Source of the DNA: Planktothrix serta PCC 8927
GTDB lineage: Bacteria > Cyanobacteriota > Cyanobacteriia > Cyanobacteriales > Microcoleaceae
Direction: 5' to 3'
Assembly (NCBI RefSeq): GCF_900010725.2
Contig: NZ_LR734865.1
Span: 1-53,355 of the forward strand
DNA: 53,355 nucleotides
Below, piece by piece: positions 1-53,355 of the stretch. The notes below the pieces were generated by a model. It was not told the DNA's origin, ran no database searches, and saw only the letters and a program-made list of their open reading frames with translations. The position numbers and the translations under genes were made by a program. Each line of letters opens with the position of its first letter. The stretch's first letter is position 1.

Positions 1-8
1 TCTTTCTT

Positions 9-28
9 AACCCGTTTTAACGGGTTTT
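9..28. terminator. Possible terminator hairpin at window start
   Basis: Arms AACCCG and CGGGTT are separated by six bases and followed by a short T run. It probably ends transcription of a gene lying before the window. The remainder of the first 194 bases holds no ORF of note; around positions 80-104 there is a GC-rich stretch (gcgcgcctcgcccctac) of the kind dispersed between cyanobacterial genes. Confidence 0.4.
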
Positions 29-194
29 AGCTTTGAGCCTGAAATTGATTTCAAGGCTTTTGGCGTTAAGTTGACACGGATGGGCGCGCCTCGCCCCTAC
101 GAGGAATTGGATTTTAAGTCTGATGTACAACTGATTTAGACTTGCTATATATTAGAAATATTTTTAAACGGTGAACGCCTGACTACGATTTTTT

Positions 195-1817
195 ATGAAG
201 AAATACGAAATAATTCAACGTTTATTATTAACAGGAATAGGCGGAGTTTTAATGGGGCTCGCTACAGAACCCTGGGGGTTTTGGGGGTTTGCTTGGGTAG
301 CATTAGTTCCTTTATGGGTTAATTTTTTTACCCTTCCTAACCCCGTAGAAACGCGCCAGGGTGCGACTCTAAAATTCCCGTTAATATTAGCGTTTGTTTG
401 GGGAATTTGCTATTACGGAATCGCCTTATTTTGGATTACTGGAATTCACCCGATGACCTGGTTAGGAGTAACTTGGTTAGCCAGTTTAGCTATTGCTTTA
501 TTTGCTTGGAGTTTTATTACCCTTTGGGGCACGGCTTTAGTTATTATTTGGGCGGGATTATTTTTAATTTTATCGAGTAAACTTTCTCAACGAGTCTCTA
601 CAATTTCCCTCGCTTTCACACGAGTTTTAATCGCAACAGCGTTATGGTGTGGCTTAGAATCTTTGTGGAGTTCAGGCGCTTTATGGTGGTCTTCTTTATC
701 CTATACCCAAAGCTTCGGGAATTTAATAATTTTACAATTAGGTCAAATTTCTGGCCCCACAACAATTACCGCCCTATTATTAATTGTGAATGGGTTAATT
801 GCCGAAAGTGTAATCTTAAATCAGAATAAATCTGGAATTTTAGGAATTAATCATCATCATCAAAAATCCTATTTTTTATCCAGTTTAGCGTTATTTATTC
901 TCCTAATAACTCATGGAATCGGATTAACTTTGTATAATCGCCCTTTGCAAAATAACCCCGAACAGGCGTTAAAAATTGGGATTATTCAAGGAAATATCCC
1001 CAATGAAATTAAATTAAATTATTCAGGATATTTAAAAGCTTTAAATGGGTATACGACTGGATATATAACCTTAGCTAATCAAGGCGTAGACCTGGTAGTG
1101 ACGCCCGAAACAGCCCTACCTTTTTTTTGGACTGATGCTAACCTCCGAGAAAATAGTGCTTTTTATCAAGCAATTTTAAACAAAAAAGTTCCGGCTTTAG
1201 TCGGAGGTTTTGCCTCAAAATTAGGAGGATATACAAATAGTTTATTTGCGATAGATGGAGGAGGTGATATTATTAGTGAATATGATAAAGTTAACTTGGT
1301 TCCTTTAGGAGAATTTATTCCTTTTAGTGAAATTTTAGGACAATTTATTCGCCGATTATCTCCTTTAGAAGCCACTTTAATTCATGGCAAACCCGGTCAA
1401 GAATTTCAAACCCCTTTTGGTCAAGTAACGGTAGGAATTTGTTATGATTCTGCGTTTGCGAACCATTTTCGTCGCCAAACTGCCACAGGGGGAGAATTTA
1501 TAATTACGGCGTCTAATGATGCTCACTACTCCTCTACAATGTTAACTCAACATCATGCCCTCGATGTGATGCGAGCGATTGAAAATCATCGTTGGACAAT
1601 TCGAGCAACTAATACAGGATATTCAGCCGTTGTTGACCCCCAGGGGAGAACTCGATGGATTTCAAATCACAATACTTATGAACTCTATGCTGATACAATT
1701 TATCGTAATCAGACTCAAACCCTCTATGTACGTTGGGGAGATTGGCTCATGCCTGTATTATTAATTCTAGGAACAACCGTATTTTTTACTAAAATTGATA
1801 TTTTTCCATCAATTTAA
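195..1817 (+). CDS. lnt: Apolipoprotein N-acyltransferase Lnt
   Basis: Catalyses the last step of lipoprotein maturation, N-acylation of the diacylglyceryl-modified N-terminal cysteine, in the cytoplasmic membrane. The 540-residue length fits the family. The first ~240 residues are several hydrophobic membrane segments, followed by a nitrilase-type domain (about 265-505) and a last membrane segment near the C-terminus. The catalytic Glu-Lys-Cys triad can be placed: E305 in TPETALP, K365 in YDKVNLVPLGEF and C416 in VGICYDS. The gene stands alone; the next gene starts about 110 bases downstream. Residues ~51-60 (VETRQGATL) are encoded by a degenerate copy of a 28-bp palindromic repeat found elsewhere in the window, so this loop may be a repeat insertion. 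Confidence 0.93.
   Translation: MKKYEIIQRLLLTGIGGVLMGLATEPWGFWGFAWVALVPLWVNFFTLPNPVETRQGATLKFPLILAFVWGICYYGIALFWITGIHPMTWLGVTWLASLAIALFAWSFITLWGTALVIIWAGLFLILSSKLSQRVSTISLAFTRVLIATALWCGLESLWSSGALWWSSLSYTQSFGNLIILQLGQISGPTTITALLLIVNGLIAESVILNQNKSGILGINHHHQKSYFLSSLALFILLITHGIGLTLYNRPLQNNPEQALKIGIIQGNIPNEIKLNYSGYLKALNGYTTGYITLANQGVDLVVTPETALPFFWTDANLRENSAFYQAILNKKVPALVGGFASKLGGYTNSLFAIDGGGDIISEYDKVNLVPLGEFIPFSEILGQFIRRLSPLEATLIHGKPGQEFQTPFGQVTVGICYDSAFANHFRRQTATGGEFIITASNDAHYSSTMLTQHHALDVMRAIENHRWTIRATNTGYSAVVDPQGRTRWISNHNTYELYADTIYRNQTQTLYVRWGDWLMPVLLILGTTVFFTKIDIFPSI
345..372. repeat. Degenerate 28-bp palindromic repeat inside lnt
   Basis: The arms GTAGAAACGCGCC and GTGCGACTCTAA are imperfectly complementary. 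Length (28 bp) and outer sequence match the palindromes at 11115-11142 and 20227-20254, which have GTAGAGACG...CGTCTCTAC ends. It lies in the coding region for a loop between early membrane segments of Lnt. Confidence 0.45.
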
Positions 1818-1929
1818 TCACACGCTCTTAATAGTTCGATGTCATCCAAACTTCTCTTGAAAAAGTGTTCAGGAGTTTTTCATTCCCTATTCCCTGCTAT
1901 AACTTTTGATCAACAATTCACAAATAACC

Positions 1930-3051
1930 ATGATCAAGCCTAATTCAATCCTGATTGTGGATGATGAACCGGATGTTTTTGATGTTTTGGAAGGAATTCT
2001 GTTCCGAGAAGGATATCAATTACATTATGCCTCTAATAGTTTTGAGGTATTTAATTTTTTAGCATCTAGTTTACCGGATCTGATTTTATTAGATGTGATG
2101 ATGCCCGATTGTGATGGCATGGATATCTGTCGCCAAATTAAACAAATTCCTGAATTGAATCCGATTCCAATTATTATGATTACGGCACTAAATTGCAAAG
2201 AAACGTTAGCACAATGTTTAGATGTAGGAGCAGAAGATTTTATTGGAAAACCAATGAGTGCGCTAGAAGTTAGAGCCAGAGTTCGTTCAATGCTACGACT
2301 CAAAAAACAGCATGATCAGTTAGAAACAGCCCGTCAAAAGTTAGAACAATTGTTACAATTACGCGAAGATATGGCTTATGCTGTGATTCACGATCTGAGA
2401 AATCCAGTGGTGGCGATTGGATTAGGCTGTGAACTCCTTAGCCTAACAAATCTAACAGAAAAACAAGCCCAAAAAGTGGATCAAATTGCTAGTTCAGGAC
2501 GACAGTTGAACAACCTGATTAATTCCTTGTTATTAATGGCGAAACTAGAATCAGGGAAAGAACTGCTCAATCCTCAACCTGTTAATCTCTCTGTGATGCT
2601 GCAAGCTGTTGTCAATGAATTTGAAGCCCAAACTATAAAAAAGAAAATCCACCTCACCGCTACAATTCCAGAAGCTAAACGGTTAGTAATTGCTGATCCC
2701 GATTTAATCAAGCGGGTACTGGAAAATTTACTGAATAATGCCATTAAATTTTCCCCCTCAAATAGTTGGGTTTCAATGGAAGTTGAATATCCAGTAGACA
2801 CTAACACCGTTAAAGTTCATGTTCGGGATTCAGGAAGGGGAGTTAAAGATGAAATCAAGCAACATATTTTTGAAAAATATGAAATTGGTCAACGCTTTGA
2901 AGGGGTTAATCAAACTGGATTAGGATTAGCCTTTTGTAAAATGGTGATTGATGCTCATCAAGGTTGGCTTTCAATTACAGATAATCAACCCAACGGCGCG
3001 ATTTTTACCCTGGAATTGAAAGCAAAAGATCAGCCCCTTCTTAATTCTTAA
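1930..3051 (+). CDS. Response-regulator/histidine kinase hybrid (REC-HisKA-HATPase)
   Basis: Soluble two-component protein of 373 residues. An N-terminal receiver domain (about 6-122) has the acidic pair DDE, phospho-acceptor D55 in LLLDVMMPD and a conserved lysine in IGKPMS. A short coiled coil leads to HisKA with phospho-acceptor His in AVIHDLRNP, then an HATPase domain with N box (NLLNNAIKFS), DSGRG and GLGLAF glycine boxes. An upstream in-frame TTG at 1906 would add eight residues; ATG 1930 is preferred because the receiver fold starts directly after it. There is no DNA-binding output. The gene ends 11 bases before the giant kinase that follows, so the two are probably co-transcribed, and this protein may relay its phosphate. 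Confidence 0.85.
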   Translation: MIKPNSILIVDDEPDVFDVLEGILFREGYQLHYASNSFEVFNFLASSLPDLILLDVMMPDCDGMDICRQIKQIPELNPIPIIMITALNCKETLAQCLDVGAEDFIGKPMSALEVRARVRSMLRLKKQHDQLETARQKLEQLLQLREDMAYAVIHDLRNPVVAIGLGCELLSLTNLTEKQAQKVDQIASSGRQLNNLINSLLLMAKLESGKELLNPQPVNLSVMLQAVVNEFEAQTIKKKIHLTATIPEAKRLVIADPDLIKRVLENLLNNAIKFSPSNSWVSMEVEYPVDTNTVKVHVRDSGRGVKDEIKQHIFEKYEIGQRFEGVNQTGLGLAFCKMVIDAHQGWLSITDNQPNGAIFTLELKAKDQPLLNS

Positions 3052-3062
3052 TTCTTAAATTT

Positions 3063-6000
3063 ATGTCTAGCGATTCTGATACCCTTTTGGTTTTTCCTCT
3101 ACAAAAAGCCATCACCACTGATCCTCTGATCGTGACGCCAGAAACTCCGGTAATTGAAGCGATCGCCATCCTCAACCAAGCTCAAACTTTCTGTTCCTTA
3201 AGCCTGAATTCCTTAGAAGTTAGTCAGGGAAAAACCTGTTTAATTGTTACTGAAAATAACCGACCTATTGGGATATTAACCCATCGGGATATTGTGCGTT
3301 TAATTGCTCAACGGATCACCCTAGAAGGTCTGACGGTCGCGGAAGTGATGACTCAACCTGTGATCACCCTTGAACAAACTGAATTTACCAATTTGAGTGC
3401 GACTTTAAACTTATTAAACCAGCATAGAATTCGTCATTTACCTCTGGTGGATATAGAGGGGAAATTGGTGGGTTTACTCACCCATCGAGATTTGCGAAAT
3501 TCCCTAGAACCGACGGATTTATTAAAACTAAGAACCATTGAAGAGGTGATGACTTCAACAGTTGTCCAAGCACCCGCCACAATTTCCTTATTAGAACTGA
3601 CTGAATTAATGAGTTCTGCTCACGTTAGTTGTGTGGTTTTAGTTGAGGAAAAAATCTGCAATGGAGATGAATTAAAATTTCCTGTGGGTCTGCTGACTGA
3701 AGGGGATATTCTCAAGTTTCAAGCATTAGGTTTAAGTTGGAATATCGAAGCTCAAACGGTGATGAGTAATCCTCTGTGTTGTCTCCGACCTAATGATACA
3801 TTATTATCGGCTCATCTGTTGATGCAGCAACGCCACATTCATCGAATACCAATTGTAGGTGATCAAGGTGAACTGATCGGAATTATTACTCCTACGAGTA
3901 TTTTACAGGCAATTAACCCGATTGATTTATTACAATTAGTTGATGTATTACAGCAAAAAGTCACTCAATTAGAAGCGGAAAAACTGCAATTACTCCAAAG
4001 TCAAAATATCAAACTTGAAGAAAAAATTCAAAAACGGACAGAAGCGTTAAAACTAGCGAATCAACGATTGCAATCTGAGATCCAAGAACGAAGTTTAATT
4101 GAAGCCAAAATTGCCTTCCAAGCTTCACTTTTAGATCAAGTCCGAAATGCGATTATTGCCACGGACTTAAACGGAAAAATCATCTATTGGAATCAATACG
4201 CAGAAACCTTATATCAGTGGAAAGCGAAAGAAGCCGTCGGAAAAAATGTTATTGATTTTTTTGTTCCCCTGGATTATCAAAATTTAGCAGAAGAAATTGT
4301 TGAGGAAGTGATAAAAAAAGGATATTGGGAAGGAGAATTTACCACCTCTCGTAAAGATGGGAGTACCTTACCGATTCATGTTTTTGATACTTTAATTCGA
4401 GATCAAGCGGGAAATCCAATGGGTTTAATTGGGATTAGTTTTGATATTACTGAACGTAAACAAGCGGAACAAAAATTACAGCAACAGGTACAACGGGAAC
4501 GGCTTTTTTACCAAACGGCTCTCCATATTCGTCAATCTCTGAATTTAACAGATATTCTCAATAATGCAGTGGTACATATTCGCAGTATTCTCAATTGTGA
4601 TCGGGTTGTTGTTTATCAATTTGATCCCCTATTTAATGGCATGATTCGGGCGGAATCTGTTGCTGAAGGTTGGATGTCTAGTTTGGGGATATATTTGGAA
4701 GATACTTGTTTTAAAACCGGAGGTGTTGTCCATTATTTGCAGGGGAAAAAAACGGTTATTTATGATCTGGAAACGGCTGATTTAACGGAATGTCATAAAC
4801 AGCTATTAAATCAATTTGAGGTCAAAGCTAATCTAGTTGTACCCATTATCATTCAACCTCAAGATCGAGAAACTGGGAATTCTCTTTGGGGGTTATTAAT
4901 TGCACATCAATGTTCTGCTCCTCGAAATTGGCATTCCACAGAATTAGAATTATTAGATGAAATTGCTGTTCAACTTTCATTAGGAATTCAACAATCATTA
5001 CTTTATCAAACAGCCCAAACCGAACTTCAGGAACGCCAAAAAGTTGAACAAAAATTAAGACTTCTGAATCAAGAATTAGAAACAAGAATTCTGGATCGAA
5101 CCGCTAAATTAGAACGTCAAGAACGTAAATCTCGTCTATTTGCAGAAATCGCTTTAAAAATTCGTCAATCTTTAGATATCAACCAAATTTTACAAACTAC
5201 TGTCACCGAAGTTCAAAAGATTTTAGATTGCGATCGCCTATTAATTTATCGCGTTTTTTCTAATGGAACAGGACGAGCGATCGCCGAAAGTGTATTACCC
5301 GGATGGCGTTCCATTCTCAATGTTAACTTTCCCGAAGAAGTTTTTCCCCCAGAGTATCAACAACTCTATCGTCATGGAACTGTAAAAGCCATTGCAGATA
5401 TTGATCAAACCTATCAAGAAGTAACACCTTGTTTAGTCGAATTTCTACAGGAATGGCGCGTTAAAGCAAAATTAGTAGTTCCGATTTTACAAAATGATTA
5501 TTTTTGGGGATTTATGATTGCTCATCACTGTACTTGTCCTCGACAATGGACAGAATTTGAAATTGAACTGATGCGAGAAATAGCCGATCAAGTGGGTGTG
5601 GCTTTAGAACAAGCTCAATTAGTAGAAACCATTCGAGAACGAGAACAATTTATTGAAAGGATTGCGGATAATAGCCCGAATATTTTATATATTTATGATT
5701 TAGCGCAAAACCGTACTATTTATAGTAGCCAATCTTTAACCCCAATTCTAGGATATACCACCCTAGAAATATCTGAAATGGGTGATGATTTCTTGACGAT
5801 TTTTCATCCTGATGATCAAGAAACGGTGCGTCAACATCTTCAACAAACCGCCCAACTTAAGGATCGAGAAACTGATTATATTGAGTATCGAATTCAGCAT
5901 CGAAATGGAGAATGGTTATGGTTTTCGAGTCATGGGACTGTTTTTAAACGAGATCAACAAGGTAATACTCAACAAATTTTAGGGGTCGCTCAAAATATTA

Positions 6001-8222
6001 CCGATCGCAAACAAGCCGAATTAGACTTATATCAAAGCCATCAAATTTTAGAAGCCATTAGTTATGCTCAAGCTCAATTTATTACCGATGGAGATTCCCA
6101 TTTACTCTTTGAAAATTTACTATCTTCCGTCTTAAAATTAACTGAAAGTCAGTATGCTTTTATGGGAGAAGTCTTCTCTCGCCAGAATGGGGAAGCTTAT
6201 CTGGAAGAATATTATATGAAAAAACAAGGAAATCCCTATTTAGAGATTCATCCCATGACTCATAGAGTCTGTCACCTAGAACTCGACCCTGGAAAAGGGG
6301 AAAAACAGGCGCAAAATTTTAATATAAAAGGATTGTTTTGCACTGTAATTTTAGCGGGTAAACCTGTGGTTATTAATTCCCATCCTATTAACTCAATATC
6401 CACCGAAAATTTACCTCAAGATTATCTGTCTTTTACAGCATTTTTAGGGATACCCTTTTATACTCATAAGGAATTATTGGGAGTGGTTTGTGTCGCCAAC
6501 CGACCCGGAGGTTATGATCAAAATTTGATTAATTATTTGCAACCTTTCTTAGCCACTTGTAGTAATATTATTGAAGCGGATAGAATTGAACGCTTGCATC
6601 AAAAAGTCGAAGATAATTTAAAACGTCAATTAGCGGCGGTAGAGGCTTCAATCGATGGCATTTCTATTTTAAAAAATGAAGAATATATTTATGTCAACAA
6701 TTCCCACTTAAAACTCTTTGGGTATAGCCATCCTGATGAATTATTGGGTAAAAGTTGGCGAGTTCTCTACACACCGGATGTGGTAGAATGGTTTGAAGAA
6801 AATGTATTTCCCCTTTTAACACAACAAAAATTTTGGCGAGGAGAAACGATTGCCTTAAGAAAAGATGGTACAACATTTAATCAAGAAGTTTCCTTAACAG
6901 TGACAGAAGATGGGGATTATATTTGTGTTTTTCAAGATATTAGTGAACGACAAGCTGCCCTACGAGAACGCAAAAATGCTGAAAATCAACTGCGTCAAAC
7001 CAATGAACAATTAGCGATCGCTAACGCTCAACTCGCCCGTGCATCCCGTCTTAAAGATGAATTTCTAGCGAACATGAGTCATGAACTGCGAACACCCCTC
7101 AACTCAATTTTAGGAATGTCAGAAGTTTTACAAGAAGGAACCTTTGGAGAATTAACTGACCAACAAAATCAAGCTTTAGCAATGATTCACAGAAATGGAA
7201 AACACTTACTCGAACTAATTAATGATATTCTCGATCTCTCCAAAATTGAAGCCGGAAAATTCGACTTAGAACGCTCTCCCGTTTCTGTTAATGAACTCTG
7301 TCAAAACAGTTTAAGCTTTGTCAAACAACAAGCCCATCAAAAAAATATTCGACTAAGTTATCAAATTGAAGATGTTACAGAAGCACTGAATGTTGATGAA
7401 CGTCGAATGCGTCAGGTGTTAATTAATTTACTCAATAATGCGGTAAAATTTACCCCCGAAGGCGGGCGAGTTCGACTCGAAGTTCGAGGAGATCTTCAGG
7501 AACAAACGATTAGTTTTTCTGTAATTGATAATGGCATTGGGATTACACCCGAAGATCAATCTCGACTGTTTCAAGCCTTTATTCAAATTGATAGCCGTTT
7601 ATCTCGACGTTATGAAGGCACTGGTTTAGGATTAGTGTTAGTAAAAAAACTGGTGGAAATGCACGGGGGTACAGTGAAGATTGACAGTCAATTGGGAAAA
7701 GGCAGTTGCTTTACGCTCACGCTTCCTTGGACTCCTCTATCTTGGGGAGAATATCCAATATTAACTCCAACAGAACTTTTAGATAAATCTCCTGCTTCTC
7801 GAAGTGCTTCTAAGGGCTTAAAACGTCCTTTAATTCTATTAGCTGAAGATAATTCTGATAATATTCATACCTTGCTTAATTATTTACAAGCAAAAGGGTT
7901 TGATGTAGAAGTGGCTCGAAATGGGATTGAAGCGGTTCAAAAAGCTCGTGATTTGCATCCGCAGGTGATTTTAATGGATATTTCTATGCCCGAAATGGAC
8001 GGTTTAGAAGCCACACGCCAAATTCGGGCTGATCCACAACTGGCGACCCTTCCCATCATTGCATTAACAGCTTTAGCCATGCAGGGTGATCGAGAACAAT
8101 GTTTAGCGGCTGGCGTTAATGAATATCTTCCTAAACCCGTCCAACTTCGACAATTAATTCAGTTAATTCAAAGTCTAATCTTAGAAAAAAAAGCCAAGGA
8201 ATTAGTCAATGAACAGAAATAA
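3063..8222 (+). CDS. Multi-sensor hybrid histidine kinase with CBS, PAS, GAF and candidate cyanobacteriochrome domain
   Basis: Large cytoplasmic sensor of 1719 residues with no membrane segment. Domain order: four CBS motifs (about 8-285; adenine-nucleotide sensing in this family), coiled coil (290-345), PAS (345-470), GAF1 (485-655), GAF2 (690-855), PAS (860-985), GAF3 (1000-1175), PAS (1185-1300), HisKA with H1340 in MSHELRTP, HATPase (N box NLLNNAVKFTPE, GTGLGL), and C-terminal receiver with D1639 in LMDISMPEMDG. GAF1 has a DTCF motif (C549) and a Cys-His pair (C577-H578) followed by FEVKANLVVPI. These are the two bilin-linking cysteines of DXCF-type cyanobacteriochromes. GAF2 keeps a Cys at the canonical position (C790) but with Leu instead of His. 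The gene overlaps the binding-protein gene downstream by 14 bases, so translation is likely coupled. Light and energy-state sensing is an inference. Confidence 0.88.
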   Translation: MSSDSDTLLVFPLQKAITTDPLIVTPETPVIEAIAILNQAQTFCSLSLNSLEVSQGKTCLIVTENNRPIGILTHRDIVRLIAQRITLEGLTVAEVMTQPVITLEQTEFTNLSATLNLLNQHRIRHLPLVDIEGKLVGLLTHRDLRNSLEPTDLLKLRTIEEVMTSTVVQAPATISLLELTELMSSAHVSCVVLVEEKICNGDELKFPVGLLTEGDILKFQALGLSWNIEAQTVMSNPLCCLRPNDTLLSAHLLMQQRHIHRIPIVGDQGELIGIITPTSILQAINPIDLLQLVDVLQQKVTQLEAEKLQLLQSQNIKLEEKIQKRTEALKLANQRLQSEIQERSLIEAKIAFQASLLDQVRNAIIATDLNGKIIYWNQYAETLYQWKAKEAVGKNVIDFFVPLDYQNLAEEIVEEVIKKGYWEGEFTTSRKDGSTLPIHVFDTLIRDQAGNPMGLIGISFDITERKQAEQKLQQQVQRERLFYQTALHIRQSLNLTDILNNAVVHIRSILNCDRVVVYQFDPLFNGMIRAESVAEGWMSSLGIYLEDTCFKTGGVVHYLQGKKTVIYDLETADLTECHKQLLNQFEVKANLVVPIIIQPQDRETGNSLWGLLIAHQCSAPRNWHSTELELLDEIAVQLSLGIQQSLLYQTAQTELQERQKVEQKLRLLNQELETRILDRTAKLERQERKSRLFAEIALKIRQSLDINQILQTTVTEVQKILDCDRLLIYRVFSNGTGRAIAESVLPGWRSILNVNFPEEVFPPEYQQLYRHGTVKAIADIDQTYQEVTPCLVEFLQEWRVKAKLVVPILQNDYFWGFMIAHHCTCPRQWTEFEIELMREIADQVGVALEQAQLVETIREREQFIERIADNSPNILYIYDLAQNRTIYSSQSLTPILGYTTLEISEMGDDFLTIFHPDDQETVRQHLQQTAQLKDRETDYIEYRIQHRNGEWLWFSSHGTVFKRDQQGNTQQILGVAQNITDRKQAELDLYQSHQILEAISYAQAQFITDGDSHLLFENLLSSVLKLTESQYAFMGEVFSRQNGEAYLEEYYMKKQGNPYLEIHPMTHRVCHLELDPGKGEKQAQNFNIKGLFCTVILAGKPVVINSHPINSISTENLPQDYLSFTAFLGIPFYTHKELLGVVCVANRPGGYDQNLINYLQPFLATCSNIIEADRIERLHQKVEDNLKRQLAAVEASIDGISILKNEEYIYVNNSHLKLFGYSHPDELLGKSWRVLYTPDVVEWFEENVFPLLTQQKFWRGETIALRKDGTTFNQEVSLTVTEDGDYICVFQDISERQAALRERKNAENQLRQTNEQLAIANAQLARASRLKDEFLANMSHELRTPLNSILGMSEVLQEGTFGELTDQQNQALAMIHRNGKHLLELINDILDLSKIEAGKFDLERSPVSVNELCQNSLSFVKQQAHQKNIRLSYQIEDVTEALNVDERRMRQVLINLLNNAVKFTPEGGRVRLEVRGDLQEQTISFSVIDNGIGITPEDQSRLFQAFIQIDSRLSRRYEGTGLGLVLVKKLVEMHGGTVKIDSQLGKGSCFTLTLPWTPLSWGEYPILTPTELLDKSPASRSASKGLKRPLILLAEDNSDNIHTLLNYLQAKGFDVEVARNGIEAVQKARDLHPQVILMDISMPEMDGLEATRQIRADPQLATLPIIALTALAMQGDREQCLAAGVNEYLPKPVQLRQLIQLIQSLILEKKAKELVNEQK

Positions 8223-9222
8223 AATTCACGCGGAAAAAATGCAAAAGCAAATCTATTTATTTTTAATCGGGATCTTGATCTGTATGAGTTTAGGAATATT
8301 AGTCAGTTGTTTTCAACAACCGACAACACCCCTTCTCGTCGGTAGTAACAATTGGCCCGGTTTCGCGCCTTTATATTTAGCCGAGCAGTTAGGTTATTAT
8401 AAAAACAGTTCTATTAAAATTGTAGATTATCCTTCCACAACTGAAATTAATCGTGCTATTCGCAGTGGGGATTTACAAGTCGGAGGAATCAGTCTTGATG
8501 AAACATTACTATTAGCCGAAACTTTTCCAGAAATTCGGCTAATTCTGCTGATTGATTTATCTAATGGTGCTGATGTTATCCTGGGAAAACCGCAGTTAAA
8601 AACTCTATCCGATATTCAAGGAAAAAAAGTCGGGGTAGAAAATACAGCATTAGGGGCTTATATGCTGAGTCGGGGACTTGATCAAGCGGGACTTTCGGTG
8701 CAAGATATTATCATTGTTTCTTTAGGGTACTCTGAACATGAATCAGCGTTTAAAGAGGGTGAAATTGATGCCGTTGTTACCTTTGAACCTACTCGTTCTA
8801 AATTAATCGAAACTGGGGCTAACGTTTTATTTGACAGTAGTAAAATTCCGGGTGAAATTATTGATGTATTGGTGGTGCGTCAAGATATCTTAAAGACTCA
8901 GCCTAAAGATTTAGAACAATTAGTTCGCGGTTGGTTTATGGCCTTAGATTATCTCAAAAATCAACCGGAAAGTGCGGCTCAAATTATGGCAAAACGGGGA
9001 GGAATCAAGCCAACGGAATTTTTATCTTCTCTGAAACTGCTAAAATTCTTTACTCCCACAGAGAATCAAAAACTCCTCTCTCAAACTGATCCGAGGCTAG
9101 TTTATTCTTCTCAAGAATTAGCAAAATTGATGAAAGAAAAGAAACTACTCAACTCGAATATTAGATTTTCATCTTTGTTGGATGATCGTTTTGTGAATCA
9201 ACTTTCTAAATCCCAGCAATGA
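8209..9222 (+). CDS. Orphan ABC-type substrate-binding lipoprotein (NMT1/SsuA-like)
   Basis: Periplasmic binding protein of 337 residues. A hydrophobic signal segment (about 13-33) ends in a lipobox LVSC, so the mature protein should be a lipoprotein. The body has the NMT1/THI5/SsuA-like pattern: NNWPGFAPLYLAEQLG near the N-terminus, GKKVGVE, and EIDAVVTFEP. This family binds sulfonates, taurine, nitrate or pyrimidine precursors; the ligand cannot be told here. No permease or ATPase gene is adjacent. The gene overlaps the upstream hybrid kinase by 14 bases and the downstream membrane kinase by four (ATGA), so it is likely a sensory subunit that presents ligand to the periplasmic domain of that kinase. 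That role is an inference from context. Confidence 0.8.
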   Translation: MNRNKIHAEKMQKQIYLFLIGILICMSLGILVSCFQQPTTPLLVGSNNWPGFAPLYLAEQLGYYKNSSIKIVDYPSTTEINRAIRSGDLQVGGISLDETLLLAETFPEIRLILLIDLSNGADVILGKPQLKTLSDIQGKKVGVENTALGAYMLSRGLDQAGLSVQDIIIVSLGYSEHESAFKEGEIDAVVTFEPTRSKLIETGANVLFDSSKIPGEIIDVLVVRQDILKTQPKDLEQLVRGWFMALDYLKNQPESAAQIMAKRGGIKPTEFLSSLKLLKFFTPTENQKLLSQTDPRLVYSSQELAKLMKEKKLLNSNIRFSSLLDDRFVNQLSKSQQ

Positions 9223-10943
9223 AACGTTTAGCTTTTACTTTACCCCTACGATTTGCTATTCCCAGTTTATTACTGTTGATGAGTAGTGGACTGGGTTTAT
9301 ATGGGTTCATAACAGAAGTTAAGAAAACCTATGAATATCAGGAACTCGCAATTTTTCAACAGGCGGATTTTTATAGTGAAAAAACCGTTGACCTGTTGGA
9401 ATTTATTTTCCGACGGTTCACAAGTTATAATAGCCGTTTAGACACTGCTAAGTTAGTAATTGGTGAAACGGGAGAACAACCGAATTTAGAATTATCTGCT
9501 TTCCTAGATGAAGATTCTACCATTATCCTATCAACCCAATATAATTTACAAAAGCAACCCATACTTGATACGGATTTTGCCTATCTTTACCCTAAAATTC
9601 AACAGGTTAAAAAGACTCAAACTCAACAGATAGTTTGGTCTGCAAATCGGAAATCTTTAACGGTAACTACTCCTGTAATTCTCCCCCCTAAACCCAATGA
9701 ATTACGTTCTCAAGTGGGGATATTTCTATCGATTTATGACCTAACTCAATTGAAAAAACAAGCCTATCAAGAGGCTTTAGATCGATCGCTACAAATGAAT
9801 ATAGTAGTGTTAGGTGTTTGTCTATTGGTGTGGTTATTTTTTGAATTGAGTTTAACGAAACGAGTCTCTCGCTTAGTATTGGTTAGTCAAAATTTAGCAC
9901 AGGGAAATTTAAGCGATCGCAGTCGTTTACCCGGTTCCGATGAACTCGCCCAAATTTCTATAGCCTTTGATCAAATGGCGGATCAAATTGAATTAGACAC
10001 CTATAGTTTACAACAATCTCAAATCGAATTGCAACAAAAAGCCACAGAATTAGAAAAAGCTCTGACTCAATTAAAACAGACTCAAGCTCAATTAGTTCAA
10101 AGTGAAAAAATGTCTAGTTTAGGACAATTAGTAGCGGGAATTGCCCATGAAATTAATAATCCAGTCAGTTTTATTTTTGGCAATATCACTTATGCTAAAG
10201 AATATACAGATAGCTTACTCAATTTAATTTCACTCTATCAAACCTGTTATCCTCAAGCCGTGCCCGAAATTCAAGCCGAAATTGATGATTTAGATTTAGA
10301 GTTTCTAGAATCTGATCTCCAGAAAATCTTTAATTCTATGCGGGTCGGAAGTCAAAGAATAGCTGATATTGTACAATCCTTACGTTCATTTTCTCGGTTA
10401 GATGAAGCCGATCTCAAAACCGTTAATTTGCATGAAAATATTGACAATACCCTGATGATTTTAAAACATCGCTTCAAAGCCCAATCTTCTCGACCGGAAA
10501 TTAAAATTAGCAAAAATTATGGGAATATTCCCTTAATTAAATGTTATGCAGGTCAACTGAATCAAGTGTTTATGAATATTTTAATCAATGCTATTGATGC
10601 GTTGGAAATGAATCAAAAGACTGGGTATTTCAAAGCCTCAAACCAAACGCCTCCTCAAATTTCTATTCATACAGAAACCCTCACCGACTCCCAACAAAAA
10701 ACCTGGGTACAAATTCAGATTTCTGATAACGGTTTAGGAATGTCTGAAACCGTGAGAACCCGAATTTTTGAACCCTTTTTTACCACTAAACCCGTCGGTC
10801 AAGGTACCGGAATGGGTTTAGCGATTAGTTATCAAATTGTGGTAGAAAAACATCAAGGTCAACTCCTCTGTACCTCTCAAAACGGAGAAGGGAGTACCTT
10901 TGTAATTACCTTACCTTTATCCCTCGAACCCCCTACAGCGTAG
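9219..10943 (+). CDS. Membrane HAMP-domain sensor histidine kinase
   Basis: Integral membrane kinase of 574 residues. TM1 lies at about 8-28, a periplasmic sensor region at about 29-190 and TM2 at about 191-211. These are followed by HAMP (212-265), a Gln-rich coiled coil (265-295), HisKA with phospho-acceptor His in AGIAHEINNPVSF, and HATPase (N box NILINAIDALE, then DNGLGM and GTGMGLAIS). Its start codon overlaps the stop of the binding-lipoprotein gene (ATGA), consistent with a ligand-presenting pair. The kinase core resembles that of the minus-strand REC-kinase at 13965-15470 (shared GIAHEINNPV and LRSF motifs), so the two are paralogues. The 3' end overlaps the convergent exoprotein gene by 11 bases. 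Confidence 0.87.
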   Translation: MKRLAFTLPLRFAIPSLLLLMSSGLGLYGFITEVKKTYEYQELAIFQQADFYSEKTVDLLEFIFRRFTSYNSRLDTAKLVIGETGEQPNLELSAFLDEDSTIILSTQYNLQKQPILDTDFAYLYPKIQQVKKTQTQQIVWSANRKSLTVTTPVILPPKPNELRSQVGIFLSIYDLTQLKKQAYQEALDRSLQMNIVVLGVCLLVWLFFELSLTKRVSRLVLVSQNLAQGNLSDRSRLPGSDELAQISIAFDQMADQIELDTYSLQQSQIELQQKATELEKALTQLKQTQAQLVQSEKMSSLGQLVAGIAHEINNPVSFIFGNITYAKEYTDSLLNLISLYQTCYPQAVPEIQAEIDDLDLEFLESDLQKIFNSMRVGSQRIADIVQSLRSFSRLDEADLKTVNLHENIDNTLMILKHRFKAQSSRPEIKISKNYGNIPLIKCYAGQLNQVFMNILINAIDALEMNQKTGYFKASNQTPPQISIHTETLTDSQQKTWVQIQISDNGLGMSETVRTRIFEPFFTTKPVGQGTGMGLAISYQIVVEKHQGQLLCTSQNGEGSTFVITLPLSLEPPTA

Positions 10944-13770
10944 AACATTGAGGCGGTAACACACCTGTAGGCTGTGGTGTTCCTTGGGGGGGATTGGTAA
11001 CTAATTCTATCGCCCCATCAGCCCGGACAACCCACCCCTGAGCTTCCCGAATTTGGGGGTTAGCCATACTGCGTAGAGGTGCGCCAGCCCCCCGTAGAGA
11101 CGCGCCAGCCCCCCGTAGAGACGTTGCATGCAACGTCTCTACAGAGTCAACCAAATTAATCCAATTCATGACAGTAGGTTCAGAGGTTAACGCATCATTA
11201 GGACTTGGAGGTAAACCCCCCCGTCCGGTAATCACAAATTGATTCCCCTGATCTCCCGAACATCGCGCCGCAATTAAGGTGGTGGGGTCAACTAAATTGG
11301 TTGGTAACTCCACTAACCCCGCACTGGGGTCAACTTCTGGACTACTAATTTCCACCGCCCCGCTAAACTCGGCTCCTAAATCACTGGTGGCGGTAATATC
11401 ACTTTGAGAAGTTTCAAACTCTCGAAACTGAGTCCCAAACACCCCTTGAGCATTAATAATCACCTGTCCTCCTTTCCCCGCCTCCGCATTCGCCGTAATA
11501 TCACTATTTTCTAAAGCGACTAAATTGGAAGTCCCCAGGGTAATATTCCCCCCGTCAGCGTTTCCCGCATTGGTGGTAATTTGACTCCCCCGCCTCAGTT
11601 CTACGCTTTGCGCTGTGACGCGAATGTTTCCCCCCGTACCCGCAACCGTAGCGGCACTGAGGGTACCTTCATGATCCAATAAAACCTGATTCGCTTGAAT
11701 TTCTAAGTTACCCGCCGCCCCGTCATTGGTTCCTCGCACCCCAATTTCTGCCCCCTGAAGCACCGTTAAGCGTCCGGTATTAATCCGTAAATCCCCCGCA
11801 TTTCCCGCCCCACTGGTGTTAGATTCAATAGCACTCGGAACAATACCATCGCCAACTGTCCCAAAGGAAACGGATTCAACGGATTGATCAACATTGGTGG
11901 CAAACCCAATCACATCAATAGATTCCGAGGCGTTTAACGTTAAATTACCCGCCGACCCTTCGCCTCCGGTCGCCGCCGAAATTTGAGCACCATCCTGTAC
12001 AACTAACCGTTGGGTATTTACAGTTAAATCCCCCGCCGGGGCGGTGCCTTTTTCTCCCTCGACGGTTAATAGGGAAGAAGACGTTAATAACCCACTTAAA
12101 AAACGTCCATCCTCCGACACCCCCCGCAATTCTACGAGATCGGCATTCACGGTTAAATTACCTCCTTTCCCAGCCCCCGCCGCCGATGCAGACACTTGCG
12201 CCCCCTCTGCAACGGTAAGTTGACGGGCGTTAACGGTGAGATCTCCAGCACTTCCGGTTCCCAAGGTGGCGGTAAACAATCCCGTCGGGACGACAACACC
12301 GACACTCACACCCCGGATTTCTACGATATCAGCATTGAGGTTGAGATCTCCTCCTTTCCCAGCCCCAGAAAGTCCAGGACTGGTAATAATATGGGAATCT
12401 TTTAATAGCCGCAATTGGGGAGTAAAAATATTAATATCTCCGGCATTTCCTGTACCAACGGTTCCAGTAATTATAATTGAACCTTGGGCAATATCAGCGA
12501 ACCGAGATGCCAACACAGTAACATTTCCGCCTGAGCCACTCCCCAAAGTAGATGTTAAAATTCCTGCCCCATTCATGATTTGCAATTGGGCGGTATCGAG
12601 GGTAACAGTTCCGGCGGTACCTGTGCCCAAACTCAGGCTAAAAATACCATCAGCAAGACTTTGGGGATTGAACTCTTCTGATACTAATTGTTCCAAAAAA
12701 ACTAGGGGTTGAGTTCCGACTAAATCAATCGAATTTTTAGCATTAATACTAATATTACCAGCATTCCCTGTGGCAATTGTTGATGAGGAGATAAAAGCCC
12801 GATTGTCTAATTGAAATTGTTCGGCTTCGATCTGAATTCCTCCCCCATTTAAGCTATCTAAGGTATTAGAAACAATTCGGGAACCATCGGTTAAGGAAAC
12901 CTCTCCTCCTTGCAGGGTAATTAATCCTCCTCCGGCTCCACTCGCATCAATTTGACTTTGACGAAACAGTCGAATTGAACCTAACTGAAAATCTGGGGAA
13001 GTAAAGCCATAAGCTGAAGGTTGCAACGACCAAGTACCATTCCGTAGGGCTGCTAATTCTATTTTACCTCCAAAAGCGGTAAGATTTCCTTGATTTAAAA
13101 TTACATCTGAGCCGATTAAACTAATATTTTGACCGGGTTGAACTTGTAATCCTGTATTGGCACTATTTCCATCTATTCCGATGCCTAAACCTTGGGATTG
13201 ATTAGTAATTGAACCGGGTTGATTTCCGAGTTGTAACCCGATGGGAACATTAACGGTTAATAAAGGTGGAGCTTGGGGGTTTGTGGTGCTAAATTCGCTG
13301 CCATTATCAAAAATAATACTGTTAGCGGTACTGGCTGTAAAGGAACCCCCAATATTGAGTTGCGCGTTAGGGCCGAATAATATACCATTGGGATTAATTA
13401 GAAATAAATTGGCGGTTCCATTGGCTTGAATTAAGCCTTGGATGTTAGAAATATTAGAGCCCGTAACCCGACTAATAATATTTTGAATAGTAACAGAATT
13501 ATTGAAAAAGGCGGCACTGCCTTCGGGAATTGAAAACTCTTGGAAACTATGAAATAAATTGATTCCCGTTTCGGTTCCTCCTTCAATCTTGATGATATTG
13601 CCATCGGGGGTAACAAGGGTATTTTGAGGTAAAGTTTGATCGGGTATAATTTGGGCGATCGCTTTTGATGAATTTCCACTATTAATTAAGGGAAATATCA
13701 CCAAAATCAACGTTATTTTTAACAAAAATTGATGATTTTTAATCTGGTATTGAAAAGCTGAAAATTTCAT
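10933..13770 (-). CDS. Filamentous haemagglutinin-type exoprotein with TPS domain
   Basis: Secreted adhesin-like protein of 945 residues. A signal peptide (about 1-40, hydrophobic core ILVIFPLI, cleavage probably after AIA) precedes a two-partner-secretion haemagglutination domain (about 42-180) with the hallmark NPNGILFGP and GGSF motifs. The rest is Gly/Asn/Ser/Thr-rich beta-helix repeats with recurring GNAGDI, GSGGN and AGKGG turns. Near the C-terminus is a four-cysteine-free extension with the 7-residue repeat GAGASLR/GAGAPLR, encoded by 21-bp DNA repeats joined to a palindrome. No TpsB-type outer-membrane partner gene is in the window. It probably acts at the cell surface or is released; its target is unknown. 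Long ORFs in the antisense strand reflect its repetitive, G+C-richer composition and are not genes. Confidence 0.85.
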   Translation of the reverse strand: MKFSAFQYQIKNHQFLLKITLILVIFPLINSGNSSKAIAQIIPDQTLPQNTLVTPDGNIIKIEGGTETGINLFHSFQEFSIPEGSAAFFNNSVTIQNIISRVTGSNISNIQGLIQANGTANLFLINPNGILFGPNAQLNIGGSFTASTANSIIFDNGSEFSTTNPQAPPLLTVNVPIGLQLGNQPGSITNQSQGLGIGIDGNSANTGLQVQPGQNISLIGSDVILNQGNLTAFGGKIELAALRNGTWSLQPSAYGFTSPDFQLGSIRLFRQSQIDASGAGGGLITLQGGEVSLTDGSRIVSNTLDSLNGGGIQIEAEQFQLDNRAFISSSTIATGNAGNISINAKNSIDLVGTQPLVFLEQLVSEEFNPQSLADGIFSLSLGTGTAGTVTLDTAQLQIMNGAGILTSTLGSGSGGNVTVLASRFADIAQGSIIITGTVGTGNAGDINIFTPQLRLLKDSHIITSPGLSGAGKGGDLNLNADIVEIRGVSVGVVVPTGLFTATLGTGSAGDLTVNARQLTVAEGAQVSASAAGAGKGGNLTVNADLVELRGVSEDGRFLSGLLTSSSLLTVEGEKGTAPAGDLTVNTQRLVVQDGAQISAATGGEGSAGNLTLNASESIDVIGFATNVDQSVESVSFGTVGDGIVPSAIESNTSGAGNAGDLRINTGRLTVLQGAEIGVRGTNDGAAGNLEIQANQVLLDHEGTLSAATVAGTGGNIRVTAQSVELRRGSQITTNAGNADGGNITLGTSNLVALENSDITANAEAGKGGQVIINAQGVFGTQFREFETSQSDITATSDLGAEFSGAVEISSPEVDPSAGLVELPTNLVDPTTLIAARCSGDQGNQFVITGRGGLPPSPNDALTSEPTVMNWINLVDSVETLHATSLRGAGASLRGAGAPLRSMANPQIREAQGWVVRADGAIELVTNPPQGTPQPTGVLPPQCSTL
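11072..11142. repeat. 21-bp tandem units joined to a 28-bp perfect palindrome inside a coding region
   Basis: Units beginning cgtagagNNgcgccagcc start at 11072, 11093 and 11114, a period of 21 bp. The last runs into a perfect 28-bp palindrome (11115-11142) with arms GTAGAGACGTTGCA and TGCAACGTCTCTAC. The tract is translated in frame as SLRGAGASLRGAGAPLR near the exoprotein C-terminus. The same palindrome family occurs at 20227-20254 and, degenerate, at 345-372. Confidence 0.8.
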
Positions 13771-13899
13771 GTTTATACCTTTAATTAAGGGTTCGATTTT
13801 TGACTGTAGTGCTACCCGCTAGGGAACAAGAAATAGTAATATTCCATCCTTTAATATTTGCTACAAATACTTGATCGGGTAGCTAATCACTTTTTTCTA

Positions 13900-13934
13900 T
13901 TCCCTGTTCCCTGTTCCCTGTTCCCTATTCCCTA
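13900..13934. repeat. Heptanucleotide tandem repeat TTCCCTG
   Basis: Five consecutive 7-bp units: TTCCCTG three times, then TTCCCTA twice. They lie between two minus-strand genes. Related short runs occur near 1883-1897, 45070-45085 and 52741-52757, typical of cyanobacterial short tandemly repeated sequences. Confidence 0.8.
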
Positions 13935-13964
13935 CTATAGATGCTATTTTAGATTCTCGATTAA

Positions 13965-15470
13965 TCAATTTCCCTGATTTGAAATGGAAACTTGTTTTTT
14001 ATACATATCCTTTTGAGTTGGCATTTCCTGAGTAATCGGAATTTCAATAATAAATTCTGTTCCTTCTCCGGGGGTAGAAGTACATCGTAAACTGCCTTGA
14101 TGTTTTTCAATTACAATATGTTGACTAATCGATAAACCTATCCCTGTGCCTTTACCAACGGGTTTTGTCGTAAAGAAAGGTTCAAATAAATGATCAAGCA
14201 CATCCTCTGATATTCCGCCCGCATTATCAGTAATTTTAATCGAAACATTATGATCATTAACAATCTCTGTTTTAATCAAAATTCGACTCGGTTTAACCAG
14301 TAACTCTTCGATATTTTTCTGTTGATTATTCTCTTCAATAGCATCAATCGCATTAGCTAAAATATTCATAAAAACTTGATTCATCTCTCCTCCATAACAT
14401 TCGACTAAAGGTAAAGAAGGACTATATTCTTTAATAACATGAATTGCAGGATGACCCGATTTAAGTTTTAAGCGATTTTGTAAAATCATTAACGTGCTAT
14501 CAATGCCTTCATGAATATTAATGGCTTTCATTTTAGAGCCATCCTGACGGGCAAAACTGCGTAAACTTAACACAATTTCTCGAATTCGTTCGGCTCCAAC
14601 TTGCATCGATTCTAACATTTTGGGCAAATCTTCCAAAATAAAATCTAATTCCACCGCTTCAGATTCCTGTTCAATTGCAGGGTTTCCATCAGGATAATAC
14701 TGTTGATAAAGTTCAACAATCTTTAAAATATCATCGATATATTCTTGAATATAGGCTAAATTCCCATAGATAAAATTAACAGGATTATTGATTTCATGGG
14801 CAATTCCCGCTAACATTTGCCCTAATGCCGACATTTTTTCGCTATTAACCAATTGGGTTTGAGTAATTTTAAGTTGATTTAAAGACTGTTCTAAAGCCTT
14901 TTTTATCTGTTCGCATTCGGCAATTTCTTGTTTTAATTTTTCCTGGGATTGAGCTAATTCTTGACTATAACATTCAAGTTGTACCTCTAATTTATTATTA
15001 ATCTTTTTAAGCTGTAACTTTTCTTGCTTTTGAAGTTCTAATTCCTGTTCTAATAAATGATAGCCGTGAACGAGTCTTTTTCGAGATTGAGCCATTCCCC
15101 AATAGTTTTTGACTTTGAGTAAAAATTCCTCTGTTTCTAAACAAGTAAATAGATAATCAATTACCCCCAAACGCAACCCTTTTTTGATCATTTCTGGGTC
15201 TTGAGATTCAGTAATAAAAACAATCGGAATATTTTCAGTCAGAGGAGATGTATTCAACTGTTGACAAAATAGAAAATCATTCTCACCGGGTATTGAAACG
15301 GCTATAAAAATTAAATCCGGTAGAAAACATTTATTGATGACAAGAGCCGCTTCATCTGGATTCAAAACCAATAAATCAACCTCTGTTTGACTGAATAAAT
15401 CCAATACTTCCTGGAGGTCTATTGACTGATTATTAACAATTAAGATAGTGGTTAAGTCAGACTGACTCAT
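13965..15470 (-). CDS. Response-regulator/histidine kinase (REC-coiled coil-HisKA-HATPase)
   Basis: Soluble two-component protein of 501 residues. A divergent receiver domain (about 5-125) precedes a long coiled coil (150-215) and HisKA with His in LAGIAHEINNPVNF. HATPase follows, with N box NILANAIDAIE, ITDNAGG and GTGIGLSIS. In the receiver, the acceptor region reads LIFIAVSIPG, so the usual phospho-acceptor Asp is replaced by Ala. It may therefore be a pseudo-receiver. The ORF extends upstream to 15548, but ATG 15470 begins right before the receiver fold and is preferred. The kinase core is paralogous to the HAMP kinase at 9219-10943. No DNA-binding regulator is adjacent. Confidence 0.82.
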   Translation of the reverse strand: MSQSDLTTILIVNNQSIDLQEVLDLFSQTEVDLLVLNPDEAALVINKCFLPDLIFIAVSIPGENDFLFCQQLNTSPLTENIPIVFITESQDPEMIKKGLRLGVIDYLFTCLETEEFLLKVKNYWGMAQSRKRLVHGYHLLEQELELQKQEKLQLKKINNKLEVQLECYSQELAQSQEKLKQEIAECEQIKKALEQSLNQLKITQTQLVNSEKMSALGQMLAGIAHEINNPVNFIYGNLAYIQEYIDDILKIVELYQQYYPDGNPAIEQESEAVELDFILEDLPKMLESMQVGAERIREIVLSLRSFARQDGSKMKAINIHEGIDSTLMILQNRLKLKSGHPAIHVIKEYSPSLPLVECYGGEMNQVFMNILANAIDAIEENNQQKNIEELLVKPSRILIKTEIVNDHNVSIKITDNAGGISEDVLDHLFEPFFTTKPVGKGTGIGLSISQHIVIEKHQGSLRCTSTPGEGTEFIIEIPITQEMPTQKDMYKKQVSISNQGN

Positions 15471-16001
15471 TGTTTTTTGTCCCCCAATTGATAGGCAAAT
15501 CCCACTGTTATTGCCTTTGAAACATTGTTTAAACATGGGAGTGGACAACTGACCTTTTCAAAAGATGTATAATTTATTATTTCTTTTAACTGGCTTGCCC
15601 CTACAGTCCCTTAAGATTACCCCTGATAGTTAAATCTTACAATATTGTTAGGAAAAGACAGCCAATTTTAACAGTCCGTCATCATCTTTCAGTCGTCGCC
15701 GATACGAGGGTAAAATATTCAATACAATTGTAGGGGTAGATTTTGTCAAAATTTCTGTTTTCCACAGATAATCGCAAAAACTCGCCCTAAATCACCCTTA
15801 AATGGTAAATAAGACCCCTGTAACGCTCCCACTTCCATATCGCTACTTGCTTTGAATCATCGCAATTTGAGCTTGTCTTAATGCCTTTGTCTTAATCGGA
15901 TTCGATTCAGAGGGGGATAAAACTCACTCATTAACTCGAAGGTTCCCTAATTGCTAACATACCACAAACTCGCTAATACCGACATCACCCCCATTGATTC
16001 C
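15471..16001. other. 531-bp intergenic region between divergent genes
   Basis: Carries the promoters of the minus-strand kinase and the plus-strand GUN4 gene, but no clear consensus promoter could be assigned. One inverted repeat is visible: TAAGATT at 15612-15618 and AATCTTA at 15633-15639. No tRNA, small RNA or conserved small ORF was recognised. Confidence 0.5.
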
Positions 16002-16877
16002 ATGAGCTTTCAGTGTCCCGTTTGTAACTCTTCGTATCAAAAACCAATTCCCGAAGCTTGTTTAGTCTGTGGATGGGATTTACAATTCAATCTATCAATA
16101 CCGTCAGGTTCAGAACCGGATAAAAAACGTTTGGACTGGGCAAAACAAACCTGGAAACGCTTACAAACGCTGGAAGTTTCTCAACCCAAAACTGGTTCAA
16201 CCTCAAAAAAAAGATTAACAATTGCCGATCTTTTACCTCGGTTACAAACCTTAGAATTAGAACTTCAACAAGCTACCCTAGAACGACAAAACTTACAAAA
16301 TTCCTTAGACTGGATATTACATTATTTAGAAACTTTAAACCCTGAATTATTAGTTGATCTAACTCCCCCATCCCCTCCCAATTGTGACTCTAACTTTAAT
16401 TCGACTTCCCCCTTATCGGAAGTGGGGATAGACTATAGTTCACTGATTGAATTATTAGCTCATGGAGATTGGAAAACAGCAGATGAATATACCTGGCAAT
16501 TAATTTTATATATGGGAGAACGAGAAGCCGAAAAATGGTTAAGATCTGAAGATATTGAACGGTTTCCCTGTGCGGATTTAAACACCCTAAATTGGCTCTG
16601 GGAATATTATAGTCAGGGATTATTTAGTTTAACAAATCAATGGCAAATTTTCTATAATTTAGAAGGAGATTATGCAAAATTTTGTGATCAAGTCGGTTGG
16701 CGACGGGGAGAAAGTTGGATTTATTATGAAGAATTAGATTTTACCCTAAATGCACCCCCAGGACATTTACCGATTATTGCTTGGCGAAAACGAGCCTGTT
16801 ATGGTGTAGGAACTACAACCCCAGACGAAAATTTGTTATCATTTTTTACTCGTCTCTCCACCTGTAGTCAGCCTTGA
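16002..16877 (+). CDS. GUN4 domain protein with N-terminal zinc-ribbon-like motif
   Basis: Protein of 291 residues. The N-terminus has paired cysteines, CPVC at about 5-8 and CLVC at about 20-23, a short zinc-ribbon-like module. A linker with predicted coiled coil (about 75-110) precedes a C-terminal GUN4 domain (about 145-285: LLAHGDWKTADEYTW, WLWEYYSQGLFS, FCDQVGWR). GUN4 proteins bind porphyrins; the canonical member activates Mg-chelatase. Cyanobacteria carry several GUN4-domain paralogues with other domains, and this zinc-ribbon version is probably one of those rather than the Mg-chelatase cofactor itself. ATG 16002 was chosen over TTG 15951 because the Cys motif starts directly after it. 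Confidence 0.8.
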   Translation: MSFQCPVCNSSYQKPIPEACLVCGWDLQFNLSIPSGSEPDKKRLDWAKQTWKRLQTLEVSQPKTGSTSKKRLTIADLLPRLQTLELELQQATLERQNLQNSLDWILHYLETLNPELLVDLTPPSPPNCDSNFNSTSPLSEVGIDYSSLIELLAHGDWKTADEYTWQLILYMGEREAEKWLRSEDIERFPCADLNTLNWLWEYYSQGLFSLTNQWQIFYNLEGDYAKFCDQVGWRRGESWIYYEELDFTLNAPPGHLPIIAWRKRACYGVGTTTPDENLLSFFTRLSTCSQP

Positions 16878-16924
16878 ATGGATTAAAATAATAGAATCAA
16901 CCTATGATTGGGAGTTTTTCTGCT

Positions 16925-17170
16925 ATGAGTGTCATAATTCCTGATGATATCCTCCGAGCATCAAACTTAACCGAGGATGAACTTAAATTAGAAATCGCCA
17001 TCTTACTCTATCAACAAGGTAAAATTAGCAGTGGTAAAGTCCGAGCCTGGACAGGAATCACAGTCATTGAATTTCAGCATGAACTAGCTAAACGGGGTTT
17101 ATATATTAACTATGATGTTGAAGATTTCCAATCCGATGTACGAACACTACAATCAATGGGTTTGTTGTGA
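16925..17170 (+). CDS. UPF0175 family antitoxin-like protein
   Basis: Small protein of 81 residues. MSVIIPDDILRASNLTEDELKLE and LYQQGKISSGKVRAWTG match the UPF0175 family, usually the upstream partner of a PIN-like DUF3368 gene. It is probably a DNA-binding antitoxin that represses the pair. Start ATG 16925 is preferred to 16904 because it matches the usual family N-terminus. Its stop overlaps the start of the next gene (GTGA), which implies coupled translation. Confidence 0.8.
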   Translation: MSVIIPDDILRASNLTEDELKLEIAILLYQQGKISSGKVRAWTGITVIEFQHELAKRGLYINYDVEDFQSDVRTLQSMGLL

Positions 17171-17670
17171 TTATCATTAGTGATACATCACCTATCACCA
17201 ACTTAGCTGCAATTGGTCAGTTAGATTTATTGCGTCAGTTGTATAGTAGCATTACCATTCCTAAAGCCGTCTATAACGAAATGGTCGGTGTTTCTAAGGT
17301 TGTTTCAGGTGCAGTAGAAGTACAAACTTTATCCTGGATTCAGACGAGGGCTGTTGTTAATATTGAACAAGTTACAGAAATTCAGGAGCAGGAGGATAAT
17401 ATTGACTTAGGAGAAGCCGAAGCCATTATTTTATCCCTAGAATTGAAAGCTGATTTACTGTTAATAGATGAACGGAGAGGACGAGCAGTTGCGACCCGAT
17501 ATAGATTAAATGTCACGGGTCTATTGGGAGTCTTATTACAAGCCAAAAAACAGGGTCTAATTCCAGCTATTAAACCCTTAATTGATCAATTAATAGCTCA
17601 GGCTAACTTTCGGGTTAGTCCTCAGTTGTATGCAATTGTCTTACAAACTGCTGACGAAACGGTTGTTTGA
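17167..17670 (+). CDS. DUF3368 PIN-like toxin candidate
   Basis: Protein of 167 residues starting at GTG 17167, overlapping the UPF0175 gene by four bases. The pattern IISDTSPITNLAAIG at the N-terminus, IDLGEAEAIILSLE in the middle and LLIDERRGRAVA are the acidic motifs of DUF3368 PIN-fold proteins. The expected activity is endoribonuclease toxicity held in check by the upstream protein. The module sits between unrelated genes, as mobile toxin-antitoxin pairs commonly do. Activity has not been shown and is inferred from the family. Confidence 0.8.
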   Translation: MIIISDTSPITNLAAIGQLDLLRQLYSSITIPKAVYNEMVGVSKVVSGAVEVQTLSWIQTRAVVNIEQVTEIQEQEDNIDLGEAEAIILSLELKADLLLIDERRGRAVATRYRLNVTGLLGVLLQAKKQGLIPAIKPLIDQLIAQANFRVSPQLYAIVLQTADETVV

Positions 17671-17696
17671 AATTTCCTCAAGAGCTTACTACGAAA

Positions 17697-18773
17697 TTAC
17701 TTCGGTTTTTTCAAGATTAACATATCTTGGTAGCTAGTGCCGGGAGTTCGTCCACACCATAATCCATAATATTTAGCTGAAACTGTAAAATCGAGGGCTT
17801 CCACCCACTGCATTACTGAAGTTTCTCGATGACCCATTGAAGCTTCAGGAATTTCTAAATCTGAACAGAATGAATCTTCGATTTCATGGATTAAATTTTG
17901 AGAACTTTTTCCCGATTTAATCAGTGCTTCTGATTCTTCATTTAATAAAAATAACGTACATAAACACCGTCCTCCGGGTTTGAGAACTCGATAAATTTCT
18001 TTAAGATAGTTTTGAACGGCATTAGCATATAAATGGGTAAATACAGAGGTTAAAAAAACAAAATCGAATTGTTCATCAGCATAGGGAAAAGAATAGTTTT
18101 CTACTTTAATTGTTCCTTCGGTATTATAGCGTTTATTATAAATATTTGCCCATTGAAAGTTAAAATTAGGTCGATGTTGATGAATAACAGATTGATTCCA
18201 ATTAATCCATTTTTCAACAATATCAAACCCTTCATAACGGGCAGTATCATCTAAATAATAGGCAAGAGAATAAGCTATACGACCTACGCCACATCCCGCA
18301 TCTAAGATAGATTCATGGGGTTTTAATTGGGCTTTATTAATAAAATGACCTAAGAAATCACAGGCGACAAATTTAAAACTTCCTCCTACTCCTAGGCGAT
18401 CTTCTTTTTCGGGAACCGGAAGACTAGATTCTAATAAATTAAATAAAATTTCTCCTTCTTCTCCATTCACTAGAGGAATTAATTGGACTAAATGATTAAA
18501 TTGCTCTGGGGCAATAACTTCTAAAGGAATATGAATCAAAAATCGAGCTTGATTAGAGTTGGGTAAGGTGGGAAATAGTTGATAAACATCCGGGCTAGGT
18601 AGGTTATTTTCAAGTTTAAATTGGGTAATTTCTTGATCGCCAATAATGAGTTTAAAGCCTTCTATTGGTTCCCCAGCAATGGATGTCACCCATCCTTTCA
18701 AACAAACATGATCCTGTTCAAGGGTAACGTCCCCTAAACAGCCTTGGATTTTGAGAGGGGGGTTGGAGTCCAT
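17697..18773 (-). CDS. Class I SAM-dependent methyltransferase
   Basis: Protein of 358 residues. The C-terminal two thirds is a Rossmann-type methyltransferase: motif I LDAGCGVGRIAY at about 148-160, acidic residue at the end of beta-2 (GFDIVEKW), FDFVFLTSVFTHL, and EIYRVLKPGGRCLCTLF. The N-terminal ~115 residues form a separate beta-rich domain (GWVTSIAGEPIEGFKLIIGD) that may bind a carbohydrate or protein partner. No glycosyltransferases or polyketide genes are adjacent, so the substrate is unknown. It is convergent with the toxin gene, 26 bases apart. Confidence 0.8.
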   Translation of the reverse strand: MDSNPPLKIQGCLGDVTLEQDHVCLKGWVTSIAGEPIEGFKLIIGDQEITQFKLENNLPSPDVYQLFPTLPNSNQARFLIHIPLEVIAPEQFNHLVQLIPLVNGEEGEILFNLLESSLPVPEKEDRLGVGGSFKFVACDFLGHFINKAQLKPHESILDAGCGVGRIAYSLAYYLDDTARYEGFDIVEKWINWNQSVIHQHRPNFNFQWANIYNKRYNTEGTIKVENYSFPYADEQFDFVFLTSVFTHLYANAVQNYLKEIYRVLKPGGRCLCTLFLLNEESEALIKSGKSSQNLIHEIEDSFCSDLEIPEASMGHRETSVMQWVEALDFTVSAKYYGLWCGRTPGTSYQDMLILKKPK

Positions 18774-19029
18774 AGGATGATTTGTTGTAACTTAAATAGA
18801 ATAAAAGATTTTTATCTCAATTTTATTGATTTGTCAAGATTAATGTGTTTAAGAAATATAAAATATAAATTTATATTAAAAATAAAACAAAAAAAATAAA
18901 ATCAAGTATATATTAAGTTATGACTTTTTTTGAGACTAAATAGCAAGACGGAAGACTTTTTGTCTCAACTCTTGTTTGTACTAAAATCCATGTTGACAAA
19001 GTTTAAAAATGTAATGGAGACTCTTTAAT

Positions 19030-20196
19030 ATGGCTGGAAATCGATATACAGGTAGACTGTTAACTGCTGGTGTTACAGAAACGATTAATGTTCCGGCTTC
19101 TGATATTACCCCTCCGGTCAATCAACCCCTTAGAGTTACGGCTTACCCGATCGTGGCTGGCCCTGGCGCACCTCAAACTTTAGATATTCAGTTTACCCCT
19201 TCTGCAAATGTGGCTGGATTTCCTTCTGGGGTTAAAGTTGATGATAGTTTTCAGGTGGGAGGGGCTGAAAGTCTCAACTTTAATACGGGTTTTCCTCTGA
19301 ATACTGGATTAACCCTGAATGTCACGGGCTTCCCACCAACAACGGGCAATTACTTAATAGAAGTTGACTCAGAAGTTCCTAATAATTTTTCATTTCAATC
19401 CGATGCTAGAGGAGTTACTGATTTTACACAAGCTGGTTTTGTCGGTCGTTCAGATTTGGATGATTACTATCAAATTGTTGTCGATCAACGTCCGGTTGAA
19501 ATCACCTTATCTGGATTAAAAGATGATGCTAAAATGGAGTTATATCAACTTCAAAATGGCAACCCTATTTTTATCACATCCTCTGATAATACCGGAAATA
19601 TTAACGAGGTGATTAGAGATTCTCTGACCGGAGGAACCTATTTAATTCGCGTTACAACTGAGGGCAAAGTTACCACTGATATTACGAATATTACCGATGG
19701 TGGCGGAGCTTCTACGCCCTATAATTTAAGTGTGACTCGAAACAGTGGGGGTGATCTGGGAACTCAGACTAATGTAGAACGGTTTTTAAATACACAAATT
19801 AGTGGTCACTTCTACACCATTGATCCTTTAGAAATTCAACAAGCAACCACCAACCCCATTTTGCGGAAAGAATTTCCTCCCTTTAGTTCCAGTGGAACAT
19901 TCACAGCCCAACGGTATAAAAATATTAACAATGGGGCTTATTTTTATGCCACAAATGCTGGAGATGTCGCTAGTGTTCAAGCCTTACAAGCTTGGCAATT
20001 AGATGATGCTACCGCTTTCCAAGTTTATCCGATTAATGATCTGACTCGTCCAGCTAATGCGATTCCTGTAGAACGCTTCTACAATACTATTTTAGACGGT
20101 CATTTCTATTCAACAAATTCTGCGGATAGTGCGATCGCACGTTCAATTGGATTTATCTCAGAAGGAACTGGTTTCTACGCCTTACCCGCTATTTAG
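19030..20196 (+). CDS. Secreted-type protein with DUF5648-like repeats
   Basis: Protein of 388 residues with no clear N-terminal signal peptide. The N-terminal half is beta-rich with pre-peptidase-like features (LDDYYQIVVDQRPVEITLSG, GGTYLIRVTTEG at about 140-220). The C-terminus holds two repeats of the DUF5648 type: VERFLNTQISGHFYTID at about 253 and VERFYNTILDGHFYSTN at about 345. DUF5648 repeats are found in extracellular enzymes and surface proteins. A good Shine-Dalgarno-like AATGGAG precedes the ATG. The upstream 256 bases are very AT-rich. Function unknown; export may use a route without a cleaved signal. Confidence 0.6.
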   Translation: MAGNRYTGRLLTAGVTETINVPASDITPPVNQPLRVTAYPIVAGPGAPQTLDIQFTPSANVAGFPSGVKVDDSFQVGGAESLNFNTGFPLNTGLTLNVTGFPPTTGNYLIEVDSEVPNNFSFQSDARGVTDFTQAGFVGRSDLDDYYQIVVDQRPVEITLSGLKDDAKMELYQLQNGNPIFITSSDNTGNINEVIRDSLTGGTYLIRVTTEGKVTTDITNITDGGGASTPYNLSVTRNSGGDLGTQTNVERFLNTQISGHFYTIDPLEIQQATTNPILRKEFPPFSSSGTFTAQRYKNINNGAYFYATNAGDVASVQALQAWQLDDATAFQVYPINDLTRPANAIPVERFYNTILDGHFYSTNSADSAIARSIGFISEGTGFYALPAI

Positions 20197-20226
20197 AATT
20201 GGCGATTTTAGAGTTAAAGAAACCTT

Positions 20227-20254
20227 GTAGAGACGTTATATATAACGTCTCTAC
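20227..20254. repeat. Perfect 28-bp palindrome (GTAGAGACG family)
   Basis: Arms GTAGAGACGTTATA and TATAACGTCTCTAC are perfectly complementary with no spacer. The repeat lies between two convergent genes, where it may also serve as a bidirectional terminator. It shares outer arms with the palindromes at 11115-11142 and 345-372. Confidence 0.85.
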
Positions 20255-20264
20255 TTTATGGGTA

Positions 20265-20816
20265 TTACTCACAATTAGACCCTAATAATGGTTCTAAAAC
20301 CTTGACTATAGCCGCCCGTTGTTCTAAATCATATCCCCAACGTTCTAAAAATTCTTGATAAGTTCCTTCTCCAGTTGTAGCACTGTCAAAAAGTTGTTGA
20401 ACAAGCGATCGCAAAATCGGTAAATTCAACTGTTGAATTAAATCAGCAGATCGTTGAGAAACCCGTTGTGAACTCTGCTCCATTTCTAAATTATTTTGCC
20501 GACCATGATACACCGCCATTGCTGCGGACATCGCTACATTTTTTACTAATAATTCTGAGACAATTTTCGGCGATGTTCTTAACCCGTCAATAATCGTCGC
20601 AGTGGGTTGATCACAGCAGGGGCGAGGGTCAGTTAAATAGGTGACAAAAAATCCTCTGGCTCCATTTTGAGTTTTCACTAACTCAGCGATCACCTTTTCA
20701 ATTTCAGCCTCAAATAACTGTTTTTCTTCGATTTTATTCAACAGCGTTTGAGTAATTTCCATTCCTTGATCAAACGTGATATTTTCGGGAACTGATAGAG
20801 GGGATAAATTGAACAT
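20265..20816 (-). CDS. Conserved protein of unknown function next to gcvH
   Basis: Protein of 183 residues from ATG 20816, with no recognised domain, signal or membrane segment. It is mainly helical, with a CC pair in DPRPCCDQPT and a conserved-looking segment VKNVAMSAAMAVYHGRQN. An in-frame upstream start at 20870 would nearly abut gcvH. The gene lies immediately downstream of gcvH on the same strand and is probably co-transcribed with it. A link to the glycine cleavage system is suggested by position only. Confidence 0.65.
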   Translation of the reverse strand: MFNLSPLSVPENITFDQGMEITQTLLNKIEEKQLFEAEIEKVIAELVKTQNGARGFFVTYLTDPRPCCDQPTATIIDGLRTSPKIVSELLVKNVAMSAAMAVYHGRQNNLEMEQSSQRVSQRSADLIQQLNLPILRSLVQQLFDSATTGEGTYQEFLERWGYDLEQRAAIVKVLEPLLGSNCE

Positions 20817-20879
20817 AAATATTTTTTGATTCAATTTTTTATCAAGACTTTGAACACACCTAAAACCCAAAAATTTCTG

Positions 20880-21266
20880 TTAAATACCTTCAACTAAGGC
20901 TTGATATTGATCTGCGGATAAGGTATCATCTAAATCACTCAAGTTATCGACTTGAACTTTAATTAACCATCCTTCTCCATAGGGATCCTCAGATATAATT
21001 TCAGGGGAATCTTCACGGGTCGTATTGCATTCAATCACTGTACCACTGATCGGTGTATAGACTTGTGCAACCGCTTTCACAGACTCAATTGTTCCAACTT
21101 CATCCCCTTTCTCAAACCGAGCATCCTGGTTCGGTAGTTCTACAAAAACAATCTCTCCGAGTTGCTGCACAGCAAACTCAGTAATGCCAATAGTGGCAAT
21201 TTCACCATCAAGTCTGACGTATTCATGGCTATCTAAATATCTCAGGTCTTCAGGATAGTATGACAT
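20880..21266 (-). CDS. gcvH: Glycine cleavage system H protein
   Basis: Lipoyl carrier of the glycine cleavage complex, shuttling the aminomethyl group from the P to the T protein. In cyanobacteria this is part of photorespiratory glycolate metabolism. The length of 128 residues is normal. The lipoyl-lysine motif is ESVKAVAQVY with K64, and the N-terminal HEYVRL and ITEFAVQQLGEIVFVELP segments are typical. The P- and T-protein genes are not in the window. The ATG at 21266 opens the conserved N-terminus directly. Confidence 0.95.
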   Translation of the reverse strand: MSYYPEDLRYLDSHEYVRLDGEIATIGITEFAVQQLGEIVFVELPNQDARFEKGDEVGTIESVKAVAQVYTPISGTVIECNTTREDSPEIISEDPYGEGWLIKVQVDNLSDLDDTLSADQYQALVEGI

Positions 21267-21363
21267 AGTGATTCCTTACAATTCCTTAACTCTATTAATT
21301 GTTCACCAAATCTATTAAACTACAAAATTAGAATAAAAACAGCTTTGCCCTCTAAAAATCCTC

Positions 21364-22185
21364 ATGAATCGCCAGACTGTAATCAAACGCTTTATTATTG
21401 GTGAGTTTTCCCTGAAACGCATGATCCGTTTTCTGATCATTCTCTATGTCGCGGTTGGGGTTTGGGCGTACTTCTATTCAGAACGCTTGATTTTTGTTCC
21501 TCAACCTTCCAGTTATCAACTAACTCCAGAATTATTAACCCTAAAAACAGCGCAGGGTGTGAATATCACTGCGTTATATTTACCGAACTCAAAAGCTAAA
21601 TATACCATTCTCTACAGTCATGGAAATGCCGAAGATTTAGGAGATAATCGCTTTTTATTAGAACGGTTTCGTCAGATGGGATTTGCAGTTTTTTCCTATG
21701 ATTATCCGGGGTATGGAACCAGTGAAGGAAAACCCTCAGAACAGGGAACTTATCAAGCGATTGATGCTGCTTATAATTATCTCACACAACAGTTAAAAAT
21801 ACCCCCCAATCAGATTATTGTTTATGGCCGTTCTGTCGGTGGGGGGCCATCAGTAGATTTAGCTTCTCGTCAACCGGTGGGGGGGTTAATTCTGGAAAGT
21901 ACATTTATTAGTACCTTTCGAGTCAAAATAAACTTTCCTTTATATCCTTTTGATCGGTTTGCTAATCTTAGAAAAATTCCTTTAGTTAAAGCTCCAGTTT
22001 TAGTGATTCATGGAACCGTTGATCAAGTGATTCCATTTAGTCATGGACAACGATTGTTTAAAGCTGTAAAAACCCCTAAATTATCCTTTTGGCTAGAAGG
22101 AGCTAATCATAATAATGTGATTGAAGTCGCAGGCGATCGCTATGAACAAAAATTAAAAGAGTTTATCCAAATTCTTAAACATTAA
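21364..22185 (+). CDS. Alpha/beta hydrolase (BEM46/ABHD-like), membrane anchored
   Basis: Protein of 273 residues with an N-terminal membrane anchor (about 20-38) and an alpha/beta hydrolase domain. The oxyanion region is YSHGNAEDLG, the nucleophile S157 lies in GRSVGG, and D220 (HGTVDQVIP) and H249 (GANHNN) complete the triad. The layout matches the BEM46/ABHD13 group of serine hydrolases, with unknown ester or lipid substrate. It is divergent from gcvH, with the promoters in a gap of about 95 bases. Confidence 0.85.
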   Translation: MNRQTVIKRFIIGEFSLKRMIRFLIILYVAVGVWAYFYSERLIFVPQPSSYQLTPELLTLKTAQGVNITALYLPNSKAKYTILYSHGNAEDLGDNRFLLERFRQMGFAVFSYDYPGYGTSEGKPSEQGTYQAIDAAYNYLTQQLKIPPNQIIVYGRSVGGGPSVDLASRQPVGGLILESTFISTFRVKINFPLYPFDRFANLRKIPLVKAPVLVIHGTVDQVIPFSHGQRLFKAVKTPKLSFWLEGANHNNVIEVAGDRYEQKLKEFIQILKH

Positions 22186-22245
22186 ATCTTCTTGATCCAC
22201 AGGGGTATTTTTTTTTGCGGACTATAGCGCCTAAAAAATTAATTC

Positions 22246-22884
22246 CTAAGTCAATTTTTTTGAATAAAAATCTTCATCCGCTTTTTTCAAGGCAGGACGT
22301 TCCATTAGCTGCTGTACATAATCCTTAACTGGACAATCTTCTGGGAGCATTCCTAATCGTAATGCCCATATTAATACACCACCTGTCACCACATCCGCAG
22401 CACTGAAACGATTATCAACCAGATAGGTTTGAGTTCTCAATAATTCGTTGAGAGGTTGGGTAACTTTATTAAACCAAACTAAGGCTTCTTCAGCCGAAAC
22501 TTTTGTTTTTTCTTTTTGAGGTAGAAGTTTTTCAGGTAAATTGGGTAAAACATTAAACATAAATTGTTCAACGGGTGCTTCTAAAGTTAAAGAAGCATAA
22601 AATAGCCATTGATAGTAATAACTACGAGCCGGAGACATTGGACTGGGTGCTAATTCTTTTTCAGGAAACTTATCGGCTAAATAGGCACAAATGGCGGCGG
22701 ATTCAAACATGATGATATCGCCATCCACTAAGACAGGAACTTTTCGGTGTGGGTGCAATTTTTCATACCCTGGTTCCTGAGTCATTGCCATCGTCACATA
22801 CACTAATTCATAGGATATTCCGATCTCTTCTAATATCCAACGGGGACGCACGGCTCTTGTTGTCGGAATGTAATATAACTTCAT
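22246..22884 (-). CDS. Glutathione S-transferase family protein
   Basis: Protein of 212 residues from ATG 22884. The N-terminal thioredoxin-like domain opens MKLYYIPTTRAVRPRWILEEIG. It contains HPHRKVPVLVDGD, with the cis-Pro of the glutathione site, and FESAAICAYLADKFP. The C-terminal helical domain runs about 90-205 and contains VDNRFSAADVVTGGVLIWA. An in-frame TTG at 22911 would add nine charged residues and is less likely. The likely role is conjugation or reduction with glutathione under stress; the substrate is unknown. Confidence 0.88.
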   Translation of the reverse strand: MKLYYIPTTRAVRPRWILEEIGISYELVYVTMAMTQEPGYEKLHPHRKVPVLVDGDIIMFESAAICAYLADKFPEKELAPSPMSPARSYYYQWLFYASLTLEAPVEQFMFNVLPNLPEKLLPQKEKTKVSAEEALVWFNKVTQPLNELLRTQTYLVDNRFSAADVVTGGVLIWALRLGMLPEDCPVKDYVQQLMERPALKKADEDFYSKKLT

Positions 22885-23260
22885 TTTTTTTCTGGGTTTT
22901 TTATCCACCAAAATACAAAAAATATTCTAATATACCCCGAACAAAAGCTCCTATTTTGTATTATTTCTTGACTCATTTCCTATTAACCTGACTCTTGAAT
23001 TCTAGCTTCCCAATAAAAATAGTTGCTAGGCGTTGAGACTAATTTATAAGTTTTACCTATATTTATAATGAGAAATATATCTTATATTGATATACTTTGA
23101 GGACTATCCATATACAAATATCTATGGTATATTTATATTCAACAGTAAAAAATCTATGTAGTTTACCGAAGTCCCTGAGACTTCAAAAAGCTACAAAGTC
23201 CCAGGAGTAAGGTTTTACTCCGTTGGAATCTTTCTACAAACTGATCAATAGGTCACACCA
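22885..23260. other. 376-bp regulatory region upstream of ndhF3
   Basis: AT-rich region between the divergent GST gene and ndhF3. It holds two clear hairpins close to ndhF3 (listed separately) and, further up, an imperfect dyad CCATA...TATGG at about 23109-23128. CO2-uptake operons of this kind are usually controlled by a LysR-type repressor (NdhR/CcmR), but no site was matched to that consensus. No tRNA or small ORF was recognised. Confidence 0.5.
23168..23221 (+). promoter_or_regulatory. Two hairpins in the ndhF3 leader
   Basis: Hairpin 1 has arms GAAGTC (23168-23173) and GACTTC (23179-23184) around five bases. Hairpin 2 has arms GGAGTAA (23204-23210) and TTACTCC (23215-23221) around GGTT. 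Both are perfect. The second lies 40 bases before the ndhF3 start. They could be leader-RNA structures affecting expression, or the remains of an upstream terminator. Confidence 0.5.
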
Positions 23261-25096
23261 ATGGCTGATTTTTTTCTCAAGACCATTTGGTGGATACCGT
23301 GCTACCCATTAATCGGAGCTTTGTTATCCGCCCTCTGGTTTCCGTCTATTATTCGACGCACTGGCCCCCGTCCCGCCGGATACGTCAATATCATCACCAC
23401 CTTATTCGCCTTTTTGCATGGGTTATTCGCCCTCACGGAAATTTGGGGCCATCCTCCCCAACGGTTGATTATTCCTTGGTTTAGTATCGTTGACCTCAAT
23501 TTATCCATACCCCTAGAAATCTCCGTTATCACCGTTGGCGCCACCTTAGTCATTACCGGGTTAAATTTATTAGCCCAAATTTACGCCGTCGGTTACATGG
23601 AAATGGACTGGGGATGGGCACGATTCTATTCCCTTTTAGCTTTATTTGAAGCGGGGTTATGTGGATTAGTGCTGTGTAACTCCCTATTCTACAGTTACAT
23701 TATTCTGGAAATTCTCACCTTGGGAACCTATTTATTAGTAGGTTTGTGGTTTAATCAACCCTTAGTTGTCACCGGGGCGAGAGATGCTTTTTTAACCAAA
23801 CGGGTTGGAGATTTATTCCTATTAATGGGAGTAGTTGCCCTATTTCCTCTCGCCGGAACTTGGGATTTTACAGAATTAGCTCAATGGTCACAAACCGCCC
23901 AAGTTGACCCCAAAGTTGCCACCTTATTAGGGTTAGCATTATTAGCAGGGCCACTGGGAAAATGTGCCCAATTTCCCCTGCATTTATGGTTAGATGAAGC
24001 AATGGAAGGCCCCCTTCCTAGTACGATTTTACGCAATTCTGTTGTCGTTGCTTGTGGGGCTTGGGTGTTAGTCAAAATGGAGCCCGTTATTGCTTTATCT
24101 CCTTTTGTGATGTCAACTGCGGTATTTATTGGGTTAGCAACATCAGTGGGAGCGAGTTGTATTGCTATTGCTCAAATTGATATTAAACGCGCCCTTTCCT
24201 ATTCGGTGAGTGCCTATATGGGTATCACCTTTATAGCAGTAGGAACGGGACAAACCCAAGCGGCTTTATCTTTGTTATTAACTTATGCTTTTCCCATGGC
24301 TTTATTAGTCATGACCACTGGAGGAATTATTAGTAATAATGTCACCCAAGATTTAACCCAATATGGCGGGTTATGGTCACGACGTCCGATTTCGGGATTG
24401 TGTTTTTTAGTAGGAATGGCTGCGTTAATTGCAGTTCCTCCCTTTGGAGGATTTTGGACAATATTAGAGTTAGCAGAAACCCTCTGGAATACTCAACCCG
24501 CCATTGGATTTTGCTTGTTTTTAGTCAATGGTTTAACAGCTTTTAGTTTAACTCGTGAATTTGGATTGATTTTTGCCGGAAAACCCAAACAAATGACCAC
24601 CCGTTCCCCGGAAGTGTTATGGGCGATGGTATTACCGATGACAATTTTAGCGGGATTTTGTTTGCATATTCCTTTATTATTAAAACAGTGGGATTTGTTA
24701 CCCCAAGGGCAACAAATTAATCTCACCGTTGCTGGATTATTAACAGTTTCAACTCTGGCCGGATGTGGATTGAGTGGATTAATTTATCTCAATAGCAATT
24801 GGCTAAAACCGGTTAAACTTCCCTCCCAAGAATTACAAGACTTTTTTGCTTACGATTTTTACACGGCAAAATTGTATCGAGTCACGATTATTTTTGTAGT
24901 AGGACTCATCTCTAATATCATGTATTGGGTTGACCGCTATATCGTGGATGGCTTTGTAAATTTAGTGGGACTTGTAACGGTTTTTAGTGGGCAAAGTTTG
25001 AAATATAATGTTTCCGGTCAAACCCAATTTTATGCCCTGACGATTATTGTCGGAGTCACTTTATTATTAGGGTTCTTTTCCCTAAATCTGTTTTAA
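23261..25096 (+). CDS. ndhF3: NDH-1 subunit NdhF3 (CO2-uptake type)
   Basis: Polytopic membrane subunit of 611 residues, with the antiporter-like core of the NDH-1L NdhF family, including GPLGKCAQFPLHLWLDEAMEGPLP and DIKRALSYSVSAYMG. In cyanobacteria NdhF3 pairs with NdhD3 and CupA in the NDH-1MS complex, which couples electron transport to hydration of CO2 to bicarbonate at the thylakoid. The F3 rather than F4 assignment rests on the cupA-type hydration protein and fasciclin gene downstream, so it is partly inferred. Unusually, two carbonic anhydrase genes follow it instead of ndhD3 directly. Confidence 0.85.
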   Translation: MADFFLKTIWWIPCYPLIGALLSALWFPSIIRRTGPRPAGYVNIITTLFAFLHGLFALTEIWGHPPQRLIIPWFSIVDLNLSIPLEISVITVGATLVITGLNLLAQIYAVGYMEMDWGWARFYSLLALFEAGLCGLVLCNSLFYSYIILEILTLGTYLLVGLWFNQPLVVTGARDAFLTKRVGDLFLLMGVVALFPLAGTWDFTELAQWSQTAQVDPKVATLLGLALLAGPLGKCAQFPLHLWLDEAMEGPLPSTILRNSVVVACGAWVLVKMEPVIALSPFVMSTAVFIGLATSVGASCIAIAQIDIKRALSYSVSAYMGITFIAVGTGQTQAALSLLLTYAFPMALLVMTTGGIISNNVTQDLTQYGGLWSRRPISGLCFLVGMAALIAVPPFGGFWTILELAETLWNTQPAIGFCLFLVNGLTAFSLTREFGLIFAGKPKQMTTRSPEVLWAMVLPMTILAGFCLHIPLLLKQWDLLPQGQQINLTVAGLLTVSTLAGCGLSGLIYLNSNWLKPVKLPSQELQDFFAYDFYTAKLYRVTIIFVVGLISNIMYWVDRYIVDGFVNLVGLVTVFSGQSLKYNVSGQTQFYALTIIVGVTLLLGFFSLNLF

Positions 25097-25149
25097 AAAT
25101 AGCAGTCTTTTGCTGGCTGTTTAAACCTTGAATTAAGTGTGAGGAAATT

Positions 25150-25854
25150 ATGAGCGGAATTCAAAACAATCTCAACGTCTCTCGTCGGAATTTATTAAAA
25201 TTTGGGGCTGTGGCTGCGGGAACTGCCGCTTTAACCGTCGGTTTAGGAACAAAAGTTGATTGGTTAAACACTAAACCTGCGATTGCTCAGAATAATATTA
25301 CCCCTAATGAAGCCTTAAACCAACTGTTAGAAGGAAACAAGCGGTTTATCGAAAATAAACGCAAAACTCCGAATCAAACTATGGGACGAATTCAAGAAGT
25401 TGCTCAAGGACAAACCCCCTTTGCAGCTATTCTCAGTTGTGCAGATTCACGGGTTCCTTCGGAGATTATTTTTGATCAAGGTTTCGGAGATTTATTCGTG
25501 GTTAGAAATGCGGGAAATATTGCTACTCCTGAAGAAATTGGAAGCTTGGAATTTGGAACGTTAGTGTTAGGAGCAAAAGTCCTAATGGTAATTGGGCATA
25601 AAAATTGTGGAGCCGTGCAAGCCACCATTGATGGTAATGCCGTCCCCGGTCAAATTGGCAGTATTTTAGACGCAATTAAACCTGCTATTAAGCCCAATCA
25701 AACCTTAGAAGAAAGCATCATTTCTAATGTAAAATTAGGAATGACTCGTTTACAAGCTTCTCCCGTTATTTCCCAATTAATCAAAGACGGTAAATTAAAA
25801 ATAGCCGGGGGTTACTATGACTTAGATACGGGACGGGTAAAAGTGGTTGCTTAA
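25150..25854 (+). CDS. Beta-class carbonic anhydrase with Tat signal (copy 1)
   Basis: Protein of 234 residues. The N-terminus has a twin-arginine motif (SRRNLLKFG), a hydrophobic stretch (about 18-34) and a probable cleavage site after AIA (about 47), so it should be exported by Tat. The catalytic domain has the beta-CA zinc ligands C97 (in SCADSRVP, with D99-R101 dyad), H150 and C153 (GHKNCGA). It interconverts CO2 and bicarbonate. It lies 53 bases after ndhF3 and is highly similar to the next gene, so a tandem duplication is likely. The similarity to EcaB-type periplasmic or thylakoid-lumen enzymes is an inference. Confidence 0.9.
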   Translation: MSGIQNNLNVSRRNLLKFGAVAAGTAALTVGLGTKVDWLNTKPAIAQNNITPNEALNQLLEGNKRFIENKRKTPNQTMGRIQEVAQGQTPFAAILSCADSRVPSEIIFDQGFGDLFVVRNAGNIATPEEIGSLEFGTLVLGAKVLMVIGHKNCGAVQATIDGNAVPGQIGSILDAIKPAIKPNQTLEESIISNVKLGMTRLQASPVISQLIKDGKLKIAGGYYDLDTGRVKVVA

Positions 25855-25942
25855 AGCTGCTTAAAGCAAGTTTATAATTAATTCAATTGAATCAGAGATA
25901 AGCTTGCTTTTTTGTGATATTCCATCAGCTAGGAAGGACAAC

Positions 25943-26665
25943 ATGACCCCAGACTACAATACACCCAATTATACCCGCAGACATTTATTACAATATGGAG
26001 TTTGCATTGTGGGAACAGCCTTATTAACGGCTGGAATTACAACAAAAGTTTTAGACCGAGAAAAAAAGAAAACTCTCGGAGAAACTTCCAGTTGTGAACC
26101 CCCAGAAATCACCCCAGAAAAAGCATTAGAAACCTTAATGTTAGGAAATCAACGGTTTATGGAAAATAAACAGAAACATCCTAACCAAAATCGGCAACGG
26201 ATGAAAGAAGTTACCGCAGGTCAAAAACCTTTTGCCGCTATTTTAGGGTGTGCTGACTCCAGAGTACCAACCGAGATTATTTTTGATCAAGGTTTAGGCG
26301 ATATTTTTGTAGTTCGTAATGCGGGAAATGTTGTTACTCCTGAAGAAATGGGAAGCTTAGAATTTGGAGTTTTAGAATTAGGAATTAAAACAATTATGAT
26401 TCTAGGTCATGAAAAATGTGGAGCCATTAAAGCGACCCTGGAAGGAAATGCGGTTCCCGGTCAAATTGGCAGTATTATTGATGCCATTAAACCTGCCATC
26501 AAAGGTAAACCCACTTGGGAAGAAGCAGTGATTGCTAATGTCAAACTAGAACTAAAACGGTTAAATTCTTCTCCGGTTATTTCTCAATTAATTGCCGATG
26601 AAAAATTAAAAGTTGTCGGTGGTTTCTATGAATTAGAGACCGGAGAAGTCAAACTGATTGCCTAA
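25943..26665 (+). CDS. Beta-class carbonic anhydrase with Tat-like signal (copy 2)
   Basis: Protein of 240 residues from ATG 25943, preceded by an AGGAAGGA ribosome-binding site; an in-frame TTG at 25904 is less likely. The N-terminus has TRRHLLQYG and a hydrophobic segment (about 16-33) without a clear AxA cleavage site, so it may stay membrane-anchored. Zinc ligands are C103 (CADSRVP, D105-R107), H156 and C159 (GHEKCGA). Across the catalytic domain it is roughly three-quarters identical to copy 1 by eye. The signal regions have diverged, which hints at different final locations. A long inverted repeat follows the stop. Confidence 0.9.
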   Translation: MTPDYNTPNYTRRHLLQYGVCIVGTALLTAGITTKVLDREKKKTLGETSSCEPPEITPEKALETLMLGNQRFMENKQKHPNQNRQRMKEVTAGQKPFAAILGCADSRVPTEIIFDQGLGDIFVVRNAGNVVTPEEMGSLEFGVLELGIKTIMILGHEKCGAIKATLEGNAVPGQIGSIIDAIKPAIKGKPTWEEAVIANVKLELKRLNSSPVISQLIADEKLKVVGGFYELETGEVKLIA

Positions 26666-26675
26666 ACCTATTCTG

Positions 26676-26731
26676 GCAATAGAAATGATATTCCCAGAAT
26701 AGCTCGGATTCTGATAAATCATTTCTATTGC
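26676..26731 (+). terminator. Long stem-loop after the carbonic anhydrase pair
   Basis: Outer arms GCAATAGAAATGAT (26676-26689) and ATCATTTCTATTGC (26718-26731) are perfectly complementary over 14 bp. Inner arms CAGAAT (26695-26700) and ATTCTG (26708-26713) add a second stem. It could end or attenuate transcription between the carbonic anhydrases and ndhD3, or protect an mRNA end. There is no strong T run. Confidence 0.6.
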
Positions 26732-26866
26732 TATTATCCAAACTTTAAAACTCATAATTCCACTGTTTTTAAATTTGGTAAGTTATGATCAATAAAGTTT
26801 GGAATCTGAATTTAAAACCCAGCCTTGGCTTGACTTAAATATCCCTGATTTTAATCCCCTAAGCTT

Positions 26867-28360
26867 ATGTTGAGTGCTTTAATTATTATCCCAATTTTGG
26901 GAGTTTTGTTAATAGGACTATTGCCTAAACAATTTTCAACCCAGCAAGTTCGTTCCATTGCCTTAGTTATTACCAGTATCATTTTAGTTTGGACAGTAAA
27001 ACTTGCCTTTGATTTTGATTTAACCAATCCAAATTTTCAGCTACAAGAATATTTGAATTGGATTCCGCAATTAGGATTATCTTACAGTTTAGGCATAGAC
27101 GGTTTATCCTTTCCCTTAATTGGATTAAGTGGTTTATTAACCTTAATTGCCATTGCCAGCAGTCATGGAAATATTCACCGCCCTCGTTTTTATTACTCCA
27201 TGATTTTGTTAGTCAATGCAGGCATAGCTGGAGCCTTTTTATCCGAGAATTTACTGCTTTTCGTTCTATTTTATGAACTCGAACTGATTCCCGTATATCT
27301 TTTAATTAGTATTTGGGGCAGTGAAAAACGCGCCTATGCGGGGATGAAGTTTCTGATTTATACTGCCCTTTCAGGGATTCTGATTTTAGCCGGATTTTTA
27401 GGCATGGCTTGGCTCAGTGAAGCCGGAAGTTTTGATTATTCTGCCATTCAAACCCAAAACTTTGGGTTAAATACTCAGTTAATTTTACTCACGGTTTTAC
27501 TGTTAGGATTTGGCATCAAAATTCCCTTAGTTCCCTTGCATACTTGGTTGCCCGATGCCTATGTTGAATCTTCTCCCCCCGTGACGATTTTATTAGGAGG
27601 AATTCTAGCGAAATTAGGAGCCTATGGTTTAATTCGGTTTGGTTTACAACTGTTTCCTGAAGCTTGGCATATTGTTAGCCCTGGACTGGCAACAATTGGC
27701 GTAATTAGTGTGTTATATGGAGCCTTAACTGCCATTGCTCAACAGGATATTAAACGCATGGTAGCTTATAGTTCTATTGGTCACATGGGCTATATTTTAG
27801 TTGCAGCAGCAGCAGCTAATGAACTGAGTTTAATTGGGGCAATTGCTCAAATGATTGCTCACGGTTTAATCCTTGCCATTCTATTTCAATTAGTCGGCGT
27901 TGTGGAAGAAAAAGTTGGAACCCGTGACTTAAATATTCTCAATGGTTTAATGAACCCCGTTCGCGGTTTACCCCTCACTAGCGCCTTATTAATTATGGCA
28001 GGAATGGCGAGTGCTGGTATTCCCGGTTTAGTCGGATTTGTTGCAGAGTTTCCTGTCTTCCAAGGTACATTTTCAGTCTTCCCCATTCAAAGTTTATTGT
28101 GTATTATTGCATCCGGTTTAACAGCCGTTTATTTTGTAATTCTCCTCAACCGTACCTGTTTTGGTAAACTCGATAATAGCTTGGCTTATTATCCAAAAGT
28201 CACTTTGTCAGAACAAGCTCCCGCCTTAATTTTAGCCGCATTAATTTTCATTCTCGGTATACAACCGACTTGGTTATTTCAATGGATGGAGCCCACTGCA
28301 AAATCGATGGTTATTGCCTTAAATAACCCTGTTCCTACCCAAATTGCAATTAAACAATAA
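26867..28360 (+). CDS. ndhD3: NDH-1 subunit NdhD3 (CO2-uptake type)
   Basis: Polytopic membrane protein of 497 residues, with the NuoM/NdhD pattern: LLFVLFYELELIPVYLLISIWG with the conserved Glu, IPLVPLHTWLPDAYVESSPP with the conserved His/Asp, and DIKRMVAYSSIGHMG. With NdhF3 it forms the distal membrane arm of the CO2-uptake NDH-1 complex. It is separated from ndhF3 by the carbonic anhydrase pair and a long stem-loop, so it may have its own promoter in the 201-base gap. CupA follows 123 bases downstream. Confidence 0.87.
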   Translation: MLSALIIIPILGVLLIGLLPKQFSTQQVRSIALVITSIILVWTVKLAFDFDLTNPNFQLQEYLNWIPQLGLSYSLGIDGLSFPLIGLSGLLTLIAIASSHGNIHRPRFYYSMILLVNAGIAGAFLSENLLLFVLFYELELIPVYLLISIWGSEKRAYAGMKFLIYTALSGILILAGFLGMAWLSEAGSFDYSAIQTQNFGLNTQLILLTVLLLGFGIKIPLVPLHTWLPDAYVESSPPVTILLGGILAKLGAYGLIRFGLQLFPEAWHIVSPGLATIGVISVLYGALTAIAQQDIKRMVAYSSIGHMGYILVAAAAANELSLIGAIAQMIAHGLILAILFQLVGVVEEKVGTRDLNILNGLMNPVRGLPLTSALLIMAGMASAGIPGLVGFVAEFPVFQGTFSVFPIQSLLCIIASGLTAVYFVILLNRTCFGKLDNSLAYYPKVTLSEQAPALILAALIFILGIQPTWLFQWMEPTAKSMVIALNNPVPTQIAIKQ

Positions 28361-28376
28361 ACCCCTAAAATATCCA

Positions 28377-28443
28377 AGAAACCGGGTTTCTAGCTTAAAT
28401 TTTCAGATGAAATTCAGGATTTGTCTTGAGAAACCCGGTTTCT
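28377..28443. repeat. Paired AGAAACC palindromes between ndhD3 and cupA
   Basis: Two 15-bp near-perfect palindromes, AGAAACCGGGTTTCT (28377-28391) and AGAAACCCGGTTTCT (28429-28443), are reverse complements of each other. Each can form its own small hairpin, or both can pair into one long stem. They resemble dispersed palindromic repeats and may attenuate read-through into cupA. Confidence 0.75.
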
Positions 28444-28483
28444 AGTTCCCCACTTTAACAACAATTAAAACCAGGAAAAAATC

Positions 28484-29776
28484 ATGACAACTGCAACTTT
28501 ATCTCAAACAAAATTACCCCCCTCAACCCATGAATTTTCCGAGATTATTCACCGCTTAGAAGCGGGGGGTGCAATGTTACCCGATACCCCAGAAAACCTA
28601 ATGCAAATTATCGGGATTTATAAAGCTTATGCTGTACCGATGGATTTCTATTGGCGGGATTTACTGTACATTGCTGAACAGGTATTTTTAAATCCTTTAC
28701 CCTTTTTAAAATACTTCATTCCTCAAGAATATTTAGACCTGCATAATCATTATGCGGGAGATGATGCTGATTTAAGAATATGGCGAGGAGAAGCAACTGC
28801 ACACCCGGAATTATTAGCCTTTATAGAAAAGGGTGAAACGAAAAAAATGCCTAAATTATTGCATCATTTATGGCATGATCGGGTTAATATGGAATTTGCA
28901 GAAGCTTGTATGCAGGCGATGTTTTGGCATCGAGATATGGGAGGATTATTTGATCCTTATTTAGATACGGATGAATATAAAGCTAATGCAGATCGAGCGA
29001 TTAAAGCTTATTTTAAGAAAAATCCGATGATGATGGGATTATATAAACTATTCCCAGATTTATTCATAGAACAGGTAAGAATGATGTCCTATTATAGCAA
29101 TTTAGGACTGTTTTGGGAAGTCATGGCTCCAGTGTTTTTTGAAATGAGTGATCTCTATGATGAAGGCAAAATTGCTAGTGTTCCTGAAGCGATGAATTTT
29201 CTGGTTAATGGGATTTTTGCGATCGCAGGTCGTCCGATTTATCATCACGTTTATATTGATGGGGAATGTTATGAAATTATCCCCAAATCTAAAGGGTTTA
29301 TGTGGTTATATGAGGCGGCATTACCTTACGTTGAAGCGGTGTTTTATCGCACTTCTCCCTTCCGAGGAACAAAATCCTATAATGCTCAAGCAAAGCAAGT
29401 TCCTGATGATCAAAAAGAATTCCATTATGGCATTCTTTATGCTGATATTTTCCCCGTTGGGACTGCGGGAATTCCCCCAACATTATTAATGCAAGATATG
29501 TTACATTTCTTACCTCCCTATTTAGTGGAATATTACCAACAATATTGTCGAGGTGAGGATGATATGTTGATTCAGTTAGCGAATAGTTTCCAACGCTCAA
29601 TGTATTGTGTAACTTCTGCGGTCATTCAAGCGTTACGCACGGCTTTACTGTATCCTTTAGATGATCAAAATCCTAAACATTTGATCGCAAATCGTCAATT
29701 TTTTGAAGCTCAATTAGATCGGTTTAAACGTCCTGAAGCACGATTAAGAGATATTCAACGCTCTGATTATCGTTAA
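28484..29776 (+). CDS. cupA: CO2 hydration protein CupA (ChpY)
   Basis: Soluble CO2-hydration subunit of 430 residues with the Cup/Chp family pattern throughout, e.g. MPKLLHHLWHDRVNMEFAEACMQAMFWHRDMGG and DIFPVGTAGIPPTLLMQDMLHFLPPYL. It docks on the NdhD3/NdhF3 arm and hydrates CO2 to bicarbonate, probably with a zinc site; several His, Asp and Glu residues are conserved-looking but ligands were not assigned. The length and the fasciclin neighbour favour CupA over the shorter constitutive CupB, but the distinction needs a phylogeny. It is followed by a strong hairpin. Confidence 0.85.
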   Translation: MTTATLSQTKLPPSTHEFSEIIHRLEAGGAMLPDTPENLMQIIGIYKAYAVPMDFYWRDLLYIAEQVFLNPLPFLKYFIPQEYLDLHNHYAGDDADLRIWRGEATAHPELLAFIEKGETKKMPKLLHHLWHDRVNMEFAEACMQAMFWHRDMGGLFDPYLDTDEYKANADRAIKAYFKKNPMMMGLYKLFPDLFIEQVRMMSYYSNLGLFWEVMAPVFFEMSDLYDEGKIASVPEAMNFLVNGIFAIAGRPIYHHVYIDGECYEIIPKSKGFMWLYEAALPYVEAVFYRTSPFRGTKSYNAQAKQVPDDQKEFHYGILYADIFPVGTAGIPPTLLMQDMLHFLPPYLVEYYQQYCRGEDDMLIQLANSFQRSMYCVTSAVIQALRTALLYPLDDQNPKHLIANRQFFEAQLDRFKRPEARLRDIQRSDYR

Positions 29777-29785
29777 TTAGAATGT

Positions 29786-29837
29786 AGGGTGTAGGATGAG
29801 TTGTTTAATGTTTATTACATTAACTTTTCTACACCCT
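29786..29837 (+). terminator. Terminator hairpin after cupA
   Basis: Outer arms AGGGTGTAG (29786-29794) and CTACACCCT (29829-29837) pair over 9 bp; inner TTAATG and CATTAA strengthen the stem. It lies 10 bases after the cupA stop. Confidence 0.6.
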
Positions 29838-29920
29838 CGCTTTATAATAAGGTATGGGGGATTGTTGAAGGAACCACAAAGGCACTAAGACACTAAGAAT
29901 AAGTTGATATCTTTTAGGAT

Positions 29921-29939
29921 GGGTGGGAAAACCCCACCC
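29921..29939. terminator. GC-rich hairpin between convergent cupA and fasciclin genes
   Basis: Arms GGGTGGG (29921-29927) and CCCACCC (29933-29939) with loop AAAAC. It lies 36 bases from the stop of the minus-strand fasciclin gene and probably works as its terminator; the sequence also resembles dispersed GC-rich repeats. Confidence 0.5.
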
Positions 29940-29974
29940 CTACGGGTTATTAATTTCCTAATTAGGACACAAAA

Positions 29975-30376
29975 TTAACCCATTAAAATTACGGTATCAA
30001 TAACATGAATTATGCCATTATCCGCTTCAATATCCGGGGCGAGAACCGTTGCATTTTTGACTTCAAAACCATCGGAACAGTTAATGGGAATGGGTGAACC
30101 TTCTAAAGAGGTTACAGAATCCATTTTTTCTAAATCGGCTTTTGTCAGTTTACCCGAAACGACGTGAAATTTTAAAATTCGGGCTAACTGCGGTGGATTT
30201 TGAACTAACGTTTGTACAGTTCCAGGGGGAAGTTTAGCAAACGCATCATCATGGGGCGCAAAAACGGTAAATGGGCCAGGACTTTTCAAGGCTTCCACTA
30301 AACCTGCGGCTTGAACAGCAGCCACTAAGGTTGTAAATGAACCTGCGCCTACAGCAATATCAACAATATCTGCCAT
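29975..30376 (-). CDS. Fasciclin (FAS1) domain protein, CupS candidate
   Basis: A single FAS1 domain of 133 residues without signal peptide: [42 protein letters not shown] (H1 box) and the C-terminal [14 protein letters not shown] (H2 box). CupS, a small FAS1 protein, is the fourth subunit of the NDH-1MS CO2-uptake complex and is normally encoded after cupA. Here the gene is next to cupA but on the opposite strand, so either the cupS gene has been inverted or this is another FAS1 protein. Position makes CupS the leading guess. Confidence 0.7.
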
Positions 30377-30440
30377 TGAACAAATTCAACCTAATTAAAA
30401 AAGAGTTATTCTAAAAATAGTAAACGAATTTTGAACCGGA

Positions 30441-32078
30441 TTAGAACCCATTGCTAGGATTAGAAAAAGTTGGTAATTGGTAAGTGTGGCTGAAGTTAGA
30501 CATTGACTTGAGATTACTCATCGCTAAACTCCTAACATCACTTCCTAATTGGGTCGAGGTTAATTTCCATAATTCATTCCCATGTATACCATCATTAGCG
30601 AGTAGATAAAGTGTACCATTGACATCAACCGGAAGGGAAGGACTAGAACTTCCTTTTCCGGGATTAATATCTGCTACCATCATTGTACCTGTTTCTGTAC
30701 CATCACTCATCCATAATTCTGTGCCATAAGTTGGATCAGTTGATTGAAAATAAAGGGTATTATTGATTACTCCTAATTCGTCCTCATTCATGAAACTGGA
30801 GTTAGGAAAATCTTTAATGAGTGTTGTCCCGATATCTGTACCGTCAGTCTTCCATAATTGAGTCGTTGAGATATAGGTACTCGAATCATATTTGGAAAGT
30901 TGAAAATATAAGTTATTGTCAAGAGCTTCCCATTGCGAGATCGAATATTCTCCTAAATCTTTGAGTACACTAACATTGCCATTAGCTCCATCTATTTCCC
31001 ACAACTGCTTGTTGTATGTATTGGTCAGAGAGTCATAGCTATTAGTTGTAAAATACAGAGTATTGTTAACTGTTGTTAAGTAATCAAAGTAATAATTACC
31101 AAAGCCTTGAACTAATACTGTCCCGGCATCTGTGCCATCACTTTTCCATAATTCATGGGTTGTTGTATAGGGTTCTTCCGAGTCTGTAACCAACACAGAG
31201 AAGTAAAAATTATTGTTAAGTTTTTCCCAAAATTCATTGAGATTTTTGAGGCTTCCAAAATCTTTTACCAAAGTTGTTCCTGTATCAGTACCATCACTTT
31301 TCCAGAGTTGAGAAAATGATGAATCCGCGAAGTATTGACTCCGAACTTCAAAGTATAAGGTATTATTGACAATGGCTGTGTTGTCTTGATAAGCATAATC
31401 AAATATAAAATTATCAAATTCTTTAATTAACTCAACTCCTGTATTTGTACTATCGGTTTTCCACAACTGAGCCGTAGAGGTAGAGGCTCCATAATTGTAT
31501 TTATTAACATCTAAATACAAACTGTTGTTAATTTCTCTGACATTAGATATAACATTGTCGAAATCTTTAACTAAGACTGTTCCAGTTTCTGTACCATCGG
31601 TTTTCCATAACTCAGTCGCGTCATAAGATGAGCCTACTGTAAAATAAAGGTTATTTTCAATGGGGATAAAACTATTAATATCTAAGGAACTTCCCAAGTC
31701 TTTAACTAACTGAACTCCTGTGTCTGTGCCATCAGTTTTCCACAACTGCAAGCTGGAGGTCATTGTGTTAGGATCTTGATTCAAAACTTCAAAATAGAGG
31801 GTATTATTGTTGACATCCAGGGAAGAAGTATTGTAGTATGATGAACCTTGATCTTTAACTAAATTAGTACCCGCTTCTGTGCCATCACTTTTCCACAACT
31901 GTTCCTTGGCTGAATAGGCATAATAACGATAAGATTCAGTTTGATCGGCTTGAAAATATAGGGTATTGTTGAAATTTGTTAAATTATCCGCAGAAAGGTC
32001 AAACGATGCCGGAAAAATATCTTTAACGAGTTCGGCTTTCCATGGGGAAATGATGGTTAAATCTTGAACCGTTGACAT
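30441..32078 (-). CDS. ELWxxDGT repeat protein
   Basis: Protein of 545 residues built from about ten repeats of ~45-55 residues. Each contains a variant of QLWKTDGTDTGTxLVKDF followed by NNTLYFxV. This is the ELWxxDGT (hyalin-like) repeat, predicted to form a beta-propeller and common in large extracellular proteins of cyanobacteria and other bacteria. No signal peptide is evident; the C-terminal ~40 residues leave the repeat pattern and could carry a secretion signal. A good ribosome-binding site (AAGGAGC) precedes ATG 32078. Function unknown. Confidence 0.8.
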   Translation of the reverse strand: MSTVQDLTIISPWKAELVKDIFPASFDLSADNLTNFNNTLYFQADQTESYRYYAYSAKEQLWKSDGTEAGTNLVKDQGSSYYNTSSLDVNNNTLYFEVLNQDPNTMTSSLQLWKTDGTDTGVQLVKDLGSSLDINSFIPIENNLYFTVGSSYDATELWKTDGTETGTVLVKDFDNVISNVREINNSLYLDVNKYNYGASTSTAQLWKTDSTNTGVELIKEFDNFIFDYAYQDNTAIVNNTLYFEVRSQYFADSSFSQLWKSDGTDTGTTLVKDFGSLKNLNEFWEKLNNNFYFSVLVTDSEEPYTTTHELWKSDGTDAGTVLVQGFGNYYFDYLTTVNNTLYFTTNSYDSLTNTYNKQLWEIDGANGNVSVLKDLGEYSISQWEALDNNLYFQLSKYDSSTYISTTQLWKTDGTDIGTTLIKDFPNSSFMNEDELGVINNTLYFQSTDPTYGTELWMSDGTETGTMMVADINPGKGSSSPSLPVDVNGTLYLLANDGIHGNELWKLTSTQLGSDVRSLAMSNLKSMSNFSHTYQLPTFSNPSNGF

Positions 32079-32365
32079 ACAATTATGCTCCTTTTTAGAG
32101 TTCTAAGTTATTTTGTGAAACGGTTAGGTAAAAATATGACTTTCTAAGAGACTTTCCAAGCAGATGAACCTTTCCGTGTTGCCATTAAGTATATCTACTC
32201 TAACAGTTTAATTCTATAAAAAGGGGACTTTTCTTTTCTTAATCATTTCTTCAACAAATTATTTAGATATATATTTATTTATAAACTATTGTTAATATAC
32301 GAATTGAATTCGTTTTTTAATCTTTTCAGCCTGATTTTATGATTAAATATTAATCATTGTAATTT

Positions 32366-32653
32366 TTAATTGCTTCGGAAGTTTTGACAACAAGCATAGG
32401 TATCAAATAACCCACCCACTAAACTAAAGGTTAGGGCAATGACTAAACAGCCTTGCAACGGATGTCCATCGCCAAAGGTGGAGAGAAATTTGAGCATTTG
32501 GTTACAGCCAAACTCCCCTAAGTTTTGGATTAAAGGCAGGTGACTCATGAGGGCAAACATAATTAATCCCATAGCGATCAATAATAAGGGAGCGATGAAA
32601 CTAAATGTAATCGCCAGAAACAAAGAAAGAATGAAATGAGGTAAAATACTCAT
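32366..32653 (-). CDS. Small membrane protein, unknown
   Basis: Protein of 95 residues with a long hydrophobic N-terminal region (about 5-38) and a second hydrophobic segment (about 68-88, CLVIALTFSLVGGLFDTYA). Two membrane helices are likely. A ribosome-binding-like AGGGAT precedes the ATG. No family was recognised. The gene stands alone between AT-rich spacers and is divergent from the lipid permease gene. Confidence 0.55.
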   Translation of the reverse strand: MSILPHFILSLFLAITFSFIAPLLLIAMGLIMFALMSHLPLIQNLGEFGCNQMLKFLSTFGDGHPLQGCLVIALTFSLVGGLFDTYACCQNFRSN

Positions 32654-32899
32654 AAATCTATCCCTAGAAGGATTTCCTATCTTTTATTTGGATGCTAGTT
32701 CCGTTTACCGAAGTTGGATGGGGTATCACGCGAAATCTAACTTGCTAATTTCTAAGATAAGAGCGATCGCTCGTTTTAATCTAATCTGTGAGAAATCTTA
32801 AATATAAAGTCAAAAAAATTAAACTTTCTGCTTTATAAATCTTGTTGAAGATTTGTATATTTCTAGTAATGGGTTGTACTTTATACAGTTGTTATTCCC

Positions 32900-33691
32900 T
32901 TGAGCAATTCTAAGACTCGTTCCAGCTTTGGACTTTGGCTACAGCGATTTATAGCCGCCCTGTTATTGGCCGGACAAGTGGTGGTGCATTTACTTCAGGG
33001 TAAAATTCACCGTCGTAACACTTTGGAACAAATGGTCACTGTTGGCCCTGAATCCTTAATGATTGCCCTTCTGACCGCTAGTTTTGTGGGGATGGTGTTT
33101 ACCATTCAAGTGGCGCGAGAATTCGTCGCCTTGGGCGCTGTCAATATTGTTGGGGGAGTTCTGGCCCTGTCTTTGGCCCGTGAACTCAGTCCGGTGTTAA
33201 CGGCCGTGATTGTTGCGGGTCGGGTTTGTTCAGCTTTTGCGGCAGAAATTGGCACGATGCGGGTCACGGAACAAATTGACGCCCTCTATATGTTGAAAAC
33301 AGACCCGGTAGATTATTTAGTCATTCCCCGTGTGATTGCTTGTTGTTCGATGTTACCGATTTTAACGATTATTTGTTTAATTACAGGATTAGGAGGAGGA
33401 TTATTAATTGCTACCAGTATGTACAATATTTCTCCAACGGCTTTTTTAGATTCGGTACGAAATTTTATCCAAGTTTGGGATGTCTGTAGTGGCTTAGTTA
33501 AAGGGTTAGTATTTGGGGCGACTATTGCGATTATTGGTACCAGTTGGGGATTAACCACAACAGGGGGTGCAAAAGGCGTAGGTCAATCAACAACAACGGC
33601 CGTTGTTACCGCTTTATTATCGATTTTTATCCTCGATTTTTTCCTATCTTGGATTATGTTTCAAGGTATGGGAAGTGCTGTTATTGGTTAA
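32900..33691 (+). CDS. MlaE-type ABC transporter permease (lipid transport)
   Basis: Permease of 263 residues of the MlaE/YrbE family: TVGPESLMIALLTASFVGMVFTIQVAREF, LARELSPVLTAVIVAGRVCSAFAAEIGTMRVTEQIDAL and LTTTGGAKGVGQSTTTAVV are family hallmarks. About five membrane segments. It should act with an MlaF-type ATPase and an MlaD/MCE substrate-binding protein in lipid transport between inner and outer membranes; those genes are not here. Translation appears to start at TTG 32900; the next in-frame ATG would remove conserved sequence. Confidence 0.87.
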   Translation: MSNSKTRSSFGLWLQRFIAALLLAGQVVVHLLQGKIHRRNTLEQMVTVGPESLMIALLTASFVGMVFTIQVAREFVALGAVNIVGGVLALSLARELSPVLTAVIVAGRVCSAFAAEIGTMRVTEQIDALYMLKTDPVDYLVIPRVIACCSMLPILTIICLITGLGGGLLIATSMYNISPTAFLDSVRNFIQVWDVCSGLVKGLVFGATIAIIGTSWGLTTTGGAKGVGQSTTTAVVTALLSIFILDFFLSWIMFQGMGSAVIG

Positions 33692-33863
33692 TTCAGTTAT
33701 CCTTGTAGGGGCGGGGTTCTCCCGCCCAGAATCAGAGTTATCTAGGAGTAATCGGGAATCAGCAATGTAAAAGAATATTGATTGCTATACAAACCCCAAT
33801 TTCCTTTTTCCTGCTATAAGTTTGGTAATATTAATTTAAAGTTTTCCAAATTAGGCATAACCC

Positions 33864-34259
33864 ATGACCACAACACCCACCACCCAAACGTCTAATATTA
33901 TTGAGTTACCACCCAATTATATTATTCCGATCGTGTTGCTGATTACTGCTTTTCCCCTATTTTTAATTCAAAGATGGGTGAGTTTAGCGATCGCAATTTT
34001 TGCCCTCTTTCTTTTTATCCAAACCGCCCTCATTCGTCTACAATTTACCCCAACGGATTTAGATGTCTATCGTTCGGGTAAACTGCTGCGTCGGTTTCCC
34101 TATCAAGATTGGATAAACTGGGAAATTTTTTGGACTCCTGTACCGATTTTATTCTATTTTCGAGAAGTCAAAAGTATTCACTTTGTCCCGATTATTTTTG
34201 ATGCTCAACTGTTACAAACTTGTTTAAAACAATATTGTGGTCATTTGAAACAGAATTAA
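33864..34259 (+). CDS. DUF3119 family protein (probable)
   Basis: Protein of 131 residues with two close membrane segments (about 18-34 and 38-55), followed by a soluble beta-rich domain (LQFTPTDLDVYRSGKLLRRFPYQDWINWEIFW). This resembles the small DUF3119 proteins of cyanobacteria and plastids, often encoded near the MlaE-type permease, as here. The function is not established. Confidence in the coding region is high; the family name is from memory of the pattern. Confidence 0.65.
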   Translation: MTTTPTTQTSNIIELPPNYIIPIVLLITAFPLFLIQRWVSLAIAIFALFLFIQTALIRLQFTPTDLDVYRSGKLLRRFPYQDWINWEIFWTPVPILFYFREVKSIHFVPIIFDAQLLQTCLKQYCGHLKQN

Positions 34260-34336
34260 CAATTAAACCCCGAAAGGAAAGAAAATTGAAGATTTCCTGA
34301 TTTTAGGATGTTTTCAACTTCCTTTCCTTGACTATT

Positions 34337-34612
34337 TTATTTGGAGATAGGTTTTGTTAAATGATGACAATCCGCATCCTTAACAATCCGAGAATCAATC
34401 CTTGCAGGTTGAACTTCAACACCGGGAGGGAGAGGGCGATTTTCAAGATGGAAAACCACTTTTTTACACACGAGTTGGCTACTCCCGACAGAAGCATAAT
34501 CCCAAATATACACTTCTGAATTCGGGGATGTGGCATTAGCAGGAGGAAGAACCCAGGAACTCAGCAACACGATTTCTAAAGCCACTAAAGCTGCAAGCAC
34601 AAACTTTAGCAT
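34337..34612 (-). CDS. Small exported protein, unknown
   Basis: Protein of 91 residues with a signal peptide (hydrophobic 4-22, probable cleavage after ANA at about 27). The mature part has two cysteines (LVCKKV and ADCHH), which could form a disulfide in the periplasm, and no recognised domain. It lies downstream of the FTR1 permease on the same strand with a gap of about 90 bases, so it may be the last gene of the iron operon, but this is only positional. Confidence 0.6.
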   Translation of the reverse strand: MLKFVLAALVALEIVLLSSWVLPPANATSPNSEVYIWDYASVGSSQLVCKKVVFHLENRPLPPGVEVQPARIDSRIVKDADCHHLTKPISK

Positions 34613-34705
34613 AACTTACTCTTTGTTCTTAAATTGAGGACTACTATTATTATACCCTTGAGTTCAAAAAAGTGATCACATTGCCTAATCTCCAATAGGA
34701 TTCTA

Positions 34706-35644
34706 TCAAGAAACGGTTTTTTCTATTTTTTGGGGTGCGATCGCTTTTCCATTCACCTCTTGTAAATAAAGCCCTCCAACGGTTATTAAAAATAGAAAGT
34801 AACTGACCACCTGCACAAAATATAATTGATCTCGATAGCCAAATAATGCTTTTAAAACGATCCCCGGAAATTGTTTATCGGGTAAAAATCCCTGAGCATT
34901 TAAGACCAAATTTCCTAATAAACAAGACGCAGGTTGAGTTAAACATAATCCCGCATATTCAGGATTAATTTGGGCTAATATTCCGACTCCTGCATCTAAA
35001 TGTTTAAGAACTGAAACCACTAATCCCGCCACGATTAATAATAGAAAAACGCCCATGACTTGAAAAAACAACCGAATATTAATTTTTACACCCCATTTAA
35101 AGAGTAATATTCCCAATCCTGCGGCTACAAACAAGCCTAAAATTGCCCCAATAGCAGGCATAATTCCCTGTTCAAATGTAGCTAATATAAAAATAACAGT
35201 TTCCAGACCTTCGCGTAAAACCGCAATAAAAATCAATCCAAAAATTCCCCAACCTGCGGCGGTTTTATTTTGAGCAATGGCAGCTTTAACGGCTCCTTCG
35301 ACTTCCGATTTTAAGGATTTAGCTTGTTGGGTCATCCAAATTAACATCCAACTTAACATGGCGATCGCAAATATTCCAATTCCCGCTTCTAAAAATTCCC
35401 CAAAAATTGGAGCATAAGGATGTTCAGAAGTAGCAATTCCTTGAATTAACCAGCCAAATAATATTCCGAAAAAGGTACTGGCAATGATCCCCCCTATCAC
35501 CCCATAAAATACCCAAGAATTGAGATAACTTTGTTCAGCTTTTTTTAAACAAGCTAGAACAATTCCTACAACTAAAGTAGCTTCAAAGCCTTCTCTTAAA
35601 GTAATGAAAAATGTAGGTAATGCTTCCGTCAAATTCATGATCAT
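34706..35644 (-). CDS. FTR1 family iron permease
   Basis: Membrane permease of 312 residues from ATG 35644 (ATG 35638 is also possible; TTG 35653 less so). Seven or so membrane helices, with the two iron-translocation motifs of the family: LREGFEATLV in helix 1 and VLREGLETVIF in helix 4. Such permeases import ferric or ferrous iron, often with a periplasmic oxidase or EfeO/EfeB partner. No partner gene is present here. The ferritin gene lies directly upstream on the same strand (about 77 bases), linking uptake and storage. Confidence 0.9.
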   Translation of the reverse strand: MIMNLTEALPTFFITLREGFEATLVVGIVLACLKKAEQSYLNSWVFYGVIGGIIASTFFGILFGWLIQGIATSEHPYAPIFGEFLEAGIGIFAIAMLSWMLIWMTQQAKSLKSEVEGAVKAAIAQNKTAAGWGIFGLIFIAVLREGLETVIFILATFEQGIMPAIGAILGLFVAAGLGILLFKWGVKINIRLFFQVMGVFLLLIVAGLVVSVLKHLDAGVGILAQINPEYAGLCLTQPASCLLGNLVLNAQGFLPDKQFPGIVLKALFGYRDQLYFVQVVSYFLFLITVGGLYLQEVNGKAIAPQKIEKTVS

Positions 35645-35721
35645 TTGCTTCAAAATAAGTTAATAATTCTCCAGATTTATAGGATTGAATTTTCCCGCCT
35701 ATAAATCTGGAGGTTCTCTAC

Positions 35722-36156
35722 TTAACTGAAATCTCGCAACATTTTTTTGATTTCAATATTATGCAACTCTTCCTGACCAATCATGGTACGAGTATATTCT
35801 TCCAAATAAATACTCGCATTTTCTACAACTCCCAGCAAATCTTTATACAATTCTAAAGCTTTGCGCTCATGAGCCAAACTTTCCTGTAAAATATCCTTAA
35901 CGGAATGTTGATAACTTTCCTCAATCGGGGCAATTTTTTGACTCGGATGTCCTTCTAAACCGGTAAGAATTTCTCCCGCTTGTTGGGCATGAAGTAAAGA
36001 TTCTGTGGCTTGAGCTTTGAAAAATTGTACAATGGGCAAACGATTCGACCCTGTTACCATTAACGAATAATGGGTATAACGCACAACTCCAGCTAATTCA
36101 AACTCCATAATCGTGTTGAGCAATTCTATGGCTTTCCCTTGATCGAGCTCTCTCAT
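35722..36156 (-). CDS. Bacterioferritin-like iron-storage protein
   Basis: Four-helix ferritin-like protein of 144 residues. Candidate ferroxidase ligands are E18 (IMEFELAGVVRYTHY), E52/H56 (ATESLLHAQQAGE), E97 (SLAHERKALELY) and E129/H132 (IGQEELHNIE). The first E-H spacing is one residue longer than the ExxH usual in bacterioferritin, so iron chemistry may differ or the alignment shift. Length is slightly short for Bfr (~155-160). It is the first gene of a likely operon with the FTR1 permease, and a 9-bp inverted repeat lies about 45 bases upstream. Confidence 0.78.
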   Translation of the reverse strand: MRELDQGKAIELLNTIMEFELAGVVRYTHYSLMVTGSNRLPIVQFFKAQATESLLHAQQAGEILTGLEGHPSQKIAPIEESYQHSVKDILQESLAHERKALELYKDLLGVVENASIYLEEYTRTMIGQEELHNIEIKKMLRDFS

Positions 36157-36200
36157 GGTTTGTCTTTAACCTGAAAATACTTTACTTATTATGACAAGAG

Positions 36201-36220
36201 TTTCTTCCCTTGGGAAGAAA
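36201..36220. promoter_or_regulatory. Inverted repeat between ferritin and metal-transport genes
   Basis: Arms TTTCTTCCC and GGGAAGAAA with two central bases, a perfect 9-bp dyad in the divergent promoter region. It is a candidate operator for a dimeric regulator; it does not match a Fur box by eye. Confidence 0.4.
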
Positions 36221-36354
36221 AAATTAAAATTGTTCTCTATCTTGGGAATTAATTCTTAAGACTTAATTCAGATTTTAATGCCCTAGGGGGGTATTGCCAA
36301 TGGCAGAAAAAACCTGTTTCCTATAGAATAAAGGATTATATTGAGCCAATTTAG

Positions 36355-37236
36355 ATGAAAAAACAACAAATTCAGCGCAGTTGTCTAATGGGGTTCATGG
36401 TAGCTACCCTAATCGGCTGTTCTCAACCTCAGACTCCAACCGTTCAAACGTCCACACCGGAACCTCCCCAAACAACTCCAATCACTCCAAATCAAACCAC
36501 AATCGGGGAAGTTGGATCAATGCAATTTCGGGCTAATGGAGAAGATTTTGTGCGAAAAGGATTGGTTTCTAAAGATGGGTGGGAGATCAATTTTGATCAT
36601 GTTTATCTCAACTTTGGTGAAGCAATAGCCTATCAATCTGATCCCCCCTATAATGCGGAAGCCGGAGGAAAACCGATGGCTAAAACTAATATTAGTTTAG
36701 TGGATAAGAAAACCGTTGATTTAGCAGAAGGGGATGAAAATGCTCAGGCTATTATCGTTAATGAAGTTCCGGCTCCTCCTGGCAAGTATAACGCAATTTC
36801 GTGGAATCTGAACAAGGGAACAGAAGGAATATTAGCAGGTCAAGTTATGGTATTAGAAGGGGTGGCAAAAAAAGGGGATCAACAAGTTCCTTTTATCCTT
36901 AAATTTGATCAAGAAATGCAGTTTTTATGTGGAGATTATGTCGGAGAAGAACGCAAGGGAGTTTTGCCACCCGGAGGAAAAGCCGATTTAGAAGCAACCT
37001 TCCATTTTGATCATTTATTTGGAGATGGCAAAATCGCAGCAACGGAGGAACTGAATACAACGGCTTTGGGTTTTGAACCCTTAGCAGCAATTGCTGATCA
37101 GGGAGAATTATCGGCGGATTTACCGACACTTAAACAGAAGTTATCCGATGCGGATTATCAAAAATTAATGGTGATTTTATCCAATATTGGTCATGTTGGG
37201 GAAGGTCATTGTCAAGGATTAACTTTAAATCAGTAA
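36355..37236 (+). CDS. Lipoprotein of unknown function upstream of the Ni/Co transporter
   Basis: Protein of 293 residues with a lipoprotein signal (hydrophobic about 10-22, lipobox LIGC) and a Pro/Thr-rich linker (25-55). The mature domain is beta-rich, with possible metal ligands in FDHVYLNFG, ATFHFDHLFGD and the C-terminal GHVGEGHCQG. The segment NEVPAPPGKYNAISWNLN recalls DUF4382/MbnP-like periplasmic domains. Position at the head of an ECF metal-transport cluster suggests a metal-binding outer or periplasmic component; this is an inference. The next gene follows after 76 bases. Confidence 0.65.
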   Translation: MKKQQIQRSCLMGFMVATLIGCSQPQTPTVQTSTPEPPQTTPITPNQTTIGEVGSMQFRANGEDFVRKGLVSKDGWEINFDHVYLNFGEAIAYQSDPPYNAEAGGKPMAKTNISLVDKKTVDLAEGDENAQAIIVNEVPAPPGKYNAISWNLNKGTEGILAGQVMVLEGVAKKGDQQVPFILKFDQEMQFLCGDYVGEERKGVLPPGGKADLEATFHFDHLFGDGKIAATEELNTTALGFEPLAAIADQGELSADLPTLKQKLSDADYQKLMVILSNIGHVGEGHCQGLTLNQ

Positions 37237-37312
37237 AATCTATTTTCAGGTGTGGGGGATTTTTGGGGATGAAATTTAGATGTCTAGCAGCTTAATTTAG
37301 GAGATCTAATAG

Positions 37313-37828
37313 ATGAAATATAAATGGATTTTTGTCATCCTCTTGTTTCCGATTTTGACGGGACAAGAACGAGCGATCGCTCATGGTGCAAAAGCAGAAT
37401 ATAAAATCACTTCAGCCATTGAAATTCAAGCTGAATATGATTCAGGATTTCCCCTAAAAAATGCCCAGGTCACGATTTATGCCCCCGATAATCCTACCCA
37501 ACCTTGGAAAGAAGGAATAACCGATGCACAAGGCAATTTTACCTTTACACCGGATACCACAAAAACAGGATATTGGGAAGTAAAAGTACGTCAAGCGGGT
37601 CATGGAGCATTAATCACTATTCCGATTGAATCTAACAATTCTATTTCTTCAAAATCTACCCCTTTAACTCAAAATAACGCCGAGTTTAGTCCTCTACAAA
37701 AAGGCGTAATGATTGCTTCTGTAATTTGGGGTTGTATTGGTACTGCTTTATTCTTCCAGCGAACAAAAGCATCCCCTTTATCCTCAGAACCAGGGAGAGA
37801 TATAGTTAACGCTAAATCCCAACGTTAA
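37313..37828 (+). CDS. NikL/NikK-like accessory protein of Ni/Co ECF transporter
   Basis: Protein of 171 residues with a signal peptide (about 1-22), a carboxypeptidase-regulatory-like Ig-fold domain (about 28-100: PLKNAQVTIYAPDNPTQPWKEGITDAQGNFTFTPD, GYWEVKVRQAGHGA) and a C-terminal membrane helix (about 133-152). This is the architecture of the small accessory proteins next to CbiM/NikM-type transporters. His residues in the mature N-terminus (AHGAKAEYK) and RQAGHGA could bind metal. It takes the place of CbiN/NikN, which is absent. Confidence 0.72.
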   Translation: MKYKWIFVILLFPILTGQERAIAHGAKAEYKITSAIEIQAEYDSGFPLKNAQVTIYAPDNPTQPWKEGITDAQGNFTFTPDTTKTGYWEVKVRQAGHGALITIPIESNNSISSKSTPLTQNNAEFSPLQKGVMIASVIWGCIGTALFFQRTKASPLSSEPGRDIVNAKSQR

Positions 37829-37957
37829 GAGCCGAATTAATTCTTTAGATAGAGGAAAATTCAATCCTAATCTGTAGAATTTTATTATCGGTTTAAATAT
37901 TCTGAAATAGAGGTCAGAATAAAATGGAATATCACTATATTTATCGAGGGAGATTTT

Positions 37958-38602
37958 ATGCACATTTCCGAAGGAATTCTTCCCGCTAAAATTCTAATTA
38001 GTGGCTATGCAATCACCAGTTTAACCCTGTGGTATTCCCTCCGACAACTCAATCGACAATCTAATCCCAGTGAGGGAATTCCGCAAGCTGCTTTACTGAC
38101 AGCCGCTTTTTTTGTGGCGTCGGGAATTCATCTTCCTATCCCCCCTGCAAGTGTGCATTTTGTCTTAAATGGACTGTTAGGAGCGGTATTAGGTTGGTAT
38201 GCGTTTCCTGCTATTTTTGTGGGTTTATTATTTCAGGCGGTGATGTTTGGACATGGGGGATTAACAACCCTCGGAATTAATGCAATAATTATGGGAATTC
38301 CAGCTTTAATTGCGGGTTTTATTTTTCATATCCGCAACAAAATCAAGCTGAAACTGAGTGAAAATTTATCCTTAAATTTGTTTGGATTTTTATCGGGTAC
38401 TGTGGGGGTCGGTTTATCGGCTCTTTTATTTTTTAGTATTGTGATTACTCATTTACCCTCAGCTTGGGATCAGGAAACTGAAAAAGTAGCGATTTATGGA
38501 TTAATGTTAGCTCATGTCCCGTTGATTTTTATTGAGGGGATTTTTACAACAATGGTAGTGAATTTTTTACAGCGAGTTAAACCCGAAATCTTAATTAATT
38601 GA
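37958..38602 (+). CDS. cbiM: CbiM/NikM family cobalt/nickel-binding S component
   Basis: Membrane protein of 214 residues with about six or seven helices. The N-terminus MHISEGILP matches the family hallmark in which the amino group and H2 bind the Ni or Co ion; PIPPASVHFVLNGLLGAVLGWYAFPAIFVGLLFQAVMFGHGG contains further conserved histidines. It is the substrate-specific component of an ECF transporter; CbiQ and CbiO follow. Nickel or cobalt cannot be separated from sequence alone; cyanobacteria need cobalt for B12-type cofactors and nickel for urease and hydrogenase. Confidence 0.87.
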   Translation: MHISEGILPAKILISGYAITSLTLWYSLRQLNRQSNPSEGIPQAALLTAAFFVASGIHLPIPPASVHFVLNGLLGAVLGWYAFPAIFVGLLFQAVMFGHGGLTTLGINAIIMGIPALIAGFIFHIRNKIKLKLSENLSLNLFGFLSGTVGVGLSALLFFSIVITHLPSAWDQETEKVAIYGLMLAHVPLIFIEGIFTTMVVNFLQRVKPEILIN

Positions 38603-38623
38603 TCTCTTTCTGTGGTTATCTCC

Positions 38624-39391
38624 ATGAATTTTAGTTTTGATGACTATGCCAATTTTAATTCCCCGGTGCATCGATGGGATGTCCGCACCAAAATTATTGG
38701 GCTATTAGCCTTAATGTTTGCCTTTGCTTCAGTGGAGGATTTGCGGTTAGTCCCAGTCATTTTAACGATTACCGTTTTATTTTATTCCCTGTCCCAACTT
38801 CCCCTAGAATTTCTCCTGCGTCGGTTAACTTATCCGGGTTTTTTCTTAGTAGGGGTGGTGGGATTATTACCGTTTTTGTCAGGAAATACAATTATTTGGC
38901 AGGGAGGGATTATTACCATTAGGCAGGAAGGTTGCCTAGCCCTTTTGTTAATTGTAAGTCGATTTTTAGCGATTTTTACGTTAGGATTAGTCTTATTGGG
39001 AACCAGTTCTTTTTTAACCTTAATAAAAGGATTGCGATCGCTCGGTTTATCTCCGATAATAACGGATATCATGTTAATTTCCTATCGTTATTTATTTGAA
39101 TTAGGACATCAATTCCAAAAAATGCAACGGGCAACCCAATTGCGAGGGTTTCAACCTCGGAATTTAAGTTGGAGGAATTTACAAATTTATGCCGCTTTAA
39201 CGGGAAGTTTGTTAATCAGAAGTTATCAACAATCCCAACAAGTTTACAAAGCCATGCAATTACGAGGATATGGAACCCCAACTCAACCTCGAACTCAAAA
39301 AAAAGTTACCCTAGATGGTTATAGTGCGATCGCCCTATTGCTCACCTTACTAATAGCCTCTAGCTTAATTGGATTGGAACTGTTCCTTTAG
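38624..39391 (+). CDS. cbiQ: CbiQ energy-coupling T component
   Basis: Transmembrane coupling protein of the ECF transporter, 255 residues from ATG 38624 (GTG 38612 is an in-frame alternative). Four or more membrane segments plus the coupling-helix motifs with Ala-Arg-Gly-like signatures: QRATQLRGFQPR and KAMQLRGYGTP, which dock on the ATPase. Its 3' end sits just before or slightly overlaps the CbiO gene, consistent with an operon. Confidence 0.87.
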   Translation: MNFSFDDYANFNSPVHRWDVRTKIIGLLALMFAFASVEDLRLVPVILTITVLFYSLSQLPLEFLLRRLTYPGFFLVGVVGLLPFLSGNTIIWQGGIITIRQEGCLALLLIVSRFLAIFTLGLVLLGTSSFLTLIKGLRSLGLSPIITDIMLISYRYLFELGHQFQKMQRATQLRGFQPRNLSWRNLQIYAALTGSLLIRSYQQSQQVYKAMQLRGYGTPTQPRTQKKVTLDGYSAIALLLTLLIASSLIGLELFL

Positions 39392-39404
39392 TGGATATAT
39401 AACC

Positions 39405-40178
39405 TTGAGTTATTCTTATTTAAACTCCTCTATTTCTGTGGTAGGAGATCCTAAACCTCCTATTCCTGCCGTTGTCGTTCAAGATTTAGTCTTTGGTTAT
39501 CTACAGCAAGATCCAATTTTGCAAGGGATTTCCTTTTCTTTAACCGCCGGAGAACGAATTGCCTTATTGGGACAAACGGGAACCGGAAAAAGTACCTTAA
39601 TGGAAAATTTAATTGGGTTAAAACAACCGAATTCCGGCCAAATTTGGATTCAAGGAATTCCTGTTCAACTGACTACTTTACCCGAAGTCCGGCGACGGGT
39701 GGGATTTTGTTTTCAAGATCCTGATGATCAACTGTTTATGCCTACTATTTTAGAAGATGTGATGTTTGGCCCTGGCAATTATGGCGTTGACCCTGAGCAA
39801 GCCTTGGCGCAAGCCTCTCGTCTGTTAGCCGATTTTGGGCTGGCTGACTGTGTAAACCGCTCCGTTTATGAATTATCGGGGGGACAAAAACGACTGGCGG
39901 CTTTAGCGGCGGTTTTAGCTTTAGAACCTGCTATTTTAATTTTGGATGAACCTACCAATGGCCTTGATCCCTGGTGGCGTCGGGAACTGGCACAAATTTT
40001 ATCCCAACTTCCCGTTGAAGTCATGTTAATTGCCTCCCACGATTTACAATGGATTTCCCAAGTCACCCAACGGGCTATGATTCTCAAACAGGGAACTATT
40101 CAGGTTGATCAACCCACTGAAGAATTGTTGCAAGATCGCTATACCCTAGAACAGTGTGGTTTACCGTTAGATTATTAA
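39405..40178 (+). CDS. cbiO: CbiO ATPase of Ni/Co ECF transporter
   Basis: ABC ATPase of 257 residues from TTG 39405. Walker A GQTGTGKST, Q-loop region FCFQDPDDQLF, signature LSGGQKRLAAL, Walker B AILILDEPTNGLDP and switch His in IASHDL are all present. The QDPDDQLF segment is typical of ECF-type ATPases. Start is uncertain: no ATG lies upstream of the conserved part, and TTG 39369, TTG 39405 and GTG 39438 are all in frame. TTG 39405 lies 14 bases after the cbiQ stop. A single ATPase gene implies a homodimer. Confidence 0.87.
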   Translation: MSYSYLNSSISVVGDPKPPIPAVVVQDLVFGYLQQDPILQGISFSLTAGERIALLGQTGTGKSTLMENLIGLKQPNSGQIWIQGIPVQLTTLPEVRRRVGFCFQDPDDQLFMPTILEDVMFGPGNYGVDPEQALAQASRLLADFGLADCVNRSVYELSGGQKRLAALAAVLALEPAILILDEPTNGLDPWWRRELAQILSQLPVEVMLIASHDLQWISQVTQRAMILKQGTIQVDQPTEELLQDRYTLEQCGLPLDY

Positions 40179-40311
40179 GCGTTCTGAAACAGTCCCCGTC
40201 TGTCAATTGGCTGAAAATTGAGTCCCAAATCGTCTAATTCTGACAAAAACCTGTTCTCTCTCGCTTAAAATCGATTGGTACTGCACATTTTTTTAAACAA
40301 GGAGACGAAAA

Positions 40312-40728
40312 ATGCAAGAACCCACGAAGATCACGGACACATCCACGTCTAGCGGAGCAAAAATAGACGTGACTGTGGAAACTGGCGGTGCAATTACCTC
40401 CACTCCAGCCAATGCCCAGTTTGATGAAATTAAAGAAAAAGTTGTGGTGGTTTTATCGGAACTTCCGGGTTATATCTCTAGTTTTTTTGGCTCCTACCAA
40501 AAACCGATTATTACCGTTGTTCTGATTTTAGCTACTATTGTCACCCTCAAGGTATTATTTGCGGTCATTGATGCTCTCAATGATGTCCCTCTTTTAGCTC
40601 CCACCTTTGAATTAATTGGCATGGGATATACTGCTTGGTTTGTTTACCGCTACTTACTAAAAGCTTCAACCCGTCAAGAATTAGTTCAAGAATTTAATTC
40701 CTACAAAGAACAAATCACTGGAGACTAA
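40312..40728 (+). CDS. CAAD-domain thylakoid membrane protein, CURT1-like
   Basis: Protein of 138 residues. A Thr/Ser-rich N-terminus (1-40) precedes an amphipathic helix (about 42-62), two membrane helices (about 63-83 and 93-115) and a C-terminal amphipathic helix. The sequence LLAPTFELIGMGYTAWFVYRYLL is the CAAD/CURT1 signature. CURT1 proteins curve thylakoid membranes; other CAAD domains anchor aminoacyl-tRNA synthetases. As a stand-alone copy, CURT1-type is likely. A perfect AAGGAGAC ribosome-binding site precedes the ATG. Confidence 0.82.
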   Translation: MQEPTKITDTSTSSGAKIDVTVETGGAITSTPANAQFDEIKEKVVVVLSELPGYISSFFGSYQKPIITVVLILATIVTLKVLFAVIDALNDVPLLAPTFELIGMGYTAWFVYRYLLKASTRQELVQEFNSYKEQITGD

Positions 40729-40742
40729 CTTTAGATATAGGA

Positions 40743-40775
<33 letters not shown>

Positions 40776-40805
40776 TTAATGATTTACCCCTGCTCCCCCT
40801 GCTCC

Positions 40806-41591
40806 CTATTTCTTCTTCCCCTTGGTTCCATTTCCATCAACAGAAGACTCTGTAGGGATGGCGGGGTCATCTAGTTTGCCTTTTCCATTCCCCGGAAGTT
40901 CCAGACAATACCCTGCACCATAGACCGTTTTAATATATCGAGGATGACGAGGATCAGGTTCCATCTTGGTGCGGAGATGACGAATATGAACTCGGATCGT
41001 TTCGATATCGTCATTGGGGTCATAACCCCAAACTTCTTTTAAAATTTCACTGGGAGCAACGGTTTGACCATGACGTTGTAGCAAGCAGTGTAAGAGTTCA
41101 AATTCCAAATGGGTTAACTTGACGGTCTTCTCAAACCAAATCGCCTCAAACCGCTCAGGAACTAATGTTAGAGAACCGTAGCTCAGGATTTCACTATGTT
41201 TAGCCGCTTGCGGAATGCGATCAGTTCGTCGCAACAGTGCTCTCACCCGTGCCAACATTTCTTCTAATTCAAACGGTTTGGTTAGATAATCATCCGCACC
41301 CGCATTAAACCCTTCGACTTTGTTTTGGGTTTGTCCCAAAGCGGTTAACATCAGGACGGGAATATCTGCGGTGCGTTCATCCCGACGCAGACGTTGGCAG
41401 ACGGTAAACCCATCGACTTTGGGTAACATCAAATCCAATATAATCAAGTCGGGCAACAATTGCATTGCCAGAGCTTGTCCTTTTATGCCATCTTCTGCTT
41501 GGCTAACTTCGTAACCAGCCATTTCTAGGTTGATGGCTACCAGTTCCGCGATCGCAGGGTCATCATCTATGACTAATATCCGGGGCATCAT
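40806..41591 (-). CDS. rpaA: OmpR-family response regulator RpaA
   Basis: DNA-binding response regulator of 261 residues. Receiver domain at about 3-120 with D10-D11 and phospho-acceptor D53 ([13 protein letters not shown]); winged-helix output domain at about 145-245 ([34 protein letters not shown]). The sequence between, [22 protein letters not shown], and the ending [16 protein letters not shown] match RpaA rather than RpaB. RpaA is the main output regulator of the KaiABC circadian clock, activated by SasA. The last ~18 residues are a charged, Lys-rich tail. It is divergent from gvpA with a 259-base shared promoter region. Confidence 0.88.
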
Positions 41592-41680
41592 TTACTCTAG
41601 TAATTTGGGCTACGGTCTTCACAGTGTAAGTGAATTGGGTTCCATAATAGAATAGTAAAAAATTTTAAACTTTTGTTAGA

Positions 41681-41696
41681 ACATTTTGGAAAATGT
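41681..41696. promoter_or_regulatory. Palindrome in the rpaA-gvpA intergenic region
   Basis: Arms ACATTTT and AAAATGT around GG, about 90 bases upstream of rpaA and 155 bases upstream of gvpA. It is a candidate operator for either gene; no known consensus was matched. Confidence 0.35.
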
Positions 41697-41782
41697 AAAG
41701 TTTGATGAACAAAAGGCCACCCCCATATCAGCAATTGTAAAAAGAAGTAACAAACAGGACTCAAAACTGTCCCTCTTCAGGG

Positions 41783-41788
41783 TATGAT
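41783..41788 (+). promoter_or_regulatory. Candidate -10 box of gvpA
   Basis: TATGAT resembles the sigma-70 -10 consensus and would give a leader of about 55 bases. No good -35 hexamer lies at 16-18 bases upstream, so an activator would be needed if this is real. The ribosome-binding site AAGGAG at 41836-41841 lies at good distance from the ATG. Confidence 0.35.
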
Positions 41789-41850
41789 GATCGTAAAGGG
41801 CTGTATCAGGATATACCCAGTTCTTTAAACCAAAAAGGAGCAATAGACTC

Positions 41851-42069
41851 ATGGCTGTTGAAAAAGTGAACTCATCCTCCAGTCTGGCTGAAGTGATTGA
41901 TCGGATCTTAGATAAAGGTATTGTCATTGACGCTTGGGTGCGTGTTTCCCTGGTTGGGATCGAACTTATAGCGATAGAAGCGAGAATCGTGATCGCCTCT
42001 GTAGAAACCTATCTGAAATATGCAGAAGCCGTTGGTTTAACCGCACAAGCGGCTGTTCCTGCGGTTTAA
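41851..42069 (+). CDS. gvpA: Gas vesicle structural protein GvpA
   Basis: Main shell protein of the gas vesicle, 72 residues, with the near-invariant core [53 protein letters not shown]. It assembles into the ribs of the hollow, gas-permeable cylinder that gives buoyancy. Strong ribosome-binding site (AAAAAGGAG). Only one copy lies in this window, while gas-vacuolate cyanobacteria often have several. An IS607-type element and a hairpin separate it from gvpC. Confidence 0.97.
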
Positions 42070-42119
42070 GATTGACGAAATCGGCAACGGGTATGGAGCC
42101 AAAAAAAGCACAGTGATCT

Positions 42120-42146
42120 GCTAAAGTCATCAAAGACTCCTTTAGC
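42120..42146 (+). terminator. Hairpin downstream of gvpA
   Basis: Arms GCTAAAG (42120-42126) and CTTTAGC (42140-42146) around 13 bases. It may partly terminate transcription after gvpA so that shell protein is made in excess over GvpC. No T run follows, so it could instead stabilise the gvpA mRNA end. Confidence 0.45.
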
Positions 42147-42323
42147 TGGTCATTGTTGGCTAGGGTAACGTTTTATACGGTTGAGCGAGTCAGGGTGTAA
42201 GTTGAATTAACGGGATCATTCGTCCCATACCCAATGCCCAATACTACACAACCCAGCGACACGAGGGTTATTCAACAGTGTAAGTTTTGTTAACAGACGC
42301 TCATGTATGCTATAGTTTAAGCC

Positions 42324-42899
42324 ATGGCATACATACCACTCAGGAAAGCGGTCGAATTTCTGGGTCTGCATCCCAATACGTTGAGAAAATACGCCGATGA
42401 AGGCAAGATCAAAAGCATCAAAAACCCAGCAGGGCAAAGGCTCTACGATGTTGAATCCTATGTCCGGGATACAGTGGTCGCTACCACTGTTTGCTACTGC
42501 CGAGTCAGTTCAACAAAACAACAAGATGATCTCGACAGACAAGTCGCCTATATGCAATCCATTTATCCAGACGCAGAAATTGTCCGAGATATCGGTTCAG
42601 GACTTAATTTCAAAAGAAAAGGATTGCAAGGGTTACTGGTCAGACTTATGCGAGGTGATCAGCTCACAATTGTTGTTGCCTGTCGAGACAGATTATGTCG
42701 ATTCGGATTTGAACTATTCGAGTTTATGGCAGAACAAAACGGTGGAAGCATCATGGTTCTCGAAAACTCTGTACATTGTCCAGAAGCCGAACTCACAGGG
42801 GATCTTCTCTCCATCCTTCACGTCTTTTCTGGTCGGATGCACGGACTCAGAAGTTACAGCCAAAAAATCAAAGAAGATCCGAATCTACCTAAACCCTGA
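42324..42899 (+). CDS. tnpA: IS607-family serine recombinase TnpA
   Basis: Transposase of 191 residues. N-terminal MerR-like helix-turn-helix (about 4-48: IPLRKAVEFLGLHPNTLRKYADEG, AGQRLYDVESY), then a serine-resolvase catalytic domain with CYCRVSSTKQQDDLDRQ (nucleophilic Ser in VSS), DIGSGLNFKRKGLQ and VACRDRLCRFGFELFE. It catalyses excision and insertion through a circular intermediate. Its 3' end overlaps the start of tnpB by about 150 bases in another frame. Full length, no frameshift. Confidence 0.92.
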   Translation: MAYIPLRKAVEFLGLHPNTLRKYADEGKIKSIKNPAGQRLYDVESYVRDTVVATTVCYCRVSSTKQQDDLDRQVAYMQSIYPDAEIVRDIGSGLNFKRKGLQGLLVRLMRGDQLTIVVACRDRLCRFGFELFEFMAEQNGGSIMVLENSVHCPEAELTGDLLSILHVFSGRMHGLRSYSQKIKEDPNLPKP

Positions 42900-43980
42900 A
42901 CAAAAAGGATTGCTCAAACAATGGTTCGGAGTTAGTAGATTTGTCTACAACGAAACCCTTAAATATTTGCAGCAACCTGACACAAAAGCGAACTGGATGG
43001 CGATTAAAACAGGAATCTTAAAGGGATTACCTGAATGGGCTAAACCTGTCCCTTATCAAATTAAATCAATAGCCATCAAAGATGCTTGTTTAGCTGTCAA
43101 AGCCGCTAAAAAAGGGTTTAAGGCAGATGGTAAGATTCGTCAATGCAAATTTCGCAGTCGTAAAGATGTAAAGCAATCAATTTACATCCCTAAATCAGCG
43201 ATTAAAGATTGTGGAATTTACCACAGTATATTAGGAGGGTGTAAATTTAAAGAATTACTTCCCGACAATTTTAGCGATGGTCGATTAACGTTAATTTATG
43301 GCGAGTATTACTTGACCATCTCCACAAAAGTACAACAACTAAATTCCGAGAATCAAGGGAGAGTTGTTGCCTTAGATCCTGGTGTTCGTACATTCATGAC
43401 ATTTTTTTCTGAAACATCTTTTGGCTGGCTAGGTCAAGACTCTAACTTGCAGATTCAGAAATTATGTTTCCAGTTAGACAAATTAGTTTCCCAATTATCA
43501 AAAGCCAAGTGTAAACAGAAAAGAAATCTCAAAAAAGCAGCGAGTAGACTTCGTTGTAAAATCCAGAACTTCGTCAAGGAATTACATCATAAAACAGCTA
43601 GATTTTTAGTGGAAAACTTTGATGTAATTTTACTTCCCACGTTTGAAACATCACAGATGGTTTCTAAGTCCAGACGTAAACTTAGAAACAAATCTGTCAG
43701 GCAAATGCTGACTCTAAGCCATTATGAGTTTAAGCAATTTCTGAAGTGGAAGGCTTGGGAAAACCATAAAGTTGTGATTGATTGTAACGAAGCCTATACT
43801 TCTAAAACGGTGTCATGGACAGGTGAAATTATCAATAATTTAGGTGGAGCAAAAACGATTAAGTCAAACTCCACCCAGTTAAAAATGGACAGAGATCTAA
43901 ATGGTGCGCGAGGGATCTTCCTTCGTGCATTGGTTGATACGCCTTGGTTGAGAGAGTATCTTAACTTATGTGTTTGTTAG
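42742..43980 (+). CDS. tnpB: IS607-associated TnpB RNA-guided nuclease, zinc-ribbon cysteines missing
   Basis: Protein of 412 residues if it starts at GTG 42742. The open frame continues to 42397, but homologous-looking sequence starts only near KKSKKIRIYLNPEQK (about nt 42860), so the start is uncertain. RuvC residues are present: Asp in VALDPGVRTF (nt 43375), Glu in LLPTFETS, and Asp in MDRDLNGARG. The usual zinc-ribbon between the last two, with two CxxC pairs, is absent: the region reads EAYTSKTVSWTGEIINNLGGAK. TnpB proteins are guided by an omega-RNA made from the 3' end of the gene and the right end, which here runs into the gvpC leader. There is no ATG near the conserved N-terminus, suggesting coupling to tnpA translation. 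Confidence 0.85.
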   Translation: MEASWFSKTLYIVQKPNSQGIFSPSFTSFLVGCTDSEVTAKKSKKIRIYLNPEQKGLLKQWFGVSRFVYNETLKYLQQPDTKANWMAIKTGILKGLPEWAKPVPYQIKSIAIKDACLAVKAAKKGFKADGKIRQCKFRSRKDVKQSIYIPKSAIKDCGIYHSILGGCKFKELLPDNFSDGRLTLIYGEYYLTISTKVQQLNSENQGRVVALDPGVRTFMTFFSETSFGWLGQDSNLQIQKLCFQLDKLVSQLSKAKCKQKRNLKKAASRLRCKIQNFVKELHHKTARFLVENFDVILLPTFETSQMVSKSRRKLRNKSVRQMLTLSHYEFKQFLKWKAWENHKVVIDCNEAYTSKTVSWTGEIINNLGGAKTIKSNSTQLKMDRDLNGARGIFLRALVDTPWLREYLNLCVC

Positions 43981-43994
43981 CAAATGTTAGCAAA
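43975..43994. repeat. 10-bp tandem direct repeat at tnpB stop
   Basis: Two adjacent copies of TGTTAGCAAA (43975-43984 and 43985-43994). The first copy contains the TAG stop of tnpB. A related TTGTTAACA occurs upstream of tnpA at about 42288. Could be recombinase or omega-RNA end sequence. Confidence 0.6.
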
Positions 43995-44014
43995 AAAGTA
44001 TCGGTTTGGAAATT

Positions 44015-45034
44015 ATGGCTTTAAAAGACAACTGGCAACAAGAACGGATCGGGCGCCAACAGACGGTTCAAGAACGTCAACAGCACGTTCAAACAACACT
44101 CGAACTGTGGCAACAGGAGCGCCAAAATCAAGCCTTAGACGATCAAGCAGTTCGACAAGAGTTTGTCACGAATTTGCAACAACAAACCCAAGAGTTGTTA
44201 ACAAACCATCGAGAAGAACGTTTGTTAGTCGCTGAAGAAATTCAGCAGCAACTCCAAGACTTTATTCAGCAGTTATCCCAAGAGGTGGCGGAGTTTCTGC
44301 AACACACCACTCAGGAACGTTCTGAAATAGCAAGTCACCTGCATCAACGGTTATCCCAATTTCGGGAAGACCTGGGAAACACCGTCACCGACCTGTTAGC
44401 AGACTATCAGCAACAGCGACTTGAAGCCAGAGAACCCTTACTTGAGGACTTAGCTGTGTTTCGTCAAACCCTATCCCAGGAGGTACAACGGTATTTGGGG
44501 GAGTTAGACAGCCTGCACCAGCAAATGGCGCAAGGGTTACAGCAACAACTGCAACAGAGTCGGACAGATAGACAAGAAAGTGTGAAGGCGTTATTTGTAG
44601 ATCTGGGAGAATTTCGCTCAGAACTGCAAAACTATCACCAGAAACTGCAACAAAGTGTTTGGGGAAATTCCCGTCGGGAACCTCGCCTAGTTCTCACCCC
44701 CCAGCGGTCTATTCCTGGGAAAAAACCCATCGCTACTCGCAAATCTGCGCCATCTTCAAAACCTCCTTTAAAAACCAAGCTCACCTCTAAACCCCAAGCT
44801 GCACCCCGTTCGGTGCAACCCCAACCCACTATTCCCGCCTTTCAGCTTGAACCTGTGACTCCCGATCAACAGGTTTACAACTATATCCAAAGCCATCAAA
44901 ACGGCGCTCGGTTAGCGGAAATAGAACAAGCTCTAGGAATTAATCGGGTGCAGACCGTCGATGCGATTCGGGTATTATTACAACAGGGACGTATTTCTCA
45001 ACGCGATCGCGTTTATATTTCCTCTAAAAAATAG
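44015..45034 (+). CDS. gvpC: Gas vesicle protein GvpC with C-terminal winged-helix-like extension
   Basis: Outer-surface strengthening protein of the gas vesicle, 339 residues from ATG 44015 (MALKDNWQQERIGRQQ is the Planktothrix-type start; ATG 44006 would add three residues). Residues ~20-220 are Gln/Glu-rich amphipathic helical repeats of about 33 residues that bind across GvpA ribs. A Pro/Lys/Ser-rich linker (about 225-280) follows. The C-terminus (about 283-339: QVYNYIQS, GARLAEIEQALGINRVQTVDAIRVLLQQG) looks like a small winged helix and is homologous to the GvpN C-terminus. This makes the protein much longer than ordinary GvpC. The upstream IS607 element separates it from gvpA; its ribosome-binding site (GGAAATT) is weak. 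Confidence 0.9.
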   Translation: MALKDNWQQERIGRQQTVQERQQHVQTTLELWQQERQNQALDDQAVRQEFVTNLQQQTQELLTNHREERLLVAEEIQQQLQDFIQQLSQEVAEFLQHTTQERSEIASHLHQRLSQFREDLGNTVTDLLADYQQQRLEAREPLLEDLAVFRQTLSQEVQRYLGELDSLHQQMAQGLQQQLQQSRTDRQESVKALFVDLGEFRSELQNYHQKLQQSVWGNSRREPRLVLTPQRSIPGKKPIATRKSAPSSKPPLKTKLTSKPQAAPRSVQPQPTIPAFQLEPVTPDQQVYNYIQSHQNGARLAEIEQALGINRVQTVDAIRVLLQQGRISQRDRVYISSKK

Positions 45035-45156
45035 TAGGAGCGAGGTTTCCTCACCCTTGCTAGTTTCTATTCCCTGTTCCCTGCGATAACATTTTATTAA
45101 GCCTGCCGATCACGTCTGAACTCGGCAGCATTTAAGCTGTTAATTGTATTAAAAAT

Positions 45157-46353
45157 ATGACTACTGTGCTTCAAGCTCGTCCTAAAGGCTTTGTCAATAC
45201 TCCAGCAATTGAACAACTTACCATTCGAGCGTTGAGGTATCTTCAAAGTGGCTTTTCTCTGCATTTACGGGGGCCAGCCGGAACCGGAAAAACGACTTTC
45301 GCCATGCACTTAGCGGATTTATTAAATCGTCCTATTGTCTTAATTTTTGGGGATGACGAACTCAAGTCTTCTGATTTAATTGGCAACCAACTCGGCTATA
45401 CTCGCAAAAAAGTTGTTGATAACTTTATTCATAGTGTGGTTAAATTAGAAGACGAATTACGCCAAAATTGGATTGATTCTCGTCTAACCTTAGCGTGTAA
45501 AGAAGGGTTTACCCTGGTTTATGATGAGTTTAACCGTTCTCGTCCCGAAGTTAATAACGTTTTACTTTCGGCTTTAGAAGAAAAATTATTAGTCTTACCT
45601 CCTAATAATAGTCGCTCAGAATATATTCGGGTTAACCCTCATTTTAGAGCCATTTTTACCTCCAACCCGGAAGAATATTGTGGGGTTTATGGTACTCAAG
45701 ATGCGTTATTAGATCGGTTAATTACCATTGATATGCCAGAACCCGATGACGAAACCCAGCAAGAAATTTTAGTCCAGAAAATCGGCATTTCTACAGAGGA
45801 TGCTCAAAAAATTATTAAATTAGTCAAAATTTATTTAGAAATAACCACCCATAAAAAAGAAATTAAACCTGTTCAAAATGGAAAATCTCCCCGTCCCCAT
45901 ATTGATAAATCATCGGGTTTAAGACCCGGATTAATTATTGCCAAAATCTGCCATGAACATGAAATTGCTATTGAGGCAGATAGTCAAGATTTTATCGAAG
46001 TTTGTGCAGATATATTATTATCTCGTACTGCCTTATCCTCAATGGAAGCACAAAAAAAATTAGAACAAGTGATCAAAACCGTATTCACTAATGGCGACTT
46101 TTCTGCTAATAGTGCTTTGCTATCCTCGGAAACGTTATTAACGGAAAAAAACGACTTAGGAATTGAGGAACAAGTTTATCAATATTTACAACAATCTACA
46201 GGAGCAAGGGTTTCGGAAATTGAAGTTGCGTTAGGATTAAATCGAGTCCAAACAACCAATGTGTTACGCACTCTGTTAAAACAAGGTTATCTCAAACAGC
46301 AGGATAACCGTTTCTTTGCTGTGCAAAAAGAAGGAGAATTAATTCAGCCATGA
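45157..46353 (+). CDS. gvpN: Gas vesicle protein GvpN, AAA+ ATPase with C-terminal winged-helix-like extension
   Basis: MoxR-type AAA+ ATPase of 398 residues needed for gas vesicle enlargement. Walker A is GPAGTGKTT (39-47), Walker B is [12 protein letters not shown], and sensor-1 [10 protein letters not shown] follows. The family core ends at about residue 325. The remaining ~60 residues ([40 protein letters not shown]) are a winged-helix-like domain about half identical to the end of GvpC. It overlaps gvpJ by four bases (ATGA). The gap to gvpC contains a TTCCCTG-type short repeat. Confidence 0.92.
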
Positions 46354-46706
46354 ACTCACAGCAACGTCCCTCAAATCTGCAACGCGGTGTTCCCACATCG
46401 ACTCAAGGATCGAGTTTAGCCGATATTTTAGAACGGGTATTAGATAAAGGTATTGTTATCGCTGGGGATATTTCTATTTCTGTTGGTTCAACGGAACTCC
46501 TCAATATTAGAATTCGGCTGTTAATTGCTTCGGTGGATAAAGCTAGAGAAATTGGGATTAATTGGTGGGAAAGTGACCCTTATTTAAGCAGTCAAACGAA
46601 AGTTTTAACCGAAAGTAATCAACAATTATTAGAACAAGTTAAATTATTACAGGAGGAAGTTAAAGCGTTAAAAGCATTAACTTCACAAAAACAACCAGAG
46701 GAGTAG
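46350..46706 (+). CDS. gvpJ: Gas vesicle protein GvpJ
   Basis: Minor GvpA-like vesicle protein of 118 residues. The core [56 protein letters not shown] is the GvpJ version of the GvpA fold, with the [13 protein letters not shown] extension that distinguishes it from GvpA. A Gln/Lys/Glu-rich coiled-coil tail (about 90-118) follows. It is thought to take part in vesicle nucleation or caps. Translationally coupled to gvpN. It is the last gvp gene here: gvpK, F, G, V and W do not follow. Confidence 0.92.
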
Positions 46707-46709
46707 AAC

Positions 46710-46757
46710 TTGACATACCCGATTTGTTGGTGGTATTTTTGACAGATATTAGGGTAT
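46710..46757 (+). promoter_or_regulatory. Candidate promoter and dyad of the ATPase/DUF4435 pair
   Basis: TTGACA (46710-46715), an 18-base spacer and TATTTT (46734-46739) resemble a sigma-70 promoter. Arms ATACCC (46715-46720) and GGGTAT (46752-46757) flank the -10 region and could be an operator. This would give the pair its own promoter, independent of the gas vesicle genes. Confidence 0.45.
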
Positions 46758-46785
46758 TAAACCGAAATAACAACTTAACTTTATT

Positions 46786-47847
46786 ATGAAAGTTCAATCT
46801 GTAGAGTTAAAATATTTTAAAAAATTTCGGACTTCTCCAGTATTTGATTTTACTGATCCCGAAACGGGATTAGCACGGGATCTGATCGTTCTTATCGGAA
46901 TGAATGGTTCTGGTAAAACCAGTCTTTTACAGGCAATTGCAGCAACGTTAGGGGAAGCAACAGGGCGATTACGAACACTTTCAGATTTAGAATGGCCAGG
47001 ATTTAATTATGAATTATTAGGGGCTAATTGGGGCAAGTTTGACCCGGAAGTTAGTTTAAAAGTACAATTTTCTCGATCAGAATTGCAAGCAGTTCGAGAA
47101 TTCACCCAGAAATTGCAAGAGATGGGGCGTAATTTAATGTCTCCGACTGAGAAATCTATTGTAAATCTCAAGTGGCGAGATAGAAGAGTTCAGGCGGATA
47201 CTGCTGCTGAATTATTTCAATTTAAAGGACGACAATATGCTAAACAATTGCTTCGATCTGAAGGTTTTCAGGTTTTTGAAAGAGTTGGCACAATTCTTTG
47301 GTATACAGAACAGCGAACCTCAACAAGCTTAACACCAGAAGATCCCGATATAAAAATCGAAATTACTCATGATATTATCCGCGATCGCTTATCCAAATGG
47401 CGACAGTTTCATCAGGATTTTGTTAATGGTAAATTTGAGAAATTACGGCCTGGACAGAAAGATTTATATGCTGAAATAGAACAAATTTATCGAACCCTTT
47501 TCCCAGAACGTAGTTTTGAAGGCCCTATTCTACGAGAAGGGGTTGATGATATTCTCAGTGAGCCCTGGTTTTATCTCTATGATGGCAGAAATCAGTATGA
47601 AATTTCAGAGATGTCTGGGGGTGAGCGTGCTACTTTTCCAATGCTGATCGACTTTGCCAGTTGGAATATTCATAACTCGGTTATCTTAATTGATGAAATT
47701 GAATTGCACTTACATCCACCCATGCAACAGGCGTTACTCAGAGCTTTACCCAAACTGGGCAAAAATAATCAATTTATTATTACAACTCACTCTGATTATA
47801 TAGAGCAGTTAGTTCCTGAAGCATATATTATTCGTTTGGAGGCGTGA
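46786..47847 (+). CDS. AAA ATPase, AriA/OLD-like (predicted defence)
   Basis: SMC/ABC-type ATPase of 353 residues. Walker A GMNGSGKTS (about 38-46) lies in VLIGMNGSGKTSLLQAIAATLGE; the C-terminal half has signature-like EMSGGERATFPM, Walker B VILIDEIELHLHP and switch FIITTHSDY. The insert between is helical. This is the AAA_15/AAA_21 class used in OLD, Gabija and PARIS anti-phage systems. The next gene encodes a DUF4435/TOPRIM protein and overlaps or abuts it, as in the PARIS AriA-AriB pair. It is shorter than typical AriA proteins as recalled, so it may be a variant. A housekeeping role in DNA repair cannot be excluded. Confidence 0.82.
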   Translation: MKVQSVELKYFKKFRTSPVFDFTDPETGLARDLIVLIGMNGSGKTSLLQAIAATLGEATGRLRTLSDLEWPGFNYELLGANWGKFDPEVSLKVQFSRSELQAVREFTQKLQEMGRNLMSPTEKSIVNLKWRDRRVQADTAAELFQFKGRQYAKQLLRSEGFQVFERVGTILWYTEQRTSTSLTPEDPDIKIEITHDIIRDRLSKWRQFHQDFVNGKFEKLRPGQKDLYAEIEQIYRTLFPERSFEGPILREGVDDILSEPWFYLYDGRNQYEISEMSGGERATFPMLIDFASWNIHNSVILIDEIELHLHPPMQQALLRALPKLGKNNQFIITTHSDYIEQLVPEAYIIRLEA

Positions 47848-47849
47848 TT

Positions 47850-48725
47850 ATGAGTGTTGTTAGTGGTGGAAAGATTATTTTTTGTGAGGGAAAAGATACC
47901 AGCTTAGATTATCAATTACTGAGCAAAATAATTGCAGATATATCAGGCTTTAATACAATTGTTCCTGTTGGAGGTAAGTTTAATTTTTCACTTTTTTCTC
48001 AAGGATACTTTGCTCGATATGAAACCATAAATCAACCCTATATCTTTTTTAGTGATCGAGATTTTGATGTTAAACCCACTTCTAATATTCAGTTACTTCT
48101 ATTTGCCAATAATCAATCAAGGTTTTTAAGTTATCGTGCTTGTATTGAAAATTATTTCTTAGATGCTGATTTGATTCATAACTATTGGTTAGAAAAATTC
48201 CAAGGAAGGCAAGAAAATCCTACCACTACATGGGCATATGGAGACTCCCCAGGAATTGACAAAATTTCAGAATGGATTCAAAATAGTGCTATGAGCTTAA
48301 AAAATTATCAATCAGTACGATGGGCTTTAGGCGATTTAACAAATATGGGTGCAGCACGGAGACAGCTTAGAACCACCTGGACAGGAAAGAGTGGTCAACT
48401 TCCGAATTCATTAACTCTACAAGATTGCAAAACTCAAGCTTTAGAAATGATTAGCGAATTTAGACAAGCTGTTGAGACGGTCACACCAGAAGAATTTGAA
48501 AACAGGCTTAATTTGTATCATCAACAGTTTGATCAAGAAGAGTTTTGGATAGAGAAACAGTATTTAATTTGGTTTCATGGTAAAGATATTCAGAAAGAAA
48601 TGCAAAGACAACAGAATAAATATATTTCTTTAAATAAAGAATTTTTTAAATGGGCAATTCAGAATCTTGATATTAATCAACATCCCGATCTAATACAGTT
48701 ACGCGAAAGAATTAGGAATCTATGA
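47850..48725 (+). CDS. DUF4435 (TOPRIM-like) protein, AriB-like
   Basis: Protein of 291 residues from ATG 47850, preceded by a perfect GGAGG (47838-47842); GTG 47844 is an in-frame alternative. The N-terminal TOPRIM-like motifs are IIFCEGKDTSLDYQLL (catalytic-type Glu) and PYIFFSDRDFDV (DxD). The ending WFHGKDIQKEM...HPDLIQLRERI matches DUF4435. In PARIS, the DUF4435 subunit AriB is released as a toxic nuclease when the ATPase senses an anti-restriction protein. The gene starts within three bases of the ATPase stop. The phage trigger and nuclease activity here are inferred. Confidence 0.8.
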   Translation: MSVVSGGKIIFCEGKDTSLDYQLLSKIIADISGFNTIVPVGGKFNFSLFSQGYFARYETINQPYIFFSDRDFDVKPTSNIQLLLFANNQSRFLSYRACIENYFLDADLIHNYWLEKFQGRQENPTTTWAYGDSPGIDKISEWIQNSAMSLKNYQSVRWALGDLTNMGAARRQLRTTWTGKSGQLPNSLTLQDCKTQALEMISEFRQAVETVTPEEFENRLNLYHQQFDQEEFWIEKQYLIWFHGKDIQKEMQRQQNKYISLNKEFFKWAIQNLDINQHPDLIQLRERIRNL

Positions 48726-48750
48726 TTAAATGATAGCATGGCTTAATTTC

Positions 48751-49146
48751 TTAAATCCGGTTTAAATATCGTTCAATTAACACAATCGCAACAATATCAT
48801 CAATCGGACGGGGTGGGGTTCGCATTCCTTTAGGAATTAAACGAGTTAAGCCTTTGGGGGGATACATTTGCCAATAGCGATCGCGCGCTTCTAAGGTAGA
48901 ATATCGTTCATTAACTTGAATAATAGATAGAGATTTTGGTAAAATTTCAGTTAGTTTTTGTTTCCACATTTTTGAGGTGGTTTGATCTCCCATCACCACT
49001 ATCTCAATCGCAAATTGTTGACACAGAGATTGAATTATGGTAGAAACATCCGACGCTAAAATTACCTGATGATAATATAATTGTGAATCCTTACCCATCA
49101 CCGCAATTCCACATTTTTCTCGACCGGGATCAAAACCTAAAATCAT
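48751..49146 (-). CDS. YqgF/RuvX-like RNase H-fold nuclease
   Basis: Protein of 131 residues from ATG 49146; the ORF extends to 49167, but ILGFDPGREKCG at the start sets the N-terminus. RNase H-fold acidic residues: D6 (GFDPG), the VMGDQTTS segment and the C-terminal PIDDIVAIVLIERYL. Family members process the 5' end of pre-16S rRNA or resemble Holliday-junction resolvases. The start lies one base after the stop of the upstream DUF3084 gene, so the two are translationally coupled. Confidence 0.82.
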   Translation of the reverse strand: MILGFDPGREKCGIAVMGKDSQLYYHQVILASDVSTIIQSLCQQFAIEIVVMGDQTTSKMWKQKLTEILPKSLSIIQVNERYSTLEARDRYWQMYPPKGLTRLIPKGMRTPPRPIDDIVAIVLIERYLNRI

Positions 49147-49147
49147 C

Positions 49148-50746
49148 TTATTTTTTCTCCTGTTCAATAGAATTAGATTGAGAGGTCGAATTTTCTAAAT
49201 CATTCTGTTTTTCCGGCGATAGATTTGGCAATTCATTGGGATTATTAAGCGATTCCTGTTGACGGGTACTAAAGATCACCTCACCATTGCGACGCGCTAA
49301 TAAATCCAGTCGTAACGGCCCAATCGTATAGGCATCTTCGGCGGCAACGGCTTGAATTTCTAAGGGTTGATTATGGTCTTGCAATTGTTGGAAAAAACGA
49401 ATTAATGTATCCATTCTATCATTCCCAATTTGCACTGTTCCATTGACAACCCCAACAAAATGCGCCCGAAAACTGGAGGCATCTAACAATTGTTGCAATT
49501 GTTTTTGTAACTGACTATTCGATAAAGTGGAGGGATCAAAAGTTGTTCCAGCAATCAGTTCTCCCGTCGTAAATAATAAGCGATTAGGTTCGGCTTTGGT
49601 AAAAACAGAAACCTTGGTTTCACCGACTAAATAATTAGCAGCCGAAATCACTTGCACCACATAATCCCGACCATCATCAATTTCATTAATTAAATCTTCA
49701 ACTTCTACTTTAGTTATTTGAATTACCCGTGATTGATTGGCATTTTTATTCGCCAATTGTACGGATTCAATCGCCTGAATATTCGCTTCTTGTAAGAGTC
49801 TATTAACCGCTTGGATAGAGGTTTTGGGGTCATTAATTCTGACTAATCCACTGGCTAAGATTTGTCCTCGTTCTAAAGCAACATTGCCTTCTCGTAACAG
49901 TTGAAAATCGCGTTCAACCAATTCTACTTGCTGGGCTAAAACTTGTTTTTGCTGTTCTAATTTTTCCTGTTCCGTTTCCAATTCTTGCAGACGAGATTCT
50001 CGTTTAGCAATAATTTGATCCTGTTCCGTAATTCGTTGTTCCTGTTGTTCGAGTTCTTGATCTTGCTGTTTCATCTCTTGATCTCGTTTAGCAATTTCCC
50101 GATCACGAGCCTGAATTTGAGCTTTAACTTGTTCTCGTTGTTGAATTAGGTTTTGACGTTCAGTTCTGAGTTTAGCGATTTCTGCTTGTAAACTTTGTTT
50201 TTGTTTAAACACCCCTTGGAGACGATTTTCTGTCCGATTCAGTTCAGCTTCTGTTGCTGTTTTTTCCGATTGAATCCCCTGCAATTGTTTCTGAAGATCT
50301 CCCAATTGACTTTGAGTTCGTTGTAATTCTTCTGCTGTTTGAATCGCTTGAGACTGAGCGGTTTGTAGGGATTGATTAATCCCATTCAACTGAGTCATTG
50401 CGGTATTCAGTTCGACTCTGGCTTTAGCTAAATCGGTTTCTACTCGTTTTTTTTCATCTTCAGCGCGAGTTAAATCTTTACGAGCATCATTGAGTCGAGT
50501 TTGAATTTGATCAATTTGAAAAACGCCCCGACGTAGGGGTTTACTGGAGGCAAATAAAATCCCTAACGTCAATGCCGAAAGCACACTGCCCGTTACAATT
50601 GTCACGACCATAGCAGTGTTACGGGGGCGGAGATTGAATAAACTCAGCCTGGCTTTTCCAACTTTCGTTCCCAGGCGATCACTGACAGTGGCAATTACGC
50701 CTCCCAGAACTAAGATAGATATAACCAGGATAATTCCTGCGGTCAT
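49148..50746 (-). CDS. DUF3084 protein with membrane anchor and long coiled coil
   Basis: Protein of 532 residues. Two membrane helices at the N-terminus (about 2-22 and 45-68) are followed by a Gln/Glu-rich coiled coil (about 75-290), then a mixed alpha/beta C-terminal domain and an acidic, Asn/Ser-rich tail. This is the DUF3084 family, largely restricted to cyanobacteria. Function unknown; the form suggests a membrane-anchored scaffold. Coupled to the YqgF-like gene downstream. Confidence 0.85.
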   Translation of the reverse strand: MTAGIILVISILVLGGVIATVSDRLGTKVGKARLSLFNLRPRNTAMVVTIVTGSVLSALTLGILFASSKPLRRGVFQIDQIQTRLNDARKDLTRAEDEKKRVETDLAKARVELNTAMTQLNGINQSLQTAQSQAIQTAEELQRTQSQLGDLQKQLQGIQSEKTATEAELNRTENRLQGVFKQKQSLQAEIAKLRTERQNLIQQREQVKAQIQARDREIAKRDQEMKQQDQELEQQEQRITEQDQIIAKRESRLQELETEQEKLEQQKQVLAQQVELVERDFQLLREGNVALERGQILASGLVRINDPKTSIQAVNRLLQEANIQAIESVQLANKNANQSRVIQITKVEVEDLINEIDDGRDYVVQVISAANYLVGETKVSVFTKAEPNRLLFTTGELIAGTTFDPSTLSNSQLQKQLQQLLDASSFRAHFVGVVNGTVQIGNDRMDTLIRFFQQLQDHNQPLEIQAVAAEDAYTIGPLRLDLLARRNGEVIFSTRQQESLNNPNELPNLSPEKQNDLENSTSQSNSIEQEKK

Positions 50747-50893
50747 ATCAAAAATTTAACACTGTAGTTTAAATGGATTTGACCCCCTCTAATTCTGAGT
50801 TTTTCCTCTGAACTTCAGCTAAATTCTCTCTGGTTCTATTTTCAGGAAAAGACCTGAATCATCTTAAGATTCATCAGCAAAACCTTGAATAGA

Positions 50894-51559
50894 CTAGGTG
50901 AATTGTTGGCTTAGGGTAACGGGATTATGGACTGTGATCTTTTTCTTATGAATCGAGATCATGTTTTTTTGCCGCAAATCTCCTAATAAACGGGTAACAG
51001 TCACTCGTGTTGAACCAATGGCTTCTGCGATCGCCTGATGGGAGAGCTTTAAGTCAATCCGAATCCCATCTTTACCCGGCACACCAAAATCTCGACAAAG
51101 AATTAGAAGAAAACTGACTAATCTTGATCCCATATCTCGGTGAGCTAAGGTTTCAATCATCATCTCTGTTTGTAAAATTCGAGATGATAATCCTCGCAAC
51201 ATTACCATTGGCAATTCGGGATCACTTTTTAGGGCTTTCTCAACTTGTTCAATGGGAACCGAGAGTAGTTCTACAGGGGTAAAGGCGACGGCATGGTAAA
51301 ACCGATCTGACCGATGACCTGTAATTAAAGATAAAACACCAAATACACTATTTTCTCGAAGTAAAGCAACAGTAATCTCTTCTCCAGCTTCATAGACTCT
51401 GGACAGTTTTACCGCACCTTTAATCAGAACATAGACGCGCTCCGCCGGATCGCCGGGAAAGAAGATCGTCTTGCCCCGTTCAAAGCTTTCCACGACGGGT
51501 GGGAATGCCCCTCCGCCGATGCTGCGGAACACTTCTGCTAACGGTCTATCATACGTCAC
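50894..51559 (-). CDS. ntcA: Global nitrogen regulator NtcA
   Basis: CRP-family transcription factor of 221 residues that activates nitrogen-assimilation genes when 2-oxoglutarate is high. N-terminal effector domain (about 25-130, [38 protein letters not shown]), long dimer helix, and C-terminal helix-turn-helix [25 protein letters not shown] (about 168-195), nearly invariant in NtcA. The start codon is GTG at 51559. A GTA-N8-TAC motif lies 42 bases upstream, suggesting autoregulation. It is divergent from fabI. Confidence 0.95.
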
Positions 51560-51600
51560 GACCCGATCCCTTGCACTAACAATGCCCTAATATATCTTCC

Positions 51601-51614
51601 GTATTTCAGTTTAC
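51601..51614 (-). promoter_or_regulatory. Candidate NtcA-binding site upstream of ntcA
   Basis: On the minus strand GTAAACTGAAATAC fits the NtcA consensus GTA-N8-TAC exactly. It lies 42 bases before the ntcA start, in the shared ntcA-fabI promoter region. A TAN3T -10 box at the standard 20-24-base distance is not evident, so repression or non-canonical activation is possible. Confidence 0.5.
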
Positions 51615-51770
51615 GCTAATTGCATCATCTTTCTTCCCCCGGTCAACTCCCGCTAAATCGCTACTCCGATTAGTCCTGCTCTGGCGAAGGATTCAGAGGA
51701 AAGCCCTTGGGGGGAATGGACAAATGAATGCCTTTGAGAAGGATACCAGTTGCATATAGAATAATCTATT

Positions 51771-52547
51771 ATGCTGAATTTGAACGGAAAAAACGCACTG
51801 GTTACGGGCATTGCCAACAATCGCTCAATTGCGTGGGGCATTGCCCAACAGCTTCACGAAGCTGGAGCTAATATCGGAGTGACCTATCTTCCTGACGAGA
51901 AAGGTCGTTTTGAAAAAAAGGTCAAAGAGTTGGTTGAACCCCTCAACCCTAGTTTATTTTTGCCCTGTGATGTCCAGAATGATGCTCAAATTGAGGAGCT
52001 TTTTACCGCCATCCGCGACCAGTGGGGACGGATAGATATCCTCATTCATTGTCTGGCTTTTGCTGGAAAAGAGGAACTCTCAGGGGACTTTAGCAATGTA
52101 TCTCGTGGCGGATTTACCCGCACGTTAGATATTAGTGCTTATTCATTGGTACAACTGAGCGCTGCTGCTAAACCTTTAATGACCCAGGGCGGTAGTATCG
52201 TTACCCTAACATATCTCGGCGGTGTGCGGGTGATTCCCAATTACAACGTCATGGGTATTGCTAAGGCGGCTTTGGAAATGAATGTTCGTTACTTGGCGGC
52301 GGAGTTAGGGCCATTGGGGATTCGGGTAAATGGCATTTCGGCTGGCCCGATTCGGACTTTAGCTTCTTCAGCAGTTGGCGGCATTTTAGATATGATTCAC
52401 CACGTTGAAGAAATTGCTCCCCTGAAACGGACTGTGACCCAAACCGAAGTCGGTAACGCTGCGGCTTTCCTCTGTAGTGATTTATCCAGTGGTATTACGG
52501 GCCAAATCCTGTATGTCGATTCGGGTTATTGCATCATGGGAATGTAG
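51771..52547 (+). CDS. fabI: Enoyl-[acyl-carrier-protein] reductase FabI
   Basis: NADH-dependent enoyl-ACP reductase of fatty-acid elongation, 258 residues. Rossmann motif ALVTGIANNRSIAWGIA at about 9-25, IDILIHCLAFAGKEEL, and catalytic Tyr-(x)6-Lys in NYNVMGIAKAAL, followed by ISAGPIRTLASSAVGG. Length and motifs are typical of cyanobacterial FabI. The long heptamer repeat begins immediately after the stop codon and separates it from hisB. Confidence 0.95.
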   Translation: MLNLNGKNALVTGIANNRSIAWGIAQQLHEAGANIGVTYLPDEKGRFEKKVKELVEPLNPSLFLPCDVQNDAQIEELFTAIRDQWGRIDILIHCLAFAGKEELSGDFSNVSRGGFTRTLDISAYSLVQLSAAAKPLMTQGGSIVTLTYLGGVRVIPNYNVMGIAKAALEMNVRYLAAELGPLGIRVNGISAGPIRTLASSAVGGILDMIHHVEEIAPLKRTVTQTEVGNAAAFLCSDLSSGITGQILYVDSGYCIMGM

Positions 52548-52549
52548 GA

Positions 52550-52706
52550 TGTTGACTGTTGGCTGTTGACTGTTGACTGTTGACTGTTGACTGTTGGCTG
52601 TTGACTGTTGACTGTTGGCTGTTGACTGTTGACTGTTGACTGTTGACTGTTGGCTGTTGACTGTTGACTGTTGACTGTTGACTGTTGACTGTTGACTGTT
52701 GGTGCG
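52550..52706. repeat. Heptanucleotide tandem array TGTTGAC/TGTTGGC, 21 copies
   Basis: Twenty-one complete 7-bp units plus a partial copy, starting three bases after the fabI stop. Units end in GAC except copies 2, 7, 10 and 15, which end in GGC; the order is A B AAAA B AA B AAAA B AAAAAA. This patterned array suggests block duplication. It is a short tandemly repeated (STRR) sequence typical of filamentous cyanobacteria. On the minus strand it is read as an artificial STVNSQQ repeat ORF. Confidence 0.92.
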
Positions 52707-52726
52707 TGCGCTATCGCTTACGCACC
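52701..52726. repeat. GGTGCGT inverted repeat after the heptamer array
   Basis: Arms GGTGCGT (52701-52707) and ACGCACC (52720-52726) around twelve bases, abutting the heptamer array. It may act as a terminator for fabI or belong to a dispersed repeat family. Confidence 0.5.
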
Positions 52727-52760
52727 CTACAATTTCCCTCCTGTTCCCTGTTCCCTGATT

Positions 52761-53355
52761 ATGCAAATTAGCGATCGCTCTTCTATTACTAACTCAAATT
52801 CTAATTTAGATGTTCTTCCTAGAATTGCAACGGTACACCGAAAAACGGGAGAAACGGATGTTAATGTTACTGTTAATTTAGATGGAACTGGAGCCTGTAA
52901 TGTGTCTACAGGAGTTCCATTTTTAGATCATATGTTGCATCAAATTTCGTCTCACGGGTTAATTGATTTAGATATTCAAGCCACTGGAGATATTGAAATT
53001 GATGATCATCATACTAATGAAGATGTGGGAATTACATTGGGTTTAGCGTTTGCTAAAGCGTTAGGCGATCGCAAAGGAATTGTTCGGTTTGGTCATTTTA
53101 TCGCCCCTTTAGATGAAGCCTTAGTTCAAGTTGCTTTAGATTTTTCCGGTCGTCCTCATCTAACGTATGGGTTAGAAATTCCGACGCAACGAGTCGGAAC
53201 TTATGATACTCAATTAGTCCGAGAATTTTTTGTGGCTATTGTTAATAATAGTCAAATGACCTTACATTTACGTCAATTAGATGGAATTAATTCCCATCAT
53301 ATTATTGAAGCTGGCTTTAAAGCTTTTGCGAGAGCGTTAAGAATGGCGGTTGAAA
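52761..53355 (+). CDS. hisB: Imidazoleglycerol-phosphate dehydratase HisB (partial, cut by window end)
   Basis: Histidine-biosynthesis enzyme that dehydrates imidazole-glycerol phosphate. The frame is open from ATG 52761 to the window end (198 codons), so roughly 15-20 C-terminal residues are missing. Metal-binding motifs are clear: [29 protein letters not shown], and [19 protein letters not shown]. The first ~20 residues are a variable Ser/Asn-rich extension before the conserved start [12 protein letters not shown]; a start at a later codon is possible but no ATG lies between. Confidence 0.95.

Follow-up and report, generated by a model that had tools for sequence, protein, structure and literature searches.

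Domains of the DXCF class of cyanobacteriochromes are typically blue/green sensors (PMC11284453). In TePixJ, the linkage cysteines are described as C494, joined to bilin C10, and C522, joined to the A-ring, while H498 and W499 hold the B-ring propionate (PMC6955287). For a second DXCF protein, Tlr0924, the green state is placed at 532 nm (PMC4067208). Green/red sensing is represented by RcaE, reported at 532/661 nm (PMC4937213), and by CcaS, reported at 536/672 nm; in both proteins the His that adjoins the Cys is Leu, and for both a PAS/GAF core is named (PMC9415938).

In the window (the whole stretch of DNA that was analysed, 53,355 nucleotides from Planktothrix serta PCC 8927) we found an open reading frame at 3063..8222 whose Pfam domains identify a hybrid histidine kinase of 1719 aa; this frame, its features and its cluster neighbours described below lie on the + strand. 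The domain order by Pfam is CBS x4 - PAS - GAF1 - GAF2 - PAS - GAF3 - PAS - HisKA - HATPase - REC, the CBS domains, here four stretches, having been named in an earlier note on this DNA, made from the letters alone. Pfam places three GAF stretches (the best at residues 705-848, and a GAF_2 match at 1015-1171), HisKA at 1331-1398, a HATPase and REC at 1591-1702, and it finds no membrane domain in the protein. The phospho-acceptors are H1340 (within SHELRT) and D1639 (within MDISMP). Each of these parts is of a known kind; the point of interest is their combination, as the kinase probably joins one photoswitch of the blue/green and one of the green/red kind, behind the four CBS domains. Mixed multi-GAF cyanobacteriochromes are already known, and SesA (Tlr0924) may carry CBS domains too. 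A kinase with CBS domains, a DXCF GAF and an RcaE-type GAF is not named in the titles and abstract openings of the open-licence matches listed, which is weak evidence of absence, subscription papers lying mostly outside that set.

There is almost no doubt that GAF1 is a bilin-binding domain of the DXCF class, judging from both cysteines, their spacing, the alignment and the conservation. The earlier note had put the domain at 4515-5020 (residues 485-652), which is the right place, but better limits are residues 481-660 (4503..5042). As had been proposed, the motif scan finds D547-T-C549-F (the DTCF motif, residues 547-550, 4701..4712) and C577-H578, the canonical bilin cysteine and the His next to it (4791..4796). 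When GAF1 is aligned to cyanobacteriochrome GAFs, C549 (4707-4709), from which a bond to bilin C10 is expected, and C577 fall on the DPCF and ECH cysteines of TePixJ, with the same 28-residue distance as C494/C522 and without a gap between the cysteines; the VKANLVVP stretch, which had been called typical, matches TePixJ (PDB 3vv4) column by column. In the PDB, GAF1 matches PPHK best (6oap, 1.6e-38); TePixJ (3vv4, 4.8e-31) and other cyanobacteriochrome chains also match. The D.CF motif occurs once in the whole kinase, at 547-550, and we rejected a chance origin: by composition we expect ∼0.034 D.CF per protein and 1e-5 for the full D.CF-26x-CH pattern, and in 20,000 shuffles of the kinase the full pattern appeared 0 times (D.CF alone 644 times).

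Both cysteines, and the D-x-C-F form with them, are kept in all seven orthologs (own included) and in all three paralogs. The residue after the canonical cysteine changes from His to Tyr in two of the seven orthologs and two of the three paralogs, and this change may alter the colour or the chromophore. This His/Tyr alternation within the genus (L051-L056), along with the loss of GAF3 in three orthologs, is possibly a sign of retuning between species. As for GAF3 itself (residues 1015-1171, PF13185), which is missing from 3/7 orthologs, we rejected it as a third photosensor because the bilin-pocket sequence is missing after C1070-H1071.

A domain of this class is expected by default to sense blue/green, and for GAF1 we keep this expectation. 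An alternative, which we regard as rather unlikely, is that the DXCF domain GAF1 has a colour pair other than blue/green, on the teal, yellow or orange side, that would arise from retained phycocyanobilin or from a looser bond of the second cysteine, the remainder of the kinase working as in the preferred reading. The equivalents of TePixJ D492, C494, F495, C522, H523 and N535 are all present in GAF1 (D547, C549, F550, C577, H578 and N590), so that the core DXCF residues speak against this alternative, but H498, W499 and Q526 are replaced by G553, G554 and L581. The GAF1 pocket thus differs from that of TePixJ, and the Gly-Gly at the propionate contacts favours another colour pair, as does the CH/CY variation across the orthologs. 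Furthermore, colours vary within the DXCF class, to which DpxA belongs. SesB is described as blue/teal (PMC8846402) and DpxA as teal/yellow (PMC4937213). On the other side, the 'Tyr/Leu' tuning position, found by the same offset as TePixJ L527, is L582, and Leu is given as the common state there, found in most of that DXCF lineage (PMC7504144).

By itself, a DXCF domain is ordinary in this genome, not a rarity, and is of little importance alone. A search of the own genome listed 45 matches, from which 30 loci were read, and these contain D-x-C-F in at least 8 GAF rows, 7 of which also have the canonical-Cys pattern. We built a tree of 124 rows (117 GAFs and 7 PDB rows) from 144 distinct GAF stretches, of which 27 had been dropped at <150 aa or <100 bits. 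In this tree GAF1 and TePixJ share one fork with weak support (81/50), and D-x-C-F rows are scattered over several clades.

The second GAF domain looks like an RcaE/CcaS-type domain and is a putative green/red sensor. GAF2 spans residues 692-862 (5136..5648). It has the canonical cysteine, C790 (5430-5432), Leu (L791) in place of His and no DXCF, exactly as the earlier note stated; what failed was the implication that GAF2 is the lesser domain for this reason, since Cys-Leu is the RcaE/CcaS pattern and the domain is RcaE-type by match, clade and triad. GAF2 is closest in the PDB to 8k9o (5.1e-58), followed by 7ckv (RcaE, 8.5e-52). GAF2 falls within the 20-row clade of RcaE (97/99), nested in a 40-row, mostly Cys-Leu clade (96/95). 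A narrower 15-row grouping, named once the tree was known, is absent from the free tree, yet it is not rejected (p-AU 0.19, an optimistic value for that reason). Leu directly follows the canonical cysteine in 7/7 orthologs, and the presumed protochromic triad E759 (5337-5339), L791 (5433-5435) and K803 (5469-5471), which lies at -31/+1/+13 from C790, is likewise kept in 7/7. We take these residues to correspond to RcaE Glu217, Leu249 and Lys261 and to share their roles; the spacing (32 and 12) fits exactly. The Lys at +13 accompanies the Cys-Leu pattern: in 17 further loci drawn from the GAF1-GAF2 pair search (see below), with rows obtained from 16, this Lys is present in all 13 Cys-Leu GAFs, while in 18 Cys-His/Tyr GAFs the residue is Asn in 16, His in 1 and Lys in 1. 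Since GAFs at three own-genome loci (L004, L009 and L017) are also Cys-Leu with Lys at +13, GAF2 is not the sole RcaE-like GAF of its genome.

Could GAF2 nevertheless have drifted away from bilin binding, leaving GAF1 as the sole working photosensor? We consider this improbable. The lack of a His after the Cys and of a DXCF motif would fit such drift, and the family does drift, as in three of three paralogs (on contig 68 of G000, in G050 and in G053) the GAF2 counterpart has replaced both the Glu and the Leu and kept the Lys. However, the Cys-Leu pair is normal for RcaE and CcaS (PMC9415938), and the full triad in 7/7 orthologs, the RcaE match and the position in the RcaE clade contradict a degenerate domain. 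Moreover, GAF2 is at least as close to its orthologs (81-91% identity) as GAF1 is (73-89%), so there is no sign of decay. The own-genome paralog (L057, contig 68, 2578-7722) has four CBS domains, a DXCF GAF 59% identical to GAF1, the RcaE-like second GAF with the changed Glu and Leu positions, and a HisKA_2 kinase; REC was unmatched in it.

The kinase is the third gene of a five-gene cluster. It is preceded by a homologue of apolipoprotein N-acyltransferase (lnt, 195..1817; PF20154, PF00795) and, directly upstream, by a response regulator-histidine kinase of 381 aa (1906..3051; PF00072, PF00512, PF02518). It is followed by an NMT1/THI5-like substrate-binding protein (8209..9222; PF09084, PF13379), whose gene overlaps that of the kinase by 14 bases and whose N-terminus looks like a lipoprotein signal, and by a HAMP-type sensor histidine kinase (9219..10943; PF00672, PF00512, PF02518). 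Orthologs of the kinase are present in seven genomes (own, G047, G048 and G050-G053) and missing from 3 of the 10 genus genomes (own included), one of the three being 73% complete. By tblastn against 16-kb stretches, the first four genes are found together near the ortholog in 6/6 other ortholog-bearing genomes and the whole cluster in 5/6, the last gene being near full length in those five; in G052 its match is partial (54%) and lies at the end of the 16-kb stretch, and in G047 other ORFs are interposed within the cluster. A scan of further genome contigs found 3 loci, one of which (L048) is the G052 record again, and no relative was found among viral contigs. The lipoprotein-like binding protein and the HAMP kinase (8209-10943) stay beside the photoreceptor kinase and possibly supply its pathway with a ligand signal from the periplasm.

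The own genome contains PcyA and two heme oxygenases, so a bilin supply is present. It also carries pebA, pebB, cpeB and cpeA, and this, together with the RcaE type of GAF2, would be expected if the kinase were the RcaE- or CcaS-like phycoerythrin regulator of the genus, acting in chromatic acclimation. We give little credence to this reading. Three bilin reductase genes occur only in the own genome among the seven that bear the ortholog; the other six have one each and presumably lack PebA and PebB, a statement that follows from these counts, as only the own genes were typed. The kinase is therefore not tied to phycoerythrin. The genomes without the ortholog have three bilin reductases (G046), two over the cut-off and a fragment (G049) and one (G045), so that the presence of the ortholog does not follow the bilin reductase count, and we rejected phycoerythrin control as its conserved role. 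In addition, none of the five clustered genes encodes a DNA-binding response regulator by Pfam, and the whole protein differs in architecture from the RcaE/CcaS regulators of chromatic acclimation. Least probable of all is that the GAF1 cysteine pair serves redox sensing more than colour sensing: two close cysteines could in principle oxidise, but these stand at both bilin-linking columns amid conserved bilin-pocket sequence.

We then asked whether the pairing of a DXCF with a Cys-Leu GAF extends beyond the genus. The GAF1-GAF2 pair search covered 388 genomes of the class at E <= 1e-62, with four candidates per genome scored and loci reaching 1.5 kb either side of the match, and gave matches in at least 35 of the 388 genomes, own included. 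Among 29 new loci (L060-L088), six carry, within one frame, a DXCF GAF that precedes a Cys-Leu GAF (L064, where another GAF lies between, L065, L066, L067, L069 and L078). In L080 the order is reversed, with Cys-Leu before DXCF, and in the other 22 loci the two features are not seen in separate GAFs. Three genomes of a single genus account for L065-L067, whose full proteins (L134, L135 and L125) have CBS, HisKA and REC; in L145 and L127, the complete proteins of L069 and L078, CBS had no match. L143, which belongs to the same family as the window, combines CBS domains, three GAFs (DXCF first, Cys-Leu last) and a kinase, and has no REC; its Cys-Leu GAF groups as the sister of GAF2 (96/78), and its DXCF GAF is distant from GAF1. 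A tree that forced the GAFs of L065-L067 to join the GAF1 group, counted with its paralogs, was rejected at p-AU 0.0015, and one that forced them to join the GAF2 group, counted with six sisters, at p-AU 7e-8; these values are optimistic because the groups were picked after seeing the tree. As the L065-L067 GAFs belong to other lineages than GAF1 and GAF2, the pairing of a DXCF with a green/red domain has probably been assembled more than once, or the domains have been exchanged. Outside these pairs, L071 has at 1510-2031 (-) a Cys-Leu GAF with a D-x-C-F motif of its own (DECF), possibly a dual-Cys version of the green/red lineage.

Taken as a whole, the reading that we favour, and consider likely, is that two bilin photoswitches of different class stand in tandem in one hybrid kinase. 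The earlier claim that the kinase is a blue/green sensor would then hold for GAF1, through its DXCF motif, but would be incomplete for the whole protein, to which GAF2 adds a probable green/red response. GAF1 would bind phycocyanobilin through C577 and probably convert it to phycoviolobilin; in the dark state a second thioether between C549 and bilin C10 would give a blue-absorbing form, and blue light would break the C549 bond and lead to a green-absorbing state. GAF2 would bind phycocyanobilin through C790 and switch between green and red by a change of protonation under E759, L791 and K803. With both domains working as predicted, the blue/green and green/red switches of one kinase would share the green band, and the way in which multi-GAF kinases combine colours would become testable. 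Green light should drive them in opposite directions, GAF1 from 15E to 15Z and GAF2 from 15Z to 15E, blue should act on GAF1 and red on GAF2, and the kinase could thereby read green against blue and against red. If so, autophosphorylation of H1340 and then transfer to D1639 of REC would be set jointly by the colour signal and by a nucleotide signal that the CBS domains supply, the CBS ligand and the direction of this control being, like the colours, predictions from sequence.

A wider reading, which we offer tentatively, is that a DXCF domain followed by a green/red domain behind CBS is a recurring, independently assembled module that weighs green against blue and red together with the adenylate state. 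It would be a comparator of colours in one kinase, here in a cyanobacterium that is probably planktonic because gas vesicle genes are present. For such a host, a green-rich depth would be informative if the comparator is real.

The gas vesicle genes lie at 41881-46706 of the window, with two PF00741 matches (41881-41997 and 46413-46529). An AAA_5 protein (gvpN-like, 45157-46350) precedes the second match, and a TnpB/IS605 OrfB-type gene (42397-43977) separates the first gvp gene from the others. Directly after the gas vesicle gene, at 46786-48722, follow an AAA_15 ATPase and a DUF4435-like protein (below the Pfam cut-off). This pair matches the AriA and AriB models of PARIS defence, AriB weakly (8e-8), and for the ATPase the PtuA models score slightly above AriA. 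The stretch 23261-29776, which encodes a ChpXY CO2 hydration protein and two NDH subunits of the proton-antiporter type, has the look of a CO2-uptake NDH-1 operon. No RNA families or tRNAs were found in the window, and the promoter and terminator scans gave counts near the shuffled expectation.

How does the kinase compare with the known systems? GAF1 resembles the TePixJ GAF (PDB 3vv4, 4glq) in D-x-C-F and C-H at 28 residues, Asn at +13 and VxANLVVP, while its loop before the GLLIAHQCS strand is 7 residues longer; the TePixJ entry is that of a methyl-accepting chemotaxis protein, whereas the carrier of GAF1 is a hybrid kinase. PPHK, named 'dual sensor histidine kinase' in the PDB, likewise combines two sensor domains if this name is taken at its word, and gives the best GAF1 match, but its matching GAF has DQYF and lacks the second Cys. 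L125, L134, L135 and L143 are similar to the kinase in having CBS, HisKA and a DXCF GAF that precedes a Cys-Leu GAF, with REC in the first three; in these three the GAFs are of other lineages, and L143 has the extra GAF and no REC. RcaE and CcaS contain a single green/red GAF within a PAS-GAF kinase. GAF2 is like the GAF of RcaE (PDB 7ckv, 8k9o) and of CcaS in its Cys-Leu, Glu at -31 and Lys at +13, and shares a clade with RcaE, but it comes after a DXCF GAF, behind CBS domains and in a hybrid kinase. The Fremyella pair of RcaE (green/red) and DpxA (teal/yellow) is also similar, as it joins a green/red with a shorter-wavelength sensor; there, two separate receptors are described as acting on phycoerythrin (PMC4937213), whereas here both classes lie in one polypeptide that is not tied to phycoerythrin. 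If both domains work, a single polypeptide would hold what Fremyella splits over two receptors.
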